The position numbers and the translations under genes are program-made. A model generated the notes under the pieces. The model worked only from the letters and a program-made list of their open reading frames with translations. It was not told the origin of the DNA and ran no database searches. DNA of 64,000 nt from contig NZ_CP120635.1 of the NCBI RefSeq assembly GCF_021353295.2, forward strand, positions 1,468,001 through 1,532,000, read 5' to 3'. Origin of the DNA: Pseudodesulfovibrio thermohalotolerans (GTDB lineage: Bacteria; Desulfobacterota; Desulfovibrionia; Desulfovibrionales; Desulfovibrionaceae). The number at the start of each line of letters is the position of its first letter. Position 1 is the stretch's first letter. This document shows, one piece after another, positions 1 through 64,000 of this stretch.

Positions 1-185
1 ACCGGGGCGTCTACGAAGATGTGTTGGTATTACAGAATGTTGTGTTTTGGTGTCGCAGAATGGGTCGCGATGCCTCGACCAGGATGGCCTCGGTGTCGTC
101 GTTTTCGAATGAGCTGGAAGGAATTGAAATTGCAATTGATCCGGATTAGTAGCAAAAATAGTCAATCTCTTGAACCGCAACCGGT

Positions 186-1178
186 GTGAAGATGGTCCGA
201 TTCCTGGCCCAGTCCGATTATCTGCGGGAGGTGCAGCGCACCTTTGGCGGCAGTGGGCACTTCGATTTTATGGAACTGTTGATCCGGATGTTGTCCGTGG
301 TCCTTCCCATGATCGCGGTCTATGTCCTGTGGCGGTACAGGCTGCTTATTCAGCTTGTGGTTGGCCGGTGGGCGGCCCGTTTGTTCAGGCGGCGCAAGCG
401 GCGCGCCGTGGAAAATTATTTGGTGTCGAAGGGCGTGGCCATCGAGGTCTGCATGTATTCCGGGGGCGGAGTGGGGCGCAAGCTGTGCGACGCCAGGGTC
501 ACCAGCGTGACCGGGGGGAGGATGCAGCTTCAGTTGCTCAATGCCAGGCCGACCCTCATCAACCTCAAGCACCAGCAGGTCGTTTGTTTCGTTAGACCTT
601 TCGCCTATTCCGGCAAGCGGATCAACGCTTTCACCACGTTGGTGGCCCATGTGGCCAAGCGGGGAGTTGTTCTCAAGGAATTAAGCCTGTTCACGCCGGT
701 GCGCTATCGGTTTATTCTACGGCGGCGGCATCCCCGCCAGAGAGTGGTTCACGAAGGCGCTGTCCGGGTCAAGGCGTGGAGCGCAAAGAAGGCGCGCACC
801 TTCTGGTTGTTCCGGCCGGACATGCAGACCGTGAACAACCCGGCCCGATACGATAGCCGTACACGTCTCGCGGTGGAGAACATCTCGGCGGGCGGCTTGC
901 GCCTGTTCATCGTCAATCCCAAGGGAGGACTTCCGCCTCTCGATCGGGGCAGCCAGCTCGTTCTGAGGGTCAGCGTTTGGAATCCCAAGACGCGCAAGTA
1001 TTCGTTCTTCACGGCCATGGGCATTGTCCGCAGCCGTTTTTCCGGGCGTCGGGGGGCCATCGGGCTCGGCATTCAGTTCATGGCCGAGGGCAAAAAAAAA
1101 GGCAACCGATACACGTGGCGTACGGTGCACGGGGAAATTCCGGCTTTGGCGCAGTTCCTGGCCGGATTGGACGAATAG
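186..1178 (+). CDS. Membrane-anchored PilZ-domain protein
   Basis: Probable cyclic-di-GMP receptor of the PilZ/YcgR type. One hydrophobic segment near residues 31-60 is followed by a very basic stretch, consistent with an inner-membrane anchor and a cytoplasmic body. The PilZ signature is split as usual: an arginine motif RRRHPRQRV at residues 179-187 and a D-x-S-x-x-G-like motif (NISAGGLRL) near residue 235. The region between the membrane segment and PilZ (about 80-170) could be a YcgR-N-like flagellar brake domain, but that is inference. The start used is GTG; an ATG two codons later is equally possible. It is convergent with the Fur gene, and the two stop codons abut. The partner or output is unknown. 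Confidence 0.75.
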   Translation: MKMVRFLAQSDYLREVQRTFGGSGHFDFMELLIRMLSVVLPMIAVYVLWRYRLLIQLVVGRWAARLFRRRKRRAVENYLVSKGVAIEVCMYSGGGVGRKLCDARVTSVTGGRMQLQLLNARPTLINLKHQQVVCFVRPFAYSGKRINAFTTLVAHVAKRGVVLKELSLFTPVRYRFILRRRHPRQRVVHEGAVRVKAWSAKKARTFWLFRPDMQTVNNPARYDSRTRLAVENISAGGLRLFIVNPKGGLPPLDRGSQLVLRVSVWNPKTRKYSFFTAMGIVRSRFSGRRGAIGLGIQFMAEGKKKGNRYTWRTVHGEIPALAQFLAGLDE

Positions 1179-1610
1179 CTACTTTTTGCGGCACTCCGAG
1201 CAGACGCCGTAGAGGTACATCTTGTGGCGTTGCAGGGTGAAGCCGTGTTTTTCGGCGAGCTGTTCCTGGCGGTGTTCGATGATCTCGTCCACGATCTCGA
1301 TGTTCTTGCCGCATCGTTCGCAAATGAGATGGTCGTGGTGATCCTTGCCGTAGCTGGATTCGTAACGGGTAACGCCGTCCGCGAAGTCCAGCGGCTCGAT
1401 CAGCCCGGAGTCGCTGAGAAGCTTGAGAGTCCTGTAGACCGTGGCCTGTCCGATGGAGGCATCCCGTTTTTTGACGAGAGCGTAAAGTTCCTCCGAGGAG
1501 AGGTGGTCGTTTTTCTTGAGCAACGTGTCAAGAATGATGCGCCGCTGGGGCGTCATCTTCAGGTTTTCGTTGGCCAGATACTCGGCAAAAACATCTTGCG
1601 GGGCTTTCAT
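1179..1610 (-). CDS. Fur-family metalloregulator
   Basis: Transcription factor of the Fur superfamily (143 aa, normal length). It has an N-terminal winged helix with the recognition segment TPQRRIILDTLL and the helix around QATVYRTLKLLSDSGLIE. These are followed by the metal-binding HHDH motif near residues 90-93 and two C-x2-C pairs (CERC, CSEC) expected to hold structural zinc. The features fit Fur or PerR equally well; I cannot choose between iron and peroxide sensing from sequence alone. It is a single gene, transcribed toward the PilZ gene. Confidence 0.9.
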   Translation of the reverse strand: MKAPQDVFAEYLANENLKMTPQRRIILDTLLKKNDHLSSEELYALVKKRDASIGQATVYRTLKLLSDSGLIEPLDFADGVTRYESSYGKDHHDHLICERCGKNIEIVDEIIEHRQEQLAEKHGFTLQRHKMYLYGVCSECRKK

Positions 1611-1735
1611 GAAATATCCCGTCGTTTTGTTTAAAATTCAGTCAATTCCTTACATACGGGAAGCTTATGAAGGTGTCAAATAGGAATGCAATCGGCGGGA
1701 AATAACCATCTCACGGCCCGATCCCCTTTTGTTTC

Positions 1736-1764
1736 TTGACATTCCGGAAGACGGTTCCTACAAA
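1736..1764 (+). promoter_or_regulatory. Sigma-70 promoter of tRNA-Ser
   Basis: A perfect -35 box TTGACA (1736-1741), a 17-nt spacer and TACAAA (1759-1764) lie 44 nt before the tRNA. The match and spacing are good, but no experimental support is available. Confidence 0.6.
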
Positions 1765-1807
1765 CGATTTCCTGCAAATCGGCGTTCCAACCCGCGCCGA
1801 CCCACCC

Positions 1808-1899
1808 GGAGAGGTGGCAGAGTCCGGTTTAATGCGCTGGTCTTGAAAACCAGAGGCGGTGCGAGCCGTCCGGGGGTTCGAATCCCTCCCTCTCCGCCA
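1808..1899 (+). tRNA. tRNA-Ser (anticodon TGA)
   Basis: A full cloverleaf can be drawn. The acceptor stem is GGAGAGG/CCTCTCC (1808-1814 with 1889-1895). The anticodon stem is CTGGT/ACCAG with the seven-base loop CTTGAAA, anticodon TGA at 1844-1846. A long variable arm typical of class II tRNAs and a T-loop GTTCGAATC are present. The discriminator is G1896, and CCA is encoded at 1897-1899. Confidence 0.97.
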
Positions 1900-1934
1900 T
1901 ATTTCTGTCCGACAAAGCTAAAGGACGTTCAGAT

Positions 1935-1957
1935 AGCCCCTAGGAATAGGGGCTTTT
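1935..1957 (+). terminator. Terminator after tRNA-Ser
   Basis: A 7-bp stem AGCCCCT/AGGGGCT (1935-1941 with 1948-1954), a 6-nt loop and a short T run 36 nt after the tRNA. Confidence 0.7.
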
Positions 1958-1998
1958 CTTATGGCGTTTGCCATAGAGGGCGTCTTTCTGGGGATAGG

Positions 1999-2030
1999 AA
2001 AAAAGGCGGCCTTTGGTAGGCCGCCTTTTT
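1999..2030. terminator. Bidirectional terminator between tRNA-Ser and sulP
   Basis: A hairpin with arms AAAAAGGCGGCC and GGCCGCCTTTTT around a short loop gives A/T tracts on both sides, so it can stop transcription from either strand. It lies between the converging tRNA and SulP transcripts. Confidence 0.8.
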
Positions 2031-2077
2031 GATGGTCCGGTATGTGTCGTTTGGCGTGGAGTCGGTTTCGCTTTGGA

Positions 2078-3811
2078 CTACGGGCGTTGCATGGTCAGCC
2101 TGGGGGCTGTTTGTCTGGCTCTGGGGGTGGCTGTTGTTTCCGATTGCGCCGGTGCTCCGACGAGGCATTTCGCGCGGAACAGTGCGGACGGGTAGTCGGC
2201 ACAGACGTTCTCGGGGCCGACGAGAGCCTTGGTTCCCATGGCGTGGAGCACGCGGCGAACGCCCTCGTTGATGTCCGCGAGGACAACGGTCGTGCCGGTC
2301 CGGTGCGCCTTCTGAATGACGTTTTCCAGCGCCTCAATGGCCGTCGCGTCGATGTGGTTGACGTGGCTCAGCTTGATGATGAGCACCTTGGGCGGCGTCC
2401 GGGTGAATTGCATGATGTCGATGAACCGTTGGGCCATGCCGAAGAAGAACGGGCCGTCGACTTCGTAGCTGGCGATTTGGTCATTGTAGTTGGAATCGGG
2501 AAGGGTGTCGGATTCCTTCCCCATGGGGACTTCGCAGACGCTGCCCACTTCGCTCATGCGTTTCATGAACAGCAGAGCGGCAAGCACCACGCCGACCTGC
2601 ACCGCGACCGTCAGGTCGACGAATACCGTCAGCGAGAAGGTAATCAGCAGGACCAGGGAGTCGGCCTTCGGGGCGTGCAGCAGACGCTTGAAGCGGTGCA
2701 GTTCGCTCATGTCCCAGGCGACGAAGGTTAGGATGGCGGCCAGGCTCGCGAGCGGAATGTGGTACAGCAGCTTGGAGCAGAACATCAGGAAAATCACGAG
2801 AGTAATGACGTGAATGATGCCTGAGACCGGGGAATAGGCTCCCGCGCGGATGTTGGTGGCGGTGCGGGCGATGGCACCGGTAGCGGGGATGCCGCCGAAC
2901 AGTGCCGAAGCGATGTTGGCGAAGCCCTGGGCCACCAGTTCCATCGAAGGGTTGTGCCGTTTTCCGGTCATGCCGTCCGCCACGACCGCGCTGAGCAGGG
3001 ATTCGATGCCCGCGAGAAGCGCGATGGTCAGGGATTCCGGCAGCAGCACGCGGATGGATTCGAGGCTGAACGCGGGATATTGCAAATGGGGCAGCTCTGC
3101 GGGGATGCCGCCGAAATGGGAACCGATGGTTTCGATGGGCAGGTGCAGCACCCAGGTAGCCAGGGTGGCGAAGAAGATGCCCACGATGTGCGCGGGAAGT
3201 CTGGGGACAAACTGCCGCACCAGAATCATGATTGCGAGGGTGCCGAGACTGACGCTCAGGGCGGCTCCGCTGAAGGTCGGAAGCGCGTTGGCGCAAGCGG
3301 CGAGCCTGTCAAGAAATCCGGACGGCACGGAGGTCAGGCCGAGGCCGAAAAAGTCCTTGATCTGTGTGGTCACGATGAGCAGCGCAATGCCGGTCGTGAA
3401 GCCGGTGACGACCGGATAGGGGATAAATCGCAGGAACTGTCCGAAATTGAAGATGCCCATGAGCACCAACAGTGCGCCCGCCAGGAGCATGGTCACGACC
3501 AGCCCTTCGTATCCGTGCCGGGCGATGACGCTGGCCACGATGACAACGAAGGCGCCGGTGGGGCCGCCGATCTGGAAACGCGAACCGCCAAAGACGGAAA
3601 TGATGAAACCGGCAACGATGGAGGTGAACAGCCCCTGTTCAGGGGTTGCTCCGGAGGCGATGGCGAACGCCATGGCCAAGGGCAGGGCCACAATGCCCAC
3701 TGTTACGCCGGAACCCAGGTCCCGGGCAAGATTGTTGATGGAATAGCCTTCCCGAGTGGAAGACCACAGAGCGGGAATGAGATCCGCGCTGAAATACTTT
3801 GCAAAAGACAT
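2078..3811 (-). CDS. SulP-family anion permease with STAS domain
   Basis: Inner-membrane secondary transporter of the SulP (SLC26) family, about 577 aa, normal length. A hydrophobic transmembrane core covers roughly residues 35-410. It begins with the family's typical glycine/alanine-rich segment (GIVALPLAMAFAIASG). A cytoplasmic STAS domain follows at about 460-560. Members carry sulfate, bicarbonate or other anions; in a sulfate reducer sulfate is attractive, but the substrate cannot be read from sequence. I chose the ATG with the GGGGAC ribosome site rather than a GTG 12 codons upstream. It is monocistronic, with its own promoter. Confidence 0.88.
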   Translation of the reverse strand: MSFAKYFSADLIPALWSSTREGYSINNLARDLGSGVTVGIVALPLAMAFAIASGATPEQGLFTSIVAGFIISVFGGSRFQIGGPTGAFVVIVASVIARHGYEGLVVTMLLAGALLVLMGIFNFGQFLRFIPYPVVTGFTTGIALLIVTTQIKDFFGLGLTSVPSGFLDRLAACANALPTFSGAALSVSLGTLAIMILVRQFVPRLPAHIVGIFFATLATWVLHLPIETIGSHFGGIPAELPHLQYPAFSLESIRVLLPESLTIALLAGIESLLSAVVADGMTGKRHNPSMELVAQGFANIASALFGGIPATGAIARTATNIRAGAYSPVSGIIHVITLVIFLMFCSKLLYHIPLASLAAILTFVAWDMSELHRFKRLLHAPKADSLVLLITFSLTVFVDLTVAVQVGVVLAALLFMKRMSEVGSVCEVPMGKESDTLPDSNYNDQIASYEVDGPFFFGMAQRFIDIMQFTRTPPKVLIIKLSHVNHIDATAIEALENVIQKAHRTGTTVVLADINEGVRRVLHAMGTKALVGPENVCADYPSALFRAKCLVGAPAQSETTATPRARQTAPRLTMQRP

Positions 3812-3928
3812 AAACGTCCCCAATGGCAGTGTTTCGCCGATGGGCACAGGCAGGTCCGGCCAATCCGACTCTGCGGTCGGGCCATGTCTGGAGGCTCATA
3901 AAAGGCAGGTTGAAAAAAACAGCCAACC

Positions 3929-3957
3929 CCAATAGTAGGGGTGAGTTCCGCTGTCAA
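3929..3957 (-). promoter_or_regulatory. Sigma-70 promoter for sulP
   Basis: Read on the minus strand: TTGACA (3957-3952), a 17-nt spacer, TATTGG (3934-3929). It would give a 5' leader of roughly 110 nt before the SulP ATG. Confidence 0.5.
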
Positions 3958-4378
3958 GGCGAATCGTGTTTGGCGAATCGTTCCTGTTTACAGACGGTTC
4001 CGCCAGTCTGTTGTTTTCCCTTTCCGTTCAAAAGGGAAACCGTCCGGTTTTCGCGGTGGCTCAATGTTCGCCTGGAACACGGTTTCGTTTCATGGCGGGA
4101 ATGTGTGTTTCCGGTGAAATCTCGTTGGTTTTCGGGGTGCCGATTCACTCGGTAACATATGGGAATGGAGCTAAAAGTCTGTCCGGCATGTGCTTCCGGC
4201 ATTGAAGACCTTTCAAGACCTCTGTTGTCTTTGGGGAGCTGGGCCGCCGTCTGTCTGCTACATGGGGAGGGCACTCCGGGCTAAAAGGCGCGCGCGTGCA
4301 CCGGAAATCGCGGCCGGAGTTCGTCTCCGCCCGGATTCACGGCTTTGCTGTTTGCCTTCGACCGGGATGATTCGGCCG
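3958..4378. other. Intergenic region without recognisable gene
   Basis: About 420 nt between the sulP promoter and the end of the sulfite-oxidase-like gene. ORFs here lack ribosome sites and recognisable protein features. The one clear structure is an inverted repeat TTTCCCTTT/AAAGGGAAA at 4015-4039 with a 7-nt loop. It has no T tract and no known role. Confidence 0.5.
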
Positions 4379-5077
4379 TCAGCGGGAATACCGTTCCTCT
4401 TTCCACGGATCGGCGGAGTTGCTGTATCCGCGTTTTTCCCAGTATCCCAGTTCGTCCCGTGAGACGACTTTCAAGCCTTCCACCCACTTGGCGCTCTTGT
4501 AGAGGTATCTGTCGGGGACCACAGCCCGTACAGGGGCACCGTTGGGGCGGGGCAGCGGGTTGCCAGAGAGGGTGTGCGCCAGGAAGACGTCGGCCTTTCG
4601 CGTGTCAGCGAGCGGTATGCTCGTGGTGTAGCCGTGAGCAGCTTCGATGACGACGAATCCCTTGTCGATTTTGGGCCGTGCGCGGTCCAGGAGGGTGGAG
4701 AGAAGGACGCCGCGCCAGGATGAATCGAGCAGGGTCCAGCCGGTCACGCAGTGGATGTCGCAGGTGACGTCCGATTGCTCGAACTGCATGAATTCCTTGA
4801 AATCGATTGTGTAGGGGTGCTCGACTTCACCATGGACGCGCAGGCGGAAATCCTCGATGCGGGGGGAGCCGGGTTTGCCGCCCATGTCCTCGATGAGTTC
4901 AATGGCTGTCTGGCCCGGTGGGATCCGGGGCTTTCCGTCTGCCCGGAGCTCCTCGGCAAGGCTTTTTTGTCTGGCTTCCGTAACCGTGGCGAACAGGCCC
5001 GGCAGTCCGATGTTGACTACGGTTCCGGCCGCGACGGCCAGAAACAGGCGTCTGGAGAGTTTGTTGTCTTCTTTCAT
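4379..5077 (-). CDS. Tat-exported sulfite-oxidase-family molybdopterin protein (MsrP-like)
   Basis: Periplasmic molybdopterin enzyme of the sulfite oxidase/MsrP family, about 232 aa. The start chosen has a strong AAGGAG site 7 nt upstream. It exposes a twin-arginine signal ([13 protein letters not shown]) at residues 6-18 that a longer start would bury. The putative molybdenum-ligating cysteine is in [10 protein letters not shown], and the HGYTTSIPL and APVRAVVPD segments are typical of the fold. MsrP proteins repair oxidised periplasmic methionines with electrons from the haem membrane protein MsrQ. No MsrQ is present nearby, so the electron donor and substrate are open. The upstream neighbours are redox proteins in the same orientation (184-nt gap). 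Confidence 0.82.
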
Positions 5078-5260
5078 GAAATCTCCTTGGCGGAGTTGAG
5101 CGTTACGGAGACGTGGGCGAACGACCGCGTTCACCCTTCCCGGGCCGTGCGCATGGTCGAGAATCCACCACTCTCGTAAATTATCAAAGAGCGGTTTGAA
5201 GAACAAGAAGGAATCATTCCCGCTTCTCTGCACAGCGTTTTTCCCGTGCGAGCCGCATCC

Positions 5261-5602
5261 TTAGACGGTGATGAGTGTCTTCTCGTCGCGGAGGATCTCA
5301 GTCAGGGGATAACCCCAGAGAATGACCTCCATGTCGAGATCCTGGAGCGCCTTCTTGACGCCGAGCCGGTCGGCGCACGCCTCGCACGCGCTGAACTCGA
5401 CGCCTTCCCGCTGGGCTTCGCGCACCAGGTCCCGGATGGTTTCGTTTTCGGCGACCAGCTTGGCGGTCGCACCCCAGACGATGACCCTGACCCGCTTCCA
5501 CCAGCCGCGCATTGCGGACGCTTTGGCGTACATTAAAACCATCAGTTCCGAGGTCACCGGGTCGGCGTTGGTCCAGAGAATATTCAGTGTGTCTTTACTC
5601 AT
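5261..5602 (-). CDS. DsrE-like small cytoplasmic protein
   Basis: 113 aa, resembling the DsrE/DsrF-like superfamily. It has an N-terminal strand with TNADPVTSELMVLMYA, a RVRVIVWGATAKL strand, and a CEACADRLGV segment where family members carry the functional cysteine. DsrE-type proteins shuttle sulfur or act as small accessory proteins; a specific role here is not established. AAGGAG precedes the ATG. It begins 37 nt after the peroxiredoxin-like gene and is probably co-transcribed with it under the divergent TetR regulator. Confidence 0.7.
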   Translation of the reverse strand: MSKDTLNILWTNADPVTSELMVLMYAKASAMRGWWKRVRVIVWGATAKLVAENETIRDLVREAQREGVEFSACEACADRLGVKKALQDLDMEVILWGYPLTEILRDEKTLITV

Positions 5603-5638
5603 GGGAGTTCTCCTTATTTAGATTTGTCGGAGCGCGAA

Positions 5639-6289
5639 CTATCGTTCGAGTTGGTCCAGGGCATCCAGAACGTCCGCCGGTTCGGCTCGCACGGTGTAGT
5701 CCGGGTCGACAAAGGCGTAGGCGATGGTGCCGTCGGTATCGACCACGAAGGTGGCGGGCAGGGGCAGAGTGAACCGGCCCGGTCCGTTGTGCTTTTCAAG
5801 CTCCAGGCCGAACTTGCCGTAGACCTCGCGCAGTTCGTCGGAAAGGGTGAAGGCGATGCCAATTTCATGAGCGTATCGGGAGTCCTGGTCGGATAGGACT
5901 TCATAGGCCAGGTCATTTCGTTCCGAAGTGGACAGGGAGCTGTCGGGAAGTTCGGGAGAGATGGCCACCAGGGTTGCCCCTCTTTTTCGGATCTCGCCCA
6001 GCACCTCTTGGTAGGCGCGCAGTTCGAGGTTGCAGTAAGGGCACCAGCCACCCCGGTAGAAGACGATGACCGTCGGGCCTTTTTCCAATAGCTCACCAAG
6101 GCTTTTGGGGATGCCGCTCTGGTTTGGAAGCGTGAAGGCGGGGAGCGGCTCTCCCTTTTTCGGGGCTTGTTGCGCCAGTCCGGCTTTGACGAGCCGGTCC
6201 AGTTCGGCGTCCATGATCTTGCGAGCGTTTTGCGGAATTACCTGTCCGCTTTGCGCCTTGGTTTCCGCGAGTTGTTTCTTGAGCGACAT
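5639..6289 (-). CDS. Peroxiredoxin-like thiol oxidoreductase (AhpC/TSA family)
   Basis: Thioredoxin-fold protein of about 216 aa. The active-site segment GGWCPYC near residue 100 gives a C-x2-C pair, which is more thioredoxin-like than the single peroxidatic Cys of classical AhpC. The following ELRAYQEVLGEIRKRGATLV and FVVDTDGTIAYAFVDPDYT segments are characteristic of the AhpC/TSA redoxin group. The chosen ATG has GGAGAA upstream; an in-frame start 16 codons earlier falls in the regulatory region. It is divergent from a TetR regulator with two palindromes between them, suggesting induction by an oxidant or electrophile. Confidence 0.85.
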   Translation of the reverse strand: MSLKKQLAETKAQSGQVIPQNARKIMDAELDRLVKAGLAQQAPKKGEPLPAFTLPNQSGIPKSLGELLEKGPTVIVFYRGGWCPYCNLELRAYQEVLGEIRKRGATLVAISPELPDSSLSTSERNDLAYEVLSDQDSRYAHEIGIAFTLSDELREVYGKFGLELEKHNGPGRFTLPLPATFVVDTDGTIAYAFVDPDYTVRAEPADVLDALDQLER

Positions 6290-6336
6290 GGTGTTCTCCG
6301 GATTGTTCAGAGGTTGGGTTGACAGTGCAGCATTCA

Positions 6337-6404
6337 ACTTGAATGCTCATTAAAGTTATAAATTGGGCAAAACCTTGTCAATCTCTTTTTGAATGCTTAT
6401 TCAA
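6337..6404. promoter_or_regulatory. Two TetR-type operators and overlapping divergent promoters
   Basis: Palindrome 1 (6337-6356) has the form ACTTnAATGnnCATTnAAGT. Palindrome 2 (6389-6404) is TTGAAT-GCTT-ATTCAA. Both contain GAATGC and are centred about 50 bp apart. Between them, TTGTCA (6375-6380, plus strand, 17 nt before TATTCA) and TTGACA (6381-6376, minus strand) overlap. One regulator could therefore block both directions. Assignment to the adjacent TetR protein is inference from position. Confidence 0.6.
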
Positions 6405-6464
6405 GTTGAGTGACCGGGCGTTTCGTGGTCACATGTCCGTGCGGACGGAGGAGGACGTACTTCA

Positions 6465-7037
6465 ATGGCAAAAGCGCAATATGACAGGGACGAAATTCTC
6501 GACAAGGCTGTCGATCTGTTCTGGAGCAACGGCTTCAGCGGGTCGTCCATGCAGCAGGTCGTGGAGGCCACCGGGCTGAAGCCCGGCTCCATTTATTTTT
6601 CCTTCGGCAACAAGGAAGCGTTGTTCACGGAGGCGGTGGAGAAGTACGCCCGGGACGGCATCGCCCGTATTCGGGAGACTTTGGACAACGCCCCGAGCGT
6701 TGGGGAAGGGCTCTGCCTGCATCTGGAACGGTTTGTCCGGGAAGCCTCCGAGGACGGCTATCGCAGTTGTTTTCTCGTAAAGACGCAGTTGGAAACGGCG
6801 GGGCTGGCCGATGGCCTGCATGAGTGCGCGGCCGCAAAGCTGCGGGAAATCGAGGCGCTGTTCCAGAGTTATCTTGAAAGGGAGTATGACGAGGAGTTGA
6901 GCCGCGACCGGGCCGCCAGCATCATGCTCCATATTTTCGGGATGCGAGTGTATGGTTATCGCCGGAACGCCGCCGAGCGTATGCGAAGGGCCTTGCGGGA
7001 GGGACTGTCGTGGCTCCCCTGGACCGACATCCAGTGA
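6465..7037 (+). CDS. TetR/AcrR-family transcriptional regulator
   Basis: 190 aa, normal for TetR proteins. The N-terminal DNA-binding domain (about residues 8-55) has the usual order ILDKAVDLFWSNGFSGSSMQQ, VVEATGLKPGSIYFSFGNKEAL. The C-terminal ligand domain contains two cysteines (SCFLVK around residue 104 and HECAAAK around 123) that might sense oxidants; this is speculation. It probably represses itself and the divergent peroxiredoxin/DsrE operon through the palindromes in the shared intergenic region. Confidence 0.88.
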   Translation: MAKAQYDRDEILDKAVDLFWSNGFSGSSMQQVVEATGLKPGSIYFSFGNKEALFTEAVEKYARDGIARIRETLDNAPSVGEGLCLHLERFVREASEDGYRSCFLVKTQLETAGLADGLHECAAAKLREIEALFQSYLEREYDEELSRDRAASIMLHIFGMRVYGYRRNAAERMRRALREGLSWLPWTDIQ

Positions 7038-7139
7038 CGAAGCCGATGATTTTGTAAAGCGGACCGCGATCGCCGCGCGCATGGTACGGCGTCTCCGGGG
7101 TTGCGGTCCCTCTGTCCAGCCTGGCGGGACGATGAAAGT

Positions 7140-7164
7140 CCCGCCCTCCCGGACGGAGGGCGGG
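7140..7164. terminator. GC-rich hairpin after tetR
   Basis: A 10-bp stem CCCGCCCTCC/GGAGGGCGGG (7140-7149 with 7155-7164) lies between convergent genes. The T tract is poor on both sides, so it may be a weak terminator or just a transcript end structure. Confidence 0.45.
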
Positions 7165-7192
7165 GTGCTTTCGAGGCGTTATCTTCGTTCCT

Positions 7193-7477
7193 TCAGATGG
7201 TGAAGTCGATGACCGCGCCCTTGGCGTAGGGGCCGAGAACGTCGGTCTGGAAGTTGTAGCTTTGAGCCAGGCCCGCCTTGTCCTCCGACGAGGAGCCCGG
7301 ATTGATGTAGTCCAGTGTCTTGGATACGAGCGATGCCTCGGCGGAGACCTTGTCCACCGGGGCGAGGCTCGGGCCGCTGTCGTTCATGTAGTCCAGGGTC
7401 TCGGACACCACGGCCGCGCCGAACGTCTGCCGATCGAAGGGCGAGTAGCTTCCGAGGCCGCCGATTGCCGTGGTCAT
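7193..7477 (-). CDS. Small hypothetical protein with duplicated TLDYxN motif
   Basis: 94 aa, function unknown. The ATG chosen lies 6 nt after AGGAGG; an ATG two codons upstream is too close to that site. The protein has an internal repeat: VVSETLDYMND near residue 25 and LVSKTLDYINP about 27 residues later. It has no signal peptide or membrane segment. The N terminus is glycine/serine-rich and the C terminus hydrophobic (AKGAVIDFTI). The strong ribosome site and the repeat support a real gene. Confidence 0.6.
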   Translation of the reverse strand: MTTAIGGLGSYSPFDRQTFGAAVVSETLDYMNDSGPSLAPVDKVSAEASLVSKTLDYINPGSSSEDKAGLAQSYNFQTDVLGPYAKGAVIDFTI

Positions 7478-7614
7478 AAGCATCCTCCTGCCGTCTGGAC
7501 GAAAATAACGCCTATCCGCTCAATCGGAATTTTGCTGCACATCTTTAGGGGCGACAGGGAAAAATATTGCCCAATGAATACACCTGTGTGTATGGTGGCG
7601 ATAGGAGGGCCCCC

Positions 7615-7803
7615 ATGCGTATCGAACCTGTATGGCTGATCGTTGCCGCCGTCATCAGCGGTCTGGTCGGCGTGGTGCTGTACCGCTGGCAGCGGCCGCC
7701 GCTGGCGAAGCGCTACGTGTGGATCACCATTTTCGGGACCCTGTTTGCCATGTATTACATACTGAACGTGTTGTTCGGGAGCGGCCGCACGGGCTGGCCC
7801 TGA
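7615..7803 (+). CDS. Small two-helix membrane protein
   Basis: 62 aa, not recognised. AGGAGG ends 6 nt before the ATG. Two hydrophobic segments (about residues 6-22 and 33-50) are separated by a basic loop containing YRWQRPPLAKRY, giving a probable hairpin topology. It is followed within 20 nt by two even smaller membrane ORFs, which suggests a micro-operon. No known family can be assigned. Confidence 0.55.
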   Translation: MRIEPVWLIVAAVISGLVGVVLYRWQRPPLAKRYVWITIFGTLFAMYYILNVLFGSGRTGWP

Positions 7804-7821
7804 GGCGGATACGGAGGGATT

Positions 7822-7917
7822 ATGGACAGGACATTGATGCTGGCCGCGGCCGTGGCGGCAGGTGTGGGCGTGGCCGCGGCGATCATTTGGAAGTTCAAGT
7901 CGCGCTGCCTGCCGTGA
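7822..7917 (+). CDS. 31-residue putative single-pass membrane protein
   Basis: An ORF of 31 codons preceded by GGAGGG, 4 nt before the ATG. It encodes an Ala/Val/Gly-rich helix (LMLAAAVAAGVGVAAAIIW) followed by a basic tail KFKSRCLP, the layout of a small single-pass protein. Its start follows the 62-aa membrane gene by 18 nt. Function unknown. Confidence 0.45.
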   Translation: MDRTLMLAAAVAAGVGVAAAIIWKFKSRCLP

Positions 7918-7986
7918 ATGCTGATGTATGCATCCATCGGCGCAGGCGTCGCCGTATTCTTTTTTCTCCAATATCTCTTCGGCTAG
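7918..7986 (+). CDS. 22-residue putative membrane peptide
   Basis: Its ATG directly follows the TGA of the 31-codon ORF (TGAATG), so it could be read by translational coupling; there is no separate ribosome site. The peptide is hydrophobic (YASIGAGVAVFFFLQYLFG). The stop overlaps the convergent mazG stop by 3 nt. It could be chance, so this is a low-confidence call. Confidence 0.25.
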   Translation: MLMYASIGAGVAVFFFLQYLFG

Positions 7987-8789
7987 GATTTTTCCCAATT
8001 CTTGACCTCGTCCCACAGGCCGTTCATCTCGTCGAGACTCATGCTGGTCAGGTCCAGACAACGCATTTCAGCCAACTCTTCCATCTTGGCGAATCGGGAC
8101 AGGAACTTCTGGTTTGCGAAGTCGAGCGCCGCGTTGGCCTTGATGCCCTTGCGCCGCCCCAGTTCCACCAGGGTGAAGAGGTAGTCGCCGAATTCCCGTT
8201 CCGAGTCGTCGGCGTGGCCTGACGCCATGGCCTCCTGCCATTCGTCCCATTCCTGCCTCAGGTGTTCCTCCACGTCCCGGTCCGATTCCCAGGTGAACCC
8301 GTTGCGGGCTGACTTGGAGTTGATGCGGTACGCCTTGAGCAGGGGGGGCAGGCCCGAGGGCAGGGAGTCGAAGACTCGCTTGCGGGCGGTGCCCTTGTTC
8401 TCCTCGCGCTTGGTCTTTTCCCAGTTGTCCCACAGCTCGCCGATGTTGTCGAAACGCTTGTCGCCGAACACGTGCGGGTGGCGGCGGATCATTTTGGCCG
8501 TGCTGAAGTTGATGGAGTCGGCCAGGGTGTGGGTCCCCTCGCGTTCGTACAGGGTGGCCATGAACAGGAGGATGAACATGACGTCTCCCAGTTCTTCCAT
8601 GGCTTCCTTAGGATCGCCCGAGCGAATGCCTTCGATGAGCTCGAAGGTTTCCTCGGCCAGGTAGTCGCACAGAGTCAGCGGGGTCTGTTCCTTGTCCCAG
8701 GGGCAGCCGTCGGGCGCGATGAGGGCGTCGATGACATCAAGCAGTTCGCGAAGGGCCTTGGCAGGGACGTCGTGTTTCGTTTCGCTCAT
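7983..8789 (-). CDS. mazG: Nucleoside triphosphate pyrophosphohydrolase MazG
   Basis: Cytoplasmic all-alpha NTP pyrophosphohydrolase (268 aa, close to E. coli MazG) that hydrolyses NTPs/dNTPs to NMP and PPi as a housekeeping activity. The N-terminal domain begins with the family signature CPWDKEQTPLTL and carries the magnesium-binding acidic motif EETFELIEGIRSGD with EELGDVMF downstream. A second MazG repeat is recognisable near WDEWQEAMAS and EREFGDYLFTLVELGR. It lies 43 nt after cvpA and is probably co-transcribed with it. Confidence 0.95.
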   Translation of the reverse strand: MSETKHDVPAKALRELLDVIDALIAPDGCPWDKEQTPLTLCDYLAEETFELIEGIRSGDPKEAMEELGDVMFILLFMATLYEREGTHTLADSINFSTAKMIRRHPHVFGDKRFDNIGELWDNWEKTKREENKGTARKRVFDSLPSGLPPLLKAYRINSKSARNGFTWESDRDVEEHLRQEWDEWQEAMASGHADDSEREFGDYLFTLVELGRRKGIKANAALDFANQKFLSRFAKMEELAEMRCLDLTSMSLDEMNGLWDEVKNWEKS

Positions 8790-8832
8790 GGCGAATCTCC
8801 TTGTGAAAATCGGAAACGGGTTGCGGAAAAGG

Positions 8833-9354
8833 CTACTCGGCGGCGTTGCCGTCGCTGATGCCCAGCGCGGTCTTGGCCGAATCCAGTGCCTGGGGCAGGT
8901 CGACGTATTCGCTCATCTTGGCGACGAGGTGCTGCGCCCTGGGCGCGATGGCCGATTCGTTGAGGATGTCGGACTCTGGGGCGAACGTCTGCAAAAACAT
9001 CAGGCCCACCAGGCAGATGAGTGCGCCTTCAAGCAGGCCGAAGACACCGCCGAGCGTACGGTCGATCCAGCCGAGCAGGGATATCTCCAGCACGCTGCGG
9101 ATCAGCTTGGTCAGCAGCCAGACCACGACCAGTGTTCCAATAAAAATGAGGAAATAGGACAGCGCACTGACGGTGATGTCGCTTTCTATGTAAAGCTTGA
9201 GATGCGGCGACAGGACGTCGTCGAACCTGGAGGCCAGATAGATGGCCAGGACAACGGCGATCAGGGACAGGACTTCCTGAACCAGGCCGCGGAAAAAACC
9301 GCGCAGGACGAAGAGTGCGATTATGCAGATGAGAATGATATCCAGAAAATTCAT
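8833..9354 (-). CDS. CvpA-family inner-membrane protein
   Basis: 173 aa with four predicted hydrophobic segments (about 3-20, 25-43, 60-85 and 100-125). The N-terminal FLDIILICIIALFVLRGFFRG pattern is typical of CvpA/colicin V production family proteins. The C-terminal 45 residues are polar. The molecular role of the family is poorly defined. It is first in the cvpA-mazG minus-strand pair and divergent from rfbC. Confidence 0.85.
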   Translation of the reverse strand: MNFLDIILICIIALFVLRGFFRGLVQEVLSLIAVVLAIYLASRFDDVLSPHLKLYIESDITVSALSYFLIFIGTLVVVWLLTKLIRSVLEISLLGWIDRTLGGVFGLLEGALICLVGLMFLQTFAPESDILNESAIAPRAQHLVAKMSEYVDLPQALDSAKTALGISDGNAAE

Positions 9355-9435
9355 GTGAATGCACCCGTGGTCGGCTGAAGTGATCTTCCTGAGAGAGAAC
9401 TAGCAAACTGACGGCGAAATGTGAACAGCATTCAG

Positions 9436-9455
9436 GGTATATTTTGTAATATGCC
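9436..9455. repeat. Inverted repeat in the cvpA-rfbC intergenic region
   Basis: GGTATATT-TTGT-AATATGCC, an 8-bp near-perfect palindrome between divergent genes. It could be an operator; no matching regulator is adjacent. Confidence 0.3.
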
Positions 9456-9544
9456 TCATAGGTAAATGAGGGGCGAGGCTTGTATCCATCGCGGAACTCG
9501 GCTACATGGACGGCAGGCGCGTGTAATATTGCAAGGAGTCGTGA

Positions 9545-10114
9545 ATGGAGGTCTACAAAACGGAGTTTTCCGGGCTGCTTGTCCTGATTCCCCGTGTGTT
9601 TCAGGACGAGAGGGGATTTTTCCTCGAAAGCTACAACGCAGCGCGTTTCCGGGAGCTCGGCATAGACTGCGAGTTCATCCAGGACAATCATGCCTATTCG
9701 AAGGATGTCGGCGTATTGCGGGGCTTCCATTTTCAGACGCCGCCCATGGCCCAGGCCAAGCTGGTCTGGGTGACGCGCGGCGCGGTCCTGGACGTTGTGG
9801 TCGACCTGCGCAAAGGGTCGCCCACCTATGGGCGGACCGAGTACGCGATCCTGAGCGCCGCGAATTTCAAGCGCATGTTCATCCCCAAGGGGTTCGGACA
9901 CGCCTACGCCACTATCATGCCGGACACGGAGTTCCAGTACAAGGTGGATGCGCCGTATTCCCCGGCCCACGAGGGCGGGCTTGCCTGGAACGATCCGGAC
10001 ATCGGCATGGATTGGAAACCCGCCCTGCAGGGCCGGGAGCCCATTCTTTCCGAAAAGGACCGGCTGTTGCCGGGACTTGCCGGGTTCACCTCTTCCTTTA
10101 CTTTCAAGGATTGA
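9545..10114 (+). CDS. rfbC: dTDP-4-dehydrorhamnose 3,5-epimerase
   Basis: Cytoplasmic cupin epimerase converting dTDP-4-dehydro-6-deoxyglucose to the L-lyxo isomer in dTDP-rhamnose synthesis for surface polysaccharide. 189 aa, standard length. Family landmarks are FQDERGFFLESYN, the catalytic-His segment VLRGFHFQTPP (about residue 61), DVVVDLRKGSPTYG and IPKGFGHAY. AAGGAG precedes the ATG. It is followed after 4 nt by manC, so the pair forms a sugar-nucleotide unit. The rest of the rhamnose pathway (rfbA, rfbB, rfbD) is not in the window. Confidence 0.95.
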   Translation: MEVYKTEFSGLLVLIPRVFQDERGFFLESYNAARFRELGIDCEFIQDNHAYSKDVGVLRGFHFQTPPMAQAKLVWVTRGAVLDVVVDLRKGSPTYGRTEYAILSAANFKRMFIPKGFGHAYATIMPDTEFQYKVDAPYSPAHEGGLAWNDPDIGMDWKPALQGREPILSEKDRLLPGLAGFTSSFTFKD

Positions 10115-10118
10115 TTGA

Positions 10119-11549
10119 ATGAATCATAATGAACAGGTCGGGACGCCTTTTGCCGAGGACTGCCACGCCATTATTCTGGCGGGCGGGTCCGGTACCAGGC
10201 TTTGGCCGTTGTCCAGGAATTTGCTGCCCAAGCAGTTGCTTGTGCTGGGGGGGACTTCCACCCTGTTGCAGCAGACCGTGGGCCGCGTCCTTGAGGTCTT
10301 TCCGCCCGATCACATCTGGGTGGTGACCAACGAGGAGCACGTCTTCGAGGTGCGTAAGCAGGTGACGGCCCTGGACAAAAATCTGGAAGGACAGGTTCTG
10401 TCCGAGCCGCTGGGGCGCAACACCCTGCCTGCCATCATGCTGGGCCTGGACAAGGTGGTGGAGGCCAATCCCAAGGCTTTGGCCGCCGTGTTCCCGTCCG
10501 ATCATCTCATCCGCAACGGCAAGGCGTGGATCAACGACCTTGCGCGCGCCTCCGAAATGGCTGCCCGGAAGCGGTTCGTGACGTTCGGCGTGCAGCCGGA
10601 CAAACCCGAGACCGGCTACGGCTACATCGCCTTGGGCGAGCCCGTGGCGGACAACGCCTTTGCCGTGGACGGGTTCGTGGAGAAGCCCGACTTCCTGACT
10701 GCGGACCGGTTCCTGCGCGAGGGCACCCATCTGTGGAATAGCGGCATGTTCCTGTTCTCCGCCAAGCATTTTCTGACACAGGTGGCCCGCTGCGAGCCGG
10801 TTCTGTGGAGCTGGTGGATGGCCCGTGACGAGGTCCCGCTGGTCCAGGGATATCGCGATATACCGGATATTTCCGTTGATTACGGGGTGGTCGAGAAGAT
10901 CGACAACATCACCGTGGTCAAGGCCGGCTTCGAGTGGGATGACCTGGGCAGTTGGGAAGCCATGTACCGCCTCGGCGACAAGGACGCGGACGGCAATGTG
11001 ATCCAGGGCGACGTCCTGGCCATGAACTGCCGCAACTGCCTGCTTATCAGCGAAGGCGGCAAGCTGGCCGTGTCCGGGCTTGAAGACATGATAATGGTTC
11101 AGACCCGGGATGCGACCCTGGCCTGTCCCATGAGCCGTGTTCAGACCGTGCGCGACGTTGTGGCCGCTCTCAAGGCGCAGGGCAGCCGGTTGGTGGAAAG
11201 CCACCCCACGGTGTATCGCCCGTGGGGCAACTACACGGTGCTGGAGGAGGGACCGCAATACAAGATCAAGCGCATTCAGGTCAGCCCCGGAGCGTGTCTG
11301 AGCTCCCAGATGCACCATCACCGAAGCGAGCATTGGGTGGTGGTCGACGGCACGGCCGAGGTGGAGGTGAACAACCAGGCGTTGATTCTTGTGGAAAATC
11401 AGTCCGTGGATATTCCCAAGGCTTCCCAGCATAGGCTGGCCAACCCTGGTAAGGTCCCGTTAAATATAATAGAAATTCAGAGCGGACCGTATCTTGAGGA
11501 GGACGACATCGTCCGCTTCGACGACGTTTATGGTCGTGCCCAGAAATAG
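10119..11549 (+). CDS. manC: Mannose-1-phosphate guanylyltransferase / mannose-6-phosphate isomerase
   Basis: Bifunctional GDP-mannose pathway enzyme (476 aa, typical of ManC/AlgA). The N-terminal nucleotidyltransferase domain begins with AGGSGTRLWPLSR near residue 20 and has the FVEKPD motif near 188. The C-terminal cupin (about 365-475) has the type II isomerase pattern WGNYTVLEEGPQYKIKRI and SSQMHHHRSEHWVVV. It supplies GDP-mannose for polysaccharide or deoxysugars. It is co-directional with rfbC, 4 nt apart. Confidence 0.95.
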   Translation: MNHNEQVGTPFAEDCHAIILAGGSGTRLWPLSRNLLPKQLLVLGGTSTLLQQTVGRVLEVFPPDHIWVVTNEEHVFEVRKQVTALDKNLEGQVLSEPLGRNTLPAIMLGLDKVVEANPKALAAVFPSDHLIRNGKAWINDLARASEMAARKRFVTFGVQPDKPETGYGYIALGEPVADNAFAVDGFVEKPDFLTADRFLREGTHLWNSGMFLFSAKHFLTQVARCEPVLWSWWMARDEVPLVQGYRDIPDISVDYGVVEKIDNITVVKAGFEWDDLGSWEAMYRLGDKDADGNVIQGDVLAMNCRNCLLISEGGKLAVSGLEDMIMVQTRDATLACPMSRVQTVRDVVAALKAQGSRLVESHPTVYRPWGNYTVLEEGPQYKIKRIQVSPGACLSSQMHHHRSEHWVVVDGTAEVEVNNQALILVENQSVDIPKASQHRLANPGKVPLNIIEIQSGPYLEEDDIVRFDDVYGRAQK

Positions 11550-11610
11550 TGGGCTAATTTGTGATGGAGGTTAACTGCTGAAATATCTAAGTTTTTTCTA
11601 TGCGGGGAGA

Positions 11611-11628
11611 TCGTGAAAATTTTCATAT
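11611..11628 (+). promoter_or_regulatory. Rex-like palindrome upstream of qrcA
   Basis: TCGTGAAAATTTTCATAT matches the published Desulfovibrio Rex consensus TTGTGAA-N4-TTCACAA at 11 of 14 fixed positions. It ends 5 nt before a -35 box. Rex represses when NADH is low and controls energy genes in this family. Its action here is inference from the motif. Confidence 0.45.
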
Positions 11629-11632
11629 TCTC

Positions 11633-11662
11633 TTGACACCAAAACGATTGGTGCCGTATGGG
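11633..11662 (+). promoter_or_regulatory. Sigma-70 promoter of the qrc operon
   Basis: A perfect TTGACA (11633-11638), 18-nt spacer and TATGGG (11657-11662). The spacer contains an inverted repeat ACCAA/TTGGT. A further inverted repeat TGTGA-TTT-TCACA lies at 11679-11691, just downstream of the expected start, where a bound protein would block elongation. Confidence 0.5.
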
Positions 11663-11718
11663 AACTTAGTTCAATTGGTGTGATTTTCACATTAACTCTA
11701 GAGTGATGGGGCGAGGTT

Positions 11719-12468
11719 ATGGAGGAAAGAAAAGCATCGAAGCGGTGTGGAGGGGCATTCCCCTTTATCATCGGCTTCCTGGCTACCTGCGTCTTGGGCT
11801 GGGCCGTTATTCCCGGTCTGTTCTTCGTCGAAGAGGAGCAGCCGATCTGGTTCAGTCACGCCGTGCACGTAGACGGTCAGGGAATGGATTGCGAGAGCTG
11901 CCACTATTTCCGGGATGACGGCTCCTACGCCGGCTTCCCGACCAACGAAGTCTGCGCCGAATGTCACGCGGTCGATCCGGAGGAGGCCATGGAAGCCATC
12001 GCCGAGGAAGGCATCGACCCGAACGACTACGACGCCATCATGAAGGCCGAAATCGGAGCGATCGAGGACAATCTGGCTTCCTCGGACGAGAAGATGATGC
12101 AGGCCGAGCGCGAGTACGTGGTCAAGTACCTGATTCAGGGCAAGGAAGTGCCCTGGCTCAACTATCAGTACCAGCCGGACAACGTGTATTTCTCTCATGC
12201 TGCGCACATGAACCTCTCCATTGAGGAACTGGCGAGCCTGAAGAAAGAGCTGTCCGATGTGGTTGATCCCTCTGTCTTCGAGGGCGAGGCCCCCGAGCAG
12301 AACTGCAATCTCTGCCACCTGAAGGACATTCATCTGAACGATGAGCCGCCGGCTTTCGAGCGCAACGTCCTGTCCGGTTACAGCAAGATGACCATGAAGA
12401 TGTGGAAGTGCGAACGGTGTCACGCCCTGCAGGGCCAGCCCAACGCCTGCTACACCTGTCACAAGTAA
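11719..12468 (+). CDS. qrcA: Qrc complex multihaem cytochrome c subunit
   Basis: Periplasmic multihaem cytochrome of the Qrc menaquinone reductase, which takes electrons from periplasmic hydrogenases/formate dehydrogenases via cytochrome c3 into the quinone pool. 249 aa. The N-terminal membrane anchor at about 14-36 is uncleaved or signal-like. I count five C-x2-C-H sites (CESCH, CAECH, CNLCH, CERCH, CYTCH) plus extra histidines (FSHAVH, FSHAAH) as distal ligands. The D. vulgaris subunit is described as hexahaem, so a sixth haem would need a non-standard attachment site. It is first of four genes in an operon with 11-13 nt gaps. Confidence 0.93.
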   Translation: MEERKASKRCGGAFPFIIGFLATCVLGWAVIPGLFFVEEEQPIWFSHAVHVDGQGMDCESCHYFRDDGSYAGFPTNEVCAECHAVDPEEAMEAIAEEGIDPNDYDAIMKAEIGAIEDNLASSDEKMMQAEREYVVKYLIQGKEVPWLNYQYQPDNVYFSHAAHMNLSIEELASLKKELSDVVDPSVFEGEAPEQNCNLCHLKDIHLNDEPPAFERNVLSGYSKMTMKMWKCERCHALQGQPNACYTCHK

Positions 12469-12481
12469 AGGGGTACTGAGA

Positions 12482-14428
12482 ATGAGCGTAGCACGCAGAA
12501 CTTTTATTCAGTTGGGTGCGGGCGCCACCGTCGGTATTCTTTTTACTCCGACGGTTTGGAAAGCCCTTGATGACGTGTCCATCTGGACACAGAACTGGCC
12601 CTGGATCCCCAAATTGAAATACGGGGCGACCGAGGCCAAACCCACCGTTTCCAAGATGTGCGAGTCCGGCTGTGCCGTGAAGGTCCGCACTGTCGCCGGA
12701 GAAGCCTTCGGTACCATGGGCAACGAGGACAACCCGCTTTCCGGCGGGGGCATCTGTCCTCTTTGCGCCAACGGCGTTCAGGTCAAGAACAGCCCGACCC
12801 GTATCAAGGCTCCCATGTTGGACGGCCAGGAAATCTCCTGGGAAAAGGCGAAGGAAGTCGTGACGGAGAAGCTTGAGGCGGCCGGTTCCAAGGTTGCCTT
12901 CATCTCCGGCGATCAGACCGGCACGGTCAATGAGGTCTTCTCCGCGCTGCTCGCGGACAAGGGCAGCGACGCCTTCTACGTCATGCCCGGCGACATGCAG
13001 GCCGCCGACAAGGCGTGGACCGGCATGATGGGCGGCGCCGGCCAGATCGGTTACGATCTGGAAGGGGCCGACCTGGTCCTGCTGGCCGGAGCCGACGCCC
13101 TGGAGTCCTGGGGTCCGACCGTGGCCAATCTCAAATCCTTTGCGGCCAATGAGTCCGGCAAGTTCCTCTTTGCCGGTCCCATGCAGACCAAGACCGCTTC
13201 CGTGACCTCCAAATGGATTCCGGTTCCGGCGGAGGGTATGGCCGCCTTCACCCTGGGCATCGTCTACTATGTCCTACAGGCCGGGAAGACCGTTGATACG
13301 GCCGACTTCGGCCAGTTCAAGGCCATGGTCATGGGCGACTACAGCCCGGCCAAGGTCGAGGCCGCCACCGGCGTCAAGGCCGAACGCATGGCCGCCCTGG
13401 CCAAGGACCTGTTGACCGCCTCCAATCCGGTGGTCGTGCCCGCAGGGCCTGTGGCCGCTCACGGCGCGGCGTTCGCCCTGAACCTGCTGCTCGGCGGCGC
13501 CATGAAGGCCCTGCCCGAGTTCGGCAAGGCCGTTTCCGGCGCCATGAGCCGCTCCGAGATGCTCAAGGCGGATGTCCTGGAGGGCGTGAACACCGATCTG
13601 CTCTTCGTTTACGAGGCCAACCCCGCTTACGCCCTGCCCGAAAAGGTCAAGGCTGGCTTCACGGTGGCCTTCGACTGCATCCAGACCGAAACCACCGCCT
13701 CGGCCAATCTGGTCCTGCCGACCCTGCATCCCTACGAGCGGTTCGACGACCTGGCCAGCCCCTACGGCGTGGCCGACGCCACCTACTCCATGGGCGCGCC
13801 GGTCTGCAAACCGTCCGTCAACGCGGCTTGCGCCGCCACCTTCGTCCTTGGTCTGGCCGATCTCGGTTTCGAGACCTTCGAGGAGGTCCTGGGAGCCAAG
13901 GCCGAAGCCATGGGCGCGGACATGGATTCCCTGACCGGCGGCGAAGCCTTCGTGGTCGAGGGCGAAACCCCGAGAGCCGCAAGTCTGGCCGCCAATGTGC
14001 TCGGCAAGGCCGCAGCGCCCGTCAAGGGTACCGGAGCCGTGGGACTGGTTCCCTATACTCTGCTCAACGTCGGAACGGCCAACCGGGCCACCACGCCCAA
14101 CGCGCCGTGCACCATCAGCAACAACCAGCTGGTGGGCGACCACATGGTCGTCATGATGGGTTCCACCACCGCCAAGCAGCTCGGCGTTTCCGTCGGGTCC
14201 AAGGTGAAGCTCTCCGGCGGCAAGGGTGAATGCGAAGCCCTTGTGCAGATCTTCGAAGGCGTCATGCCCGGCGTCGTGGCCGCTCCTCTGGGGCTTGGCC
14301 ATACCGTGGGCGACGAGTTCTCGAAGGGCAAGGGCGATAATGTCTACAAGATCCTCACGGTGAACTCCGAGGCTGCCACCGGCGCCTCCTCATGGGCCGG
14401 TTCCACTGTGAACGTCGCCAAAATCTAG
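12482..14428 (+). CDS. qrcB: Qrc complex molybdopterin-oxidoreductase-like subunit
   Basis: Periplasmic subunit related to the CISM molybdopterin oxidoreductases (648 aa). In the characterised Qrc complex this subunit carries no molybdenum and acts structurally. An N-terminal twin-arginine-like sequence VARRTFIQLGAGATVGIL is followed near residue 60 by cysteines CESGCAVKVRT and CPLCANG, similar in place to a 4Fe-4S site in catalytic relatives. The C-terminal dinucleotide-binding-like region (about 520-640) is retained. Its position between qrcA and qrcC and its sequence fit QrcB. Confidence 0.92.
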   Translation: MSVARRTFIQLGAGATVGILFTPTVWKALDDVSIWTQNWPWIPKLKYGATEAKPTVSKMCESGCAVKVRTVAGEAFGTMGNEDNPLSGGGICPLCANGVQVKNSPTRIKAPMLDGQEISWEKAKEVVTEKLEAAGSKVAFISGDQTGTVNEVFSALLADKGSDAFYVMPGDMQAADKAWTGMMGGAGQIGYDLEGADLVLLAGADALESWGPTVANLKSFAANESGKFLFAGPMQTKTASVTSKWIPVPAEGMAAFTLGIVYYVLQAGKTVDTADFGQFKAMVMGDYSPAKVEAATGVKAERMAALAKDLLTASNPVVVPAGPVAAHGAAFALNLLLGGAMKALPEFGKAVSGAMSRSEMLKADVLEGVNTDLLFVYEANPAYALPEKVKAGFTVAFDCIQTETTASANLVLPTLHPYERFDDLASPYGVADATYSMGAPVCKPSVNAACAATFVLGLADLGFETFEEVLGAKAEAMGADMDSLTGGEAFVVEGETPRAASLAANVLGKAAAPVKGTGAVGLVPYTLLNVGTANRATTPNAPCTISNNQLVGDHMVVMMGSTTAKQLGVSVGSKVKLSGGKGECEALVQIFEGVMPGVVAAPLGLGHTVGDEFSKGKGDNVYKILTVNSEAATGASSWAGSTVNVAKI

Positions 14429-14439
14429 GGGGAACCGTC

Positions 14440-15252
14440 ATGCAAATGAAAGAATTCAAAATCAAGTGGGGCATGGTCATCGATATTGACAAATGCACCG
14501 GATGCGGCGCCTGCATGGTTGGCTGCCAGGTGGAGAACAATATCGCTCCCATGACCAAGAGCGACCCCTATAACTATGTCCAGGCGCTGACCAAGCCGCG
14601 CGACGACGCGTCCAACAAGCTTCGGACCCTGACCTGGATGAACGTCTACGAACTGTCCAACAACAAGCCGTTCCCGGAACACGAGACCGCTTATCTGCCC
14701 AGGCCCTGTATGCAGTGCGGGAATCCCGCCTGCGTGCCCGTCTGCCCGGTCGTGGCCACGGACAAGAACGAGGAGGGCGGCATCGTCTCCCAGATCTACC
14801 CCCGTTGCATCGGATGTAGATACTGCATGGCCGCCTGCCCCTACCATGCACGGTACTTTAACTGGTGGGATCCGCTTTGGCCCGAAGGCATGGACAAGGG
14901 CCTCAGCCCGTCTGTGTCCGTTCGTCCGCGCGGCGTGGTCGAAAAGTGCAACTTCTGCCATTCCCGTTACCTGGACGCCAAAAACAAGGCCCGCATGGAC
15001 GGCGAGGATCCGATGAACCTGCCTGACGGCGCGTACAACACCGCGTGTGCCGAGATTTGTCCGACCAAGGCCATCACCTTCGGCGACCTGAACAATCCGG
15101 AACACAAGGTGCACGAGCTCGCCAAGAGCCCCAATGCGTTCCGTCTGCTCGAAAAGTTGGGCCTGCACCCGCAGGTCTACTACATGTCCGAGCGTGAATG
15201 GGTCCGCAAGCAGGGCGACAACTACAACGCCGATGGCGGCGGACACCACTAG
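14440..15252 (+). CDS. qrcC: Qrc complex iron-sulfur subunit
   Basis: Ferredoxin-type electron-transfer subunit with four cysteine clusters (270 aa): CTGCGACMVGC, CMQCGNPACVPVCP, CIGCRYCMAACP and CNFC...CAEICP. Members usually hold three 4Fe-4S and one 3Fe-4S centre. It links the haem subunit to the membrane subunit. GGGGGA precedes the chosen ATG; an in-frame start 16 codons upstream lies inside qrcB and has no ribosome site. Confidence 0.94.
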   Translation: MQMKEFKIKWGMVIDIDKCTGCGACMVGCQVENNIAPMTKSDPYNYVQALTKPRDDASNKLRTLTWMNVYELSNNKPFPEHETAYLPRPCMQCGNPACVPVCPVVATDKNEEGGIVSQIYPRCIGCRYCMAACPYHARYFNWWDPLWPEGMDKGLSPSVSVRPRGVVEKCNFCHSRYLDAKNKARMDGEDPMNLPDGAYNTACAEICPTKAITFGDLNNPEHKVHELAKSPNAFRLLEKLGLHPQVYYMSEREWVRKQGDNYNADGGGHH

Positions 15253-15263
15253 GAGGCTGAACA

Positions 15264-16490
15264 ATGGATAGCAAACTCTTCCCGGAAGGGGTGCAGCGGT
15301 GCTCTTTCGGCAAGTTCCTGATTTGGACAGCCGTGATTCTGGCCTTTTTCCTGTGGGGCCTCTATGCCGCCGTGCTCGTGCTTTACAATGGAATCGGCAC
15401 CACCGGCCTGGACAACTACTTCGGGTTCGGTGCCTGGATCACCTTTGACCTGGCGGTGATCGCCCTGGGAGCAGGCGCGTTCTTCACCGGGTTGCTCAAG
15501 TACATCCTCAAGATCAAACAGCTTGAGAAAATCATCAACCTGACCGTGGTCGTCGGCTTCATCTGCTACTCCGGCGCCATGCTGGTCCTGACGCTCGACA
15601 TCGGGCAGCCCGGCCGCGCATGGTTCGGCTATTGGCATCCGAACGTCCACTCCATGCTGACCGAAGTTATCTTCTGCATCACCTGTTACTGCACCGTGCT
15701 GATCATCGAGTTCGTCCCGCTGGTCCTTGAGCAGAAGCAGTTGAACAAGATTCCCTTCGTTCACGCCCTGGCGCACAACATGCATGTGAACATGGCTCTG
15801 TTCGCCGGTATCGGCGCGTTCCTGTCCACCTTCCACCAGGGTTCCCTGGGCGGCATGTACGGCGTCCTGATCGGCCGTCCCTTCGCTTTCCGCGAGGGCT
15901 TCTTCATCTGGCCGTGGACCTTCTTCCTGTTCGTCCTCTCCGCCGTTGGTTCCGGTCCGGTCTTCACCGTTCTGGTCGCCACCTTCATGGAGAAGCTGAC
16001 CGGCAAGAAGCTCGTGGACTTCAAGACCAAGGCCCTCATGGGCAAGATCGCCGGCACCATGCTGACGGTCTACATGTTCTTCAAGATCCTCGACACCTGG
16101 GCATGGGCCACCGGCTATCTGCCCTCCGTCGGCCTGACCTTCGACCAGATGTTCTACGGCGTAGCCTACGGCAAGTGGCTGCTCTTCACGGAAATAGTCC
16201 TGTGCGGCGTGGTCCCGGCGATCATGCTGATTACCCCGTCCATCCGCAATCGTCCGGCTCTGCTGTACACTGCGGCCATTCTGGATTGCGTGGGCGTTTC
16301 CCTGAATCGGTACATCTTCACTGTTCAGACCATCGCCTTTCCGGCCATGCCCTTCGACAAGTGGTTCGTGTACTACCCCAACTGGGTTGAATACGCTTCC
16401 TCGATCATGATCGTGGCCTACGGTTTCCTGGTCCTGACCCTGGTGTATCGCTATCTGCCGCTGTTCCCGCAGGAGCGCGAGCTGAACTAG
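15264..16490 (+). CDS. qrcD: Qrc complex NrfD-like membrane subunit
   Basis: Polytopic NrfD/PsrC-family protein (408 aa) with about ten transmembrane helices, the menaquinone-reducing module of Qrc. The first helices occur at about 14-35 and 53-75. NrfD-type segments include WFGYWHPNVHSMLTEV and AHNMHVNMALFAGIGAFLSTFHQGSLG. Last gene of the operon, followed by a strong terminator. Confidence 0.94.
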   Translation: MDSKLFPEGVQRCSFGKFLIWTAVILAFFLWGLYAAVLVLYNGIGTTGLDNYFGFGAWITFDLAVIALGAGAFFTGLLKYILKIKQLEKIINLTVVVGFICYSGAMLVLTLDIGQPGRAWFGYWHPNVHSMLTEVIFCITCYCTVLIIEFVPLVLEQKQLNKIPFVHALAHNMHVNMALFAGIGAFLSTFHQGSLGGMYGVLIGRPFAFREGFFIWPWTFFLFVLSAVGSGPVFTVLVATFMEKLTGKKLVDFKTKALMGKIAGTMLTVYMFFKILDTWAWATGYLPSVGLTFDQMFYGVAYGKWLLFTEIVLCGVVPAIMLITPSIRNRPALLYTAAILDCVGVSLNRYIFTVQTIAFPAMPFDKWFVYYPNWVEYASSIMIVAYGFLVLTLVYRYLPLFPQERELN

Positions 16491-16516
16491 CCTGATCGTC
16501 CCCCATCATCAACAAG

Positions 16517-16544
16517 AGACCGCTCTCCGAGCGGTCTTTTTTTT
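16517..16544 (+). terminator. Rho-independent terminator of qrcABCD
   Basis: An 8-bp stem AGACCGCT/AGCGGTCT with a 5-nt loop, followed by eight T residues, 27 nt after the qrcD stop. Confidence 0.92.
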
Positions 16545-16888
16545 GGGGTTTGTCCGTTTGTTATTCCCGTTTTCTGAATGGTGTTGCGGAATGATTCCAT
16601 GCCGGGAAAGAGGGGGAGGAGGTCGGAAGTCGAGATTCAGTGTGGGGATGAATTGACTCAATATTCCGGCGACGACGGTTTTGATTCCGATTTTAAGTGC
16701 GTGGAGTCGGCCGGATGTTTTTACCGCGAGCCGAGGCCAGGCGGTATCAGAATTAACGGCAACCTTTCGAGCCTAATTTATATGTTGTTTGCTTCGATAT
16801 GAAAAAAAGCGTATTTGTTGTTTGGGATACATGTTTTGATTGCGTGATAGGTCGTGGCTAGATGCATTCGGCAGCCCGAGGAGGGGAC
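16545..16888. other. Intergenic region without recognisable gene
   Basis: About 340 nt between the qrc terminator and the TAXI lipoprotein gene. The short ORFs have no ribosome site or recognisable content. The last 100 nt are AT-rich (around 16770-16860) and probably hold the TAXI promoter, but I cannot pick a convincing -35/-10 pair. Confidence 0.4.
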
Positions 16889-17932
16889 ATGACTGTTTGC
16901 GGAAAGTTGAAGATTGGGTTTGTGGGCCTCGTTGTTGTGTTGTTGCTTGCGGCTTGTGGTGGAACTTCGCCGGAGAAGAAGACGTCGCAGAAATCCGAGT
17001 CGTCCGGGTCGTGTGGTACGGTGGGTGAATCCTCCCTTGTGACCATCGCCACCGGGGGTATATCCGGGGTGTATTACCCTGTGGGTACGGCCATCGCCAA
17101 CATGGTCAATCGGAATCGGGACCGCTATGGCTTTCAGGTGGTGGTGGAGTCCACGGGCGGGTCCGTGTTCAACATTAACGCCGTGGCTGCCGGAGACATT
17201 CAATTCGGCATAGCTCAGGCGGATCGTCAGTATCAGGCTGTGCGCGGCATCGCCGAATGGCAGGGCCGCGGTGCGCGGAAGAACCTGCGTGCGGTGTTCT
17301 CCCTGCATCCGGAGACCCTGACCCTGATCGCGGGGGATGACACCGGCATTAGAGATATACGCGATCTCAAGGGGCACAGGGTCAATATTGGCAATCATGG
17401 GTCCGGCCAACGCCAGAATTCCCTGGATGCCCTGAATGCTGTCGGGTTGAAGCCTTCCGACCTCGACATCGTGGAGGTCAAGGCCATAGAAGCCCTCGAA
17501 TTGCTCAAGGAAGGGGCCATAGACGCCTTCTTCTATACCGTGGGGCATCCTTCGCCCGCTATAAGGAAGGCAACCGAGGGGCCTCGCAAGGTGCGCATCG
17601 TGCCCATCGGCGATGTGGGCCATATGTTCGTCCTGTATCCATTCTACGTCCCGTCCAGGATCGACATGGCGAACTATCCAGGCGCGGCCAATGAGGAAGA
17701 GTGGGTGGACAGTTTCGGGGGCAAGGCCACGCTCGTCTCTTCATCCGATGTGCCGGACGCTGTTGTCTACGCCGTGACGCGCGAGGTGTTCGAAAATTTC
17801 GAAGACTTCAAGGCGCAACAGTCCGCTTTCTCGGAATTGACAAAAAAGGGTATGTTGCAGGGGCAATCCGCGCCCATTCATCCGGGTGCCATGCGTTATT
17901 ACGAGGAAACCGGTTTGCTCCGGTCGGAGTAA
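16889..17932 (+). CDS. TAXI-family solute-binding lipoprotein
   Basis: Substrate-binding protein of the TRAP-associated extracytoplasmic immunogenic (TAXI) family, 347 aa. GGAGG precedes the chosen ATG. It has a lipoprotein signal with lipobox LLAAC, so it is predicted to be membrane-anchored on the periplasmic side. The hallmark TIATGGISGVYYPVGTAIANMVN begins near residue 52, then VVESTGGSVFNINAVAAGDIQFGIAQAD. TAXI proteins normally work with a fused DctQM permease; none is adjacent, so the transporter partner is elsewhere or absent. The substrate is unknown (glutamate or other carboxylates in characterised members). Confidence 0.88.
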   Translation: MTVCGKLKIGFVGLVVVLLLAACGGTSPEKKTSQKSESSGSCGTVGESSLVTIATGGISGVYYPVGTAIANMVNRNRDRYGFQVVVESTGGSVFNINAVAAGDIQFGIAQADRQYQAVRGIAEWQGRGARKNLRAVFSLHPETLTLIAGDDTGIRDIRDLKGHRVNIGNHGSGQRQNSLDALNAVGLKPSDLDIVEVKAIEALELLKEGAIDAFFYTVGHPSPAIRKATEGPRKVRIVPIGDVGHMFVLYPFYVPSRIDMANYPGAANEEEWVDSFGGKATLVSSSDVPDAVVYAVTREVFENFEDFKAQQSAFSELTKKGMLQGQSAPIHPGAMRYYEETGLLRSE

Positions 17933-17959
17933 CGGGAACAGATTCTCTCCCTTTTGTAT

Positions 17960-17985
17960 CTTTGCGGAATCGCAAAGGATCGTTT
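17960..17985 (+). terminator. Probable terminator after the TAXI gene
   Basis: A 7-bp stem CTTTGCG/CGCAAAG with GAAT tetraloop (17960-17977) and GATCGTTTT after it. A moderate candidate. The following 240 nt to the ABC operon hold only possible promoter elements, for example TTGACT at 18101-18106. Confidence 0.5.
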
Positions 17986-18229
17986 TGGGCGGTCTGACGA
18001 GGGAGAACGACGTGTGAGTGAGAGGGCGTCCAGGTGGCGAAAACGGCACGGAAATGCTCGGATTCGGGTGTTGACAAAGTTGTATTTTCCTCTGGACGCC
18101 TTGACTTTATTCCCGTTTCGGACAATATTTTATGTCTGTGACTTGAGCCCTGCCGACCTGTCTGGGCACGCGGCGGATTGGAGGGGCTTTTTCTTTATCC
18201 TACATATCTAGGTCCGGAGACAACTGCAA

Positions 18230-18958
18230 ATGGCAATGATCGAAGTGCAGAAACTGCACAAGTGGTATGGCGATTTTCATGTTCTGCAAGGTATCACGGA
18301 GTTCGTGAACAAGGGAGAGGTGCTCGTCATCTGCGGCCCGTCCGGTTCCGGCAAGTCCACCTTCATTCGCTGTATCAACCGGCTTGAGGAATATCAGAAG
18401 GGGCAGATCCTGTTCGACGGAAAAAACATCCTGGACAAGGATGTCAACATCAACGATCTGCGGGCCGAAATCGGTATCGTTTTCCAGCAGTTCAACCTTT
18501 ATCCCCACCTGTCTGTTCTTCGCAACGTCACTCTCGCTCCCATAAAAGTCAAAAATATGCCCAAGGAACAGGCCGAAGAGAGCGCTCTGCACCTGCTTGA
18601 GCGGGTGGGCATTCACGACCAGGCGCACAAGTATCCCGCCGAGCTTTCCGGCGGACAGCAGCAGCGCGTCGCCATTGCCCGTTCCCTGGCCATGAAGCCC
18701 AAGGTGATGCTTTTCGACGAGCCCACCTCGGCGCTGGATCCGGAGATGATCAACGAGGTTCTCAACGTCATGAAGGACCTGGCGCGGGAAGGTATGACCA
18801 TGCTTTGCGTCACTCACGAAATGGGTTTTGCGCGCGAAGTTGCCGACCGCGTCCTGTTCATGGACGGCGGCGTGGTGGTGGAGCAGGCTCCGCCCGACGA
18901 ATTCTTCCGCAATCCCCAGCACGAGCGCACAAAGAACTTCCTGAAGGAAATTCTTTAA
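18230..18958 (+). CDS. Polar amino acid ABC transporter, ATP-binding subunit
   Basis: Cytoplasmic ATPase of a GlnQ-type importer (242 aa). Walker [11 protein letters not shown] near residue 37, Q-loop [10 protein letters not shown], signature LSGGQQQR and Walker [13 protein letters not shown] are all intact. First gene of an operon with a binding protein (39-nt gap) and two permeases. The substrate is an amino acid, probably acidic or polar by family; identity not determined. It resembles the minus-strand ATPase at 60913-61641, so the window has two paralogous systems. Confidence 0.95.
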
Positions 18959-18997
18959 TTGGCCATAACACAGGAATCTAAAGAGAGAGGAGGATTC

Positions 18998-19804
18998 ATG
19001 AAACGATTGGTACTCATTCTGGCTCTGGTGCTGTCCTTTGCCTTCGCGGCCAATGCCGCGTTCGCCGGCAAGATCGAGGACGTGAAAGCCAAGGGCGTTC
19101 TGGTCTGCGGCGTCAAGGACTCCGTTAACCTGTTCGGATTTGTTGATCCCGACAGCAAGGAACTGGTCGGCTTCGACGTGGACATCTGCAAGTACATCGC
19201 CAACAAGCTGGGCGTGAAGACCGAGTTCAAGGTCGTCACTTCCAAGAACCGCATCCCCATGCTGGCTCAGGGTTCCGTGGATATCCTCGCCGCCACCATG
19301 ACCCACAAGTTCTCCCGCGACGAGCAGATCGATTTTTCCATTACCTACTTCATGGATGGCCAGAAGCTCCTGGTGAAGAAGGGCTCCGGCATCATGTCCA
19401 CTGACGATCTGGCCAACAAGAAGGTCGGCACCGTCAAGGGCTCCACCTCCGAGAAGAACATCAAGGCCGCGCAGCCCAAGGCGCAGGTCATTTCCTATGA
19501 CGAATACCCGCAGGCCTTCATGGCTCTGAAGCAGGGCAAGGTCAAGGCCGTGACCACCGACTCCGGCATTCTGGCTGGCCTCAAGGCTGGTGACGACAAC
19601 CCCGAGATGTGGGAAATCGTCGGTCCCTTCTTCTCCTCCGAGCCGTACGGCCTCGGCGTTCCGCAGAACGATTCCGCCTACCGCGATTTCGTCAACAAGT
19701 GCCTGAACGAGATGTGGCTGGACGGCACCTACCACAAGCTCTTCAAGAAGTGGATGGGTTACGACCTGCCCGCTGGCTGGGAGATGGAACTCTGGCCCAT
19801 GTAA
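18998..19804 (+). CDS. Polar amino acid ABC transporter, periplasmic binding protein
   Basis: SBP family 3 protein (268 aa) with a cleavable Sec signal (AFAANAAFA). Landmarks are FGFVDPDSKELVGFDVDICKYIA near residue 48 and FSITYFMDGQKLLVKKGSG. AGGAGG precedes the ATG used; an in-frame ATG 13 codons upstream would spoil the signal peptide. It is followed by a perfect hairpin that likely lowers expression of the permeases relative to the binding protein. Confidence 0.94.
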   Translation: MKRLVLILALVLSFAFAANAAFAGKIEDVKAKGVLVCGVKDSVNLFGFVDPDSKELVGFDVDICKYIANKLGVKTEFKVVTSKNRIPMLAQGSVDILAATMTHKFSRDEQIDFSITYFMDGQKLLVKKGSGIMSTDDLANKKVGTVKGSTSEKNIKAAQPKAQVISYDEYPQAFMALKQGKVKAVTTDSGILAGLKAGDDNPEMWEIVGPFFSSEPYGLGVPQNDSAYRDFVNKCLNEMWLDGTYHKLFKKWMGYDLPAGWEMELWPM

Positions 19805-19822
19805 GGATTATTAGTCCGATGT

Positions 19823-19853
19823 ACCGGGAGCGCTTAAAGCGCTCCCGGTTTTT
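19823..19853 (+). terminator. Intra-operon terminator/attenuator after binding-protein gene
   Basis: A 12-bp perfect stem ACCGGGAGCGCT/AGCGCTCCCGGT with a 3-nt loop and five T residues. It sits 18 nt after the binding-protein stop and 29 nt before the permease start, the usual arrangement for making more binding protein than permease. Confidence 0.8.
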
Positions 19854-19881
19854 GAACCAACCTTAACCAGCGGATTATATT

Positions 19882-20649
19882 TTGGATTATACGTTTCATT
19901 GGGCCAAGATGTTCTCGGGCGAACCCGCCCAGTGGATGTGGGAGGGGTTCTGCACCACAATGCAGATTTCGATAATATCCCTAATCTGCGCCATGATTTT
20001 GGGAATCGTCATTTGTGTTCTGCGGATGACCCCGTTCAAGCCGCTTCAGTGGTTCAGCCTCGCCTTTACCGAGTTCTTTCGCAATACGCCGCTGCTCGTA
20101 CAAATCTTTTTCTGGTACAACGCATCCTATTTCGTCATCCCTACGGTCATCAATAATTGGATGAACGACCTCTACTACTGGTTTCCCGGCCCGTTTTCCC
20201 TGTTCGGACACGAATTCGTGGGTGAATGGATGCTTTTCAACGTCGAGCTCATCATGGGCATTATCGCCCTGACCGTGTACACCGCAGCCTTTATCGCCGA
20301 GGAGATCCGGGCGGGCATCTTCTCCATTCCGAAGAACCAGCTTGAGGCGTCCCGCGCGGTGGGGCTCTCCTTCCTGCAGGGGTATCGCTACGTGATTCTT
20401 CCGCAGGCGTTGCGCATTGTCATTCCGCCGCTCATTTCCCAGGCGCTCAATCTTATCAAGAACTCTTCTCTGGTCATGGTCCTGGGCGTTACCGATCTCA
20501 TGTACCAGGCGAGCCAGATCGAGTCCTACCACGCCATGCCGTTTGAGGCGTTCACCGTCGCTTTGTTGATCTATCTGGCGATCTCCCTAGTCGTCTCCTT
20601 GTGCATCAACTTGTACAACAAACACTTCATGATTCAGGTCATGTACTAG
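19882..20649 (+). CDS. Amino acid ABC transporter permease 1
   Basis: HisM/GlnP-type integral membrane subunit (255 aa). It has about five helices with the ABC-permease EAA loop near residues 150-185 (EASRAVGLSFLQGYRYVILPQALRIVIPPL) and the FRNTPLLVQIFFWY segment near residue 70. The start used is TTG, because the region just before it lacks an ATG; an ATG nine codons in is an alternative. Partner of the next permease, 9 nt downstream. Confidence 0.9.
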   Translation: MDYTFHWAKMFSGEPAQWMWEGFCTTMQISIISLICAMILGIVICVLRMTPFKPLQWFSLAFTEFFRNTPLLVQIFFWYNASYFVIPTVINNWMNDLYYWFPGPFSLFGHEFVGEWMLFNVELIMGIIALTVYTAAFIAEEIRAGIFSIPKNQLEASRAVGLSFLQGYRYVILPQALRIVIPPLISQALNLIKNSSLVMVLGVTDLMYQASQIESYHAMPFEAFTVALLIYLAISLVVSLCINLYNKHFMIQVMY

Positions 20650-20658
20650 AGGTAGCCG

Positions 20659-21375
20659 ATGCATTGGGATATAGTTTACAACAACTTCGACTATTTTCTG
20701 TACGGGAACACGTCTCTCGACTGGCATTTCCCCTTCCTTCACAACCCCGAAGGGCTTGTGGCCAGCGTCATCCTGGCGATTTTCGGTATTTTCGGCGCAT
20801 TCTGGCTTGGCCTGGCCGCCGGTCTCATGCGGTTGTCCAGGAACAAGTGGGTCAAGGTGCCTTCCGTTTGTTATATCGAGATGATCCGCGGAATGCCGCT
20901 GCTCCTCCTGATCTTCTGGTTTTATTACCTGGCTCCGGTTATTACAGGGCAGAACATGCCCGCTTTTTCCACGACCATGATTTGTTTCGTGGTCTTTACC
21001 GGGGCCTATGTGGCGGAAATCGTTCGGGCGGGCGTCGTTGCGCTGCCCAAAGGCCAGATGGAGGCCGCGCGTTCCACCGGGTTGAGCCATGCGCAGGCCA
21101 TGCAATTGATTATTCTGCCGCAGGCGTTGCGCAACATGATCCCGTCTTTCGTCAACCAGTTTGTCTCCCTGACCAAGGATACCTCCCTGGCCGCCATCCT
21201 CGGCGTCATCGAGTTGACCCGCACCGGCGTTCAGGTGGACAACCGCGAGATGGTCGCATCCTTCGAAATATGGATCGCCATCGCCTGTCTCTACTTCATG
21301 ATTTGCTATATACTGACCTCCTACAGCCGACGGCTGGAGGCACAGTTGTCTCGCTATCAAGCCCGAAATCGTTAG
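20659..21375 (+). CDS. Amino acid ABC transporter permease 2
   Basis: Second HisQ/HisM-type permease (238 aa). The EAA loop is EAARSTGLSHAQAMQLIILPQALRNMIPSF near residue 135-165, and the typical IEMIRGMPLLLLIFWFY is near residue 73. Last gene of the ATPase-SBP-permease-permease operon. It ends before a strong terminator. Confidence 0.92.
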   Translation: MHWDIVYNNFDYFLYGNTSLDWHFPFLHNPEGLVASVILAIFGIFGAFWLGLAAGLMRLSRNKWVKVPSVCYIEMIRGMPLLLLIFWFYYLAPVITGQNMPAFSTTMICFVVFTGAYVAEIVRAGVVALPKGQMEAARSTGLSHAQAMQLIILPQALRNMIPSFVNQFVSLTKDTSLAAILGVIELTRTGVQVDNREMVASFEIWIAIACLYFMICYILTSYSRRLEAQLSRYQARNR

Positions 21376-21422
21376 CGGGCCGGAGCGGGCAAGCCCGTAA
21401 AAATTAGTCGCCATTAATCGAG

Positions 21423-21468
21423 ACGATCCGGAAAACGAATGAAAAGCGTTCCGGATCGTTTCGTTTTT
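21423..21468 (+). terminator. Terminator of the amino acid ABC operon
   Basis: An 11-bp perfect stem ACGATCCGGAA/TTCCGGATCGT (21423-21433 with 21449-21459) and five T residues at 21464-21468, 48 nt after the last permease. Confidence 0.85.
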
Positions 21469-21521
21469 GCGTAAAAAATGAATTTGAAAATGAAGAAAAT
21501 GTGTACCGGGAGGGTGCCGTT

Positions 21522-22160
21522 TTGACGCAAATAACCTTTCAGAATTTTCAAAAACCCGAGGACATCGAGGCAGAATCCTTTAGAATCATCGATTCCGAGG
21601 TGCCAAAGCCCCGTCCTTTCGAGGGGGCGAAATGGGAAATCGTCCGCCGCATGATCCATACCACTGCGGATTTCGAGATGCTTTCCCTGGTTCGTTTTCA
21701 CGAGCGGGCCGTGGACAACGGTCTCAAAGTTCTCAGGAACGGCGCCGTGATCGTCACCGACACGGAAATGGCGAGGCGTGGAATGCCTGTGCGCCGACTT
21801 GATCCGTTGGGTTGCGTCGCGCATTGCCTGATGAACGACCCCCGCGTCGTGGAGCGCGCCAAGCGTGAGGGGATCACCCGGGCCAAGGCCGCCGTGGACG
21901 TTGCCGTGAACGAACTGAAGCCCGATATATGGGTGGTGGGAAACGCGCCGACCGCGCTCATCCGGCTGGTCGAGCACGTGGACAACGGCTACGCGAGCCC
22001 CGCGCTTGTTGTCGGAATGCCTGTAGGGTTCGTGAACGCCGCAGAATCCAAGGCGCTGCTCATGAGCCGGGATATTCCCTATATTTCGGTGGAAGGGCGC
22101 AAGGGGGGTAGCGCGCTGGCCGCTTCGGTGATTAACGCCCTGGCCGTGCTCGCCGCCTGA
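21522..22160 (+). CDS. cbiC: Precorrin-8X / cobalt-precorrin-8 methylmutase
   Basis: Cobalamin pathway enzyme moving the C11 methyl group to C12 to give (cobalt-)hydrogenobyrinate. 212 aa, normal length. Family motifs are IIDSEVP, RMIHTTADFEM with the catalytic histidine, TDTEMARRG, and NAPTALIRLVEH, VGMPVGFVNAAESK. I use a TTG start 7 nt after GGGAGGG; a GTG seven codons earlier is possible but lies before the ribosome site. As Desulfovibrio makes B12 anaerobically, the cobalt form is expected. It stands alone, with terminators on both sides. Confidence 0.93.
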   Translation: MTQITFQNFQKPEDIEAESFRIIDSEVPKPRPFEGAKWEIVRRMIHTTADFEMLSLVRFHERAVDNGLKVLRNGAVIVTDTEMARRGMPVRRLDPLGCVAHCLMNDPRVVERAKREGITRAKAAVDVAVNELKPDIWVVGNAPTALIRLVEHVDNGYASPALVVGMPVGFVNAAESKALLMSRDIPYISVEGRKGGSALAASVINALAVLAA

Positions 22161-22181
22161 TTTTTCGTTTTTTCCTTTTTA

Positions 22182-22228
22182 GAAATGCGCCCGAGGGGTT
22201 CTCCCCGAGGGCGCATTTCGCGTTTTTT
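22182..22228 (+). terminator. Terminator of cbiC
   Basis: An 11-bp stem GAAATGCGCCC/GGGCGCATTTC (22182-22192 with 22209-22219), further closed by GGGG/CCCC, then a six-T run. Confidence 0.88.
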
Positions 22229-22395
22229 CGTCGTCGTTTTTCGCAAGGTGAAAAAGCATTTTCCGAAATCCTTGGACACAGCGAAATTTCCTGTTAGAAA
22301 TTCACCTGTGTACCGTACGCTACGGATGCGGGAAGAAGAGGTTTTTGCGGATTCAGGCCCGGCCTGAGGAATACCAATCAGCCCTGGAAGGAGCT

Positions 22396-22683
22396 ATGCC
22401 CAGAAAGTTCAAAGGCAAAAACAAAGTAACCATTTACCCGGACTGGTGCAAAGGCTGCGGCATTTGCGTCGAATTCTGCCCGGGCAAGGTCCTTGACCTC
22501 GGCCCGGACGGAAAGGCCGTGGTGAAGCGTGAGGCGGACTGTATCCGGTGCGGCTTCTGCGAGCTGCATTGCCCGGATTTTGCCATCGTGGTCAGTCACA
22601 AGGAACCCATGGACAATGGTCTGTCCGAACAGGACGCTGAAATCCTGCCGCCGAAGAAGAAAACGGCCGGGAAGGGGGCTTAG
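22396..22683 (+). CDS. korD: 2-oxoacid:ferredoxin oxidoreductase, ferredoxin-type delta subunit
   Basis: 95-aa protein with two 4Fe-4S motifs, CKGCGICVEFCP and CIRCGFCELHCP. These are the electron relay of four-subunit 2-oxoglutarate (or related 2-oxoacid) ferredoxin oxidoreductases. AAGGAG lies before the chosen ATG; the reading frame is open 17 codons further, without support. First in the korDABC operon, 5 nt before the alpha gene. Confidence 0.9.
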   Translation: MPRKFKGKNKVTIYPDWCKGCGICVEFCPGKVLDLGPDGKAVVKREADCIRCGFCELHCPDFAIVVSHKEPMDNGLSEQDAEILPPKKKTAGKGA

Positions 22684-22688
22684 GCTAT

Positions 22689-23834
22689 ATGCCCAGACGC
22701 AAGAAACGCACTGAAATTTTCGCCCTCGGCAACGAGGCTGTGGTACAGGGGGCACTGCTGGCCGGTTGCTCCTTTTATGGCGGATATCCTATCACTCCCT
22801 CTTCCGAGATCATGGAAATCATGGCCGCCAGCCTGCCCAAGATCGAGGGCGGCGTGTTCATGCAGATGGAGGACGAGATCGCCAGCATGGGCGCGGTGAT
22901 CGGCGCTTCCCTTTCCGGTCGCAAGGCCATGACCGCCACCTCCGGCCCCGGATTTTCCCTCATGCAGGAAAACCTGGGTTACGCCGTGATGGCCGAGACT
23001 CCGCTGGTCCTGGTCAACGTCATGCGCGGCGGGCCGTCCACCGGACTGCCCACAAGTCCTGCCCAGAGCGATGTGCAGCAAGCCCGTTGGGGCACGCACG
23101 GCGACCATCCGATCATCGTCCTGTCCGCTTCGGATGTGCAGGAATGTCTCGACATGACCATCACGGCCTTCAATATGGCCGAAAAGTACCGTACTCCGGT
23201 CATCCTGCTGCTGGACGAGGTCACGGCTCACACCCGTGAAAAGATCGAGATTCCCAACGAAGGCGAGTACGAAGTTTTCTCCCGCACCGTTCCCTCCATG
23301 CCGCCCGAATGGTATCGGCCTTACGAGGAAACCGTGCGCGGCGTGCCGCCCATGCCGCCCATCGGCTCGGGCTATCGTTTTCATGTCACCGGCCTGACCC
23401 ACGACCGCAACGGGTTCCCCACCCAGCGGCCCGAGGAGGTGGTCGAGCTCATGGACCGCATCCACCGCAAGATCGATCAGTTCTTCTACGACATCCAGCT
23501 TGTGGAGGAGATCATGACCGACGATTGCGACGTCTGCGTCATCGCCTACGGTTCCGTGGCCCGTTCGGCTGAACTGGCCGTGAAACAGGCGCGCAGCCAT
23601 GGGGTCAAGGCCGGGCTGCTCAAGCTCATGACCTTGTTCCCCTATCCGCGCAGGCACACGGAAAAGATCCTTGCCCACGCCAAGACCCTGGTGGTTCCCG
23701 AGATGAACATGGGGCAGATGTCCCGAGAGGTGAAGCGCGTCAACATGGGCCACGCCGCGGTCAGGACCATCAATCGCGTGGACGGCCAGATCGTCACTCC
23801 CTCTGAAATCTTCAAGGTCATCATGCAGGGGTAG
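22689..23834 (+). CDS. korA: 2-oxoacid:acceptor oxidoreductase, alpha subunit
   Basis: 381 aa. Alpha chain with the pyrimidine-binding half-site and the transketolase C-terminal-like domain. Landmarks are GGYPITPSSEIME near residue 32, QMEDEIASMGAVIGAS near residue 57, and TATSGPGFSLMQE. The enzyme oxidatively decarboxylates a 2-oxoacid to its acyl-CoA with reduction of ferredoxin. 2-Oxoglutarate is the likely substrate by closest family, but KGOR and other 2-oxoacid enzymes are hard to tell apart. Confidence 0.9.
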   Translation: MPRRKKRTEIFALGNEAVVQGALLAGCSFYGGYPITPSSEIMEIMAASLPKIEGGVFMQMEDEIASMGAVIGASLSGRKAMTATSGPGFSLMQENLGYAVMAETPLVLVNVMRGGPSTGLPTSPAQSDVQQARWGTHGDHPIIVLSASDVQECLDMTITAFNMAEKYRTPVILLLDEVTAHTREKIEIPNEGEYEVFSRTVPSMPPEWYRPYEETVRGVPPMPPIGSGYRFHVTGLTHDRNGFPTQRPEEVVELMDRIHRKIDQFFYDIQLVEEIMTDDCDVCVIAYGSVARSAELAVKQARSHGVKAGLLKLMTLFPYPRRHTEKILAHAKTLVVPEMNMGQMSREVKRVNMGHAAVRTINRVDGQIVTPSEIFKVIMQG

Positions 23835-23838
23835 CGTT

Positions 23839-24693
23839 ATGAGCAAAAATATCACCGGAAACGAAATCATTCATCAATACCTGAGGCACAACAAGAAATT
23901 CCCGCATGTGCTTTGCGCGGGATGCGGCCACGGCATCGTGCTGGGCACCCTGATCCGCTCCATCCACTCCCTCGGTATCCCCAAGGACGATGTGGTCGTG
24001 GTGGCGGGCATCGGCTGTTCAGGACGGCTCGCCGTGTACGTGGACTTCAACACCGTTCACACCACCCACGGGCGCGCTCTGAGCTTCGCCACAGGCATCA
24101 AGATGTCCAACCCCAAGCTTCACGTCATCGCACTCATGGGGGACGGGGACGCCCTGTCCATCGGCGGCAACCACCTCATCCACGCCGCCCGGCGCAACAT
24201 TGGCGTAACGGCCTTGATCCTCAACAACAGCATCTACGGCATGACCGGCGGGCAGTCTTCGCCGGCCACGCCCGAAGGCTCCACCACCATGACCAATCCC
24301 TACGGGCAGTTGGATCACAGTTTCGACACCGTGGATCTGGCAAAGGGGGCCGGGGCCAACTATGTGGCGCGGGGCACGGTCTTTCACGTCAACAGGCTGG
24401 AAACGGTTATGGTCGAGGCTTTGGAACGGCCCGGCTTCAGCGTGGTCGAGGCTATCACTCCGTGTCATACCCAGTACGGCCGAAAGAACAAGTACAAGAC
24501 CCCCGTGGACATGTACAAGTGGCTCAAGTCCACGGCCATCACCGTGGAGCGGTATAACGAGCTGCCCGAGGAAAAACGGGAGGGTCGTATGCCCATCGGC
24601 GTGTTTGTCGATCGGCAACAGCCGGGCTTCGAGGAACGTTACTACGCCATGCAGGACGGCTTTCTCAAGCGATCCGCAAGGGGGGGCAAGTAG
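23839..24693 (+). CDS. korB: 2-oxoacid:acceptor oxidoreductase, beta (TPP) subunit
   Basis: 284 aa. Thiamine-pyrophosphate-binding subunit: CAGCGHG near residue 27, GIGCSGR, HGRALSFATGIKMSNP, and the TPP magnesium motif GDGDALSIGGNH...NNSIYGMTGGQ. A C-terminal KorB extension is present. It lies 4 nt after korA. Confidence 0.92.
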   Translation: MSKNITGNEIIHQYLRHNKKFPHVLCAGCGHGIVLGTLIRSIHSLGIPKDDVVVVAGIGCSGRLAVYVDFNTVHTTHGRALSFATGIKMSNPKLHVIALMGDGDALSIGGNHLIHAARRNIGVTALILNNSIYGMTGGQSSPATPEGSTTMTNPYGQLDHSFDTVDLAKGAGANYVARGTVFHVNRLETVMVEALERPGFSVVEAITPCHTQYGRKNKYKTPVDMYKWLKSTAITVERYNELPEEKREGRMPIGVFVDRQQPGFEERYYAMQDGFLKRSARGGK

Positions 24694-25296
24694 ATGAAGG
24701 CGCCACAGAATCTCGATCGGTTCGAAATCCGTTTCTCCGGCCTCGGCGGCCAGGGCATCATCACGCTTGGCAAGATAATGGGCCAGGGGCTTGCCCTTGG
24801 GCATGGCTACAACGTCACCCAGACCCAGAGCTACGGGCCCGAGGCGCGCGGCGGGTCGAGCAAGTGCGATCTGGTCATCAGCTCGGAGCGCATAAGCTAT
24901 CCCAAGGCTGAAAGCCTGGACATGCTCGTGGCCCTGTCCCAGGAGGCGTGCAACACCTACTTCCCGTATCTCAAGAAGGGCGGCATCCTGGTTCTGGAAT
25001 CCGATCTGGTCAAGCAGCCGCCCACCAATCAGTACCTGGGCCTGCCGTTCACGGCCCTGGCCAGGGACAAGGTCGGCATTGTCCAGGCCATGAATACGGT
25101 GGTCCTGGGCGCGCTCTCCTTCCTCCTGCCGTTCGTCAATCAGGCAACCATGCGCAAGAGCCTGGAGTCGGTCCTTCCGACCAAGATCAGGGCCGTCAAC
25201 ACCAAGGCCTTCAACCTGGGGCACCGCCTCGCCAAAAAACAATGGGGCGAGGACGCGGGCGAAATCTGGCGTCCGGAAGACATCTCTAAAAAATGA
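24694..25296 (+). CDS. korC: 2-oxoacid:acceptor oxidoreductase, gamma subunit
   Basis: 200 aa. Gamma chain with the CoA-binding-associated signature FSGLGGQGIITLGKIMGQG near residue 16 and QTQSYGPEARGGSSKCDLVIS near residue 45. Its ATG begins directly after the korB stop. Last gene of korDABC. Confidence 0.92.
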   Translation: MKAPQNLDRFEIRFSGLGGQGIITLGKIMGQGLALGHGYNVTQTQSYGPEARGGSSKCDLVISSERISYPKAESLDMLVALSQEACNTYFPYLKKGGILVLESDLVKQPPTNQYLGLPFTALARDKVGIVQAMNTVVLGALSFLLPFVNQATMRKSLESVLPTKIRAVNTKAFNLGHRLAKKQWGEDAGEIWRPEDISKK

Positions 25297-25316
25297 TGGC
25301 GGAACACATGAAAAAC

Positions 25317-25350
25317 AAAGGGGCTTCGCTGATGCGGGGCCTCTTTTTTT
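25317..25350. terminator. Bidirectional terminator between korC and the FlgO-like gene
   Basis: Stem AAAGGGGC/GCCTCTTT (one G-U pair) with T tracts on both strands (seven T on the plus side, GTTTTT on the minus side). A second hairpin GCGTTCGC/GCGAACGC follows at 25351-25371. Confidence 0.7.
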
Positions 25351-25447
25351 GCGTTCGCATTCCGCGAACGCGGCCATGTGGGGTTGGCGGGCAAGCGATG
25401 TGCGCCGGATGGTCCCGAGCCTCGGAGGACAGGGGGCCCAGGAGCGC

Positions 25448-26119
25448 CTAGTCGTTGAACGAGGTCTTGACCGTGGGGGTGAGTCCCCTGTCGCGCTCGG
25501 AGAGCTGGGGAAGCATCTGCCGGACGCTGTCGGTAACGGGCAGGGTCCAGTTGTGGGCCGAGACCACGGTGGAATCCACCAGACGGATGACGCGGGCGGT
25601 CATGTATATGTATTGGTCGGCCACGACGTAAGACCCCACGAGCCTGGCCGTTCGGGGCGGCAGTTCGCGGGAGGAGCCCGCCAGTCCCGCAGCATGGTTG
25701 TAGTCCTTGGGCGTGACGCCCGAAGCGTAGGTGAAATCCGTTGCGTTGGGTTCGCCTGCGGTGATGCGCACCCCGCGCTGGACGAGCCGGTCCGCGATCT
25801 GGTCGGCCATGGTTTGGCCGAATACGGACTTGTCGCCGGGATCGTTTCGATTGTCGAAGGACGAGATGAACACGGCGGAGTTGGGCGAAAGTTCGCTGCT
25901 CGCCATGTTAGCGTAGAGGATATCGGCGGCGCGGTAGTTGAGCTCAATGATCGGCACGGACGCGGTGTCGTGGTAGGCTTGCGCCGTGGGCTGGTTGTCG
26001 GTCACGTAGTTGAACGCGTCCGAGGTGGTCCCTTTGGTGTCTTCCCACATGCGGTTGCCGCATCCCTGCGTGAAGAGCAGGGATGCCGCCGTCAATATGC
26101 TCAAGGCCGTCTTGTTCAT
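25448..26119 (-). CDS. FlgO-domain-like lipoprotein
   Basis: 223 aa with a lipoprotein signal ending in LFTQGC (Cys at residue 20), predicted to be sorted to the outer membrane. The body (about 55-210) has the FlgO fold pattern: a conserved ANMASSELSPNSAVFISSFDN strand, SVFGQTMADQIADRLVQRGVRI, and VGSYVVADQYIYMTARVIRLVDSTVVSAHNW. FlgO proteins help anchor flagella to the outer membrane in Vibrio; homologs outside flagellar loci also occur. It is 63 nt downstream of the phosphorylase gene and near motAB, but no other flagellar genes are present. Confidence 0.75.
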   Translation of the reverse strand: MNKTALSILTAASLLFTQGCGNRMWEDTKGTTSDAFNYVTDNQPTAQAYHDTASVPIIELNYRAADILYANMASSELSPNSAVFISSFDNRNDPGDKSVFGQTMADQIADRLVQRGVRITAGEPNATDFTYASGVTPKDYNHAAGLAGSSRELPPRTARLVGSYVVADQYIYMTARVIRLVDSTVVSAHNWTLPVTDSVRQMLPQLSERDRGLTPTVKTSFND

Positions 26120-26159
26120 GTCGTTGTCGTCCCGGGTCGCGGTTGTGCCGATGCAATGT

Positions 26160-26180
26160 TTCGGGGCGGGATGCCCCGAA
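26160..26180. terminator. Hairpin between pnp and the FlgO-like gene
   Basis: Perfect 8-bp stem TTCGGGGC/GCCCCGAA, loop GGGAT. No T tract on the minus strand, so at best a weak or partial terminator. Confidence 0.35.
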
Positions 26181-26182
26181 TG

Positions 26183-27022
26183 CTATTCGGCTGTTTTCGG
26201 GATTTCCTTTAGGATGGCGCGCAGAAGCCTGACCATTGCCGACGAGGATTTCTCCGCCTGGGCGATGACCCGCTCCAGAGGAGCCTCTTCCATGCAGTCG
26301 GGCAGATTCTTGTTGGTCAGGCAGGAGAGGCCGAGGATACGGATGCCCATGTGATGGGCCGCGATGGCCTCCATGCAGGTGGACATGCCGATGGCGTCCG
26401 CTCCCATGATCCGGTACATGCGGGTTTCGGCGGGGGTCTCCATGTTCGGTCCCACGACCTGCATGAACACGCCCCGTTCCAGGCGGATGCCCTGTTCCAG
26501 GGCCTTCTCCACGGCCATCCTGCGCAGGGCCGGGTCGTAGACCGCGCACATGTCCGGGAAGCGGTCGCCCCAGGCGTCGACGTTTTCGCCGCGCAGCGGG
26601 GTGAGTCCGGTCAGGTTGATGTGGTCCTCGATGAGCATGGGGCAGCCCACTTCGAAGGATGGGTTGAGGGCCCCCACGGCATTGGTAAGGATCAGGGTCC
26701 GTATACCAAGCTCGCCGAGCACGCGGATGTTGTGGGTGGCTTCCTGCGGGGTGAAGCCTTCGTAGAGATGAAACCGGCCGTCCAGAGCGAGCACCGGGAC
26801 GCCCTCGATGGTCCCCGAAATGAGGCGTCCGGCATGGCTTTTCACCGAGGAAACCGGGAAGTGCGGTATGTCTTCGTAGGGGATGGCCACGGGCTCTTCT
26901 ATGGCCGAGGTCAGGGGGCCGAGCCCCGTACCCGTGACGAAGGCGACGGCACCGGCTTGAATTTTGCCTAGCTTTTCATGTATGTATGCGGCAGAATGTC
27001 GTATCTTTTTCTGGTATTCCAT
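26183..27022 (-). CDS. Purine nucleoside phosphorylase (PNP/MTAP family)
   Basis: 279 aa cytosolic trimeric-type phosphorylase that cleaves purine nucleosides (inosine, guanosine) to base and ribose-1-phosphate. Motifs are VTGTGLGPL (phosphate site) near residue 30, SHAGRLISG with the phosphate-binding His, TNAVGALNPSFEVGCPMLIEDHIN, and GPNMETPAETRMYRIMGADAIGMST. Length and sequence fit bacterial PunA rather than the hexameric DeoD class. AAGGAG precedes the ATG. It is divergent from motA with a 90-nt shared region. Confidence 0.93.
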   Translation of the reverse strand: MEYQKKIRHSAAYIHEKLGKIQAGAVAFVTGTGLGPLTSAIEEPVAIPYEDIPHFPVSSVKSHAGRLISGTIEGVPVLALDGRFHLYEGFTPQEATHNIRVLGELGIRTLILTNAVGALNPSFEVGCPMLIEDHINLTGLTPLRGENVDAWGDRFPDMCAVYDPALRRMAVEKALEQGIRLERGVFMQVVGPNMETPAETRMYRIMGADAIGMSTCMEAIAAHHMGIRILGLSCLTNKNLPDCMEEAPLERVIAQAEKSSSAMVRLLRAILKEIPKTAE

Positions 27023-27112
27023 GTAGGCTCCTTTGGCTTGGACGCGCCGTCGGGCGGGGGAGAGGGCTTTTGCAAAACGGACCGATCAGACTGTGAAGGA
27101 TAGGCACGCTTT

Positions 27113-27868
27113 ATGGATATCGTGACGCTACTGGGTCTCGCCGTCGGCTTGTCGCTCATCATCGGGGCCATCATCATCGGCGGAGCGGTCGATGTTTTCA
27201 TCAATATTCCCGGCATGATGATCGTTGTCGGCGGAACGCTTGCCTCCATTCTGGTGGCTTTCCCGTTCGAAGAGATCATACAGTCCTTCAAGGCGGCGTT
27301 CAAGATGTTCGTCGGACGCAAGAGCCGGGTCCGGGACGTGGTCAACATCATGGTCAAGGTGGCCGAGATCAGCCGCCGCGAGGGACTCGTCGCCCTGGAA
27401 AACGTCCAGACCGAGAACATGGTCCTCAAGAAGTCCTGTCAGCTCATCGCCGACAATGCCGACCCCGCGCTCATCCGAACCACCCTGGCCATCGAGATCA
27501 ACTCCATGCGCCGCCGTCATCAGGTGGCGCAGGACGTGTTCAAGAGGCTGGCGGCTCTGGCCCCGGCCTTCGGAATGATGGGCACGCTTATCGGCCTGGT
27601 TCAGATGCTTTCCCAACTCAACGACCCCAAGTCCATCGGTCCGGCCATGGCCGTGGCTTTGCTGACCACTTTCTATGGTTCGGCCATGTCCACGCTCTTC
27701 TTCATCCCCATGGCGGCCAAGCTCAGGGCGCGTACTTTGCAGGAGCAATTGCACCTTGAAGTCATCTTCGAGGGGGCGAAGTCCATACTTGAGAACAACA
27801 ACCCCCGTCTGGTCTATGAGAAGCTGTCCTCCTTCCTGGCTCCGGCGGAACGCGAGATACATCGATGA
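27113..27868 (+). CDS. motA: Flagellar stator protein MotA
   Basis: Proton-channel stator subunit (251 aa) with four membrane segments. These are N-terminal helices at about 4-20 and 30-52, and a C-terminal pair near 150-200 with LAPAFGMMGTLIGLVQML and PAMAVALLTTFYGSAMS. A large cytoplasmic loop between holds the charged residues that contact FliG. Its stop overlaps the motB start by 4 nt. Confidence 0.95.
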   Translation: MDIVTLLGLAVGLSLIIGAIIIGGAVDVFINIPGMMIVVGGTLASILVAFPFEEIIQSFKAAFKMFVGRKSRVRDVVNIMVKVAEISRREGLVALENVQTENMVLKKSCQLIADNADPALIRTTLAIEINSMRRRHQVAQDVFKRLAALAPAFGMMGTLIGLVQMLSQLNDPKSIGPAMAVALLTTFYGSAMSTLFFIPMAAKLRARTLQEQLHLEVIFEGAKSILENNNPRLVYEKLSSFLAPAEREIHR

Positions 27869-28611
27869 GCCACGATTACGAAGACGACCTGCTCCTCGAT
27901 TTCAGCGAAGACGAAGAGGAGAGCTCCGAGTGGTTGACGACCTTCGCCGATCTCTCCATGCTGCTGCTGGTCTTTTTCGTGCTGCTCTATTCCATGTCCA
28001 CTCTGGACAATGAGAAATTTTCCAAGACGTTCTCTTCGGTGACCCAGGCCCTGCAAGGCAAGATGAGCAAGATATCCACCAGCAGGATAAGCAGGGAAGA
28101 GGCCGGTGTGCTCATCGATCAGGCCCTGATGCGCCGCCAGATCATCGAATCCCAGCGGAAGGTGTTTGCCGAGGTCAAGACACTACAGACTCGGAAGGGC
28201 GTGGAAGGGCTGGTCAGCGCGAATTTCGAGGACGGAGTCATCACCCTCCGCGTACCGGGCGACGTCATGTTCGAGTCCGGCCAGGTGGAGCTTTCGCCCA
28301 GGGGAGTGGCGCTGGTCAACGACCTCAAGGATTTCTTCATCAAGCACAAGGATCAGAATATCAAGATCATCGGCTATACGGACAACGTCCGTCCCAGCGG
28401 CCGGTCCCGGTTCAAGGACAACTGGGAGATATCGGCCATGCGCGCCGTGAACGTCCTGCGCGAGTTGCTCCACATGGGGCTGGAATCCACCCGGTTGACG
28501 GCTACCGGACTCGCCTATCTCAATCCTCTTTTTCCGAACACCTCGCAGGAATATCGGGCCAAGAACCGGCGGGTCGAATTTGTGCTTGAAAAGCGTGTGT
28601 CCGGCAAGTAG
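27865..28611 (+). CDS. motB: Flagellar stator protein MotB
   Basis: 248 aa. Short acidic N terminus, a single membrane helix (about 25-45) with the likely proton-accepting Asp29 in TFADLSMLLLVFF, and a C-terminal OmpA-like peptidoglycan-binding domain (about 125-245) containing IIGYTDNVRPSG and NRRVEFVL. Overlaps motA by 4 nt. It is followed after 39 nt by a PilZ-domain gene, suggesting c-di-GMP input to motor function. Confidence 0.95.
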   Translation: MSHDYEDDLLLDFSEDEEESSEWLTTFADLSMLLLVFFVLLYSMSTLDNEKFSKTFSSVTQALQGKMSKISTSRISREEAGVLIDQALMRRQIIESQRKVFAEVKTLQTRKGVEGLVSANFEDGVITLRVPGDVMFESGQVELSPRGVALVNDLKDFFIKHKDQNIKIIGYTDNVRPSGRSRFKDNWEISAMRAVNVLRELLHMGLESTRLTATGLAYLNPLFPNTSQEYRAKNRRVEFVLEKRVSGK

Positions 28612-28650
28612 ACGGCGGCGGACACGAATTTTATCCCAGAGAGGAGACGA

Positions 28651-29031
28651 ATGGATTTCAGCATCAGGTTGCCCGAAGAAGAAGAGCGGTTGCGCAAGGC
28701 GTTCCGTACCAGCGTGCCCGGCCTGACCGCCGGGTTTCCAGGCCTCGACATGGTCTACGATGTGCTGGATCTCAGTGCCACGGGAGTCGCCGTGCGCGAT
28801 GAGAGCGGCCGGTTTGTCGAGAAGGATACCTACGATGTGGAGTTGAGGATCAATAATCGACTGTTCATCGGCGGGGCCCGGGTCATGTGCATGAGAGTGC
28901 ATGACAGCGGAGTTGTGGGGCTGAATTTTGTGGACTTGGATCGGCAGAAGCAGATCAAGCTCGACAAGGTGGTCCTAGAGGTGCAAAAAAGACGTATAGC
29001 CCTGCAAAAGAAAAAACGCGAGCAAGGTTGA
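28651..29031 (+). CDS. Single-domain PilZ protein downstream of motAB
   Basis: 126 aa. A minimal PilZ domain: the arginine motif is R15-x3-R19 (RKAFR), the second motif DLSATGVAV is near residue 40, and a lysine/arginine-rich C-terminal helix follows. GAGAGGAG lies upstream. The position right after motB suggests a c-di-GMP-responsive brake or stator regulator. Its stop overlaps a possible TTG start of the biotin carboxylase gene and lies 2 nt before the GTG start used. Confidence 0.8.
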   Translation: MDFSIRLPEEEERLRKAFRTSVPGLTAGFPGLDMVYDVLDLSATGVAVRDESGRFVEKDTYDVELRINNRLFIGGARVMCMRVHDSGVVGLNFVDLDRQKQIKLDKVVLEVQKRRIALQKKKREQG

Positions 29032-29033
29032 CG

Positions 29034-30461
29034 GTGCAACAAAAAAACATCGACCGCCACAAGGTCCTCATAGCCAACCGAGGCGAGATCGCCATGCGGG
29101 TCATGGGCGCGTGCCGCCGCCTGGGGATCGATTTCGTCTGTCTGTGCACGGCTGAGGACCGGGCGTCCGGTCATGTGCGGCTCGCTCGCGAGCTGGCCGG
29201 TGACGATGCCGTTTATTCCATTTCCTCCTACCTTGACGCCAACGAAATTTTTTCCGTGGCCGACGCGAGCGGAGCCACGGCCGTACACCCCGGCTACGGC
29301 TTCTTTGCCGAGGACTTCCGTTTCGCCCGGCGCGTATTGCGGCGCGATCGGCCCATGGAGTTCATCGGGCCTTCCTGGTGGGTCATCCGCGACCTGGGCG
29401 ATAAGATCAACACCAAGCGCATCGCCCGTTCCCTGAACGTGCCCACCGTGCCCGGTTCCGACCGTCCCGTGTACAGCGAGATCGAGGCCGACGAGATCGC
29501 CTCCAGCCTGTTCGAGTTTCAGGCGAGTCAGGGAATCGTGGACGGCGTCATCATGGTCAAGGCCTCGGCGGGCGGCGGCGGCATGGGCATCGAGGAGGTC
29601 GGCAACTTCAACGAGTTCCGTTCGGTGTTCCGGCGTATCCGCAACTACGCCAAGCGTAATTTCGGCGACGAGGGCGTGCTCATCGAGCAGCGAATCTTCG
29701 ATTTCAATCATCTTGAGGTCCAGGTCGTTTCCGAACGGGGCGGCAGGAACCACGTGCATTTCGGCACGCGCAACTGCTCGGTTCAGTCCACCGGCAAACA
29801 GAAGCGCATCGAGGTCGCTCCCGGTTTCGCGCCGGGCGTGGTCCCCTACACCTTCGATGCCGCAAGGGTGCTGTCGGAGATCACGGAGCACTCCCTGGCC
29901 ATGGCCCGCGAGACCCGCTACGACAATGTGGGCACCTGGGAGTGGATTATCACCCCGCGCGGCGAGCCGTTCCTCATGGAGGTCAACACGCGCATCCAGG
30001 TGGAAAACGGCGTGTCCGCCATCATTTCAAGGGTCGACGGGCAGCCCGTGGACATCATCACCGAGCAGATTCGTCTGGCCCTGGGAGAGCCCCTGCGCTA
30101 CGGGCAGGAAGACATTTCCTTCGAGGGCGTGGGCATCGAGTACCGGCTGGTGGCCGAGAACACGGCCAACCGATTCACCCCCTGCGCCGGGACCATCTCG
30201 CGCCTGGCCTGGGCCGATCACGACTGGCTTCAGGTTCACACCCAAGTGCCCACGGATCGCGAATACGAGATTCCCATGGAATACGACCCGAACCTGGCCC
30301 TGGCCATCGTCTGGGGCGGAGATTTGGCCGAGGCCAAGGCGCGTGGACTGGAGTTCCTGGACGAACTGGTTCTGGAAGGGGAGTGCGGCAGCTCTTCCGA
30401 TGAATTTTACAGTAACATCAAGTATCTGAAGGCCAAGACCGGCGGGCTTCTGGAGTTCTGA
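29034..30461 (+). CDS. Biotin carboxylase (acetyl-CoA carboxylase type)
   Basis: ATP-grasp enzyme that carboxylates biotin on a carrier protein (475 aa). The N-terminal KVLIANRGEIAMRV, AVHPGYGFFAED, the glycine-rich ATP loop KASAGGGGMGIEEV near residue 180, and MEVNTRIQVENGVSAIISRVDG with metal-binding and catalytic residues are all present. GTG is used as start because AAGG lies 6 nt upstream; a TTG two codons earlier overlaps the preceding PilZ stop. It is followed after 2 nt by the carboxyltransferase. I avoid the name accC because the partner subunits are not of the E. coli type. Confidence 0.88.
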   Translation: MQQKNIDRHKVLIANRGEIAMRVMGACRRLGIDFVCLCTAEDRASGHVRLARELAGDDAVYSISSYLDANEIFSVADASGATAVHPGYGFFAEDFRFARRVLRRDRPMEFIGPSWWVIRDLGDKINTKRIARSLNVPTVPGSDRPVYSEIEADEIASSLFEFQASQGIVDGVIMVKASAGGGGMGIEEVGNFNEFRSVFRRIRNYAKRNFGDEGVLIEQRIFDFNHLEVQVVSERGGRNHVHFGTRNCSVQSTGKQKRIEVAPGFAPGVVPYTFDAARVLSEITEHSLAMARETRYDNVGTWEWIITPRGEPFLMEVNTRIQVENGVSAIISRVDGQPVDIITEQIRLALGEPLRYGQEDISFEGVGIEYRLVAENTANRFTPCAGTISRLAWADHDWLQVHTQVPTDREYEIPMEYDPNLALAIVWGGDLAEAKARGLEFLDELVLEGECGSSSDEFYSNIKYLKAKTGGLLEF

Positions 30462-30463
30462 GC

Positions 30464-32731
30464 ATGGACAGGGAACGGAGAATCCAGGGCCTGAGAGAGC
30501 GGCTGCATTATATCCAGGACATCTTCGCCAACCGCGACGACGAGTCCATACGGTTGCTGGCCGCCAAATTCGGCGAGCTCATCGAGCGCCATGAGACCGT
30601 TTCGGGCGGGGCCAAGCGCGAGGAGCTCGCACGTATCGAGGACCTGTTCGATTTCTCAGAGCGCAAGCTCGACACCACCCTTACTCCCATGGATCGGGTG
30701 CGCATCGTCCGCCATCCCCAGCGGATATGTCTCAAGGACATTCTGGAGAACGTCTACGACAACTACACGGAAATCGGCGGCCGGGGCGAGTACAACATCG
30801 ATCCGAGTATGCTTATCGCCCGCGCCGTGTTCTCCCGCAGGGTAGGCGACAAGGTCATCAATCAGATGGTCATGGTCATCGGCCAGGAAAAAGGGCACGG
30901 CGAGGCTTTCCGCAACGGCGGCTCGGTCAAGCCGTGGGGCAACGCAAAGGCCTTGCACTACATGAAGGTGGCCGAGACCGAGAACATCCCGGTACACGCT
31001 TTCGTGTTCACGCCGGGGGCGTATCCCGTGGAAGACTGGCCCGGAGCGGCCCAGCAGATCGCGCGTAATCTCTATGAATTGGCCGGGCTGCGCGTGCCGG
31101 TCATTTCCGTTTTTTCCGAGGGCGGCTCGGGCGGGGCCGAAGCCATTGGTCTGGCCGATCGCAGGATCATGCTTTCCCACGGCTACTATTCCGTCATCTC
31201 GCCCGAAGGCGCGGCGGCAATCGAGGCCGGACTGCGCAGTGGCGACCGGACCACCCCGGAGCTTATCGAGAAGTGCGCCCGGCAGTTGTGCATCACTGCC
31301 GAGGACAACCTGCGCAACGGCTATGTGGACCGCGTGTTGCAGGAACCTCCGTTGGGTGCCCGTCCGTATCATTACGACTTTTTCCACGAGCTGCGGCGCG
31401 AGCTTATCCAGACCACCAACGAGGTGGTCAGCTCGGTCAAGTCCATGAAGCTGTATCGCGCCATGGCCGTGCGCACTTCCAAGACCGACGACGCCGAATC
31501 CATCTACATGCGTTGGACCCTGTCCTCGTCCGCGCTCGACAGGTTGGTGGATTTGCGTCAGCGCAAGTTCAGAGCCATGAGCCGTCATGCGCGCCTGGAC
31601 GGCACCGGCATCGTCAGCCGGGCCGTGGCCGCCACCAAGGGGACCGTTTGGGCCGCCCATTCCTTTGTGCGTTACGACCTGCTCGGGCGGCAGAAGAAGC
31701 GGCTCAACGCCGTGTTCGAGGACCTTGGGGCCGAGGCGCATCTTGTCCGTCACAAGGTATTCATGCCGCTGAAGAAGACCTTGGATCGCGTCCTGCCCGG
31801 CAACAACGGGGAGCCGCCCAAAGTGGGAGAAGCCGTGGTGGACAGGCTTACCCGGCTTTCCTGCCCCGAGGACGGCGCTTGTCTGGTGGGCAGCGAGTGG
31901 GCCTGGACCAGCCCGCGCAGCCAGGAGGACCGGACCATCTCCTGTCCCAATGTGCGCACCCATCATTGCCCGGACCTTTGGGTTCCGGATCTTTTCGGCG
32001 ATTTCGCCGGGGTCTGCCCCTCCTGCGGCCACCATTTCCCCATGGAGTACCGCTGGTATCTTGAAAACGTCTTCGGCTACAGCGAGGCCAAGGAGTTCAA
32101 CCGGCAATTGGAGTCCGTGAATCCGCTGGGCTACGAGAAGTTCGACACCAAGCTGGACAAGGCAAAGGAGCGGACCGGCCTCAAGTCCGCCTGCATCACC
32201 TTCGAGACCTCCATCGAAGAGGTGGACACGGTGGTGGCCGTGCTTTGTGCGCCTTTCAGGGGCGGTTCAGTGGGCGCGGCCGAGGGCGAAAAATTCATCC
32301 GCGCGGCCGAGCGCGCCACCCGCAAGCGTCAGCCGTTCATCGCCTACGTGCACGGCACGGCGGGCATCCGAATCCAGGAGGGCGTCAACGGCGTCATCCA
32401 GATGCCGCGCTGCACCATCGCCGTGCGGCGGTACATCGACGCAGGCGGCCTCTACCTGGTGCTCTACGACACCAACTCCTATGCCGGTCCGGTGGCCAGC
32501 TTCCTCGGCTGCTCGCCGTATCAGTTCGCGGTGCAGTCCTCCAACATTGGCTTTGCCGGGCCAGGCGTTATCAGCGAGACCACGGGCACTGCAGTGCCCC
32601 CCAATTATCATCAGGCCTACCACGCCCTGTCGCGCGGCCACATCCACGGCATATGGGATCGTCGCGAGGTCAAGAAGAACCTCCATCAGTCGCTCCTGAC
32701 CATGGGCGGGCGCAACCTTTACTATCGCTGA
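30464..32731 (+). CDS. Fused carboxyltransferase (alpha- plus beta-type domains)
   Basis: 755 aa protein joining both halves of an acetyl-CoA-carboxylase-type carboxyltransferase. The N-terminal half (about 50-300) has the AccA pattern: MVIGQEKGHGEAFRNGG, VFTPGAYPVEDWPGAAQQIARNL and SEGGSGGAEAIGLADRRIML. A middle zinc-finger-like segment near residues 495-530 has CPN...HHC and CPSCGHHF. The C-terminal half (about 540-755) is AccD-like with KFIRAAERATRKRQPFIAYVHGTAG and FAGPGVISETTG. Domain order is alpha then beta. It transfers carboxylate from biotin to an acyl-CoA, presumably acetyl-CoA for fatty acids. Confidence 0.88.
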   Translation: MDRERRIQGLRERLHYIQDIFANRDDESIRLLAAKFGELIERHETVSGGAKREELARIEDLFDFSERKLDTTLTPMDRVRIVRHPQRICLKDILENVYDNYTEIGGRGEYNIDPSMLIARAVFSRRVGDKVINQMVMVIGQEKGHGEAFRNGGSVKPWGNAKALHYMKVAETENIPVHAFVFTPGAYPVEDWPGAAQQIARNLYELAGLRVPVISVFSEGGSGGAEAIGLADRRIMLSHGYYSVISPEGAAAIEAGLRSGDRTTPELIEKCARQLCITAEDNLRNGYVDRVLQEPPLGARPYHYDFFHELRRELIQTTNEVVSSVKSMKLYRAMAVRTSKTDDAESIYMRWTLSSSALDRLVDLRQRKFRAMSRHARLDGTGIVSRAVAATKGTVWAAHSFVRYDLLGRQKKRLNAVFEDLGAEAHLVRHKVFMPLKKTLDRVLPGNNGEPPKVGEAVVDRLTRLSCPEDGACLVGSEWAWTSPRSQEDRTISCPNVRTHHCPDLWVPDLFGDFAGVCPSCGHHFPMEYRWYLENVFGYSEAKEFNRQLESVNPLGYEKFDTKLDKAKERTGLKSACITFETSIEEVDTVVAVLCAPFRGGSVGAAEGEKFIRAAERATRKRQPFIAYVHGTAGIRIQEGVNGVIQMPRCTIAVRRYIDAGGLYLVLYDTNSYAGPVASFLGCSPYQFAVQSSNIGFAGPGVISETTGTAVPPNYHQAYHALSRGHIHGIWDRREVKKNLHQSLLTMGGRNLYYR

Positions 32732-32803
32732 TTTTTATGAGACACCCCCAGCGTGTCCCGTGTTTGAAACAGACACGAATTAGATCGCAATAGAGGAAAA
32801 ATA

Positions 32804-33454
32804 GTGCTTAATATCAAAGAGTTACTTGATAAAGTGAAGGCTTCACCGTACCGCGAGATCGTGGTTCGCGCCCCTCACACCGGCGTGGTCTCCTTCGCGT
32901 CCGTAAAGCCCGGCGAAAAAGTCCACGGCCCCAGGGGCGAGTTCATGGAGAAGCCCGGCACGCTGCTGGCGCAGCTTACCCGCGAGAAGAACGAGAAGCC
33001 CATCCTCGCCCCGGAGAAGGGCGTCATCGAGGCGGTGCACACGCGGTACGAAGGGCAGTTCGTCGAGGCGGGCGAGCCGTTGGTGACCATCAAGCATTAC
33101 ATGACCCGCAAAGAGGTCATCGAGCTCATCCTGCAGGAGGCCCTGTACCTGTTCCGCGCTCCCGAGCGGGCCAAGTATTATTTTGTCCCGGAAGTGGACC
33201 AGAAGCTCAAGGTTTCGGGCAAGCGTTCGGTCAAGGTCCACGACGGCATGGAGTTCCTCATCGTGTCCCGCATGAAGCGGGAAACCCCGCTGGCCTATTC
33301 CGGGCCGGAGGGCATCATCTACTCCGTCTACTTCGGTCGGGGCGAAAACGTGGACGAGGGCGAGCCTCTCATCGGCGTCTGCCCTGAAGACCAGCTCTCG
33401 GTCATCCAGGATGTGGTGGCCCGCATTCAGAGCGAGTGGGAAGAAGAGGCGTAG
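32804..33454 (+). CDS. Biotinyl-domain carrier protein with atypical motif
   Basis: 216 aa with two barrel-sandwich (biotinyl/lipoyl) domains. The first, at about 20-97, contains VVRAPHTGVVSFASVKPG and ILAPEKGVIEAVH and no acceptor lysine motif. The second, at about 145-195, aligns well with biotin carboxyl carriers (GPEGIIYSVYFGRGENVDEGEPLIGV). Its acceptor would be K158 in R-M-K-R instead of the usual A-M-K-M. Start is GTG with AGGAAAA upstream. Position after the carboxylase and carboxyltransferase supports a carrier role. Confidence 0.72.
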   Translation: MLNIKELLDKVKASPYREIVVRAPHTGVVSFASVKPGEKVHGPRGEFMEKPGTLLAQLTREKNEKPILAPEKGVIEAVHTRYEGQFVEAGEPLVTIKHYMTRKEVIELILQEALYLFRAPERAKYYFVPEVDQKLKVSGKRSVKVHDGMEFLIVSRMKRETPLAYSGPEGIIYSVYFGRGENVDEGEPLIGVCPEDQLSVIQDVVARIQSEWEEEA

Positions 33455-33480
33455 ACAAATCGCAGGCCGGGAGGTTCGGC

Positions 33481-33822
33481 ATGGGCAGATTGCTACAGAT
33501 TCGGGTGTTGGCATGGACGTATAGTGAGGACGAGGTGCGCAAGACCTGGCCTTCTCTGTGGAATCTGGCTTGGGAGGACAGTTCCGCCATCCCAAAAAAG
33601 GGCGTTCTGGAGCTGGCCGATGCGATCTTTGATGCCGTTCGCGCCGGGCTCATTCCCGGTAATCAGGCAGATGTCCTCAGGGAAAACGCCGAAAAGGCCG
33701 ACCGGCTGCGTTTGGCCATAGAGAAGGCCTTGGGCGATTGGCGTCCTGGCGACGCGGACAAGCTCACCTATGAACTGGAAGACACCATGGACGCACTTGA
33801 AGACAGTGCGGCCAAATTCTGA
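33481..33822 (+). CDS. Small hypothetical protein between the carboxylase set and ssb
   Basis: 113 aa, not recognised. GGGAGG precedes the chosen ATG; 15 extra codons upstream are unlikely. The sequence has an N-terminal strand (LLQIRVLAWTYSEDEV) and a mostly helical charged remainder with an acidic C terminus, no membrane segment and no cysteine. It has a compact cytoplasmic look. Same direction and short gaps (26 and 44 nt) place it in the carboxylase-ssb unit. Confidence 0.55.
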   Translation: MGRLLQIRVLAWTYSEDEVRKTWPSLWNLAWEDSSAIPKKGVLELADAIFDAVRAGLIPGNQADVLRENAEKADRLRLAIEKALGDWRPGDADKLTYELEDTMDALEDSAAKF

Positions 33823-33866
33823 TATTGATTTTTCAAAGACGAACTTTTGTTAGGTAAGGAGTTGAA

Positions 33867-34406
33867 ATGGCTGGCAGCTTGAATAAAGTGATCCTCATCG
33901 GCAGGCTCGGGCGCGACCCCGAGTTGTCCTATACGCCCAACGGTCAGGCCCGTTGCAAATTCTCCATCGCCACGGATGAGGGGTATCGCGACCGTCAGAC
34001 CGGCCAGCGGGTGGAGAAGACCGAGTGGCACAACATCGTGGCTTGGCGTCAGCAGGCCGAATTTTGTGGGAATTATCTGGCCAAGGGCCGGTTGGTCCTG
34101 GTTGAGGGCAAGCTTCAGACCCGCAAATGGCAGGATCAGAATACCGGCCAGGATCGGTACATGACCGAAATCGTGGCCGACAACATTCAGGGCCTGGATC
34201 GTGCTCCCGACGGCCAGCAGGCCGGGTATCAGCAGCAGGGTGGCTACCAGCAGCAAGGCGGCTATCAGCAGAATCGCCCGCAGCAGAATCGTTCTCAGCA
34301 GCCGCAGAACGGTTACCCGCAGAATCCTCCCCGGCAGGATGAGGAGGAGGATTTGGGTCCCGCCTTCCCGTCTGAGGCCAGCGGCATGGACGACGTACCA
34401 TTCTAG
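33867..34406 (+). CDS. ssb: Single-stranded DNA-binding protein
   Basis: 179 aa OB-fold protein for replication and repair. N-terminal [32 protein letters not shown] is classic SSB, with [21 protein letters not shown] near residue 70. A Gln/Gly/Tyr-rich linker (about 115-160) has QQGGY repeats, then the protein-interaction tail DDVPF at the C terminus. GGAG precedes the ATG. Followed by a strong terminator. Confidence 0.97.
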
Positions 34407-34428
34407 CCCGCGCACAAATACGTTTTTT

Positions 34429-34462
34429 AAAAGGCCGGTCCGTAAAGGACCGGCCTTTTTTT
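34429..34462 (+). terminator. Terminator of ssb
   Basis: A 13-bp perfect stem AAAAGGCCGGTCC/GGACCGGCCTTTT with GTAAA loop and a seven-T run (34456-34462). Confidence 0.93.
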
Positions 34463-34649
34463 ATGCGCGTTCAGCCGTTTTCGTCTTTAACTCGGCTCGT
34501 ATCGTCGGATCGAATCATGTCATGCAGCATGGCCCGCTAAGGGATGGAGAACCCCGGCTTTCCGGGCAACGCCCCGTTGCAGGTGGAATTTCCCTGCCGG
34601 TGTACCGAATCGGCACAGCCGTGCGGAGAGCTGGTTGCATGAACCGTCT

Positions 34650-35186
34650 CTAGGTGTAACAGATGATGTTCTGGAATACCGCGTTATCCGTGGCCGCCTT
34701 GTATTGATGGGTCACGTCGGCGTGGAATTTGTGAGCATTCCCCGTCTCCAGTCGGTGGAGCTTGCTTCCGTATATCAAATCCACCACGCCTTGGAGAACC
34801 ACCACATGTTCCACTACGCCGAAGCGGTGGGCGGCGGAAATCTGGTGATGTCGATTGAGAAGGGTGACTTCGAACAACTCCATGCGCGTCGTCGGATCAA
34901 AGGGGAAGACTTCCCTGATGACCATGTTCGGGTCGCAGGGGATTGATACCTGCCGGAAATCCGAGCCCTCCTTGCCCTCGAAAAACGATGCGAAGGAAAT
35001 GTTCAACCCTTGGGCGATCTTTCCCAGGGTGGTGATGGTCGGTGCAGATTCCCTCCGTTCGATCTGGCCGAGCATGGCCTTTGACACGCCTGTGAGCAGG
35101 GCAGCCTTTTCCAGGCTTATTTCTCTGTCCTTCCTGCATTTTTTAATTCGATCTGCAATTGTGGACCGGATGTCGTCCGTTGACAT
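34650..35186 (-). CDS. XRE-family regulator with C-terminal cupin domain
   Basis: 178 aa. HTH_3 DNA-binding domain at about residues 10-65 (KKCRKDREISLEKAALLTGVSKAMLGQIERRESAPTITTLGKIAQGL) joined to a small cupin at about 95-175 (VVEHVVVLQGVVDLI, HKFHADVTHQYKA). This architecture is common in regulators that sense small metabolites through the cupin. AAGGAG precedes the ATG. Two nearly identical palindromes sit 12-58 nt upstream and are the likely operators. Ligand and targets are unknown. Confidence 0.88.
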   Translation of the reverse strand: MSTDDIRSTIADRIKKCRKDREISLEKAALLTGVSKAMLGQIERRESAPTITTLGKIAQGLNISFASFFEGKEGSDFRQVSIPCDPNMVIREVFPFDPTTRMELFEVTLLNRHHQISAAHRFGVVEHVVVLQGVVDLIYGSKLHRLETGNAHKFHADVTHQYKAATDNAVFQNIICYT

Positions 35187-35197
35187 TGAGTCTCCTT

Positions 35198-35244
35198 GTG
35201 CGCTTTAGCGCACGATTGGTAACTGTCTGTACGTTATAACGTAC
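35198..35244. promoter_or_regulatory. Tandem 16-bp palindromes upstream of the XRE-cupin gene
   Basis: GTGCGCTTTAGCGCAC (35198-35213) and GTACGTTATAACGTAC (35229-35244). Both are perfect inverted repeats fitting GTRCGYT-WW-ARCGYAC. Their centres are 31 bp apart, about three DNA turns, so two dimers could bind on the same face. Assignment as operators of the XRE-cupin protein is inference. Confidence 0.65.
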
Positions 35245-35706
35245 GAAGCCCGTCGTAACAGGCGTATTCGCCGTGCGCAAGAAATTCAGGAGTGATTCTG
35301 AGGGTTGCGGATGGTTTGCGGGCGGCGGTCTGTTTTGTATTTTGAGATTTCCCTGTGGGAGGTGTTAATTGGGTTACAAAAAAAGTTTTTCTTCTTTGAA
35401 TTATGACCGTAGCCAAGAGGGTGTTTTACCGTTGATGTGTTCGAAAAATGCACACCTAACATCATGAAAAATATAGTTTAAATTTCAAAAGGCGGTTGAC
35501 CTGAAACATTCATGGGAATATGTTAAGTCCAACCCGGCATAATTGTTTGGTTGTCGGAGTTTGGGTGCAAAAAAGCGTCCAGGGGCGTCTATACTCTTGT
35601 ATTATGTCCCATTAGGCATATAAGTGTGATAATACGTGTCCGAATGGCGGCGTCTCCAGTTCGAAAAAACATGAGCCGCCCGATTCGAAGTTTGGAGTGC
35701 GAGACA
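35245..35706. other. Intergenic region and long leader of the molybdoenzyme cluster
   Basis: Between the XRE operators and the MoeA-like start. It holds the promoter at 35496-35524 and a leader of about 175 nt after it. ORFs here have no ribosome site. I find no known riboswitch consensus, including no confident molybdenum-cofactor RNA motif; RNA folding would be needed to exclude one. Possible extra promoter elements TTGTAT/TATAAG occur near 35600. Confidence 0.4.
35496..35524 (+). promoter_or_regulatory. Sigma-70 promoter of the molybdoenzyme cluster
   Basis: TTGACC (35496-35501), 17-nt spacer, TATGTT (35519-35524). It would start a transcript near 35531, giving a long leader before the first gene. 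Confidence 0.5.
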
Positions 35707-36723
35707 ATGAAGACCGTTCCAGTTGAGGAAGCCGTGGGCATGGTGCTGTGCCACGACATGACCAAGATCGTCCCCGGGGAATGCAAGGGACCCGTGTTCC
35801 GCAAGGGACATATCATCGCGGAAGAGGACATTCGGACGCTGCTCGAAATCGGCAAGGAGCACATCTATGTGCTGGATATGGAGAAGGGCTGCATCCATGA
35901 GAACGAGGCCGCCCGGCGTATCGCCGAGGCCGCAGTGGGTCCGCACATCGCCTTGTCGGATGTCTCGGAGGGGCGCATCAATTTCATCGCGGAGCCCGGC
36001 CTGCTCGACGTCAATGTCGAAGCCCTGAACCGCATCAATTCCATCGAAGAGGTGGTCTTGGCCACCCTGCATACCGGCCAGCAGGTCACGGAGACCCGGC
36101 CCGTTGCCGGAACCCGCGTGGTCCCGTTGGTCGTCAGGGAGGAGAAGATTCGGCAGGTGGAGGCCATCTGCGCCGAGTATGACTACGTGGTCGGTATCCG
36201 TCCGTTTCAGCGGCTTAACGTCGGGCTGGTGACCACCGGAAGCGAGGTCTACCACGGCCGCATCAAGGACAAATTCGGGCCGGTCATCCGCAAGAAGTTT
36301 TCCCGGCTCGGTTCCGAGGTCATGGGGCAGACGCTGACCTCGGACGATCCGGCAATGACCCGTGACGCCATTCTGGCCTTCATCGCCGGAGGCGCGGAGA
36401 TGGTCGTGGTCACTGGCGGCATGTCGGTGGACCCGGACGACCAGACGCCCACGGCCATCCGCTCAACCGGGGCGGAAGTCATCACCTACGGTTCCCCGAC
36501 GTTTCCTGGCGTCATGTTTATGGTTGCGGATCTGAACGGCGTGCCCATTCTCGGACTGCCGGGCTGCGTCATGTACTACCGGGCCTCGGTTTTCGACCTG
36601 ATCGTCCCGCGCATTCTGGCCGGAGAGAAGATTGCACGCGAGGATATCGTTTCCTTGGGGCATGGCGGTTTTTGCGCGACCTGCGAGGTGTGTCGTTATC
36701 CCATCTGCCCCTTTGGCAAATAG
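35707..36723 (+). CDS. MoeA/MogA-like molybdopterin-binding protein with C-terminal Cys motif
   Basis: 338 aa. The C-terminal half contains the MoCF-binding fold: VGLVTTGSEVYHGRI near residue 177, VVTGGMSVDPDDQTPTAIRSTGAEV near residue 235 and PILGLPGCVMYYRASVFDLIVPRI near residue 280. These are the molybdopterin-binding signatures shared by MoeA and MogA. The N-terminal part (VEEAVGMVLCHDMTKIVPGECKGPVFRKGHII) resembles MoeA domain 2 but is shorter. An unusual C-terminal tail CATCEVCRYPICPFGK may bind metal. GGAG lies before the ATG used. It precedes mop by 66 nt, suggesting a dedicated cofactor insertion role. Confidence 0.85.
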   Translation: MKTVPVEEAVGMVLCHDMTKIVPGECKGPVFRKGHIIAEEDIRTLLEIGKEHIYVLDMEKGCIHENEAARRIAEAAVGPHIALSDVSEGRINFIAEPGLLDVNVEALNRINSIEEVVLATLHTGQQVTETRPVAGTRVVPLVVREEKIRQVEAICAEYDYVVGIRPFQRLNVGLVTTGSEVYHGRIKDKFGPVIRKKFSRLGSEVMGQTLTSDDPAMTRDAILAFIAGGAEMVVVTGGMSVDPDDQTPTAIRSTGAEVITYGSPTFPGVMFMVADLNGVPILGLPGCVMYYRASVFDLIVPRILAGEKIAREDIVSLGHGGFCATCEVCRYPICPFGK

Positions 36724-36728
36724 TTTAC

Positions 36729-36743
36729 GGTTCCCCGGGAACC
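36729..36743 (+). repeat. Short palindrome between moeA-like gene and mop
   Basis: GGTTCCC-C-GGGAACC, a 7-bp inverted repeat 6 nt after the first gene's stop. The one-base loop is too tight for a normal hairpin, so a DNA-binding site is more plausible; no regulator is known for it. Confidence 0.25.
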
Positions 36744-36789
36744 CAACGTATCTGCGAGACAGTGAGAACAAATTAGGAGGAAAACTGCC

Positions 36790-39507
36790 ATGATTAAACG
36801 GACGCTCCAAGTGAATGGAGTCCCCAGGATCGTCGTGTGCGAGCCTGAAGAGTCCCTGGCCAATGTGTTGCGCCAGAACTTGGGACTGACCAGCGTCAAG
36901 ATCGGTTGCGGCACGGGTCAGTGCGGCAGCTGCACCATCCTGCGGGATGACAAGCTGGTTCGGTCCTGCACCGTCAAGATGAAGCGGGTCAAGAACAACA
37001 CCAAAATCATGACCCTGGAGGGTCTCGGTACGCCCGACAACCTCCATCCCATTCAGATGGCCTGGATCGCCTTTGGCGGCGCCCAGTGCGGTTTCTGTTC
37101 CCCCGGTTTCCTGGTGTCCACCTACGCGCTGCTGACGGAGAACCCGAGCCCGACCCGCGAAGAGGTCCGCGATTGGTTCCAGGCTCACAAGAATGTCTGC
37201 CGCTGCACCGGCTACAAACCTCTGGTCGACGCCGTTATGGCCGCCGCCGAGGTCATGCGCGGCGACAAGACCATGGATGACCTGACCTTCAAGATTCCCG
37301 AAGACGGCCGCATCTGGGGTACCAAGTACCCGCGTCCGTCCGCCGTGGCCAAAGTCACGGGCACCTGGGACTTCGGCGCGGACACGGGTCTGCGTCTGCC
37401 TCCCGGAAGTCTGTACTGCGAGCTGGTCCAGGCCGAGGTTTCCCATGCCAACATCCTGTCCATCGACGTGACCGAGGCCGAGGTCGTTCCCGGTGTCTTC
37501 AAGGTCGTGACCCACAAGGACGTCAAGGGCAAGAATCGCATCACCGGCCTGATTACCTTCCCGACCAACCTCGGCGACGGCTGGGATCGTCCCATCCTGT
37601 GCGACGAGAAGGTCTTCCAGTATGGTGACGCCATCGCCATCGTCTGCGCCGACACTCCGCAGGCAGCCAAGGAAGGCGCGGCCAAGGTCAAGGTGGAACT
37701 TGAGCAACTGCCCGAGTACATGAGCGCTCCCGCCGCCATGGCCGAGGACGCCATCGAAATCCATCCCGGCACCCCCAATGTCTACTACGTGCAGAAAGAG
37801 GCCAAGGGCCCGGACACCAAACCCATCTTCGAGAACGCTGATGTGGTCGTGGAAGGCGACTACTACACCCAGCGCCAGCCGCATATGCCCATCGAGCCGG
37901 ACGTAGGGTTCGCCTACATCGGCGAAGAGGGCAAGCTGGTCATCCATTCCAAGTCCATCGGCATCCATCTGCACCTGCTGATGATCGCTCCCGGCCTGGG
38001 CGTGGAACCCGAGAACATGGTTCTGGTCCAGAATCCCACCGGCGGCACCTTCGGCTACAAGTTCTCCCCGACCATGGAAGCACTGGTCGGCGCGGCTGCA
38101 TTGGCGACCGAACGTCCCGTGTTCCTGAACTACACCTGGAAACAGCAGCAGCAGTACACCGGCAAGCGTTCCCCGCAGTTCACCACCGTGCGTCTGGCCG
38201 CCTCCAAGGACGGCAAGCTGCTCGGCATGGAGACCGATTGGACCGTGGATCACGGCCCGTATTCCGAGTTCGGCGATCTGCTGACCCTGCGTGGCGCACA
38301 GTACATCGGCGCCGGTTACGATATCCCGGCCATCCGGGGTGAAGGCCGCACCGTGTGCACCAACCACTGCTGGGGCGCGGCTTTCCGCGGTTACGGCGCT
38401 CCCGAGTCGGAGTTCCCCTCCGAGGTGTGCATGGACGAGCTGGCCGAAAAGCTGGGCATGGACCCGCTGGAGTTGCGTTACAAGAACGTCTACCGCAAGG
38501 GTTCCACCACGCCTACCGGCCAGGACCCCGAGGTCTACTCCCTGCCTGAGATGCTCGACAAGATCCGTCCCAAGTACGAGGAAGCCAAGAAGTTCGCGGC
38601 CGAAAACTCCACCGACGCCAAAAAGCTCGGCGTGGGTGTTGCCGTGGGCGTGTACGGTTCCGGTCTGGACGGTCCGGACACCGCCGAGGTGGATATCGCC
38701 CTGAACGAGGACAACACCGTCACCGTCTTCACCGCCTGGGGCGATCATGGCCAGGGCGCGGACATGGGTACCCTGGGCACCGCTCACGAGGCCCTTCGTC
38801 CCCTGAATCTGGCTCCGGAGCAGATTCACCTGACCATGGGCGACACGAGCCAGGCTCCGGCGGCCGGTCCTGCGGGCGGCAGCCGTTCCCAGGTTGTGGT
38901 CGGCCAGGCCACCAAGAACGCCTGCGAACTGCTCATTGACGCCATGAGGAAGCCCGACGGTTCCTTCCGCACCCATGAGGAAATGGTCGCCGACGGGCTG
39001 GAACTGCGTTACCACGGCAAGTGGACCGCTCCGGCCAACGATTGTGATGCGAACGGCCAGGGCAACCCGTTCTGCTGCTACATGTACGGCGTGTTCCTGT
39101 CCCTGGTTTCCGTGGACGTCGCCACCGGCAAGACCACGGTTGAGAAGATGGTCACCGTGGCCGACATCGGCGTGGTCAACAACTACCTCGTGGTGGATGG
39201 CCAGATTCACGGCGGCATTGCGCAGGGCATCGGCCTCGCGCTGTCCGAGGATTACGAGGATATCAAGAAGCACGCCAACATGGCGGGTGCCGGTATTCCG
39301 TACATCAAGGACATCCCGGACGACATGGAGATCATCTACGTGGAGACCCCGCGCCCCGATGGTCCCTTCGGCGCGTCCGGCGTCGGCGAGATGCCGTTGA
39401 CCGCCCCGCACGCGGCGATCATCAATGCTATCTACAATGCTTGCGGCGCGCGTATTCGCGAGCTGCCCGCCTACCCCGAGAAAGTGCTTGCCGCCTTCAA
39501 GGGCTAA
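36790..39507 (+). CDS. mop: Molybdenum-containing aldehyde oxidoreductase (MOP type)
   Basis: 905 aa xanthine-oxidase-family enzyme that oxidises aldehydes to carboxylic acids. D. gigas MOP, its close relative (907 aa), uses molybdopterin cytosine dinucleotide, two 2Fe-2S centres and no FAD. Cysteines C40/C45/C48/C60 (plant-ferredoxin cluster) and C100/C103/C137/C139 (second cluster) fall at exactly the D. gigas numbering. The catalytic base is in GVGEMPLT, E867 here (E869 in D. gigas). Other landmarks are GGTFGYKFSPTMEA and AFRGYGAPESEF. AGGAGG precedes the ATG. The natural acceptor is thought to be a flavodoxin or ferredoxin. The downstream genes likely serve its maturation. Confidence 0.96.
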   Translation: MIKRTLQVNGVPRIVVCEPEESLANVLRQNLGLTSVKIGCGTGQCGSCTILRDDKLVRSCTVKMKRVKNNTKIMTLEGLGTPDNLHPIQMAWIAFGGAQCGFCSPGFLVSTYALLTENPSPTREEVRDWFQAHKNVCRCTGYKPLVDAVMAAAEVMRGDKTMDDLTFKIPEDGRIWGTKYPRPSAVAKVTGTWDFGADTGLRLPPGSLYCELVQAEVSHANILSIDVTEAEVVPGVFKVVTHKDVKGKNRITGLITFPTNLGDGWDRPILCDEKVFQYGDAIAIVCADTPQAAKEGAAKVKVELEQLPEYMSAPAAMAEDAIEIHPGTPNVYYVQKEAKGPDTKPIFENADVVVEGDYYTQRQPHMPIEPDVGFAYIGEEGKLVIHSKSIGIHLHLLMIAPGLGVEPENMVLVQNPTGGTFGYKFSPTMEALVGAAALATERPVFLNYTWKQQQQYTGKRSPQFTTVRLAASKDGKLLGMETDWTVDHGPYSEFGDLLTLRGAQYIGAGYDIPAIRGEGRTVCTNHCWGAAFRGYGAPESEFPSEVCMDELAEKLGMDPLELRYKNVYRKGSTTPTGQDPEVYSLPEMLDKIRPKYEEAKKFAAENSTDAKKLGVGVAVGVYGSGLDGPDTAEVDIALNEDNTVTVFTAWGDHGQGADMGTLGTAHEALRPLNLAPEQIHLTMGDTSQAPAAGPAGGSRSQVVVGQATKNACELLIDAMRKPDGSFRTHEEMVADGLELRYHGKWTAPANDCDANGQGNPFCCYMYGVFLSLVSVDVATGKTTVEKMVTVADIGVVNNYLVVDGQIHGGIAQGIGLALSEDYEDIKKHANMAGAGIPYIKDIPDDMEIIYVETPRPDGPFGASGVGEMPLTAPHAAIINAIYNACGARIRELPAYPEKVLAAFKG

Positions 39508-39527
39508 CGGCACCAACCCGTAATAAC

Positions 39528-39560
39528 GGCGGCCCGTGCCTTGGCATGGGCCGCCTTTTT
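39528..39560 (+). terminator. Terminator/attenuator between mop and the HdrD-like gene
   Basis: Stem GGCGGCCCGTGCC/GGCATGGGCCGCC (13 pairs, one G-U) and five T residues. The next gene starts only 16 nt later with no room for its own promoter after the hairpin. Partial read-through is therefore likely, giving more mop than accessory proteins. Confidence 0.75.
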
Positions 39561-39576
39561 CCGTAAGTGGTGACCT

Positions 39577-41823
39577 ATGGAACAAGCGGAATTGAGACAA
39601 TGGGAACATCGGTGCATTCAGGAGGAGTCCCCGCAGTGCGTTGCGGCCTGCCCCCTGCATGTTGACGCCCGGGAATGCTGCACATTGCTGGCCGTGCGCC
39701 GCGTCGACAAGGCGTGGGCCGTGCTGGCCAAGACCATGCCGCTGCCGGGGGTGCTGGCCCGCATCTGCGACGGGCCGTGCAAAGCGGCCTGCCTGCGCAA
39801 GGACATCGGCGGCGCCATCGAGATGGGAGCGCTGGAGCGGTTCCTGGCAGCCTCGGCAAAACCTGCCAAGCCGCCCAGGCCCCTGCCGCGCAACGGTAAG
39901 TCCGTGGCCGTCCTCGGAGGCGGCATGACCGGCCTGTGCGCGGCCTGGGAGATCGCCCGCAAGGGGTTCGCCGTGACCGTGTATTGCGCCGCGCCGGACG
40001 TTGGCGCGGCTTTGCCCGAAGGCGTGCTCGAAGGGGAGCTTGAAGCCATGGACCGCATGGGCGTCACCCTGGAGCGGGGCGTGGAGCCCACCTCCGAACT
40101 GGTGGAAACCCAATTGGAGGAGAGGGACGCGGTCTTCGTGGACAGCGATGCCGTGAGCGATGCGGTCCTCAATTTTGGTGAGCCGGACGAAGTGACCCTC
40201 GGCACCAATCGGCTGGGGCTTTTCGCCAGCCGTCCGGGGGAGGGCTCGCCTGTCTTTCAGGCCGCCGCCGGACGCCGCGCCGCCAATTCCATCATGCGTT
40301 TTTCCCAAGGCGTGTCCATGGTCAAGAGCCGCGAGCTGGAAGGCCCGTATGATACGCGTCTCTATACCAATCGGGCCGAAATGGAGCCGGTGGAGCCGGT
40401 GGCCGTCGGCGATGGCTATGATGAGCCGCGCGCCGTGGAGGAGGCCGCCCGCTGCCTGAAGTGCGAGTGCATGGAATGCGTCAAGGGGTGCGTTTACCTC
40501 AAGCATTACAAGCAGTACCCCAAGGTCTATGTCCGTCAGGTCTACAACAACGAGGCCATTGTCCGGGGCACGCGCCAGGCCAACAAGATGATAAACTCGT
40601 GTATGCTTTGCGGGCTGTGCGATACGGTCTGTCCCGAGGATTTCGCCATGGGCGAGGTCTGCCTGGAAGCGCGGCGCAACATGATCGCCAAGGGCACCAT
40701 GCCGCCTTCGGCCCACGAGTTCGCCCTGCGCGACATGGCCTTTGCCGACGGCGACAAATGTGCCCTGGCCCGACACGCGCCGGGTGCGGATTCGAGCGAA
40801 TACGTCTTTTTCCCCGGCTGTCAATTGACCGCCACCGATCCCGGCGGGGCGGAGCGCGCCTATGCCGACCTCCGGAACCGGCTGGGCAAGGTAGGGCTCA
40901 TTCTTCGCTGTTGCGGCGCACCGGCCCGTTGGTCGGGCCGCGAGTCCCTGTTCCGTGAGTCTCTGGCCGAACTCAAGGCGGCCTGGGAGGGGCTCGGCTC
41001 TCCACGCATCATCGCGGCCTGTCCTTCCTGCATCAAGATTCTGCGCGAGGCCATGCCCGAAGCGGAGATTGTCTCCCACTGGTCCGTTTTGAGCGCCCTC
41101 GGGTTGCCCGGGACCGCCCTTCGGGACGTGGGGACCCTGGCCGTGAACGATCCCTGCGCGGCTCGCGAGGATGGTGCGCTGCGTGCCGACGTGCGAGGAC
41201 TGCTGGATGCCCTGGGCGTGGACATGGTCGAGCCGAAGTACTCCGGCGAGCTGACCCAGTGCTGCGGCTATGGCGGCTTGCTCAACGAGGTGGACCCCGC
41301 CCTGGGCGAGGCTGCCGCGAAGGCGCGTGCCGACGCCGTGGACGAGGATTACGTCACCTATTGCGCCATGTGCCGCGAAATGATCGCCCGCACCGGCAAG
41401 CGGGCCATGCATCTGTACGATCTGTTGTATCCCGGCGACGCGGAGCCGGGCGCGCGGCCTGCGCCGGGGCATTCCGAGCGGCGTGAGAACCGCGTCCGTT
41501 TGCGCGAGAAGCTTCTTCGGGAACTGTGGAGCGAGGCGGACGGCGTTTCGGCCGAGGACTTTGAAAAGATTCGGGTGGAGTGCACCGAGGAGGGCGCGGC
41601 GGCCATGGAGTCGCGGCGCATCCTGAAAAGTGACGTGCAGAAGGTCCTGCTCCAGGCGGAGCGGTCCGGCAAACATCTGGTGCACGGCGGGACCGGCCGT
41701 TTCCTGGCCTCGTTCCGTCCGGCCGTGGTGACGTATTGGGTGGAATATCAACCCGATGGCGACGGGTATCTGGTGCACAACGCCTGGTGCCACAGAATGC
41801 ATATCGAGGGAGCGCAGCCATGA
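39577..41823 (+). CDS. Flavin-domain / dicluster ferredoxin / HdrD-like CCG fusion protein
   Basis: 748 aa, a compound redox protein. Residues 1-75 resemble the GltD-type iron-sulfur domain (CVAACPLHVDARE, CDGPCKAACLR). Around 108-180 is one FAD-type Rossmann motif (VAVLGGGMTGLCAAWEIA), but the second NAD(P)-binding half typical of GltD is not evident. Around 285-365 are two 4Fe-4S motifs (CLKCECMECVKGC and CMLCGLCDTVCP). From about 405 to 610 are HdrB/D-like cysteine-rich CCG segments (FFPGCQL, RCCGAPARW, ACPSC, QCCGYGG). The C-terminal 130 residues are unassigned. I believe public annotation calls this group pyridine nucleotide-disulfide oxidoreductase/dicluster-binding protein. Probable electron carrier for the cluster. 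Confidence 0.8.
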   Translation: MEQAELRQWEHRCIQEESPQCVAACPLHVDARECCTLLAVRRVDKAWAVLAKTMPLPGVLARICDGPCKAACLRKDIGGAIEMGALERFLAASAKPAKPPRPLPRNGKSVAVLGGGMTGLCAAWEIARKGFAVTVYCAAPDVGAALPEGVLEGELEAMDRMGVTLERGVEPTSELVETQLEERDAVFVDSDAVSDAVLNFGEPDEVTLGTNRLGLFASRPGEGSPVFQAAAGRRAANSIMRFSQGVSMVKSRELEGPYDTRLYTNRAEMEPVEPVAVGDGYDEPRAVEEAARCLKCECMECVKGCVYLKHYKQYPKVYVRQVYNNEAIVRGTRQANKMINSCMLCGLCDTVCPEDFAMGEVCLEARRNMIAKGTMPPSAHEFALRDMAFADGDKCALARHAPGADSSEYVFFPGCQLTATDPGGAERAYADLRNRLGKVGLILRCCGAPARWSGRESLFRESLAELKAAWEGLGSPRIIAACPSCIKILREAMPEAEIVSHWSVLSALGLPGTALRDVGTLAVNDPCAAREDGALRADVRGLLDALGVDMVEPKYSGELTQCCGYGGLLNEVDPALGEAAAKARADAVDEDYVTYCAMCREMIARTGKRAMHLYDLLYPGDAEPGARPAPGHSERRENRVRLREKLLRELWSEADGVSAEDFEKIRVECTEEGAAAMESRRILKSDVQKVLLQAERSGKHLVHGGTGRFLASFRPAVVTYWVEYQPDGDGYLVHNAWCHRMHIEGAQP

Positions 41824-42035
41824 GCGTGATTAAGGTGCCCGGAGCCGGGGCCGACGGCTGGAAATGCGGCCATTGCGACCGGGAAATGGTCATGAAGCCG
41901 GTGGAGCTTACGTATCTCAACTCCCTGTTCAACGTGGAGCTGCCTGTCTGTCCCGAGTGCGGTTACGTGTTCATCCCCGAGGCGTTGGCCCTAGGGAAGA
42001 TGCATCAGGTGGAGCAACTGCTGGAGGACAAGTAG
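41820..42035 (+). CDS. Small two-CxxC redox/zinc-ribbon protein (DVU_1557-like)
   Basis: 71 aa. Its ATG overlaps the preceding stop (ATGA). Two cysteine pairs, KCGHCDREM near residue 16 and VCPECGYVFI near residue 45, form a rubredoxin- or zinc-ribbon-like arrangement around a hydrophobic core. From memory this matches a family named after D. vulgaris DVU_1557 (redox protein) that always lies in this cluster; I could not check it. A role as electron carrier or metal/sulfur handling protein is inference. Confidence 0.7.
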   Translation: MSVIKVPGAGADGWKCGHCDREMVMKPVELTYLNSLFNVELPVCPECGYVFIPEALALGKMHQVEQLLEDK

Positions 42036-42037
42036 CC

Positions 42038-42688
42038 GTGGCTCCTGAGCCGCGTCCGCTCTGGGAGCGCGAGGAATTGCGCGCCGTGGCCGGAGAGACC
42101 CTCCGGCCCGGCGGTTTCGAGCTGACCGACAGGGCGGCGGAGCGTATTGGCGCGGTCCCGGGGTGGCGGGTTTTGGACGTCGGTGCGGGGCTCGGAGCCA
42201 CCGTTTCCCGATTGCGTTCACGTTATGGCGTGGAGGCATGGGGCGTGGAGCCATCGGCGGCTCAACTGGGACTGGGGTGCGCCGTGCCGGGGCTTGTCCG
42301 GGCGCGCGGCGACCGGCTGCCCTTTGCACGGGAGCGGTTCGACGCCGTGTTCTGCGAGTGCGTCTTTTCCCTGTTCGACAACCGACCCGCCGGGCTGGCG
42401 GAATTTCACCGGGTGCTCAAGCCCGGCGGCTTCCTGGTTCTGTCCGACCTTTGCGCGTCTAATCCCGTCCCGGAAGATGGAGCGTCCTGCGCGGACCGCG
42501 CCGAGCCGTTGGCGGAAACCGTCCGGCTCGTTCGCGGCCATGGTTTCGCCGTCGATTTGCTTGAGGACCACTCGGACCGCCTGCGCGACCTGGCCGCCCG
42601 GCTCGCCTGGATAGGGGAGGGTGTTTCCTGCGGCTGCGGGCGGGGGGTGGGCTATTTTCTCATGATCGCGAAAAAACAAGGAGCGTAA
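42038..42688 (+). CDS. SAM-dependent methyltransferase (DVU_1556-like)
   Basis: 216 aa class I methyltransferase. SAM motif VLDVGAGLGATVSRL lies near residue 45, the acidic position in GVEPSAAQ near residue 70, and the post-motif FDAVFCECVFSLF and HRVLKPGGFLVLSDL. Its C terminus carries CGCG close to the end, unusual for the fold. I start at GTG with GGAGG upstream; the frame is open further but runs into the previous gene. The substrate is unknown. It is 2 nt after its neighbour and 2 nt before the next gene. Confidence 0.78.
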   Translation: MAPEPRPLWEREELRAVAGETLRPGGFELTDRAAERIGAVPGWRVLDVGAGLGATVSRLRSRYGVEAWGVEPSAAQLGLGCAVPGLVRARGDRLPFARERFDAVFCECVFSLFDNRPAGLAEFHRVLKPGGFLVLSDLCASNPVPEDGASCADRAEPLAETVRLVRGHGFAVDLLEDHSDRLRDLAARLAWIGEGVSCGCGRGVGYFLMIAKKQGA

Positions 42689-42690
42689 CG

Positions 42691-43143
42691 ATGCTGGACG
42701 ACGCCGGACTTCGAGTCATGGAATTGGCCGGAAAAGGATATTGTTGCAGCCAGATGCTGGTCGTCATGGCCCTGGACGAGATGGACCGCGAGGACCCGGA
42801 TCTGGTTCGGGCAGCGGGCGGGCTGTGCAACGGGCTGGGGGATTGCTCCGGGCCGTGCGGCGTGCTCACCGGCGCGACCCTTGCGCTCGGCCTGTATGGG
42901 GGCAAGGGCTCGGATATGGAGGAGCCGGTGGATACGCTGCCGGTCATGCTCGAATCCCTGCGCGACTGGTTCGTCGAGCGGACTCTGGAATACGGCGGGA
43001 TCACCTGCGGGGCGATTCTGGAAGGCGGCTGCGGCAGTCCTCACCCGACTCGCTGCGGCGGGCTGGTGGCCGAGGCCAACGCCAAGGTTCGCGAGATTCT
43101 CGTCGAGAACGGGCTGGACCCGTCCGAGGGGCGTGATCTGTAG
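42691..43143 (+). CDS. C-GCAxxG-C-C family redox protein (DVU_1555-like)
   Basis: 150 aa helical protein with many cysteines: GYCCSQ near residue 17, GLCNGLGDCSGPCGVLTGATLALGLYGG near residues 45-71, ITCGAILEGGCG near residue 107 and TRCGG. This is the C-GCAxxG-C-C family, whose members are predicted redox or metal-binding proteins of unresolved function, some of them selenoproteins elsewhere. Here all positions are cysteine. Its stop TAG overlaps the next GTG start by one base. Confidence 0.8.
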   Translation: MLDDAGLRVMELAGKGYCCSQMLVVMALDEMDREDPDLVRAAGGLCNGLGDCSGPCGVLTGATLALGLYGGKGSDMEEPVDTLPVMLESLRDWFVERTLEYGGITCGAILEGGCGSPHPTRCGGLVAEANAKVREILVENGLDPSEGRDL

Positions 43144-44513
43144 TGAGCCAAAGCCCGAGAAGCGTTTGCCCGGTCTGCCTGCGGCTCATTCCGGCCGCTC
43201 ACGAGACCGTCGGCGACGAGACGTTCCTGGTCAAGACCTGCCCCGAGCACGGGGAGTTTCGAGCGGTGGTCTGGCGCGGCGAGCCTTCCTTTGCCGCATG
43301 GGCGCGGCCCAAGGTGCCGTCGAGTCCACGGACGCCGTTCACCGAAGTGGATCGGGGCTGTCCGTTGGATTGCGGGTTGTGCGACGCACACCGCCAGCAT
43401 ACCTGCACCGCGCTTTTGGAAGTCACTTGGCGGTGCGACCTGGGCTGCCCGGTCTGTTTCGCCTCGTCCGGCAGACAGGCTCCGCCCGATCCGTCCCTGG
43501 ACGAACTGGGCCGCCTGTTCGATCGCGTGGAGCTGGCCTCGGGTTATTGCAACATACAGCTTTCGGGCGGCGAGCCGACCGTACGCGAGGACCTTGCCGA
43601 TATCATCAGGCTGGGCAAGGGCAAGGGATTTCCGTTCATCCAACTGAACACCAACGGGCTCAGGCTCGCGTGCGAGCAGGGCTACGCCGATCGGCTTGCC
43701 GAGGCCGGGCTGGATTCCGTCTTTTTGCAATTCGATGGTACGCGGGATGGCATTTACGAGAACCTGCGGGGCCGCCCCCTGCTCGACGCCAAGCTCGCGG
43801 CCTTGGACGCACTGGCCAAGGCCGGGGTGGGCGTCATCCTGGTGCCCACGTTGGTGCCGGGGGTCAATACCGACGATCTGGGCAATATCCTGCGATTGGC
43901 CATGGAGCGTTCTCCGGCCGTTCGCGGGGTTCACTTTCAGCCTGTCAGCTATTTCGGTCGCTACCCCACGCGGCCGGGCGACGAGGAACGTATCACCCTG
44001 CCGGAGATTATGCGCGGCCTTGAAACCCAGACCGGCGGGATGCTCAAGGCCGCCGACTTCAGCCCGCCGGGTTGCGAGCACGCCTTTTGTTCCTTCCACG
44101 CCAACTACGTGGTCACGGAGGAAGGCGGTTTGACCAGGCTTTCTTCAAACGGGGCGTGCGGCTGCACCCCGCGTCCGGCCTCCGAGGGGGCGGACGCGGC
44201 CAAGGCGTTCGTCAAGCGTCAGTGGGCCGCGCCGGAGAAGCGACTGCCCATGGCCTTTGACGGGGCGCAGGCCGGGGTATCATCCGACAGTGAGCCGATG
44301 GACGCCCTGGACGCTTTTATCCGGCGGGCTGCCACTCATACGCTGGCCGTGTCGGCCATGGCCTTTCAGGACTGTTGGACCCTGGACCTCGAACGGCTCA
44401 AGGGATGTTGCATTCACGAGGTGTCCCCTGACGGGCGGCTCATTCCGTTCTGCGCCTATAACCTGACCTCAATGGACGGTGAGACCCTGTACAGGGGGAA
44501 ATGTCATGAATAG
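43143..44513 (+). CDS. trsS: Radical SAM protein of the TrsS type
   Basis: 456 aa. An N-terminal cysteine-rich extension has CPVCLRLIP, KTCPEHG and CPLDCGLCDAH. The radical SAM cluster follows at about residues 98-105, CDLGCPVC (C-x3-C-x2-C), then LSGGEPTVRED (the GGE motif) and a partial TIM barrel. The C-terminal third has more cysteines (PGCEHAFCSFH, GACGC, LKGCCIH, PFCAYN) compatible with an auxiliary cluster (SPASM-like). I recall relatives annotated as radical SAM (seleno)protein TrsS; this copy uses Cys. Start is GTG overlapping the previous stop. The substrate is unknown. Confidence 0.75.
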   Translation: MSQSPRSVCPVCLRLIPAAHETVGDETFLVKTCPEHGEFRAVVWRGEPSFAAWARPKVPSSPRTPFTEVDRGCPLDCGLCDAHRQHTCTALLEVTWRCDLGCPVCFASSGRQAPPDPSLDELGRLFDRVELASGYCNIQLSGGEPTVREDLADIIRLGKGKGFPFIQLNTNGLRLACEQGYADRLAEAGLDSVFLQFDGTRDGIYENLRGRPLLDAKLAALDALAKAGVGVILVPTLVPGVNTDDLGNILRLAMERSPAVRGVHFQPVSYFGRYPTRPGDEERITLPEIMRGLETQTGGMLKAADFSPPGCEHAFCSFHANYVVTEEGGLTRLSSNGACGCTPRPASEGADAAKAFVKRQWAAPEKRLPMAFDGAQAGVSSDSEPMDALDAFIRRAATHTLAVSAMAFQDCWTLDLERLKGCCIHEVSPDGRLIPFCAYNLTSMDGETLYRGKCHE

Positions 44514-45795
44514 CTCCAATCTAGACCGTTGGCTGGCCGGACGCATGGGGCGGGACACTGTTCCGTCACGCCGCGAGCTGCGCGATTGGCAGTTGCGGCG
44601 GCTTCGGGAGATGGTGGATCACGCCAAGCTTGGCAGTCCGTTCTATGCCCGTCATCTGGCGGATTTTTGCGGCGCGGATCTGGATACTCTTGAAGCGTTT
44701 TCACGGCTGCCAGAGATAGGTCCGGAACAGTTGCGTTCCGATCCCGATGCGTTGCTGAGCGTGTCCCGCGACGACATAGAGCGGGTCGTCACCCTGTCCA
44801 GCTCCGGCACGACCGGGGAACCAAAACGCATTTTTCACACCGCCGACGATCTTGAGGCCACTACGGATTTTTTTGGTTGGGGCATGTCCAACATGGTTGG
44901 TCCGGGAGAGACCGCCCTGGTCCTCCTGCCCGGCGCGCGGCCCGGCGGAGTGGGGCGGTTGCTCGACGAGGCGTTGTCCAGGCACGGCTCGCGGGCCGTA
45001 TCCCATGGCGAAATGTCGGATGCGGATGCGGCTGTGGACCAGTGCCTGGCCGAGAAGGCCGTCTGCGTGGTCGGCTCACCGGCCCATGTGAACCTGTTCG
45101 CCCACGCCTGGACTGCGCGCGGTTTGCCCCGTGACGTGATCCGCTCAGTGTTGCTTTGCTGGGACGTGATTCCCGACGCGGTTTGTTCGAACGTGGCCGA
45201 ACGGTTGGGGTGCGGGGTATTTCGCCATTGGGGCATGATCGAGACCGGCTTGGGCGGGGCCGTGGAGTGCGCGCCGGGTTCGGGGATGCATCTGCGCGAG
45301 ACCGATGTTTTCGTCGAGATCGTGGACCCGGAAACGGGTCGGTTGCTCCCGGACGGAGAGTTCGGAGACATGGTCGTGAGCACGCCGCTGAAAAAGGGAA
45401 TGCCGCTCATTCGCTACCGCACCGGCGACGTGGGGCGCATCCTGCCTCGGGATTGCGACTGCGGCAGCCCGCTGCGCAGACTGGACCCGCTGGTTCGGCG
45501 CAGGCGCGGCGGCGTGGCGTCGGTATCCGGCGTTTTCTCTCTGTGGGAATTGAACGAGGTTATGTACGGCGTGCCGGGCGTGGCGGATTTCGCGGCCCGG
45601 TTGAACAATGGCACGCTGCATCTAGTGGTGTGCGGCGATGCTTCCTTCCAGGCGGTGTCGGACGCGCTCGGGACCCTGCCCGCCGTGGCCGGGGGGCTTG
45701 CGGCCGGGACGCTGCGGGTGGATATCGAGAACAAGCATGGCGTCGCCCCCGCCGTTTCCGGGCTGGACAAGCGGCGCATAGAGATAGGGAGTTGA
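44506..45795 (+). CDS. AMP-dependent CoA ligase, PaaK-like (DVU_1553-like)
   Basis: 429 aa adenylate-forming enzyme similar to phenylacetate-CoA ligases. The phosphate-binding loop TLSSSGTTGEPKRIF lies near residue 96, the aromatic/gate segment HWGMIETGLGGAVEC near residue 247, and PLIRYRTGDVGRI near residue 305 (the conserved YRTGD motif). It would activate a carboxylic acid to an acyl-adenylate and then acyl-CoA, possibly the acid made by the aldehyde oxidoreductase, although a maturation role is equally possible. AGGGGGA precedes the ATG, which overlaps the radical SAM gene by 8 nt. Confidence 0.8.
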   Translation: MNSSNLDRWLAGRMGRDTVPSRRELRDWQLRRLREMVDHAKLGSPFYARHLADFCGADLDTLEAFSRLPEIGPEQLRSDPDALLSVSRDDIERVVTLSSSGTTGEPKRIFHTADDLEATTDFFGWGMSNMVGPGETALVLLPGARPGGVGRLLDEALSRHGSRAVSHGEMSDADAAVDQCLAEKAVCVVGSPAHVNLFAHAWTARGLPRDVIRSVLLCWDVIPDAVCSNVAERLGCGVFRHWGMIETGLGGAVECAPGSGMHLRETDVFVEIVDPETGRLLPDGEFGDMVVSTPLKKGMPLIRYRTGDVGRILPRDCDCGSPLRRLDPLVRRRRGGVASVSGVFSLWELNEVMYGVPGVADFAARLNNGTLHLVVCGDASFQAVSDALGTLPAVAGGLAAGTLRVDIENKHGVAPAVSGLDKRRIEIGS

Positions 45796-45798
45796 GCA

Positions 45799-46791
45799 AT
45801 GAAAGCGTTTGTGCGTGAGGTGGCCGGATTGGCGCGGGCCGGAGAGCCCTTTGTCCTGGCCACGGTGGTCGAGAGTTCCGGGTCCACGCCGAGGTCCTCG
45901 GGCGCGAAGATGGCCGTGCGCCGCGATGGGGCCATCATCGGCACCGTGGGCGGCGGCCTGGCCGAGGCCCGTGCCTGCCGGTCCGCCGGAGAGATGTTGG
46001 CCGGAGGTGCTTCCGACGGTCAGGCGCGGCTGATGTTTGTGGACATGACCCAGGAACTGGCCGCCGACTCGGATATGATCTGCGGCGGCGGGCTGTCCAT
46101 GTTTCTCGAAATGGCGTCGCCGAACGGGGAGTGCGCCCGCGTTTATGCCGAGCTGGACGACATGCTGCGCAGGGGCGACGCCGCGACGCTCACGACCTGC
46201 GTTCAGGGCGGTGAAACGCCGCTTGTCACCGGGCATGACATCGTCACCGGCAGACCGGACGGCGAGATGCCGGTTTTCAGCCGCGACGGCAATCCCATGG
46301 TCCTGGCCGAGCCGTTCATTCCGCCCGCGCCGTTGTATATTTTCGGAGCCGGGCACGTCTCCCGGTTCACCGCGCGGGTGGCGGCCATGGTCGGGTTTCG
46401 CACCGTGGTGCTGGACGACCGGGAAGAGTACGCCAATCGGGAACGCTTTCCCGAGGCCGACGAGGTGGTGGTCCTCCCGTCTTTCGCCGGGTGCTGCGAC
46501 GCGCTCAGGGAAGACCCCGAGGCGTTCGTGGTCATCGTTACCCGGGGGCATATGCACGACCGTAACGTTCTGGCCGAGGCCCTGCGGACAAGGGCGCGCT
46601 ATGTGGGCATGATCGGCAGCTCCACCAAGCGCGAAAAGATATATGCTTCCCTGCTGGCCGATGGTTTCACCCAGGCGGAGATCGACCGCTGCTATAGCCC
46701 CATCGGGCTGCCCATCGGCGGACAGACCCCGGAGGAGATCGCGGTCAGCATCGTGGGCGAGCTTATTCAGGTCCGGGCGGGTAAGGCATGA
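45799..46791 (+). CDS. XdhC/CoxI-family molybdoenzyme maturation factor
   Basis: 330 aa. The N-terminal XdhC_CoxI domain has VVESSGSTPRSSGAKMAVRRDG and TVGGGLAEARA; the C-terminal Rossmann domain has YIFGAGHVSRFTARVAAMVGF near residue 180. XdhC proteins bind the molybdenum cofactor, promote its sulfuration and hand it to xanthine-oxidase-family enzymes, so its target is most probably the mop product. It overlaps the next gene by 4 nt. Confidence 0.92.
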   Translation: MKAFVREVAGLARAGEPFVLATVVESSGSTPRSSGAKMAVRRDGAIIGTVGGGLAEARACRSAGEMLAGGASDGQARLMFVDMTQELAADSDMICGGGLSMFLEMASPNGECARVYAELDDMLRRGDAATLTTCVQGGETPLVTGHDIVTGRPDGEMPVFSRDGNPMVLAEPFIPPAPLYIFGAGHVSRFTARVAAMVGFRTVVLDDREEYANRERFPEADEVVVLPSFAGCCDALREDPEAFVVIVTRGHMHDRNVLAEALRTRARYVGMIGSSTKREKIYASLLADGFTQAEIDRCYSPIGLPIGGQTPEEIAVSIVGELIQVRAGKA

Positions 46792-47915
46792 TGAACGGGC
46801 TTGCCGCGATCATTCCGGCGGCGGGACTGTCCTCTCGCATGGGCAGTTTCAAGCCGCTGCTTCCCCTTGGAGACGGTACGGTCCTTTCGCGTTGCGTTGC
46901 ACTTTTCAGGGAGTGCGGCGTGGAGCGGATCGTGACGGTTACGGGCAAGCGGGCCGACGAGGTGGCGGCCTGTGCCGTGGAGGCCGGGGCCGAGGCCGTC
47001 TACAACCCGTCATTCGAACAGGGCATGTATTCCTCGGTCCTGACCGGCGTGCGGACATTGGGGGGCGATGTGCGGGCATTTTTCATGCTTCCGGCGGACA
47101 TTCCCCTGGTCCGGCCCGAGACGGTTCGGCGGCTTGTCGACGAATTCGAGCGGACGCGGCCGTCCGTCTTGTATCCACGATTCGCCGGAGAACGAGGCCA
47201 TCCGCCGCTCATTGCGGCCGAAATCGTTCCGGCCATTCTGAATCATGACGGCACCGGCGGGCTTCGGGCCGTGCTCGACGGGGTGGAGGCGGACGCGCTG
47301 GACCTGGACGTGCCCGATTTCGGCATAGTCCATGACCTGGATCGTCCCGAGGATTACGAGTTGGCCCTGGCAGTGGCCGGGATACGCTATCCGCTTGAGG
47401 ATGAGTGCGGCGAGTTGTTCCGGGAGTACGGGGTTTCCGACCATATCGTCGGACATTGCCGGGCCGTGGCCAAGGTGGCGACGGCCCTGTGCGGTCGGCT
47501 GAACGAGCGGCCGGGCGCTCCCCGGCTGGACCCCGGCCTTGTCCTGGGCGCGGCCCTTACCCACGACATCGGCAAGGGGACCAAGCGGCACGAGGCCGCT
47601 GGGGCGGAGCTGTTGCGCGCTCATGGATTTTCGGACGCCGCCGACATCGTGGCCGCCCACTTCGATCTGACCCTGTCCGACGACGCCCCCGTCACTGAGC
47701 GGGAGGTCGTTTTCCTGGCCGATAAGCTGGTTCGTTGTCACGGGCCGGTTCCGCTGGACAGGCGATATATGGAGAAGGTGGAGATGTATCGCCACGAGGT
47801 GGGGGCGGAAGAGGCCATATTGGGACGTCTTGAACGAGCCCGGGCGGTCATGACCCGTTTCGACCGGGAGTTGAACGATTCTTCCGAACGCATAGCCCGT
47901 GAGGCCCTGTCGTGA
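46788..47915 (+). CDS. MobA/MocA-like nucleotidyltransferase fused to an HD domain (DVU_1551-like)
   Basis: 375 aa with two domains. Residues 1-200 are a GT-A-fold NTP transferase with IIPAAGLSSRMGSFKPLLPLGDGT (the MobA/MocA G-x-S-x-R-M-G-x-x-K signature) and MLPADIPLV. Residues 215-350 form an HD phosphohydrolase domain with VGHCRAVAKVA and GAALTHDIGKGTKRHEAAGAELL. MocA-type enzymes attach CMP to molybdopterin, and MOP-type enzymes need molybdopterin cytosine dinucleotide, so CTP-dependent cofactor synthesis is a reasonable role. The HD partner's substrate is unknown. Start overlaps xdhC and the end overlaps the phosphatase gene. Confidence 0.85.
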   Translation: MMNGLAAIIPAAGLSSRMGSFKPLLPLGDGTVLSRCVALFRECGVERIVTVTGKRADEVAACAVEAGAEAVYNPSFEQGMYSSVLTGVRTLGGDVRAFFMLPADIPLVRPETVRRLVDEFERTRPSVLYPRFAGERGHPPLIAAEIVPAILNHDGTGGLRAVLDGVEADALDLDVPDFGIVHDLDRPEDYELALAVAGIRYPLEDECGELFREYGVSDHIVGHCRAVAKVATALCGRLNERPGAPRLDPGLVLGAALTHDIGKGTKRHEAAGAELLRAHGFSDAADIVAAHFDLTLSDDAPVTEREVVFLADKLVRCHGPVPLDRRYMEKVEMYRHEVGAEEAILGRLERARAVMTRFDRELNDSSERIAREALS

Positions 47916-48514
47916 TCGTGCTCCTGCGCCATTGCCGGCCGGCGGGCGGCGATGGGCTGTGTGTCGGCAGGACGCCCCTGCAACTCTCTGCGGATGGCGA
48001 GCTTCAGGCCCGTGCGCTTGCCGAAGAGCTGGGGGCGGTTCCGTTCGCGCGGCTGTGCTCAAGCCCCGCCATCCGGGCGCGGCACACTCTCGGGCCGCTG
48101 GCGGAGCGGCTTGGAATGCCCGTGGAAATATTGCCAGAGCTGGACGAAATCGACATGGGCGCGTGGGACGGTTTGGCCTTTGCCGATATTCGTGAACGGT
48201 TCCCGGAGGAATACGCGGCGCGGGGCCGTCGATTTGGCTGTTTTCGCGCCCCTGGCGGGGAGAACTTCGAGGATGTGGCCGACCGGGTCATGGTTGCCTT
48301 GGAGCAGCTGGCCGAAGGAAAGCTTCCCGTGCTGGTGGCGACCCATGCGGGCGTGATCCGGACGGCGCTTTGCCGGGTGACAGGCCATCCTCTGGACGAC
48401 TTGTTCCGGTTCAAACCGGGATACGCCCGATGTACGGTCTTGCGCCGGGAAGGGAACGGCCTCGCACTTGAGGCGGACGACCTGGATGCCGGGTCGATAC
48501 GCGCCCTTTTTTGA
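47912..48514 (+). CDS. Histidine phosphatase family protein
   Basis: 200 aa phosphoglycerate-mutase-like phosphatase. The catalytic motif LLRHCRP is at residues 4-10 (RH with His7), a second conserved Arg pair lies in SSPAIRARHT near residue 50, and ATHAGVIRTALCR near residue 145 has the second His. CobC (alpha-ribazole phosphatase) is similar in size, but this position at the end of a molybdopterin cluster suggests a nucleotide or cofactor phosphate substrate. GTG start overlaps the preceding TGA (GTGA). Confidence 0.82.
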   Translation: MIVLLRHCRPAGGDGLCVGRTPLQLSADGELQARALAEELGAVPFARLCSSPAIRARHTLGPLAERLGMPVEILPELDEIDMGAWDGLAFADIRERFPEEYAARGRRFGCFRAPGGENFEDVADRVMVALEQLAEGKLPVLVATHAGVIRTALCRVTGHPLDDLFRFKPGYARCTVLRREGNGLALEADDLDAGSIRALF

Positions 48515-48535
48515 GTGGCCTTTCGAGGCCGTTGT

Positions 48536-49420
48536 CTACGTCCGTTTCTGGACGAATTTCGACGTGCTTGAGTAGAAGATGTTGTAGACCAGGGTTAGCA
48601 GGCAGGCGAAGACCGCCGAGCCGATGCCTATGGCTACGTTGTAGAAGGGCGGCGCGGTCAGTGCGAGCCGGATCAGCAGGGTCGCCAGGGCGAAGCCGGA
48701 GTTGCGGAATATGGCGCGGAATTCGGGCAGGAACCGCTGGGCGATGAGCACCAGCATGATGTCGCTGAAGATCAGCACCGTGTAGAAATTCTTGAAGAAG
48801 TGGAAAGGATGCTCGCCGTTCAGCACGTGAAGCCCGTTCTGGATGCCCATGCCCACGAAGATGCCGAGCATGACCAGGGCCACCAGTTTCTTGGCCGCCA
48901 CGAATTTGAAGAGCGGCTCGCCCTTCTTGAGCGTTTCATCCAGGTTGCCGCGCAGGAGGGAATAGACCCCGAGCAGGCAGAATATGACCACGGCTCCGCC
49001 GCCGTCGGAGATGATGATCCACAGCTCCTGTTCGTGCCCGGTAATGGTGATGGGTTCCGGGAAGTCGGCCAGCGCCTTGAAGGCGCTCCGCAGCAGAATC
49101 AGCGCGAGGATTTCGAACTGCTTGCCCACGGCCTTTGAAATGGAGCAGGGCAGGGTGAAGATGAGGCTGATGACCTCCAGGATCAGGACCAGCGTGAAGG
49201 CCAGGTTGATGGCCATGTAGTGACTGGTGGGAATGATCTCCCCGAAGTGCCCGGTGATCCATCCCTGCCGTTTCATTTCTATGACGCCCAGGGCGAGAAT
49301 GAAGATCACGACCAGAAAACCGGCCACCGCCCTCTGGGTGGAGTCTTTCTCCCAGTAATGATGCAGGGGGTCGAAGGCGAAGGTGGCCAGGTCGTATATC
49401 TTGTGCATGGGATGCTTCAT
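48536..49420 (-). CDS. Polytopic membrane protein of unknown function
   Basis: 294 aa with about seven or eight hydrophobic segments (near 32-50, 66-88, 100-118, 140-158, 178-200, 210-228, 240-262, 265-285) and short polar loops. The N terminus is histidine-rich (MKHPMHK, FDPLHHYWEKD). I recognise no transporter or enzyme motif. It is convergent with the phosphatase gene (21 nt between stops) and likely monocistronic. Confidence 0.6.
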   Translation of the reverse strand: MKHPMHKIYDLATFAFDPLHHYWEKDSTQRAVAGFLVVIFILALGVIEMKRQGWITGHFGEIIPTSHYMAINLAFTLVLILEVISLIFTLPCSISKAVGKQFEILALILLRSAFKALADFPEPITITGHEQELWIIISDGGGAVVIFCLLGVYSLLRGNLDETLKKGEPLFKFVAAKKLVALVMLGIFVGMGIQNGLHVLNGEHPFHFFKNFYTVLIFSDIMLVLIAQRFLPEFRAIFRNSGFALATLLIRLALTAPPFYNVAIGIGSAVFACLLTLVYNIFYSSTSKFVQKRT

Positions 49421-49523
49421 GTTGCCTCCGCGAATGAATCCATCTGTTGTGCGCCGTCAACGACGCGGGTGACGAATTATCAGGAGCGGCTGCCGAAGTA
49501 AATAGGATGAATTCCTATTTAAC

Positions 49524-52500
49524 TTAAATTTCAAAAAGCATCTCAAGATCGTCGCGGGTCAGGCTCTTCAGGGCCGACTGGCCGGGAATGATGGCTTCGG
49601 CGACGTCCTTCTTCTGCTCCTGTAATTTGAGGATGCGCTCTTCCACGGTATTCTGGCAGATCATCTTGTAGGCGAAGACCTGGCGCTTCTGGCCGATGCG
49701 GTGCGTGCGGTCCGTCGCCTGGTTTTCCACGGCCGGGTTCCACCACGGGTCGTAGTGGATGACGTAGTCCGCGGAGGTCAGGTTCAGGCCGGTGCCGCCC
49801 GCCTTCAGCGATATGAGGAAGATGGGAATGTCCGGGTCCTCGTTGAAGCGGTCCACCTGTTCAAAGCGGTCCTTGGAGGAACCGTCCAGATAGGCGAAGG
49901 GAATTTCCCGAATTTGCAGCCAGTTGCGGATGACATGGAGCATCTGCACGAACTGGGAGAAGACCAGCACCTTGTGGCCGCCTTCGATGATGTCCACCAC
50001 CAGATCCTTGAAGGCGTCGAACTTGCCCGAAGGCAGGTTGGTGGACACGCCGGGCAAGTTGAGCTTGAGCAGGCGCGGGTGGCAGCAGATCTGGCGGAGT
50101 TTGAGCAGGGCGTCCAGAATGGACATTTGGCTCTTGGCCATGCCCTTTTCGTCCACGTCCTTGAGGACCTGGTCCTTGAGCTTCTTGGCCAGGGCGTTGT
50201 AGAGCTCGCGCTGTTCCTCCACCAATTCGCAGTAGTGGGTGGTCTCGATCTTGGGCGGCAGGTCTTTGGCCACCTCGGCCTTGGTGCGGCGGAGGATGAA
50301 CGGCTTGACCCGGGTGCGCAGGTAATCCAGCGTCTCTTCGTCGCCGTCCTTGATGGGCTTGACGATGCCGCGCTGGAAGGAATGCTGTGAACCGAGGAAG
50401 CCGGGCATGAGAAATTCGAACAATGACCAGAGCTCGAACAGGTTGTTTTCGATGGGCGTGCCCGACAGGCAGACGCGCAGGCCCGCGTCGAGTTTGCGCA
50501 CGGAACGGGCGGTGATGGTGTTCGGGTTCTTGATGTTCTGGGCTTCGTCGAGAATGACGCTGGCGTATTCGTATTTCAGCAGCTCGTCCAGGTCGCGCCG
50601 GAGCAGGGCGTACGTGGTGATGACCAGGTGTGAGTCCTTGATGTGCTGGAACAGGCCTTCGCGCTTGGCACCGTAAATGGTCAGCCGTTTCAGGCCGGGC
50701 ACGAATTTCTGCGCCTCGCGTTCCCAGTTGGGCAGGACAGATGTGGGCACGATGATGAGGTTCGGGCCGTCCACGCCGTTGTCCACCAGGGACTGGATGT
50801 AGGACAGGGTCTGGATGGTCTTGCCGAGTCCCATTTCGTCCGCGAGGATGCCGCCGAAGCCGTATTCGCGCAGGAAGTTCAGGTAGCTGAGCCCCTGAAC
50901 CTGATAGGGGCGCAGGGTTGCCTGCAATTCCTTGGGCTGCGCGATGATCTTGATCTGTTCGAAGTTGTTGATCTTTTCGCGCAACTTCACGAAAAATTCG
51001 TCGGTCTGGGCCTGGGGCAGGTCTTCCAGAATCTTTTCGAGCACCGGGGCCTCGAACTGGTTGAACTGCTGCTTGGGTGCCTTCTCGGGATCGAAGCCCA
51101 GTGCCTTGAGCTTGTGGCCGAGTCTCTTCAGCCAGGACTCGGGCAGACTGGTGTAGGAGCCGTCCTTGAGCTGGACGTACCGCTTGCCCTTGGTCCATGC
51201 CTCCCAGATGACCTCGATGGGGACGCGCTGCTCATCGTACTGCACGGCCAGTTCGAGGTTGAACCACTTGTCTTCCTCGTCACTCTCCACTTCAGCCACG
51301 ACCTGGGGTTGCGTGGTGCGGACCTTGTAGCGGGTCAGGTTCTGCTCGCCGTAAACCCGGTACGCCTCCACGAGCTGGGGATAGTGGTCGAGCAGGAAGT
51401 TGATGGCTTCCTCCTGTTCCATGAACCAGATGTGGTTGTTCCTGGGCTGGAAATTCATGTCCTGCAATTCGCTCAGCAGGCGGGCCTCCTCGTCCTGGGC
51501 GCGCCGGATGAGGTAGGACTTGCCGCCCTCGTGGTAGGAGCCGGTCTGCAGGTCGGGGTTGGGGCCGGGCATGATGAATTCGCCGTGCTCGTTGGAGTAG
51601 ATGTTCTGAATCTTGAGCACGAGCAGGGAGCCTTCCTCGTCGAGGTAAAGCTTGGGATCGTAGTCGGCGTCCTGGAAGATGGGGCCGACACGTTCGAGGA
51701 AGTCCTCCTGGCCGTAGAGGTCGCTGACCGGAATCTGGGTCCAGACGCGGTCGAGAAATTCGGATACGTCGGCGTGGGGGACGATAGGCTTCTGCTCCAC
51801 CATGGCCTGGACCAGCTTGGGCTCCAGGCCGGTCTGCACCGGGTAGAAGGAGTTCTTGTAATAGACCCAGAGCGGCAGGCGGCCGTAGAAATATATTTCT
51901 TCCTCATCGGTGATGGGGAAGGGCATTTTGTCCTCGCGGGCGAGCAGAATTTCGAAGTTCAGGCCATCCTCGCTCAGGGTGGGGGAGAGCTTGAGCTGCA
52001 TGGTCTTGGACTCGATGGTGACCGGCTGATCGGATTCGCGCAGATAGAGGTAATATTCGTTCTTGATCGCTCTGAAGAACCAGGAGTGCAGGCCCGCCGG
52101 GATTTCCACCTTGTGGCCCCAGTAATCGAGGTAGTGGCCGATCTGTTCGGCCACGCCGGGGAGGGCGGGCGAAGTGTCGCACCAGTCGGAGTTCTCGACA
52201 ATCTGGGACAGAGTGACCTCGTTCTGCACCTGGGATATGCCCGATTTGTTTTGGCGGGCGCGGAAAAAAGCAACCTGTAGGCGGCCGAGTTCCGGATAGA
52301 TGCGGTATATGAGGTAATGGCGACCGGCCTCGGGTTCGAGTTCGGTGGCGAAAAAAGGACGGAAGGTCTGTCGCCAGTCCGTGCGCGGGGTGGGCATCCC
52401 GCCGCCGGATTCGGTGTCGAGGGACTTGAGCAACTTGACCGCCGTGGCTGCCACGTGACGACAGACCCCGGAAAAGGAGTCCGGGCAGTTGCAATAGTAG

Positions 52501-52733
52501 TTGATGGTCCTGTCGGACAGGTTCAGGCCGATTTCAGAAGTGTAATTCTGAAAATCGTCTCCGTGTACCTGACCATCGATGTCCCAGTACTGTTCCCGCT
52601 TTTTGAGGTCCAGTTTGGCGACGCCGTTGTCGGCAACGATTCCATGGGCGCTCTCCAAAATGTAATCGGGGACGCTATCGCCAATGAAATCCTGCAATAT
52701 GGATTTGACTATCTGTTCTTCACCGCTGCTCAT
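49524..52733 (-). CDS. SNF2/RapA-type helicase with SWIM zinc finger
   Basis: About 1069 aa DNA-dependent ATPase. An N-terminal SWIM zinc finger has C81-x-C83...C91-x-H93 ([13 protein letters not shown]). A long middle region of unassigned sequence (100-590) follows, then the SNF2 ATPase from about 595. Motif I is [14 protein letters not shown] near residue 630, DEAQ box [11 protein letters not shown] near residue 720, helicase C motifs [26 protein letters not shown] and [16 protein letters not shown] near the end. The SWIM-SNF2 arrangement is widespread in bacteria; proposed roles are chromatin/transcription remodelling or repair. The start chosen removes 42 unsupported upstream codons. Divergent from the peptide-binding lipoprotein gene. 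Confidence 0.92.
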   Translation of the reverse strand: [1069 protein letters not shown]

Positions 52734-52933
52734 CGAAAATCTCGTGAAATCATCATCTGAATAAAATTGAACAGAACTTCTTACATATAACCCGGGCAAT
52801 GGGCAAGCTGGATTTGTTCCCCCCCCTATGTCCATGTGGACTCTTGGCTTTTCGAACACGTTGGTTCATACTGGAAACATCAGCCACGCTCGCACCATTG
52901 TATGGTCCAACCAAAATGCTTTTGCAAGGGAAA

Positions 52934-54568
52934 ATGAGACTCGCGAAACTGATTGCCGCCTTTCTTTGTCTGTTATTCGCCGCCGGGTGCTCCGACGGCG
53001 GCCCTGCCACGCCCGTTGCTCCGGTCAATCCCGCGGAGATTCCGTCCGTGCCCGAGAGCGGCGGCACGCTGGTCGAACCCATGCTTGGCGAGCCGAGCAA
53101 CTTGATTTCCATTCTGGCCACGGACTCGGCTTCCCACACCCTCGCCGGGCAGATTTACGTCAGCCTGCTCAAGTACGACAAGGATATCAATCTGGTGCCC
53201 TATGCGGCCGAGTCCTATGAGGTCCTTGACGGCGGCAAGCGGCTCAGATTCAAGCTGCGCGAGGACATCCACTGGACCGACGGTGTCCAACTCACTGCCG
53301 ACGACGTGGAGTTCACCTACCGCCTGACCATCGACCCCAAGACGCCCACGGCCTATGCGGGCAATTTCAAGCTGGTCAAGGAATTCCGCAAGACCGGAAA
53401 GTTTTCCTTCGAGGTGACCTACGAGCAGCCTTTTGCCAAGGCGCTGGTTTCCTGGGCCACGAATATTCTGCCCAAGCATGTCCTCGAAGGGGAGAACTTG
53501 CTGGATACGAAATACAGCCGCCAGCCCGTCGGGGCGGGGCCGTATATGCTCAAGGAGTGGACCGCCGGCAGCCAGATCGTGCTTGAGGCCAATCCGACTT
53601 TCTTCGAGGGCAAGCCGTACATCGATCGCCTCGTCTATCGCGTGATCCCGGACATGGGCACCCAATTCCTGGAACTCAAGGCGGGGAACCTCGACACGAT
53701 GGGGCTCGATTCCCTCCAATACCTTTATCAGACATCAGGGCCGGGCTGGGACGGCAGCTTCCGCAAGTTCAGCTTCCTGTCGTTCGGCTACACGTTCCTT
53801 GGCTTCAACTTCAAGCATCCGTTTTTTCAGGATGTGCGCGTGAGGCGGGCTATCGATTACGCCATCGACCGGCGGGAACTCATCAAGGGGGTGCTTTACG
53901 GCTTGGGTGAGGCGGCCAACGGGCCGTACAAACCCGGCACCTGGCAATACAACGAGAACGTCCGGCCGCGTCCCTTCGACCCGGATAAGGCAAGGGAGCT
54001 TCTGGCCGAGGCGGGCTGGACGGATTCCGACGGTGACGGCTGGCTGGACAAGGACGGCAAGCGGTTCGCCTTTTCCATCATCACGAACCAGGGCAACTCC
54101 CTGCGGATCAAGACCGGGGTTATTCTTCAGCAGCGGCTCAAGGACGTCGGCATTCAGGTTTCCCTGCGCACCGTGGAGTGGGCGGCGTTCATCAAGGAGT
54201 TCGTTGACAAGGGTCGTTTCGACGCTATTCTTTTGGGATGGAATATTCTACAGGACCCCGACATCTATAACGTGTGGCATTCCTCAATGGCCGTGGACGG
54301 GGGGCTCAATTTCACGCGCTATATCAATCCGGAGCTGGACGGGCTTCTTGAGCGCGGTCGGCATTTGGTCCGGCAGGAGGAGCGCAAGCCCCTTTACGAC
54401 CGGGTGCAGGAAATCCTGCATGACGACGTTCCCTATTGTTTTCTCTACGTTCCCATGTCCCTGCCCATAGTTCAGGCCAGGATACAAAATATTAAGGCGG
54501 CCCCGGCCGGGATAGCCTATAATTCCGAAAAGTGGTGGATACCACGCAGTCTGCAACACCAGCCGTAA
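52934..54568 (+). CDS. Peptide/nickel-type ABC transporter substrate-binding lipoprotein
   Basis: SBP family 5 protein (544 aa). A lipoprotein signal with lipobox LLFAAGC places it in the periplasm, membrane-anchored. Family features are ESGGTLVEPMLGEPSNLIS near residue 40, VEFTYRLTIDPKTPTAYA, PVGAGPYMLKEW near residue 200 and RRAIDYAIDRRELIKG near residue 310. AAGGGAA precedes the ATG; 45 extra upstream codons are unsupported. No dpp/opp permease or ATPase is adjacent, so the transporter partner is elsewhere. The next gene, rel, begins 15 nt later. Confidence 0.88.
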   Translation: MRLAKLIAAFLCLLFAAGCSDGGPATPVAPVNPAEIPSVPESGGTLVEPMLGEPSNLISILATDSASHTLAGQIYVSLLKYDKDINLVPYAAESYEVLDGGKRLRFKLREDIHWTDGVQLTADDVEFTYRLTIDPKTPTAYAGNFKLVKEFRKTGKFSFEVTYEQPFAKALVSWATNILPKHVLEGENLLDTKYSRQPVGAGPYMLKEWTAGSQIVLEANPTFFEGKPYIDRLVYRVIPDMGTQFLELKAGNLDTMGLDSLQYLYQTSGPGWDGSFRKFSFLSFGYTFLGFNFKHPFFQDVRVRRAIDYAIDRRELIKGVLYGLGEAANGPYKPGTWQYNENVRPRPFDPDKARELLAEAGWTDSDGDGWLDKDGKRFAFSIITNQGNSLRIKTGVILQQRLKDVGIQVSLRTVEWAAFIKEFVDKGRFDAILLGWNILQDPDIYNVWHSSMAVDGGLNFTRYINPELDGLLERGRHLVRQEERKPLYDRVQEILHDDVPYCFLYVPMSLPIVQARIQNIKAAPAGIAYNSEKWWIPRSLQHQP

Positions 54569-54583
54569 GACGGGCGTACATAC

Positions 54584-56785
54584 ATGATTCGCATTAACGA
54601 AATCACCGATAAGGTGGCCTCATATATCAAGGACCCCGACCTGGATCTTATTCAGCGGGCCTACGTCTTTTCCGCACAGGCGCATGACGGCGTGGTGCGG
54701 CGATCGGGCGAACCGTACATTTCCCACCCCATGAACGTGGCCTATCTCTTGGCCGACATGCAGCTCGACGAGGCCTCCGTGGCCGCCGGTCTCCTGCATG
54801 ACACCGTGGAGGACACCGACACGACCGTTGACGAGATCGAGGATCTCTTCGGCTCGGACGTGGCCGACATCGTGGACGGCGTGACCAAGATCAGCCGAAT
54901 GGAATTCGAGTCCAAGGCCGTGCAGCAGGCCGAGAACATCCGCAAGCTTATCCTGGCCATGGCCGAGGATATCCGCGTGCTCATGGTCAAGCTGGCCGAC
55001 CGGCTGCACAACATGCGCACGCTGGAGTTCATGAAGCCGGTCAAGCAGCGGCTCATCGCCCAGGAGACCCAGGACATCTATGCGCCGCTAGCCAACCGGC
55101 TGGGCCTGCACCGGGTCAAGACCGAGCTTGAGGACCTTTGCCTTCGCTACCTTCGGCCCGACGTCTATGCCCAGCTTTCCGACGCCGTGCACGAGCACCG
55201 CGCCGCGGGCGAGCCGTATATCGACAAGGTCATCGACCTTATCAACGATATGCTTAAGAAGAACAAGATCCAAGGCAGGGTCTTCGGCCGGACCAAGCAC
55301 CTGCATTCCATCCAGGTCAAGATGGAGCAGCAGGGCCTGACCTTCGACGAGATTTACGACCTTATCGCCTTTCGGGTCATCGTCACCTCCCTCAAGGATT
55401 GCTATGCCGTGCTGGGCTTGATCCACGCGGCCTGGCGGCCCGTGCCGGGACGGTTCAAGGATTACATTTCCATCCCGAAGGCGAACATGTACCAGTCTCT
55501 GCACTCCACAGTCATGGGGCCGGACGGCGAGCGTATCGAGATTCAGATTCGCACCGAGGAGATGCACAAGATCGCCGAATACGGCGTGGCCGCCCACTGG
55601 CAGTACAAGGAAGTGGGCAAGGGCACGAAGAAGGGCAAGACCACCGGCCGACGCGATGCCGAGCGGTACACCTGGCTCAAGCAAATCATGGACTGGCAGC
55701 GCGAGCTTTCCGATCCTCGTGAATTCATGTCCTCGCTGCGGCTGGAGATGTTCCAGGACGAGGTCTACGTGTTCACGCCCAACGGCGACATCAAGGAGCT
55801 GCCCGATGGGGCCACGCCCGTGGACTTCGCCTATTTCATTCATTCCGAAGTGGGCGACAAGTGCGCCGGGGCCAAGGTCAACGGCCGCATCGTGCCCTTG
55901 CAATACCGTTTGCAGAACGGCGATTCGGTGGAGATCATCACCGACAAGAACCGGGTGCCCAGCCGCGACTGGCTGAAATTCGTCAAGACCGCCAAGGCGC
56001 GGACCCGGATCAAGCATTACATCCGCACCGTCGAGAAGGAGCGGGCCATCAACCTGGCCAAGGAGATGCTTGAGAAGGAAGGCCGCCGGGTCGGCATCAA
56101 CATCCAGAAGGCCATCAAGGACGGCGAACTCATCAAGCTGGCCGGAGAGTTCAATTGCGGCAGCTTGGACGAACTTCTGACCCAGGTGGGCTTTTCACGG
56201 TTTACTCCGCGCAAGGTCATCAAGCGTCTTTACGCGGTCATGCACGGCGAGACCCTGGACGAGCGCAAGCTTAAGGAAAAGGTCGTTTCGGAACCCGCGG
56301 AAGAGCCGATCGTCGCTTCGGGCGTGGAGATCGGCAAGAAGCCCAAGGCCGACGGATTGCAGATTTCCGGCGTGGACAATGTCCTCGTGCGTTTCGCAAG
56401 TTGTTGCAACCCCCTGCCCGGCGAGCCCATCATCGGCTACATCACCAGGGGCCGGGGCGTGACCGTGCACCGCATCGACTGCCCGAACGTCGTCAATTTC
56501 GAGGACGAACGCCTTCTTCAGGTCAGTTGGGAGGGCGTGGAGGAAAAGCCGTATCCGGCCAAGGTCAAGATCAAGTGCCTGAACAAGCCCGGTATGCTCG
56601 GCCGTATCTGCACCATGCTTGCGGACATGGACGTCAACATCGACTCCGGCAATTTCGAATCCAAGGTGGACGGCACTTCGATGCTCAACTTCACCGTTGA
56701 AGTTAAGGGGTTGGATCAACTTTATGCGGCCCTGGCCGAGGTCAAGAAGCTCAAGGCCGTCAAGGAAGCCATCCGCGTTTCCTGA
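54584..56785 (+). CDS. Bifunctional (p)ppGpp synthetase/hydrolase
   Basis: 733 aa Rel/SpoT protein of stringent control. Domains in order: HD hydrolase (about 25-195) with an intact HD motif AGLLHDTVEDT; RelA_SpoT synthetase (about 230-345) with YISIPKANMYQSLHSTVMG and IEIQIRTEEMHKIAEYGVAAHW; TGS (about 390-450) with VYVFTPNGDIKELPDGATPVDFAY; a zinc-finger/CC region with FASCCNPLPGEPI; and a C-terminal ACT (about 660-733). The intact HD site supports hydrolase activity, so the protein should both make and degrade the alarmone. Terminator after it. Confidence 0.95.
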   Translation: MIRINEITDKVASYIKDPDLDLIQRAYVFSAQAHDGVVRRSGEPYISHPMNVAYLLADMQLDEASVAAGLLHDTVEDTDTTVDEIEDLFGSDVADIVDGVTKISRMEFESKAVQQAENIRKLILAMAEDIRVLMVKLADRLHNMRTLEFMKPVKQRLIAQETQDIYAPLANRLGLHRVKTELEDLCLRYLRPDVYAQLSDAVHEHRAAGEPYIDKVIDLINDMLKKNKIQGRVFGRTKHLHSIQVKMEQQGLTFDEIYDLIAFRVIVTSLKDCYAVLGLIHAAWRPVPGRFKDYISIPKANMYQSLHSTVMGPDGERIEIQIRTEEMHKIAEYGVAAHWQYKEVGKGTKKGKTTGRRDAERYTWLKQIMDWQRELSDPREFMSSLRLEMFQDEVYVFTPNGDIKELPDGATPVDFAYFIHSEVGDKCAGAKVNGRIVPLQYRLQNGDSVEIITDKNRVPSRDWLKFVKTAKARTRIKHYIRTVEKERAINLAKEMLEKEGRRVGINIQKAIKDGELIKLAGEFNCGSLDELLTQVGFSRFTPRKVIKRLYAVMHGETLDERKLKEKVVSEPAEEPIVASGVEIGKKPKADGLQISGVDNVLVRFASCCNPLPGEPIIGYITRGRGVTVHRIDCPNVVNFEDERLLQVSWEGVEEKPYPAKVKIKCLNKPGMLGRICTMLADMDVNIDSGNFESKVDGTSMLNFTVEVKGLDQLYAALAEVKKLKAVKEAIRVS

Positions 56786-56816
56786 TCTCCGCGCCGTAAC
56801 GATCACACAAGAGGAA

Positions 56817-56839
56817 GCCCGCCTGAGAGCGGGCCTTTT
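56817..56839 (+). terminator. Terminator of rel
   Basis: A 6-bp stem GCCCGC/GCGGGC (56817-56822 with 56829-56834), 6-nt loop, then CTTTTT. It lies about 31 nt after the stop and 22 nt before the end of the convergent His-rich gene. Confidence 0.75.
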
Positions 56840-56860
56840 TCGTTTTGAAGAGGGGGGAGC

Positions 56861-57241
56861 CTATCTGGTGGTTTGGATCACGGCCGAGAAATGCTGCATC
56901 GGGGCGGTGCGCTTCGGCACGCAACGGACGTACTTGTGAGCACGGTGGCCGTTGTTGTGGCGGTGTACCTTGTGGGGACGAAAATGGGGGTGCTTCCGAT
57001 GCACTGTCCGGTTGCCCATGGCGTGCGGCGTGCGGTTGCCGGGACGGGCGGCGTGCCGGAAGTCCTTCTGCCCCCGTTGGTCCTTGAAGTATGCGTGTCC
57101 CTGCTTGTGGTTTACGGATTGGTGGGGCTGCTGCCGGGAATATTGCGGGCCGGGGTGGCGATGAGCACCGGGATCGGCCCCGGCCGTAGCGGCGAAACCG
57201 AGTGTGCAAAGGGTCAGGGTGATGAGGATCAGTCGTCGCAT
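56861..57241 (-). CDS. Secreted histidine-rich small protein
   Basis: 126 aa, not recognised. It has a clear Sec signal peptide (MRRLILITLTLCTLGFAATAGA) with AGGAGG before the ATG. The mature part has no hydrophobic segment. It is rich in His (16 in the whole protein), Arg, Gln and Asn (for example HRKHPHFRPHKVHRHNNGHR) and basic, with a single mature Cys, so periplasmic metal binding is possible. The signal-peptide region closely resembles that of the cytochrome c3 gene 230 nt away on the same strand. No homolog can be named. Confidence 0.6.
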   Translation of the reverse strand: MRRLILITLTLCTLGFAATAGADPGAHRHPGPQYSRQQPHQSVNHKQGHAYFKDQRGQKDFRHAARPGNRTPHAMGNRTVHRKHPHFRPHKVHRHNNGHRAHKYVRCVPKRTAPMQHFSAVIQTTR

Positions 57242-57417
57242 AATGCCTCCTGTGTTTGGGTTGCGATATTCAAGCTAAGGCAAGGGCTGTGCCGTTTGTA
57301 ATGTCCTGAATTTGAAGTGTATTATTTTGGGGCCTCCGAATGGGCGCGCAGTCTTTGCGCACCTTGCGCCCCTTTGGAACGGTTTCGGCGCGGAAATGCT
57401 CCGGGGCTGGGCAAGAG

Positions 57418-57443
57418 AAAGGCCCGCATCGGGCGGGCCTTTT
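57418..57443 (-). terminator. Terminator of the cytochrome c3 gene
   Basis: A 10-bp stem AAAGGCCCGC/GCGGGCCTTT (57418-57427 with 57433-57442). The minus strand then reads a T-rich CTCTT. A run of ten G residues (57444-57453) separates it from the gene end. Confidence 0.6.
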
Positions 57444-57468
57444 GGGGGGGGGGAGGTGGCGGGATGGC

Positions 57469-57861
57469 TTAGTCGGTGTGGCACTGCTTGCAGGAGATGG
57501 GCACCGGCTTTCCGTCGCGCTTCTTAACGATCTTGTGGCAGCCGAGACAGCTCTTGTCAGTGTTTTTGGCGTGGAAGGCCGCGTAGAAGGCGGTCGTTCC
57601 CTTCTTGCCTGGCTGGTCGTGACAACCCGGCGCGCTGCATCCCTTTATCTCGGCCTTGCCGTCCCACGTGTGATGACAGGTAGCGCATTCCAGGTTCGCC
57701 TTCACATGGCGTCCGTGGGGAAAGTCCACCAGGCTCTTGGTGGCTTCCATCCCTTCGGGCGGGCTGAGCTTGAGATCGCCGGGAGCCGGTGGAGCGGCCC
57801 AAGCCGAAGCGGCCAGGCCGAAAGTGAAAAGGGCCAGTAGGGTGATGACGATGCGTCGCAT
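57469..57861 (-). CDS. Tetrahaem cytochrome c3 (type I class)
   Basis: 130 aa periplasmic cytochrome that accepts electrons from hydrogenases and formate dehydrogenases and passes them to membrane complexes such as Qrc. Sec signal peptide (residues 1-22, ending SAWA). Four haem sites are CATCHH, C-x4-CH (CSAPGCH), CLGCHK and CKQCHT, in the order usual for c3, with extra histidines (FPHGRHV, AAFHAKN) as axial ligands. GGAGG precedes the ATG used; the longer frame upstream is not coding. A functional match to the qrc operon in the same window. Confidence 0.93.
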   Translation of the reverse strand: MRRIVITLLALFTFGLAASAWAAPPAPGDLKLSPPEGMEATKSLVDFPHGRHVKANLECATCHHTWDGKAEIKGCSAPGCHDQPGKKGTTAFYAAFHAKNTDKSCLGCHKIVKKRDGKPVPISCKQCHTD

Positions 57862-58121
57862 GATGCCTCCATGGTTTGCGTTGGTGGTCAGTATGGATAT
57901 GGCAAGGCGTGTGCCAGAGTTAGTCCTTTGAAATACAAGAGGAATAATTTCCGATTGCCGTGGGGTGCGCATAGGTTGCGCATGTGCGGCGTGCGGAACG
58001 CAAAAAAAGAAGATGGAACGCACAAATCTTGCGCCGTCGAAGGATGTATCGTCGGCCAATTCCGCCGCAGGCGGTTTCATTGCCGTGGGCAAGCGGGCGG
58101 AGAGGACCGGGAAAGACCATC
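57862..58121. other. Intergenic region upstream of cytochrome c3
   Basis: About 260 nt between the c3 start and the terminator of the fused-permease operon. I see no gene with a ribosome site. It probably holds the c3 promoter, but no clear -35/-10 pair is visible. Confidence 0.35.
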
Positions 58122-58155
58122 AAAAAAGGGGGAGCGTCGTCGACACTCCCCCTTT
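58122..58155 (-). terminator. Terminator of the second amino acid ABC operon
   Basis: Ten-bp stem AAAGGGGGAG/CTCCCCCTTT (58125-58134 with 58146-58155) with a T run on the minus strand. Confidence 0.82.
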
Positions 58156-58175
58156 CGTGTTTTTGCCGTGGTCGG

Positions 58176-59939
58176 CTACATTTCGATACGGATGGTTTCG
58201 GGGCTCAGCTTGCGCTCCAGCCGTTTGGCGTAGAGGCTCATGAAGTAGCTGAAGACGAAGTAGAGCACGGCCACCGTGGTGTAGATTTCGAAGGGATAGA
58301 TCATGATTCGGTTGTTGATGGCGTAGGCCGCGCGGGTCAGCTCCATCACGCCGATGATGTATGCCAGGGAGGTGTCCTTGAAGGCGGCGATGAACATGCC
58401 GACCAGGGCGGGAAGCATCTGCTTGAGCGCCTGGGGCAGGATGATCTTGCGCATGGTCTGTAAATAGGTCAGGCCGGAAGCCTTGGCCGCCTCGACTTGT
58501 CCAGCGGGAATGTTTTCGATACCGCCGCGTACGGTTTCGGCGATGTACGCCCCGAAGAAGAAGGTCATGGCGATGGTGGCCGCCCAGAAGGCCTGGACAT
58601 CCACTTTGAAGACGAATTCGAGGATCGCCTGGTAGAACCAGAGGATGACCAGGATGAGCGGCACGCCCCGGATGAGTTCGATGTAGAGCAGGCAGGGGAT
58701 GCGGAATACGCGGTTTTTGGAGGTGCGTCCCATGCCGACCGCGAGCCCTATGAGGAAGCTGCCCGCAATGGATATGGCGGCCATGAGCAGGGAACTGGCC
58801 AGTCCGCCCAAGCCGAAGCAGAACTCGGTCTCGTCGCCCTCGGGGAAGCGCCAGATGAGCAGGGTCTTGAAGTTGGCCCCGATGATCTCCCAGTTGAAAT
58901 GGAACAGGGCCATGACGACCATGTAAAGGATGTAGGCGATGGCGGCCACGAAGAGGAATTTGAGGGCCTTCGTCAAATCCTTGCCCAGCCTGTTCAGGAA
59001 CTGCTTGAACGGGGACACGGTGCGCTGGTCCGGGCTCTTGCGGAAATACCAGAAAACGTATTCGAGCTTTCGGCCAAGGAAATCCAGGGGCCAGAAAAGG
59101 ATGTCGGCCACTCTGCGCAGGGGGGTGATCCTGTCGCGGGGCATGATCTTCAGCCGTTCGTTGACGATGTAGAGGATACCCGCGATGGACAGGGACAGGG
59201 CTAGGTAGACCAGTGTGGCCACGGAAAAGGCCTCGAAGGTCCGGTAGGTCAGGGAGTACACCTCGGTCATGGACCAACACAGCTCGGACACGCCGATGGT
59301 CATGGCCAGCGAGGTGTTCTTCATGTTGTTGAGGAATTCGCTGCCCAGGGGCGGGATGATCTCGCGGAAGGCGAGCGGCAGGATGACCTTGCGCAAGGTT
59401 TGAGGGAAGGTCAGGCCCGACGAGTAGGCGGCTTCAAGCAGTCCCTTGGGGATGGACTGGATACCCGCACGGATGATCTCCGCCATGAACGCGCCTGTGA
59501 AGATGCCGCAACCCACCGTGGCGCACCAGAACTCGAAGTTCATGTCGAACAGCTTGAAGCGGATTTCTTCGGGAAAGGCGTAGGGCAAGGCGAAGTTCCA
59601 GAAAAAGAGCTGGATGAGCAGCGGGGTGTTGCGGAAAAGCTCAACATAGCAGGTGGCGAACCAGTAGACCGGCTTGAAGGAGGACAGGCGCGCCAGGCCG
59701 AAGATGGTGCCCATGGCCAGGGCTATGGCTGCCGAGTAAAGCGTGATGGTCAGGGTGGTGTTGATGCCGTTGAGCATGAGGTGGCCCATGTGGCCGTACT
59801 GGCCCTCGACAACGAACACGGCCCAGTCGAAATCATATTTGAATTCGAAGATGAAGGCGAAATAGTAGACCACCAGGCCGGTCAGGGCCAGGAGGGCCAG
59901 GTTCTGGACCCAGATTTTTTCGAAATACCGTTTAAACAT
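58176..59939 (-). CDS. Double (fused) amino acid ABC transporter permease
   Basis: 587 aa polypeptide containing two complete HisM-type permease units in tandem. The first (about 50-270) has ELFRNTPLLIQLFFWNFALP and the EAA loop EAAYSSGLTFPQTLRKVILPLAFREIIPPL near residue 187. The second (about 375-580) has YIELIRGVPLILVILWFYQ and EAAKASGLTYLQTMRKIILPQALKQMLPAL near residue 495. A linker of about 100 residues joins them, with an extra hydrophobic segment near 340-360. It is last in an ATPase-SBP-permease operon separated by hairpins. The paralogous plus-strand system at 18230-21375 keeps two separate permease genes. Confidence 0.93.
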   Translation of the reverse strand: MFKRYFEKIWVQNLALLALTGLVVYYFAFIFEFKYDFDWAVFVVEGQYGHMGHLMLNGINTTLTITLYSAAIALAMGTIFGLARLSSFKPVYWFATCYVELFRNTPLLIQLFFWNFALPYAFPEEIRFKLFDMNFEFWCATVGCGIFTGAFMAEIIRAGIQSIPKGLLEAAYSSGLTFPQTLRKVILPLAFREIIPPLGSEFLNNMKNTSLAMTIGVSELCWSMTEVYSLTYRTFEAFSVATLVYLALSLSIAGILYIVNERLKIMPRDRITPLRRVADILFWPLDFLGRKLEYVFWYFRKSPDQRTVSPFKQFLNRLGKDLTKALKFLFVAAIAYILYMVVMALFHFNWEIIGANFKTLLIWRFPEGDETEFCFGLGGLASSLLMAAISIAGSFLIGLAVGMGRTSKNRVFRIPCLLYIELIRGVPLILVILWFYQAILEFVFKVDVQAFWAATIAMTFFFGAYIAETVRGGIENIPAGQVEAAKASGLTYLQTMRKIILPQALKQMLPALVGMFIAAFKDTSLAYIIGVMELTRAAYAINNRIMIYPFEIYTTVAVLYFVFSYFMSLYAKRLERKLSPETIRIEM

Positions 59940-59959
59940 CGTGCTCTTTTGAGGAAAGA

Positions 59960-59988
59960 GGGTCCCGGAGCGGAAGGCTCCGGGACCC
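59960..59988 (-). terminator. Intra-operon hairpin after the binding-protein gene
   Basis: A 12-bp perfect stem GGGTCCCGGAGC/GCTCCGGGACCC (59960-59971 with 59977-59988), loop GGAAG. The T tract on the minus strand is interrupted (CTCTTTCCTC), so read-through into the fused permease is expected. Confidence 0.65.
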
Positions 59989-60013
59989 GATTGTCATGCT
60001 TCGGGAAAAGGGC

Positions 60014-60838
60014 CTACGGCCACATTTCGATCTTGGAGGTCAGCGGGAACGGGTACTGGGAGTTCGCGCCGAACCACTTGTCGTAGATCTTCAGGTAGGT
60101 GCCGTCCTTCCAGATGTCCTGGATGGTGAAGTTGATGGTGTCGCGCCAGGCGGAGTCGTCCTGAGGCAGGCCGATGCCGTAGGGCTCGTCCGAGATGAAG
60201 TCGCCGACCAGCTCGAACTGGCCGGGAACCTTGGCGGCGTAGCCGAGCAGGATGGTGGAGTCGGTGGTGATGGCCTGGACGCGGCCGGAGCGCAGGGCTT
60301 CGAACATGGCGACCTCGCCGTCATAACCAGTGACCTGCGGATTGGCGTTGCCCAGTTCCTTCAGATAGGCGGTGGCGTTGACGATGGAAGTGGTGCCCTG
60401 CATGGAGCCGACCTTCAAGTTGGCCAGGTCCTTGGCGTCCTTGACGGCACCCTTCTTGGCCAGGAACTTCTGTCCGTCGAAAAAGTAGGTGATGGAGAAG
60501 TCGATCTTCTCATCGCGAACGCGCTTGTGGGTCATGTTGGACAGGACCATGTCGACCTTGGGCGGGTTGGTCTGGACGAAGGAGATGCGGGTGTTGTTGT
60601 TGACAACGACCTTTTCGAGCTTGCAGCCGAGGCGTTTGGCGATTTCAGTGGCCATGTCGACGTCGAAGCCTACCCACTCGTTCTTGTCATTGATGAAGCC
60701 GAAGGGGATGCCCTGGTTGGACAGACCGGCCTTGATGACCTTGGTGGACATGACGCGGTCATAGGTGGGCCCGGCGAAAGCAACGGAAGCAGCCATAACC
60801 AGCAGGGCGGCCATGGCAGTGATTTTGAGAACTCTCAT
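60014..60838 (-). CDS. Amino acid ABC transporter periplasmic binding protein (second system)
   Basis: SBP family 3 protein (274 aa) with a Sec signal (AALLVMAASVAFA). Landmarks are FGFINDKNEWVGFDVDMATEIAKRLG near residue 46, FSITYFFDGQKFLAKKGAV and SDEPYGIGLPQDDSAWRD. Clearly paralogous to the binding protein at 18998-19804. GAGAGG precedes the ATG. It is flanked on both sides by hairpins, so its transcript can be stabilised or terminated separately from the ATPase and permease parts. Confidence 0.93.
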   Translation of the reverse strand: MRVLKITAMAALLVMAASVAFAGPTYDRVMSTKVIKAGLSNQGIPFGFINDKNEWVGFDVDMATEIAKRLGCKLEKVVVNNNTRISFVQTNPPKVDMVLSNMTHKRVRDEKIDFSITYFFDGQKFLAKKGAVKDAKDLANLKVGSMQGTTSIVNATAYLKELGNANPQVTGYDGEVAMFEALRSGRVQAITTDSTILLGYAAKVPGQFELVGDFISDEPYGIGLPQDDSAWRDTINFTIQDIWKDGTYLKIYDKWFGANSQYPFPLTSKIEMWP

Positions 60839-60866
60839 TTACCTCTCCTATTGTCGAGTTCGTATG

Positions 60867-60903
60867 AAAAAAGCCCTTGCCGGACACGATGTCCGGCAAG
60901 GGC
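60867..60903 (-). terminator. Intra-operon terminator between ATPase and binding-protein genes
   Basis: A 13-bp perfect stem GCCCTTGCCGGAC/GTCCGGCAAGGGC (60873-60885 with 60891-60903) and a six-T run on the minus strand, 10 nt after the ATPase stop. It would reduce read-through from the ATPase, so the binding-protein gene may also have its own promoter in the remaining 30 nt; I cannot see one. Confidence 0.75.
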
Positions 60904-60912
60904 GAAAATCCG

Positions 60913-61641
60913 TTAGTGGCTGAGAATCTTGCTGAGAAAATCCTTGGTCCGGTCGGACTGCGGGTTGTGGAAGAATTCCTCGGGCGTGTTCTCTTCGATG
61001 AGGTACCCGTCGTCCATGAAGATGACCCGGTCCGCAACTTCCCTGGCGAATCCCATCTCGTGGGTGACGCAAACCATGGTCATGCCTTCGCGGGCCAGGG
61101 ATTTCATGACGTCCAGGACCTCGTTGATCATCTCCGGGTCCAACGCCGACGTGGGCTCGTCGAAGAGCATGATTTTCGGCTGCATGGCGAGTCCCCGCGC
61201 AATGGCTACGCGCTGTTGCTGGCCGCCGGAGAGCTGCGACGGATAGGAGCCCGCCTTGTCCGGGATGCCGACTTTCTTGAGCAGGTCCATGCCGATGGCG
61301 GTGGCGTCGCCCCGGCTCATGCCTCGGACGAGCGTCGGTGCCAGGGTGATGTTCTCCATGACCGTCATGTGCGGGTAGAGATTGAACTGCTGGAAGACGA
61401 AGCCGACTTCGGCGCGAAGCAGGGTCATGTTGGTGCGTGGGTCGGAGACATTCATGCCGTCCACCAGGATATCGCCTTCCTGGATGGGCTCCAGCCGGTT
61501 GATACACCGGATCATGGTGGACTTGCCGGAGCCGGAAGGCCCGCAGACCACCACGACTTCTCCCTTGGCCACATTGAGGTTGATATTTTTGAGAACCTGA
61601 AAGTCCCCATACCATTTGTTGACGCCTTTGAAAGAAATCAC
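60913..61641 (-). CDS. Amino acid ABC transporter ATP-binding subunit (second system)
   Basis: GlnQ-type ATPase, 242 aa. Walker [15 protein letters not shown] near residue 33, Q-loop [10 protein letters not shown], signature [14 protein letters not shown] and Walker [16 protein letters not shown] are intact. First gene of the minus-strand operon ATPase-SBP-fused permease. Very similar to the ATPase at 18230-18958. Confidence 0.95.
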
Positions 61642-61810
61642 TGCGAACTCCGGAAAAGAAATTGGGCAAAAGTCAAGAGGAATTTTTAGCAGAAAAACGG
61701 CTGTATAGCAATATAAATTCTTCCCCCGGGGGGTGATCTGAACAATATTCGGCGCACCTTCCCGGGAGTAATTTCTTAATGGAGGAGAGGCGGGGCCTGA
61801 CGACGGATCG

Positions 61811-63172
61811 TCAGCATTCAGTGAAACTTAGCGCCAGCCCCGCCTCCGAGGTCTCCTTGTACTTCGCGGACATGTCCCGGCCGGTCTGGGCCATGGCCCG
61901 GATGGCCTTGTCCAAGTCCACCTTCTGATAGCTTTCATCCAGTGTCGAGGCGATGAGGTAGGCGTTGAACGCCTTTACCGCGCCCATGGCGTTGCGTTCG
62001 ATGCACGGAATCTGGACGTAGCCTCCCACCGGGTCGCAGGTCAGTCCCAGATGGTGCTCCAGGGCGATCTCGGCGGCGTTTTCCGTGACCTGGAATCGGT
62101 ATCCCCGGGCATAGGCGATCATGGCCGCGGCCATGGTCGAGGCCACGCCCACCTCGCCCTGGCAGCCCACTTCGGCCCCGGAGATGGATGCGTTGTGCTT
62201 GCACAGGAATCCGATGGCGCAGGCGGCCAGCAGTCCCTCGCGCAGTTCGGTCTGCAAGGCGCCCGTGTGCCGTTTGAGCATGAAAATGATGGCCGGGATG
62301 ACGCCCGCCGCCCCGCAGGTGGGGGCCGTGACCACGCAGTGTCCTGCGGCGTTTTCCTCGGAGGCGGCCAGGGCATAGGCGTTGAGCGCCTTGATGAAGC
62401 CCGGACCCTGGAAATATTCCTGTCTGGCCCTGTCGTACATGGCCGCCGCCTTGCGTTGCAGCCCGATGGGGCCGGGCAGCACCCCAGAGGTCTGGATGCC
62501 GTTTTCCACGGCCTGCTCCATGACCGCGATGATGTGGTCCAGCCCCATGTATATCTCGTCCTCCGTGGAGCCGGTGATGGACATCTCGTTGGCCAGGATA
62601 AGTTCGTGCAGGCGAATGGAATGCTTCCGCAGGTGCGTCTTCAGTTCGGCCATGGTCGAGTACGGGTAGACCGGCTCGCCGCGGAAGGGCTCTTCCCATC
62701 CTTCCCAACGCAGGAAGCCGCCGCCAACGGAATAGTAGATTCGTTCCAGCAGGACGGTTTCTCCGGCCTTGAGCCGGAAACTCATGGTGTTGGGATGGGC
62801 GTGGTCATGCTGGACGGCATCCAAGATGATTTGGTCCGGGGCGAAGGACAGGAACTTGACGCCCAGGTCGAGTTCGAAGGGGGTGCTTCCATCCGCGAAT
62901 CGCTCAAGGGTGTCGGCTCCGCAGGTGTCGGGCTGGGAGCCGAGCAGGCCGGACATGACCGCCTTGGGGGTGCCGTGCCCTTCGCCCGTGGCGGACAGGG
63001 AGCCGAACAGCCTGATTTCGAGATCGTCGGCGGCCAGCCTGTCCTTTTCCGGCAGTTCGCGGATCAGGCGCATGAAGTCGTATCCGGCCTTCATGGGGCC
63101 GATGGTGTGCGAACTGGATGGACCGGGACCTATCTTGAGCAGTTCGAATATGGATGTGGTCACGGGCATCAT
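61811..63172 (-). CDS. L-serine ammonia-lyase (iron-sulfur, single chain)
   Basis: L-serine dehydratase converting L-serine to pyruvate and ammonia, 453 aa as in E. coli SdaA/SdaB. Landmarks are [24 protein letters not shown] at the N terminus, [13 protein letters not shown] near residue 285, [14 protein letters not shown] and [22 protein letters not shown]. The conserved cysteines in those segments hold the 4Fe-4S cluster used in catalysis. It starts 5 nt after the end of malate synthase G, so the two form an operon reading leftward. Confidence 0.94.
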
Positions 63173-63177
63173 GCTCG

Positions 63178-64000
63178 TTACTCCTGGTTTGCTGTTGCGT
63201 CGGCCGCCTTGACCATGCGGCGCATGGTGTGAAGGATCGGTTCCGTGTAGCCGTTGGGTTGGTCCGCGCCTTCGAAGATAAGGGCGCGGGCGGCCCGGAA
63301 GGCAAAGCTCTGGTCGAAATGCGGGGCCATGGGGCGATAGGCCGGGTCGCCCTGGTTCTGGCGGTCCACTACCTCGGCCATGGCCTTGAGGGTGTCGAGG
63401 ACGGCTTCTTCCGTGCAGATTCCGTGTCGCAGCCAGTTGGCCAGGTGTTGGCTCGATATGCGCAGGGTCGCCCGGTCTTCCATGAGGCCCACGCCGTTGA
63501 TGTCCGGGACCTTGGAGCAGCCCACTCCCTGGTCAACCCAGCGGACCACGTAGCCGAGGATGGACTGGGCGTTGTTGGCCAGCTCGCGGGCGATCTCGTC
63601 CGCCGAGGGATGTTCGCCCCGCATGAGAGGCAGGGTGGTCAGGGTTTCCAGGGTGGCGCGTGATTTTCCGGCCAGCGCGCGCTGCCGCTCGAAAACGTCC
63701 ACTTGGTGATAGTGCAGGGCGTGCAGGGTCGCAGCCGTGGGCGAGGGAACCCAGGCGCAGTTGGCCCCGGCCATGGGGTGCGCCCCCTTGGTCTCGACCA
63801 TCTCCCGCATCATGTCCGGCTTGGGCCACATGCCCTTGCCGATCTGGGCCTTGCCCGAAAATCCGCAGGCCAGCCCCACATCCACGTTCCAATCCTCATA
63901 GGCCGCTATCCACGGCTCGTCCTTGATCGCCGCCTTGCGGACCATGGGCCCGGCCTCCATATCCGTATGGATTTCATCGCCCGTTCGGTCGAGGAAGCCG
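63178..64000 (-). CDS. glcB: Malate synthase G, C-terminal part (runs off the window)
   Basis: Partial, about 274 codons of a protein usually near 720 aa; the reading frame continues open to the right edge. It condenses glyoxylate with acetyl-CoA to malate. Recognisable malate synthase G sequence: METGP-like [49 protein letters not shown]-like [31 protein letters not shown] and the C-terminal domain with [31 protein letters not shown]. Upstream of the serine dehydratase gene in the same operon. Confidence 0.92.

Follow-up and report, generated by a model that had tools for sequence, protein, structure and literature searches.

Desulfovibrio has an aldehyde oxidoreductase (MOP), and that of D. 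gigas is among the textbook enzymes of the xanthine oxidase family. MOP is described as a single enzyme, flavodoxin being a putative partner, and the search for the 'missing' flavo-domain of the D. gigas protein is recounted in a personal review (PMC10223205). XdhC- and MocA-like helpers likewise accompany a xanthine-oxidase-family enzyme in the loci of selenium-dependent molybdenum hydroxylases (YqeB/YqeC/YgfJ), and the accessible text of that report describes no TrsS-type core (PMC2276186). In the locus analysed here, MOP instead heads a unit of seven genes, which includes the radical SAM enzyme TrsS. NCBI names already exist for all seven core families, and all core genes here are members of the TrsS-related NCBIfam families (NF045645, NF045646, NF045663-NF045669); a review attributes the TrsS selenoprotein to Haft & Tolstoy 2025 (PMC13188914). 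The present analysis contributes a form of the core that lacks MOP and the loss of an NAD(P)H-binding insert from one of its proteins.

The window is a stretch of 64,000 nucleotides from Pseudodesulfovibrio thermohalotolerans, and the locus occupies positions 35707-48514 of its + strand:

35707..36723, + strand: MoeA-like MoCF_biosynth protein, peripheral molybdenum layer (Pfam PF00994)
36790..39507, + strand: MOP, molybdopterin aldehyde oxidoreductase (NF045668; Pfam domains; PDB 1dgj, 1sij)
39528..39555, + strand: terminator-like hairpin in the MOP-DIC gap (12 pairs, 10 of them G-C, TTTTT tail)
39577..41823, + strand: DIC, Nfn/CCG-type redox protein (NF045663; AF2 model; fold matches)
41820..42035, + strand: ZnR, 71-residue two-CxxC zinc-ribbon protein (NF045645, PF24292)
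42038..42688, + strand: MT, SAM methyltransferase of the DVU_1556 family (NF045667)
42691..43143, + strand: CGA, redox protein of the C-GCAxxG-C-C family (NF045669, PF09719; conservation)
43143..44513, + strand: TrsS, radical SAM enzyme with the tetraether-lipid-synthase fold (NF045646)
44479..45795, + strand: LIG, PaaK-like adenylate-forming ligase, start GTG 44479 or ATG 44506 (NF045666; PDB PaaK)
45799..46791, + strand: XdhC-family maturation factor, peripheral molybdenum layer (NF045664)
46788..47915, + strand: MocA-like NTP transferase fused to an HD domain, peripheral molybdenum layer (NF045665, PF12804 + PF01966)
47912..48514, + strand: histidine phosphatase, branch 1, peripheral (PF00300)

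An ORF check confirmed that all eleven reading frames are real, with one terminal stop each. Profile searches gave a Pfam or NCBIfam match for every gene (Pfam scan only for the phosphatase, NCBIfam scan only for XdhC), and nine of the eleven exceed curated NCBIfam cut-offs. The tight packing of the last nine genes described in an earlier note on this DNA is borne out by gaps of -4, 2, 2, -1, -35, 3, -4 and -4 nt, the fifth of which (TrsS/LIG) becomes -8 nt if LIG starts at ATG 44506. MOP stands outside this packing, 66 nt 3' of the MoeA-like gene and 69 nt 5' of DIC. The hairpin in the latter gap is strong; similar hairpins occur in 13 of 58 other MOP-DIC gaps, against 0.01 per mononucleotide shuffle, and 45 have none. 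For the divergent XRE-type regulator upstream (34650-35186), tblastn at E <= 1e-6 found no homologue in the fetched loci.

These eleven genes are not one uniform molybdenum system. The core consists of MOP and six further genes (DIC, ZnR, MT, CGA, TrsS and LIG), inherited as a unit with its order kept, while the MoeA-like, XdhC, MocA-like and phosphatase genes form a looser molybdenum layer. The core gene order recurs in at least seven phyla. In a non-random sample of 98 loci, neighbours were adjacent on one strand in 59 of the 63 loci holding both MOP and DIC, 73 of 79 for DIC-ZnR, 68 of 74 for ZnR-MT, 56 of 69 for MT-CGA, 56 of 77 for CGA-TrsS and 74 of 87 for TrsS-LIG, which indicates that the packing of the core is more than chance. 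Among 168 genomes of the Desulfobacterota, MT, TrsS and LIG were found in an identical set of 20 genomes, and MOP and full-length DIC in an identical set of 14. The expectation that these genes act together is supported by gene order and genome sets alike.

The remaining six of the 20 TrsS-bearing genomes carry a reduced core without MOP, with MT, TrsS and LIG among its genes. In four of these no xanthine-oxidase-family enzyme was detectable, a search with the MOP model giving nothing at a threshold as loose as E <= 1e-3. The core is therefore not by origin a MOP maturase, and the six-gene set appears to be older than its partnership with MOP. The TrsS tree, in which MOP-less TrsS proteins fall outside the MOP group, agrees with this. 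The LIG tree offers weak support: 12 MOP-less rows form one clade (97), but four of the six outgroup sequences have very long branches, perhaps because they are ORFs in a wrong frame. The 'dedicated molybdenum-hydroxylase system' of the earlier note is not supported as worded, given the MOP-less genomes, in four of which accessory genes occur without a match to the MOP model, albeit as only part of the set.

The MOP of the window scores 1667.9 bits against NF045668 (cut-off 1100) and falls below the cut-off of the selenium-dependent molybdenum hydroxylase model TIGR03311 (428.4 against 830.45 bits). It shares length, domains and cluster cysteines with its best PDB matches, the Desulfovibrio enzymes (PDB 1sij, 1dgj; 1393 and 1480 bits). 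Pfam places two [2Fe-2S] domains and the Mo domains in the protein, with the FAD domain absent. Cysteines 40, 45, 48, 60, 100, 103, 137 and 139 are the eight ligands of the two [2Fe-2S] clusters.

DIC (988 bits against NF045663, cut-off 530; AF2 model with pLDDT 93.7) is built of an NfnB/StnC-like N-terminal part, a 4Fe-4S dicluster domain, a CCG domain and a C-terminal domain of about 100 residues. One part matches the fold of a subunit of bifurcating NfnABC/StnABC (PDB 9bov, 8oh5, 9n5u) and another that of the CCG proteins HdrB, LutA and EtfD (PDB 5odc, 8rvu, 9a6l, 9ojn), with which it shares two cysteine motifs in an HdrB-type fold; in the fold search with the AF2 model, the CCG domain matched LutA and EtfD better than HdrB. 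Unlike either group, DIC joins both parts, and the NAD(P)H-binding Rossmann domain of NfnB/GltD-type oxidoreductases is missing from the window protein. This insert is kept in two MOP-less DICs and absent in all 64 others, including that of the window; the FAD-site Asp is lost in 64 of 64, and the N-terminal Fe-S cysteines are kept in 65-66 of 66. As the electron source of DIC, MOP seems to have taken the place of NAD(P)H, and DIC fits the 'own electron carrier' that had been anticipated for this operon.

TrsS (688.7 bits against NF045646, cut-off 490) has the fold and all four metal sites of the tetraether synthase Tes/GDGT-MAS (PDB 7tol, 7tom), including the labile Met (M406). The ligands of the rubredoxin site, the N- and C-terminal auxiliary clusters and the radical SAM cluster, together with this Met, are invariant in 73 of 73 TrsS proteins, as judged against those named in the accessible text of PMC9433317 and a PDB alignment; the cysteines of the C-terminal cluster are assigned from conservation. 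Position 311 is Cys in the window and in 45 of 73 proteins, a frequency at which we rejected Cys/Sec311 as an essential residue; among the split genes read, only locus L079 has an in-frame TGA there.

The other core proteins also exceed their family cut-offs. ZnR (DVU_1557; 100.8 bits against NF045645, cut-off 60) ends in LEDK, and the C-terminal K recurs in 79 of 82 homologues, one contig being counted twice. CGA scores 166.3 bits against NF045669 (cut-off 103), and LIG 426.5 against NF045666 (cut-off 300), its PDB matches being PaaK with the motifs conserved. MT scores 202.8 bits against NF045667 (cut-off 155). Its next-best named families include arsenite methyltransferases, and it lies below the ArsM cut-offs (38.7 bits against 263 for PRK11873, 54.6 against 240 for NF040539). 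C108 is invariant and C151 is conserved at 90% or more in 20 rows; these two may be equivalents of the ArsM substrate-site cysteines.

Taken together, these observations lead us to favour, tentatively and at somewhat less than even confidence, a single redox-fed biosynthetic module with an attached molybdenum-maturation layer. MOP would oxidise an aldehyde and its [2Fe-2S] clusters would pass electrons to the Fe-S N-terminus of DIC, replacing NAD(P)H; from the dicluster domain they would reach the CCG domain and continue as low-potential electrons for TrsS, perhaps with CGA, ZnR or a small disulfide as partners in thiol/disulfide chemistry. TrsS would then form a C-C or C-S bond on an acid that LIG has activated and MT has methylated; our guess for the product is a coenzyme that contains sulfur or a small protein that has been modified. 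The MoeA-like, XdhC, MocA-like and phosphatase genes would only help to build MOP. In its most specific form, which we regard as unlikely, MOP and DIC would be an aldehyde-oxidising input that replaced NAD(P)H in a widespread, MOP-independent pathway of TrsS, ArsM-like MT and ligase building an undescribed coenzyme or protein modification that contains sulfur, and DIC rather than flavodoxin would be the physiological acceptor of Desulfovibrio AOR. We hold both the module and DIC as acceptor with less confidence because the CCG domain is closer to LutA and EtfD than to HdrB. DIC is a specific candidate partner: the MOP lineage is precisely where its input end is different, and this reading gives a testable answer to the question of who takes MOP's electrons. 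The unit also links a widespread bacterial pathway to a class of bond-forming radical enzyme that is known from the lipids of archaea.

A somewhat unlikely alternative, though the best of the rivals, is that the core modifies or re-reduces the MOP active site (for example the pterin dithiolene) or a MOP residue, acting in catalytic amounts. Whether D. gigas AOR is active is governed by how oxidised its dithiolene is, inactive samples needing dithionite and sulfide (PMC3877041); the hairpin 3' of MOP fits accessory enzymes made at a low level, and disulfide reduction by DIC is conceivable from its model. MOP without the core is rare, yet it was found: neither the second MOP of the window's own genome (L003) nor copies in G303 (L143) and G170 (L141) adjoin a core, a count that leaves out G340 and G376 (MOP only) and G336 (contig end). 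Such MOP homologs without the accessory set had been named as evidence against a dedicated system, and the genome of G170 gave no TrsS at E <= 1e-100. Against a maturation role stand also the six MOP-less genomes, the position of their TrsS in the tree and the native D. gigas crystal structures, which show a cytidine-dinucleotide pterin with oxo and hydroxo ligands (PMC3877041).

A catabolic route, in which MOP makes an acid, LIG activates it, DIC removes the electrons, and TrsS and MT act on an upstream substrate that yields the aldehyde, is less probable again. All the genes lie in one cassette, LIG is PaaK-like, benzaldehyde is an assay substrate of MOP (PMC3877041), D. vulgaris MOP is listed under ethanol metabolism in a proteome table (PMC10920352), and 10 loci share a sigma-54 activator whose GAF/PAS domains would suit a regulator that senses substrate. 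The aldehyde-to-acyl-CoA conversion proposed earlier is possible, but LIG is present in all six MOP-less genomes. The recurrent extra genes (ABC ATPase cluster in 19 loci, SBP_bac_11 binding protein in 6, class-V aminotransferase in 9; six recurrent clusters scanned) fit molybdate uptake and sulfur transfer instead.

A lipid pathway is improbable. In it TrsS would be a bacterial coupling enzyme of the tetraether type, as bacterial homologues of Tes are proposed to be, and LIG, MT and MOP would process fatty aldehydes and acids. Against the Tes model NF045702 the score of TrsS is 339.9 bits (cut-off 450), and in the TrsS tree the Tes-like proteins group apart. In a VIA-align comparison with the TrsS model, 98 residues of 7tom have no match; TrsS varies in the corresponding region, where pLDDT falls below 50 at residues 370-380. 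The operon context is not lipid-related, and no core gene exceeds the cut-off of a lipid-synthesis family in Pfam or NCBIfam. Chance packing of unrelated genes under a common regulator is hardly credible, for although overlapping genes are common in compact genomes, the recurrence of one order across at least seven phyla and the identical genome sets speak against it.

Within the molybdenum layer, the MoeA-like protein matched no NCBIfam model over cut-off, and visual inspection showed its C-terminal C-x2-C-x2-C-x4-C tail in all 28 of the homologues in the loci. The XdhC-type protein scores 401.7 bits in two stretches against NF045664 (cut-off 350) and the NTP transferase 435 against NF045665 (cut-off 315). 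We rejected the XdhC, MocA and MoeA-like genes as core members; the XdhC- and MocA-type genes do not track the core. XdhC-type matches over cut-off occur in at least 28 of the 168 genomes, 23 of them without TrsS, and these counts are lower bounds because searching in six frames apparently overlooks split matches: the window's own genome was unmatched at E <= 1e-85, although its XdhC-type gene scores 401.7 bits. The NTP transferase is over cut-off in 14 of the 168 genomes, four of them without TrsS (G037, G079, G118, G141), and had no match at E <= 1e-70 in four MOP genomes (G092, G116, G148, G161). Given this distribution, and because D. gigas AOR shows activity when an oxo ligand takes the place of the sulfido ligand (PMC3877041), a need for sulfuration is doubtful.

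Among the neighbours scanned, no conserved alternative partner of the MOP-less cores was found, and the neighbours differ between loci. A NuoF-type protein and a FAS1-type dehydratase adjoin the core in L059, a TRAP transporter, a flavoprotein and RACo in L060, and RACo in L041. Neighbours elsewhere are 2-hydroxyacyl-CoA-dehydratase-like proteins (L039), UROD (L118) and CobW (L119 and L135).

All eleven genes of the operon claimed by the earlier note were found in the window, which holds these features:

34650-35186, minus strand: helix-turn-helix regulator, lying upstream of the operon and transcribed divergently from it; no homologue found in the fetched loci
35707-48514, plus strand: eleven-gene operon
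36463-41802, minus strand: 1779-residue open frame antisense to MOP (aldehyde oxidoreductase) and DIC (Nfn/CCG-type redox protein), a likely side effect of G+C-rich codon usage

Nine of the eleven genes score above curated NCBIfam cut-offs, and because NCBIfam has names for these nine, their families were already recognised before the present analysis; five of the nine are titled by D. vulgaris locus tags, in the range DVU_1551 to DVU_1557. Among named proteins, those nearest to the radical SAM protein TrsS of the window belong to Desulfovibrio sp. Fe33 and Pseudodesulfovibrio. According to the review PMC13188914, the selenoprotein TrsS goes back to Haft & Tolstoy 2025, tables within PMC10920352 and PMC11784015 include DVU1559, and a title-level literature search found none with the core as subject.

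Among 168 phylum genomes (completeness at least 90%), TrsS was above cut-off in 19, with a two-piece TrsS added by G036, while LIG (PaaK-like ligase) was above cut-off in 20 and the methyltransferase MT (E<=1e-36) in 20; the three mark one identical set of 20 genomes. MOP was above cut-off in 13, G092 adding a MOP in two contig-end pieces, DIC and ZnR (DVU_1557 family) each reached 14, and these three likewise mark one identical set of 14 genomes. MT, TrsS and LIG are found without MOP in the six further genomes G036, G070, G096, G109, G115 and G132. The C-GCAxxG-C-C protein CGA was above cut-off in 16, namely the 14 MOP genomes together with G036 and G096. The core in the six MOP-less genomes is reduced, with a short DIC in four, the DIC C-terminal piece alone in two, and a weak match to ZnR at best. 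In four of them (G036, G070, G096 and G115) the MOP model found nothing even when relaxed to E<=1e-3, where it does pick up xanthine-oxidase-family genes, in E. coli among others; the presence of MT, TrsS and LIG there speaks in part against the proposal that the accessory genes are tied to an enzyme of that family. XdhC-type and MocA-type genes fail to track the core. The observation of the earlier note holds, and its reading as a dedicated molybdenum-hydroxylase system is half right: the genes do form one unit, which includes an electron protein of its own, yet the six unusual ones are not molybdenum maturation by origin. TrsS, MT and LIG would make a product together. What the analysis adds most usefully is DIC as a candidate acceptor for the electrons of MOP.

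In the order sample (217 genomes, completeness at least 95%), MOP and TrsS occur together in 151 genomes, MOP only in 7, TrsS only in 4 and neither in 55 (Fisher p 1e-38, relatedness of the genomes ignored). One TrsS-only genome, G169, scores as Tes-like (tetraether lipid synthase, a relative of TrsS). Five of the seven MOP-only genomes were inspected: G219, G268 and G279 have the complete cassette with inserts interrupting TrsS, G170 has no core companions of MOP within 20 kb, and the locus of G336 stops at a contig edge. The inserts are variable and split or stretch TrsS between conserved blocks (L138 in G268, L139 in G279, L140 in G219). For the second MOP of the window's own genome (L003, 51% identical) and that of G303, a MoeA-like gene is the sole neighbour noted. 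At L003 (2528000-2547999) this gene is 80% identical to that of the window, and an IS110-type transposase and a LysR regulator lie close to the second MOP.

The order MOP-DIC-ZnR-MT-CGA-TrsS-LIG was seen under the labels Thermodesulfobacteriota, Bacillota, Chloroflexota, Pseudomonadota, Myxococcota, Acidobacteriota and Synergistota, at times with the NTP transferase placed ahead of or behind TrsS, in a non-random sample with often short contigs and phylum labels mainly from MAGs. This comprised 99 loci (98 after removing a duplicate), 19 from phylum genomes and 80 named, the latter being the 80 most similar to one MOP-less TrsS out of at least 580 relatives. Sequence extends 6.5 kb or more upstream of TrsS in 71 loci, and 57 of these have MOP, whole or partial; MT was undetected in both Spirochaetota loci. 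An ABC ATPase cluster recurs in 19 loci, a class-V aminotransferase in 9, an SBP_bac_11 binding protein in 6 and a sigma-54-type activator cluster in 10 (L067, L071, L077, L078, L080, L084, L085, L089, L112 and L116).

A quick maximum-likelihood tree was built from 107 TrsS and Tes-like proteins; the eight Tes-like rows split off (support 99), and one group of 85 rows (support 99) takes in all 64 MOP-linked rows. L079, two rows from archaeal MAGs and a group of 11 rows, most of them MOP-less (support 90), fall outside it. The five MOP-less rows inside the 85-row group are L076, L094, L099, L119 and L135, where other core genes were not found beside TrsS (the L119 contig is short). The LIG tree, poorly rooted, places 12 MOP-less rows in one clade (support 97). 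On the simplest reading of the TrsS tree, MOP would have joined an older core a single time.

A 69-nt gap with a strong terminator-like hairpin lies between MOP and the packed block of nine genes. When 58 other MOP-DIC gaps were scanned with a simple finder, 13 showed such a hairpin, against a background of 0.01 per mononucleotide shuffle; since the remaining 45 have none, the hairpin is recurrent and not general. It suggests that MOP is made in excess over the core enzymes.

The last residue of ZnR is Lys in 79 of 82 homologues, 67 of them with LEDK (one contig double-counted), and Y32, E65, E69 and K71 are conserved at 1.00 among 75 aligned. Such a conserved protein end, encoded close to an adenylate-forming ligase, is suggestive without being proof. 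C108 of MT is invariant and C151 almost so, and arsenite methyltransferases are among its next-best named families. The tail of the MoeA-like protein (window 36600-36720) has a C-x2-C-x2-C-x4-C motif, conserved in 28 loci and beyond the Pfam domain, which is a probable metal site. In the MOP-less cassette of L079, an in-frame TGA of TrsS (9896-11308) aligns with C311 and is a candidate selenocysteine codon. A Clostridiales MAG carries a tandem pair of overlapping TrsS-like ORFs (L074, 1988-4689), and TrsS of L076 lies inside a 725-residue ORF (9968-12145). CobW-type GTPases adjoin TrsS genes at L119 and L135, the latter additionally carrying XdhC, MocA-like and MoeA-like genes.
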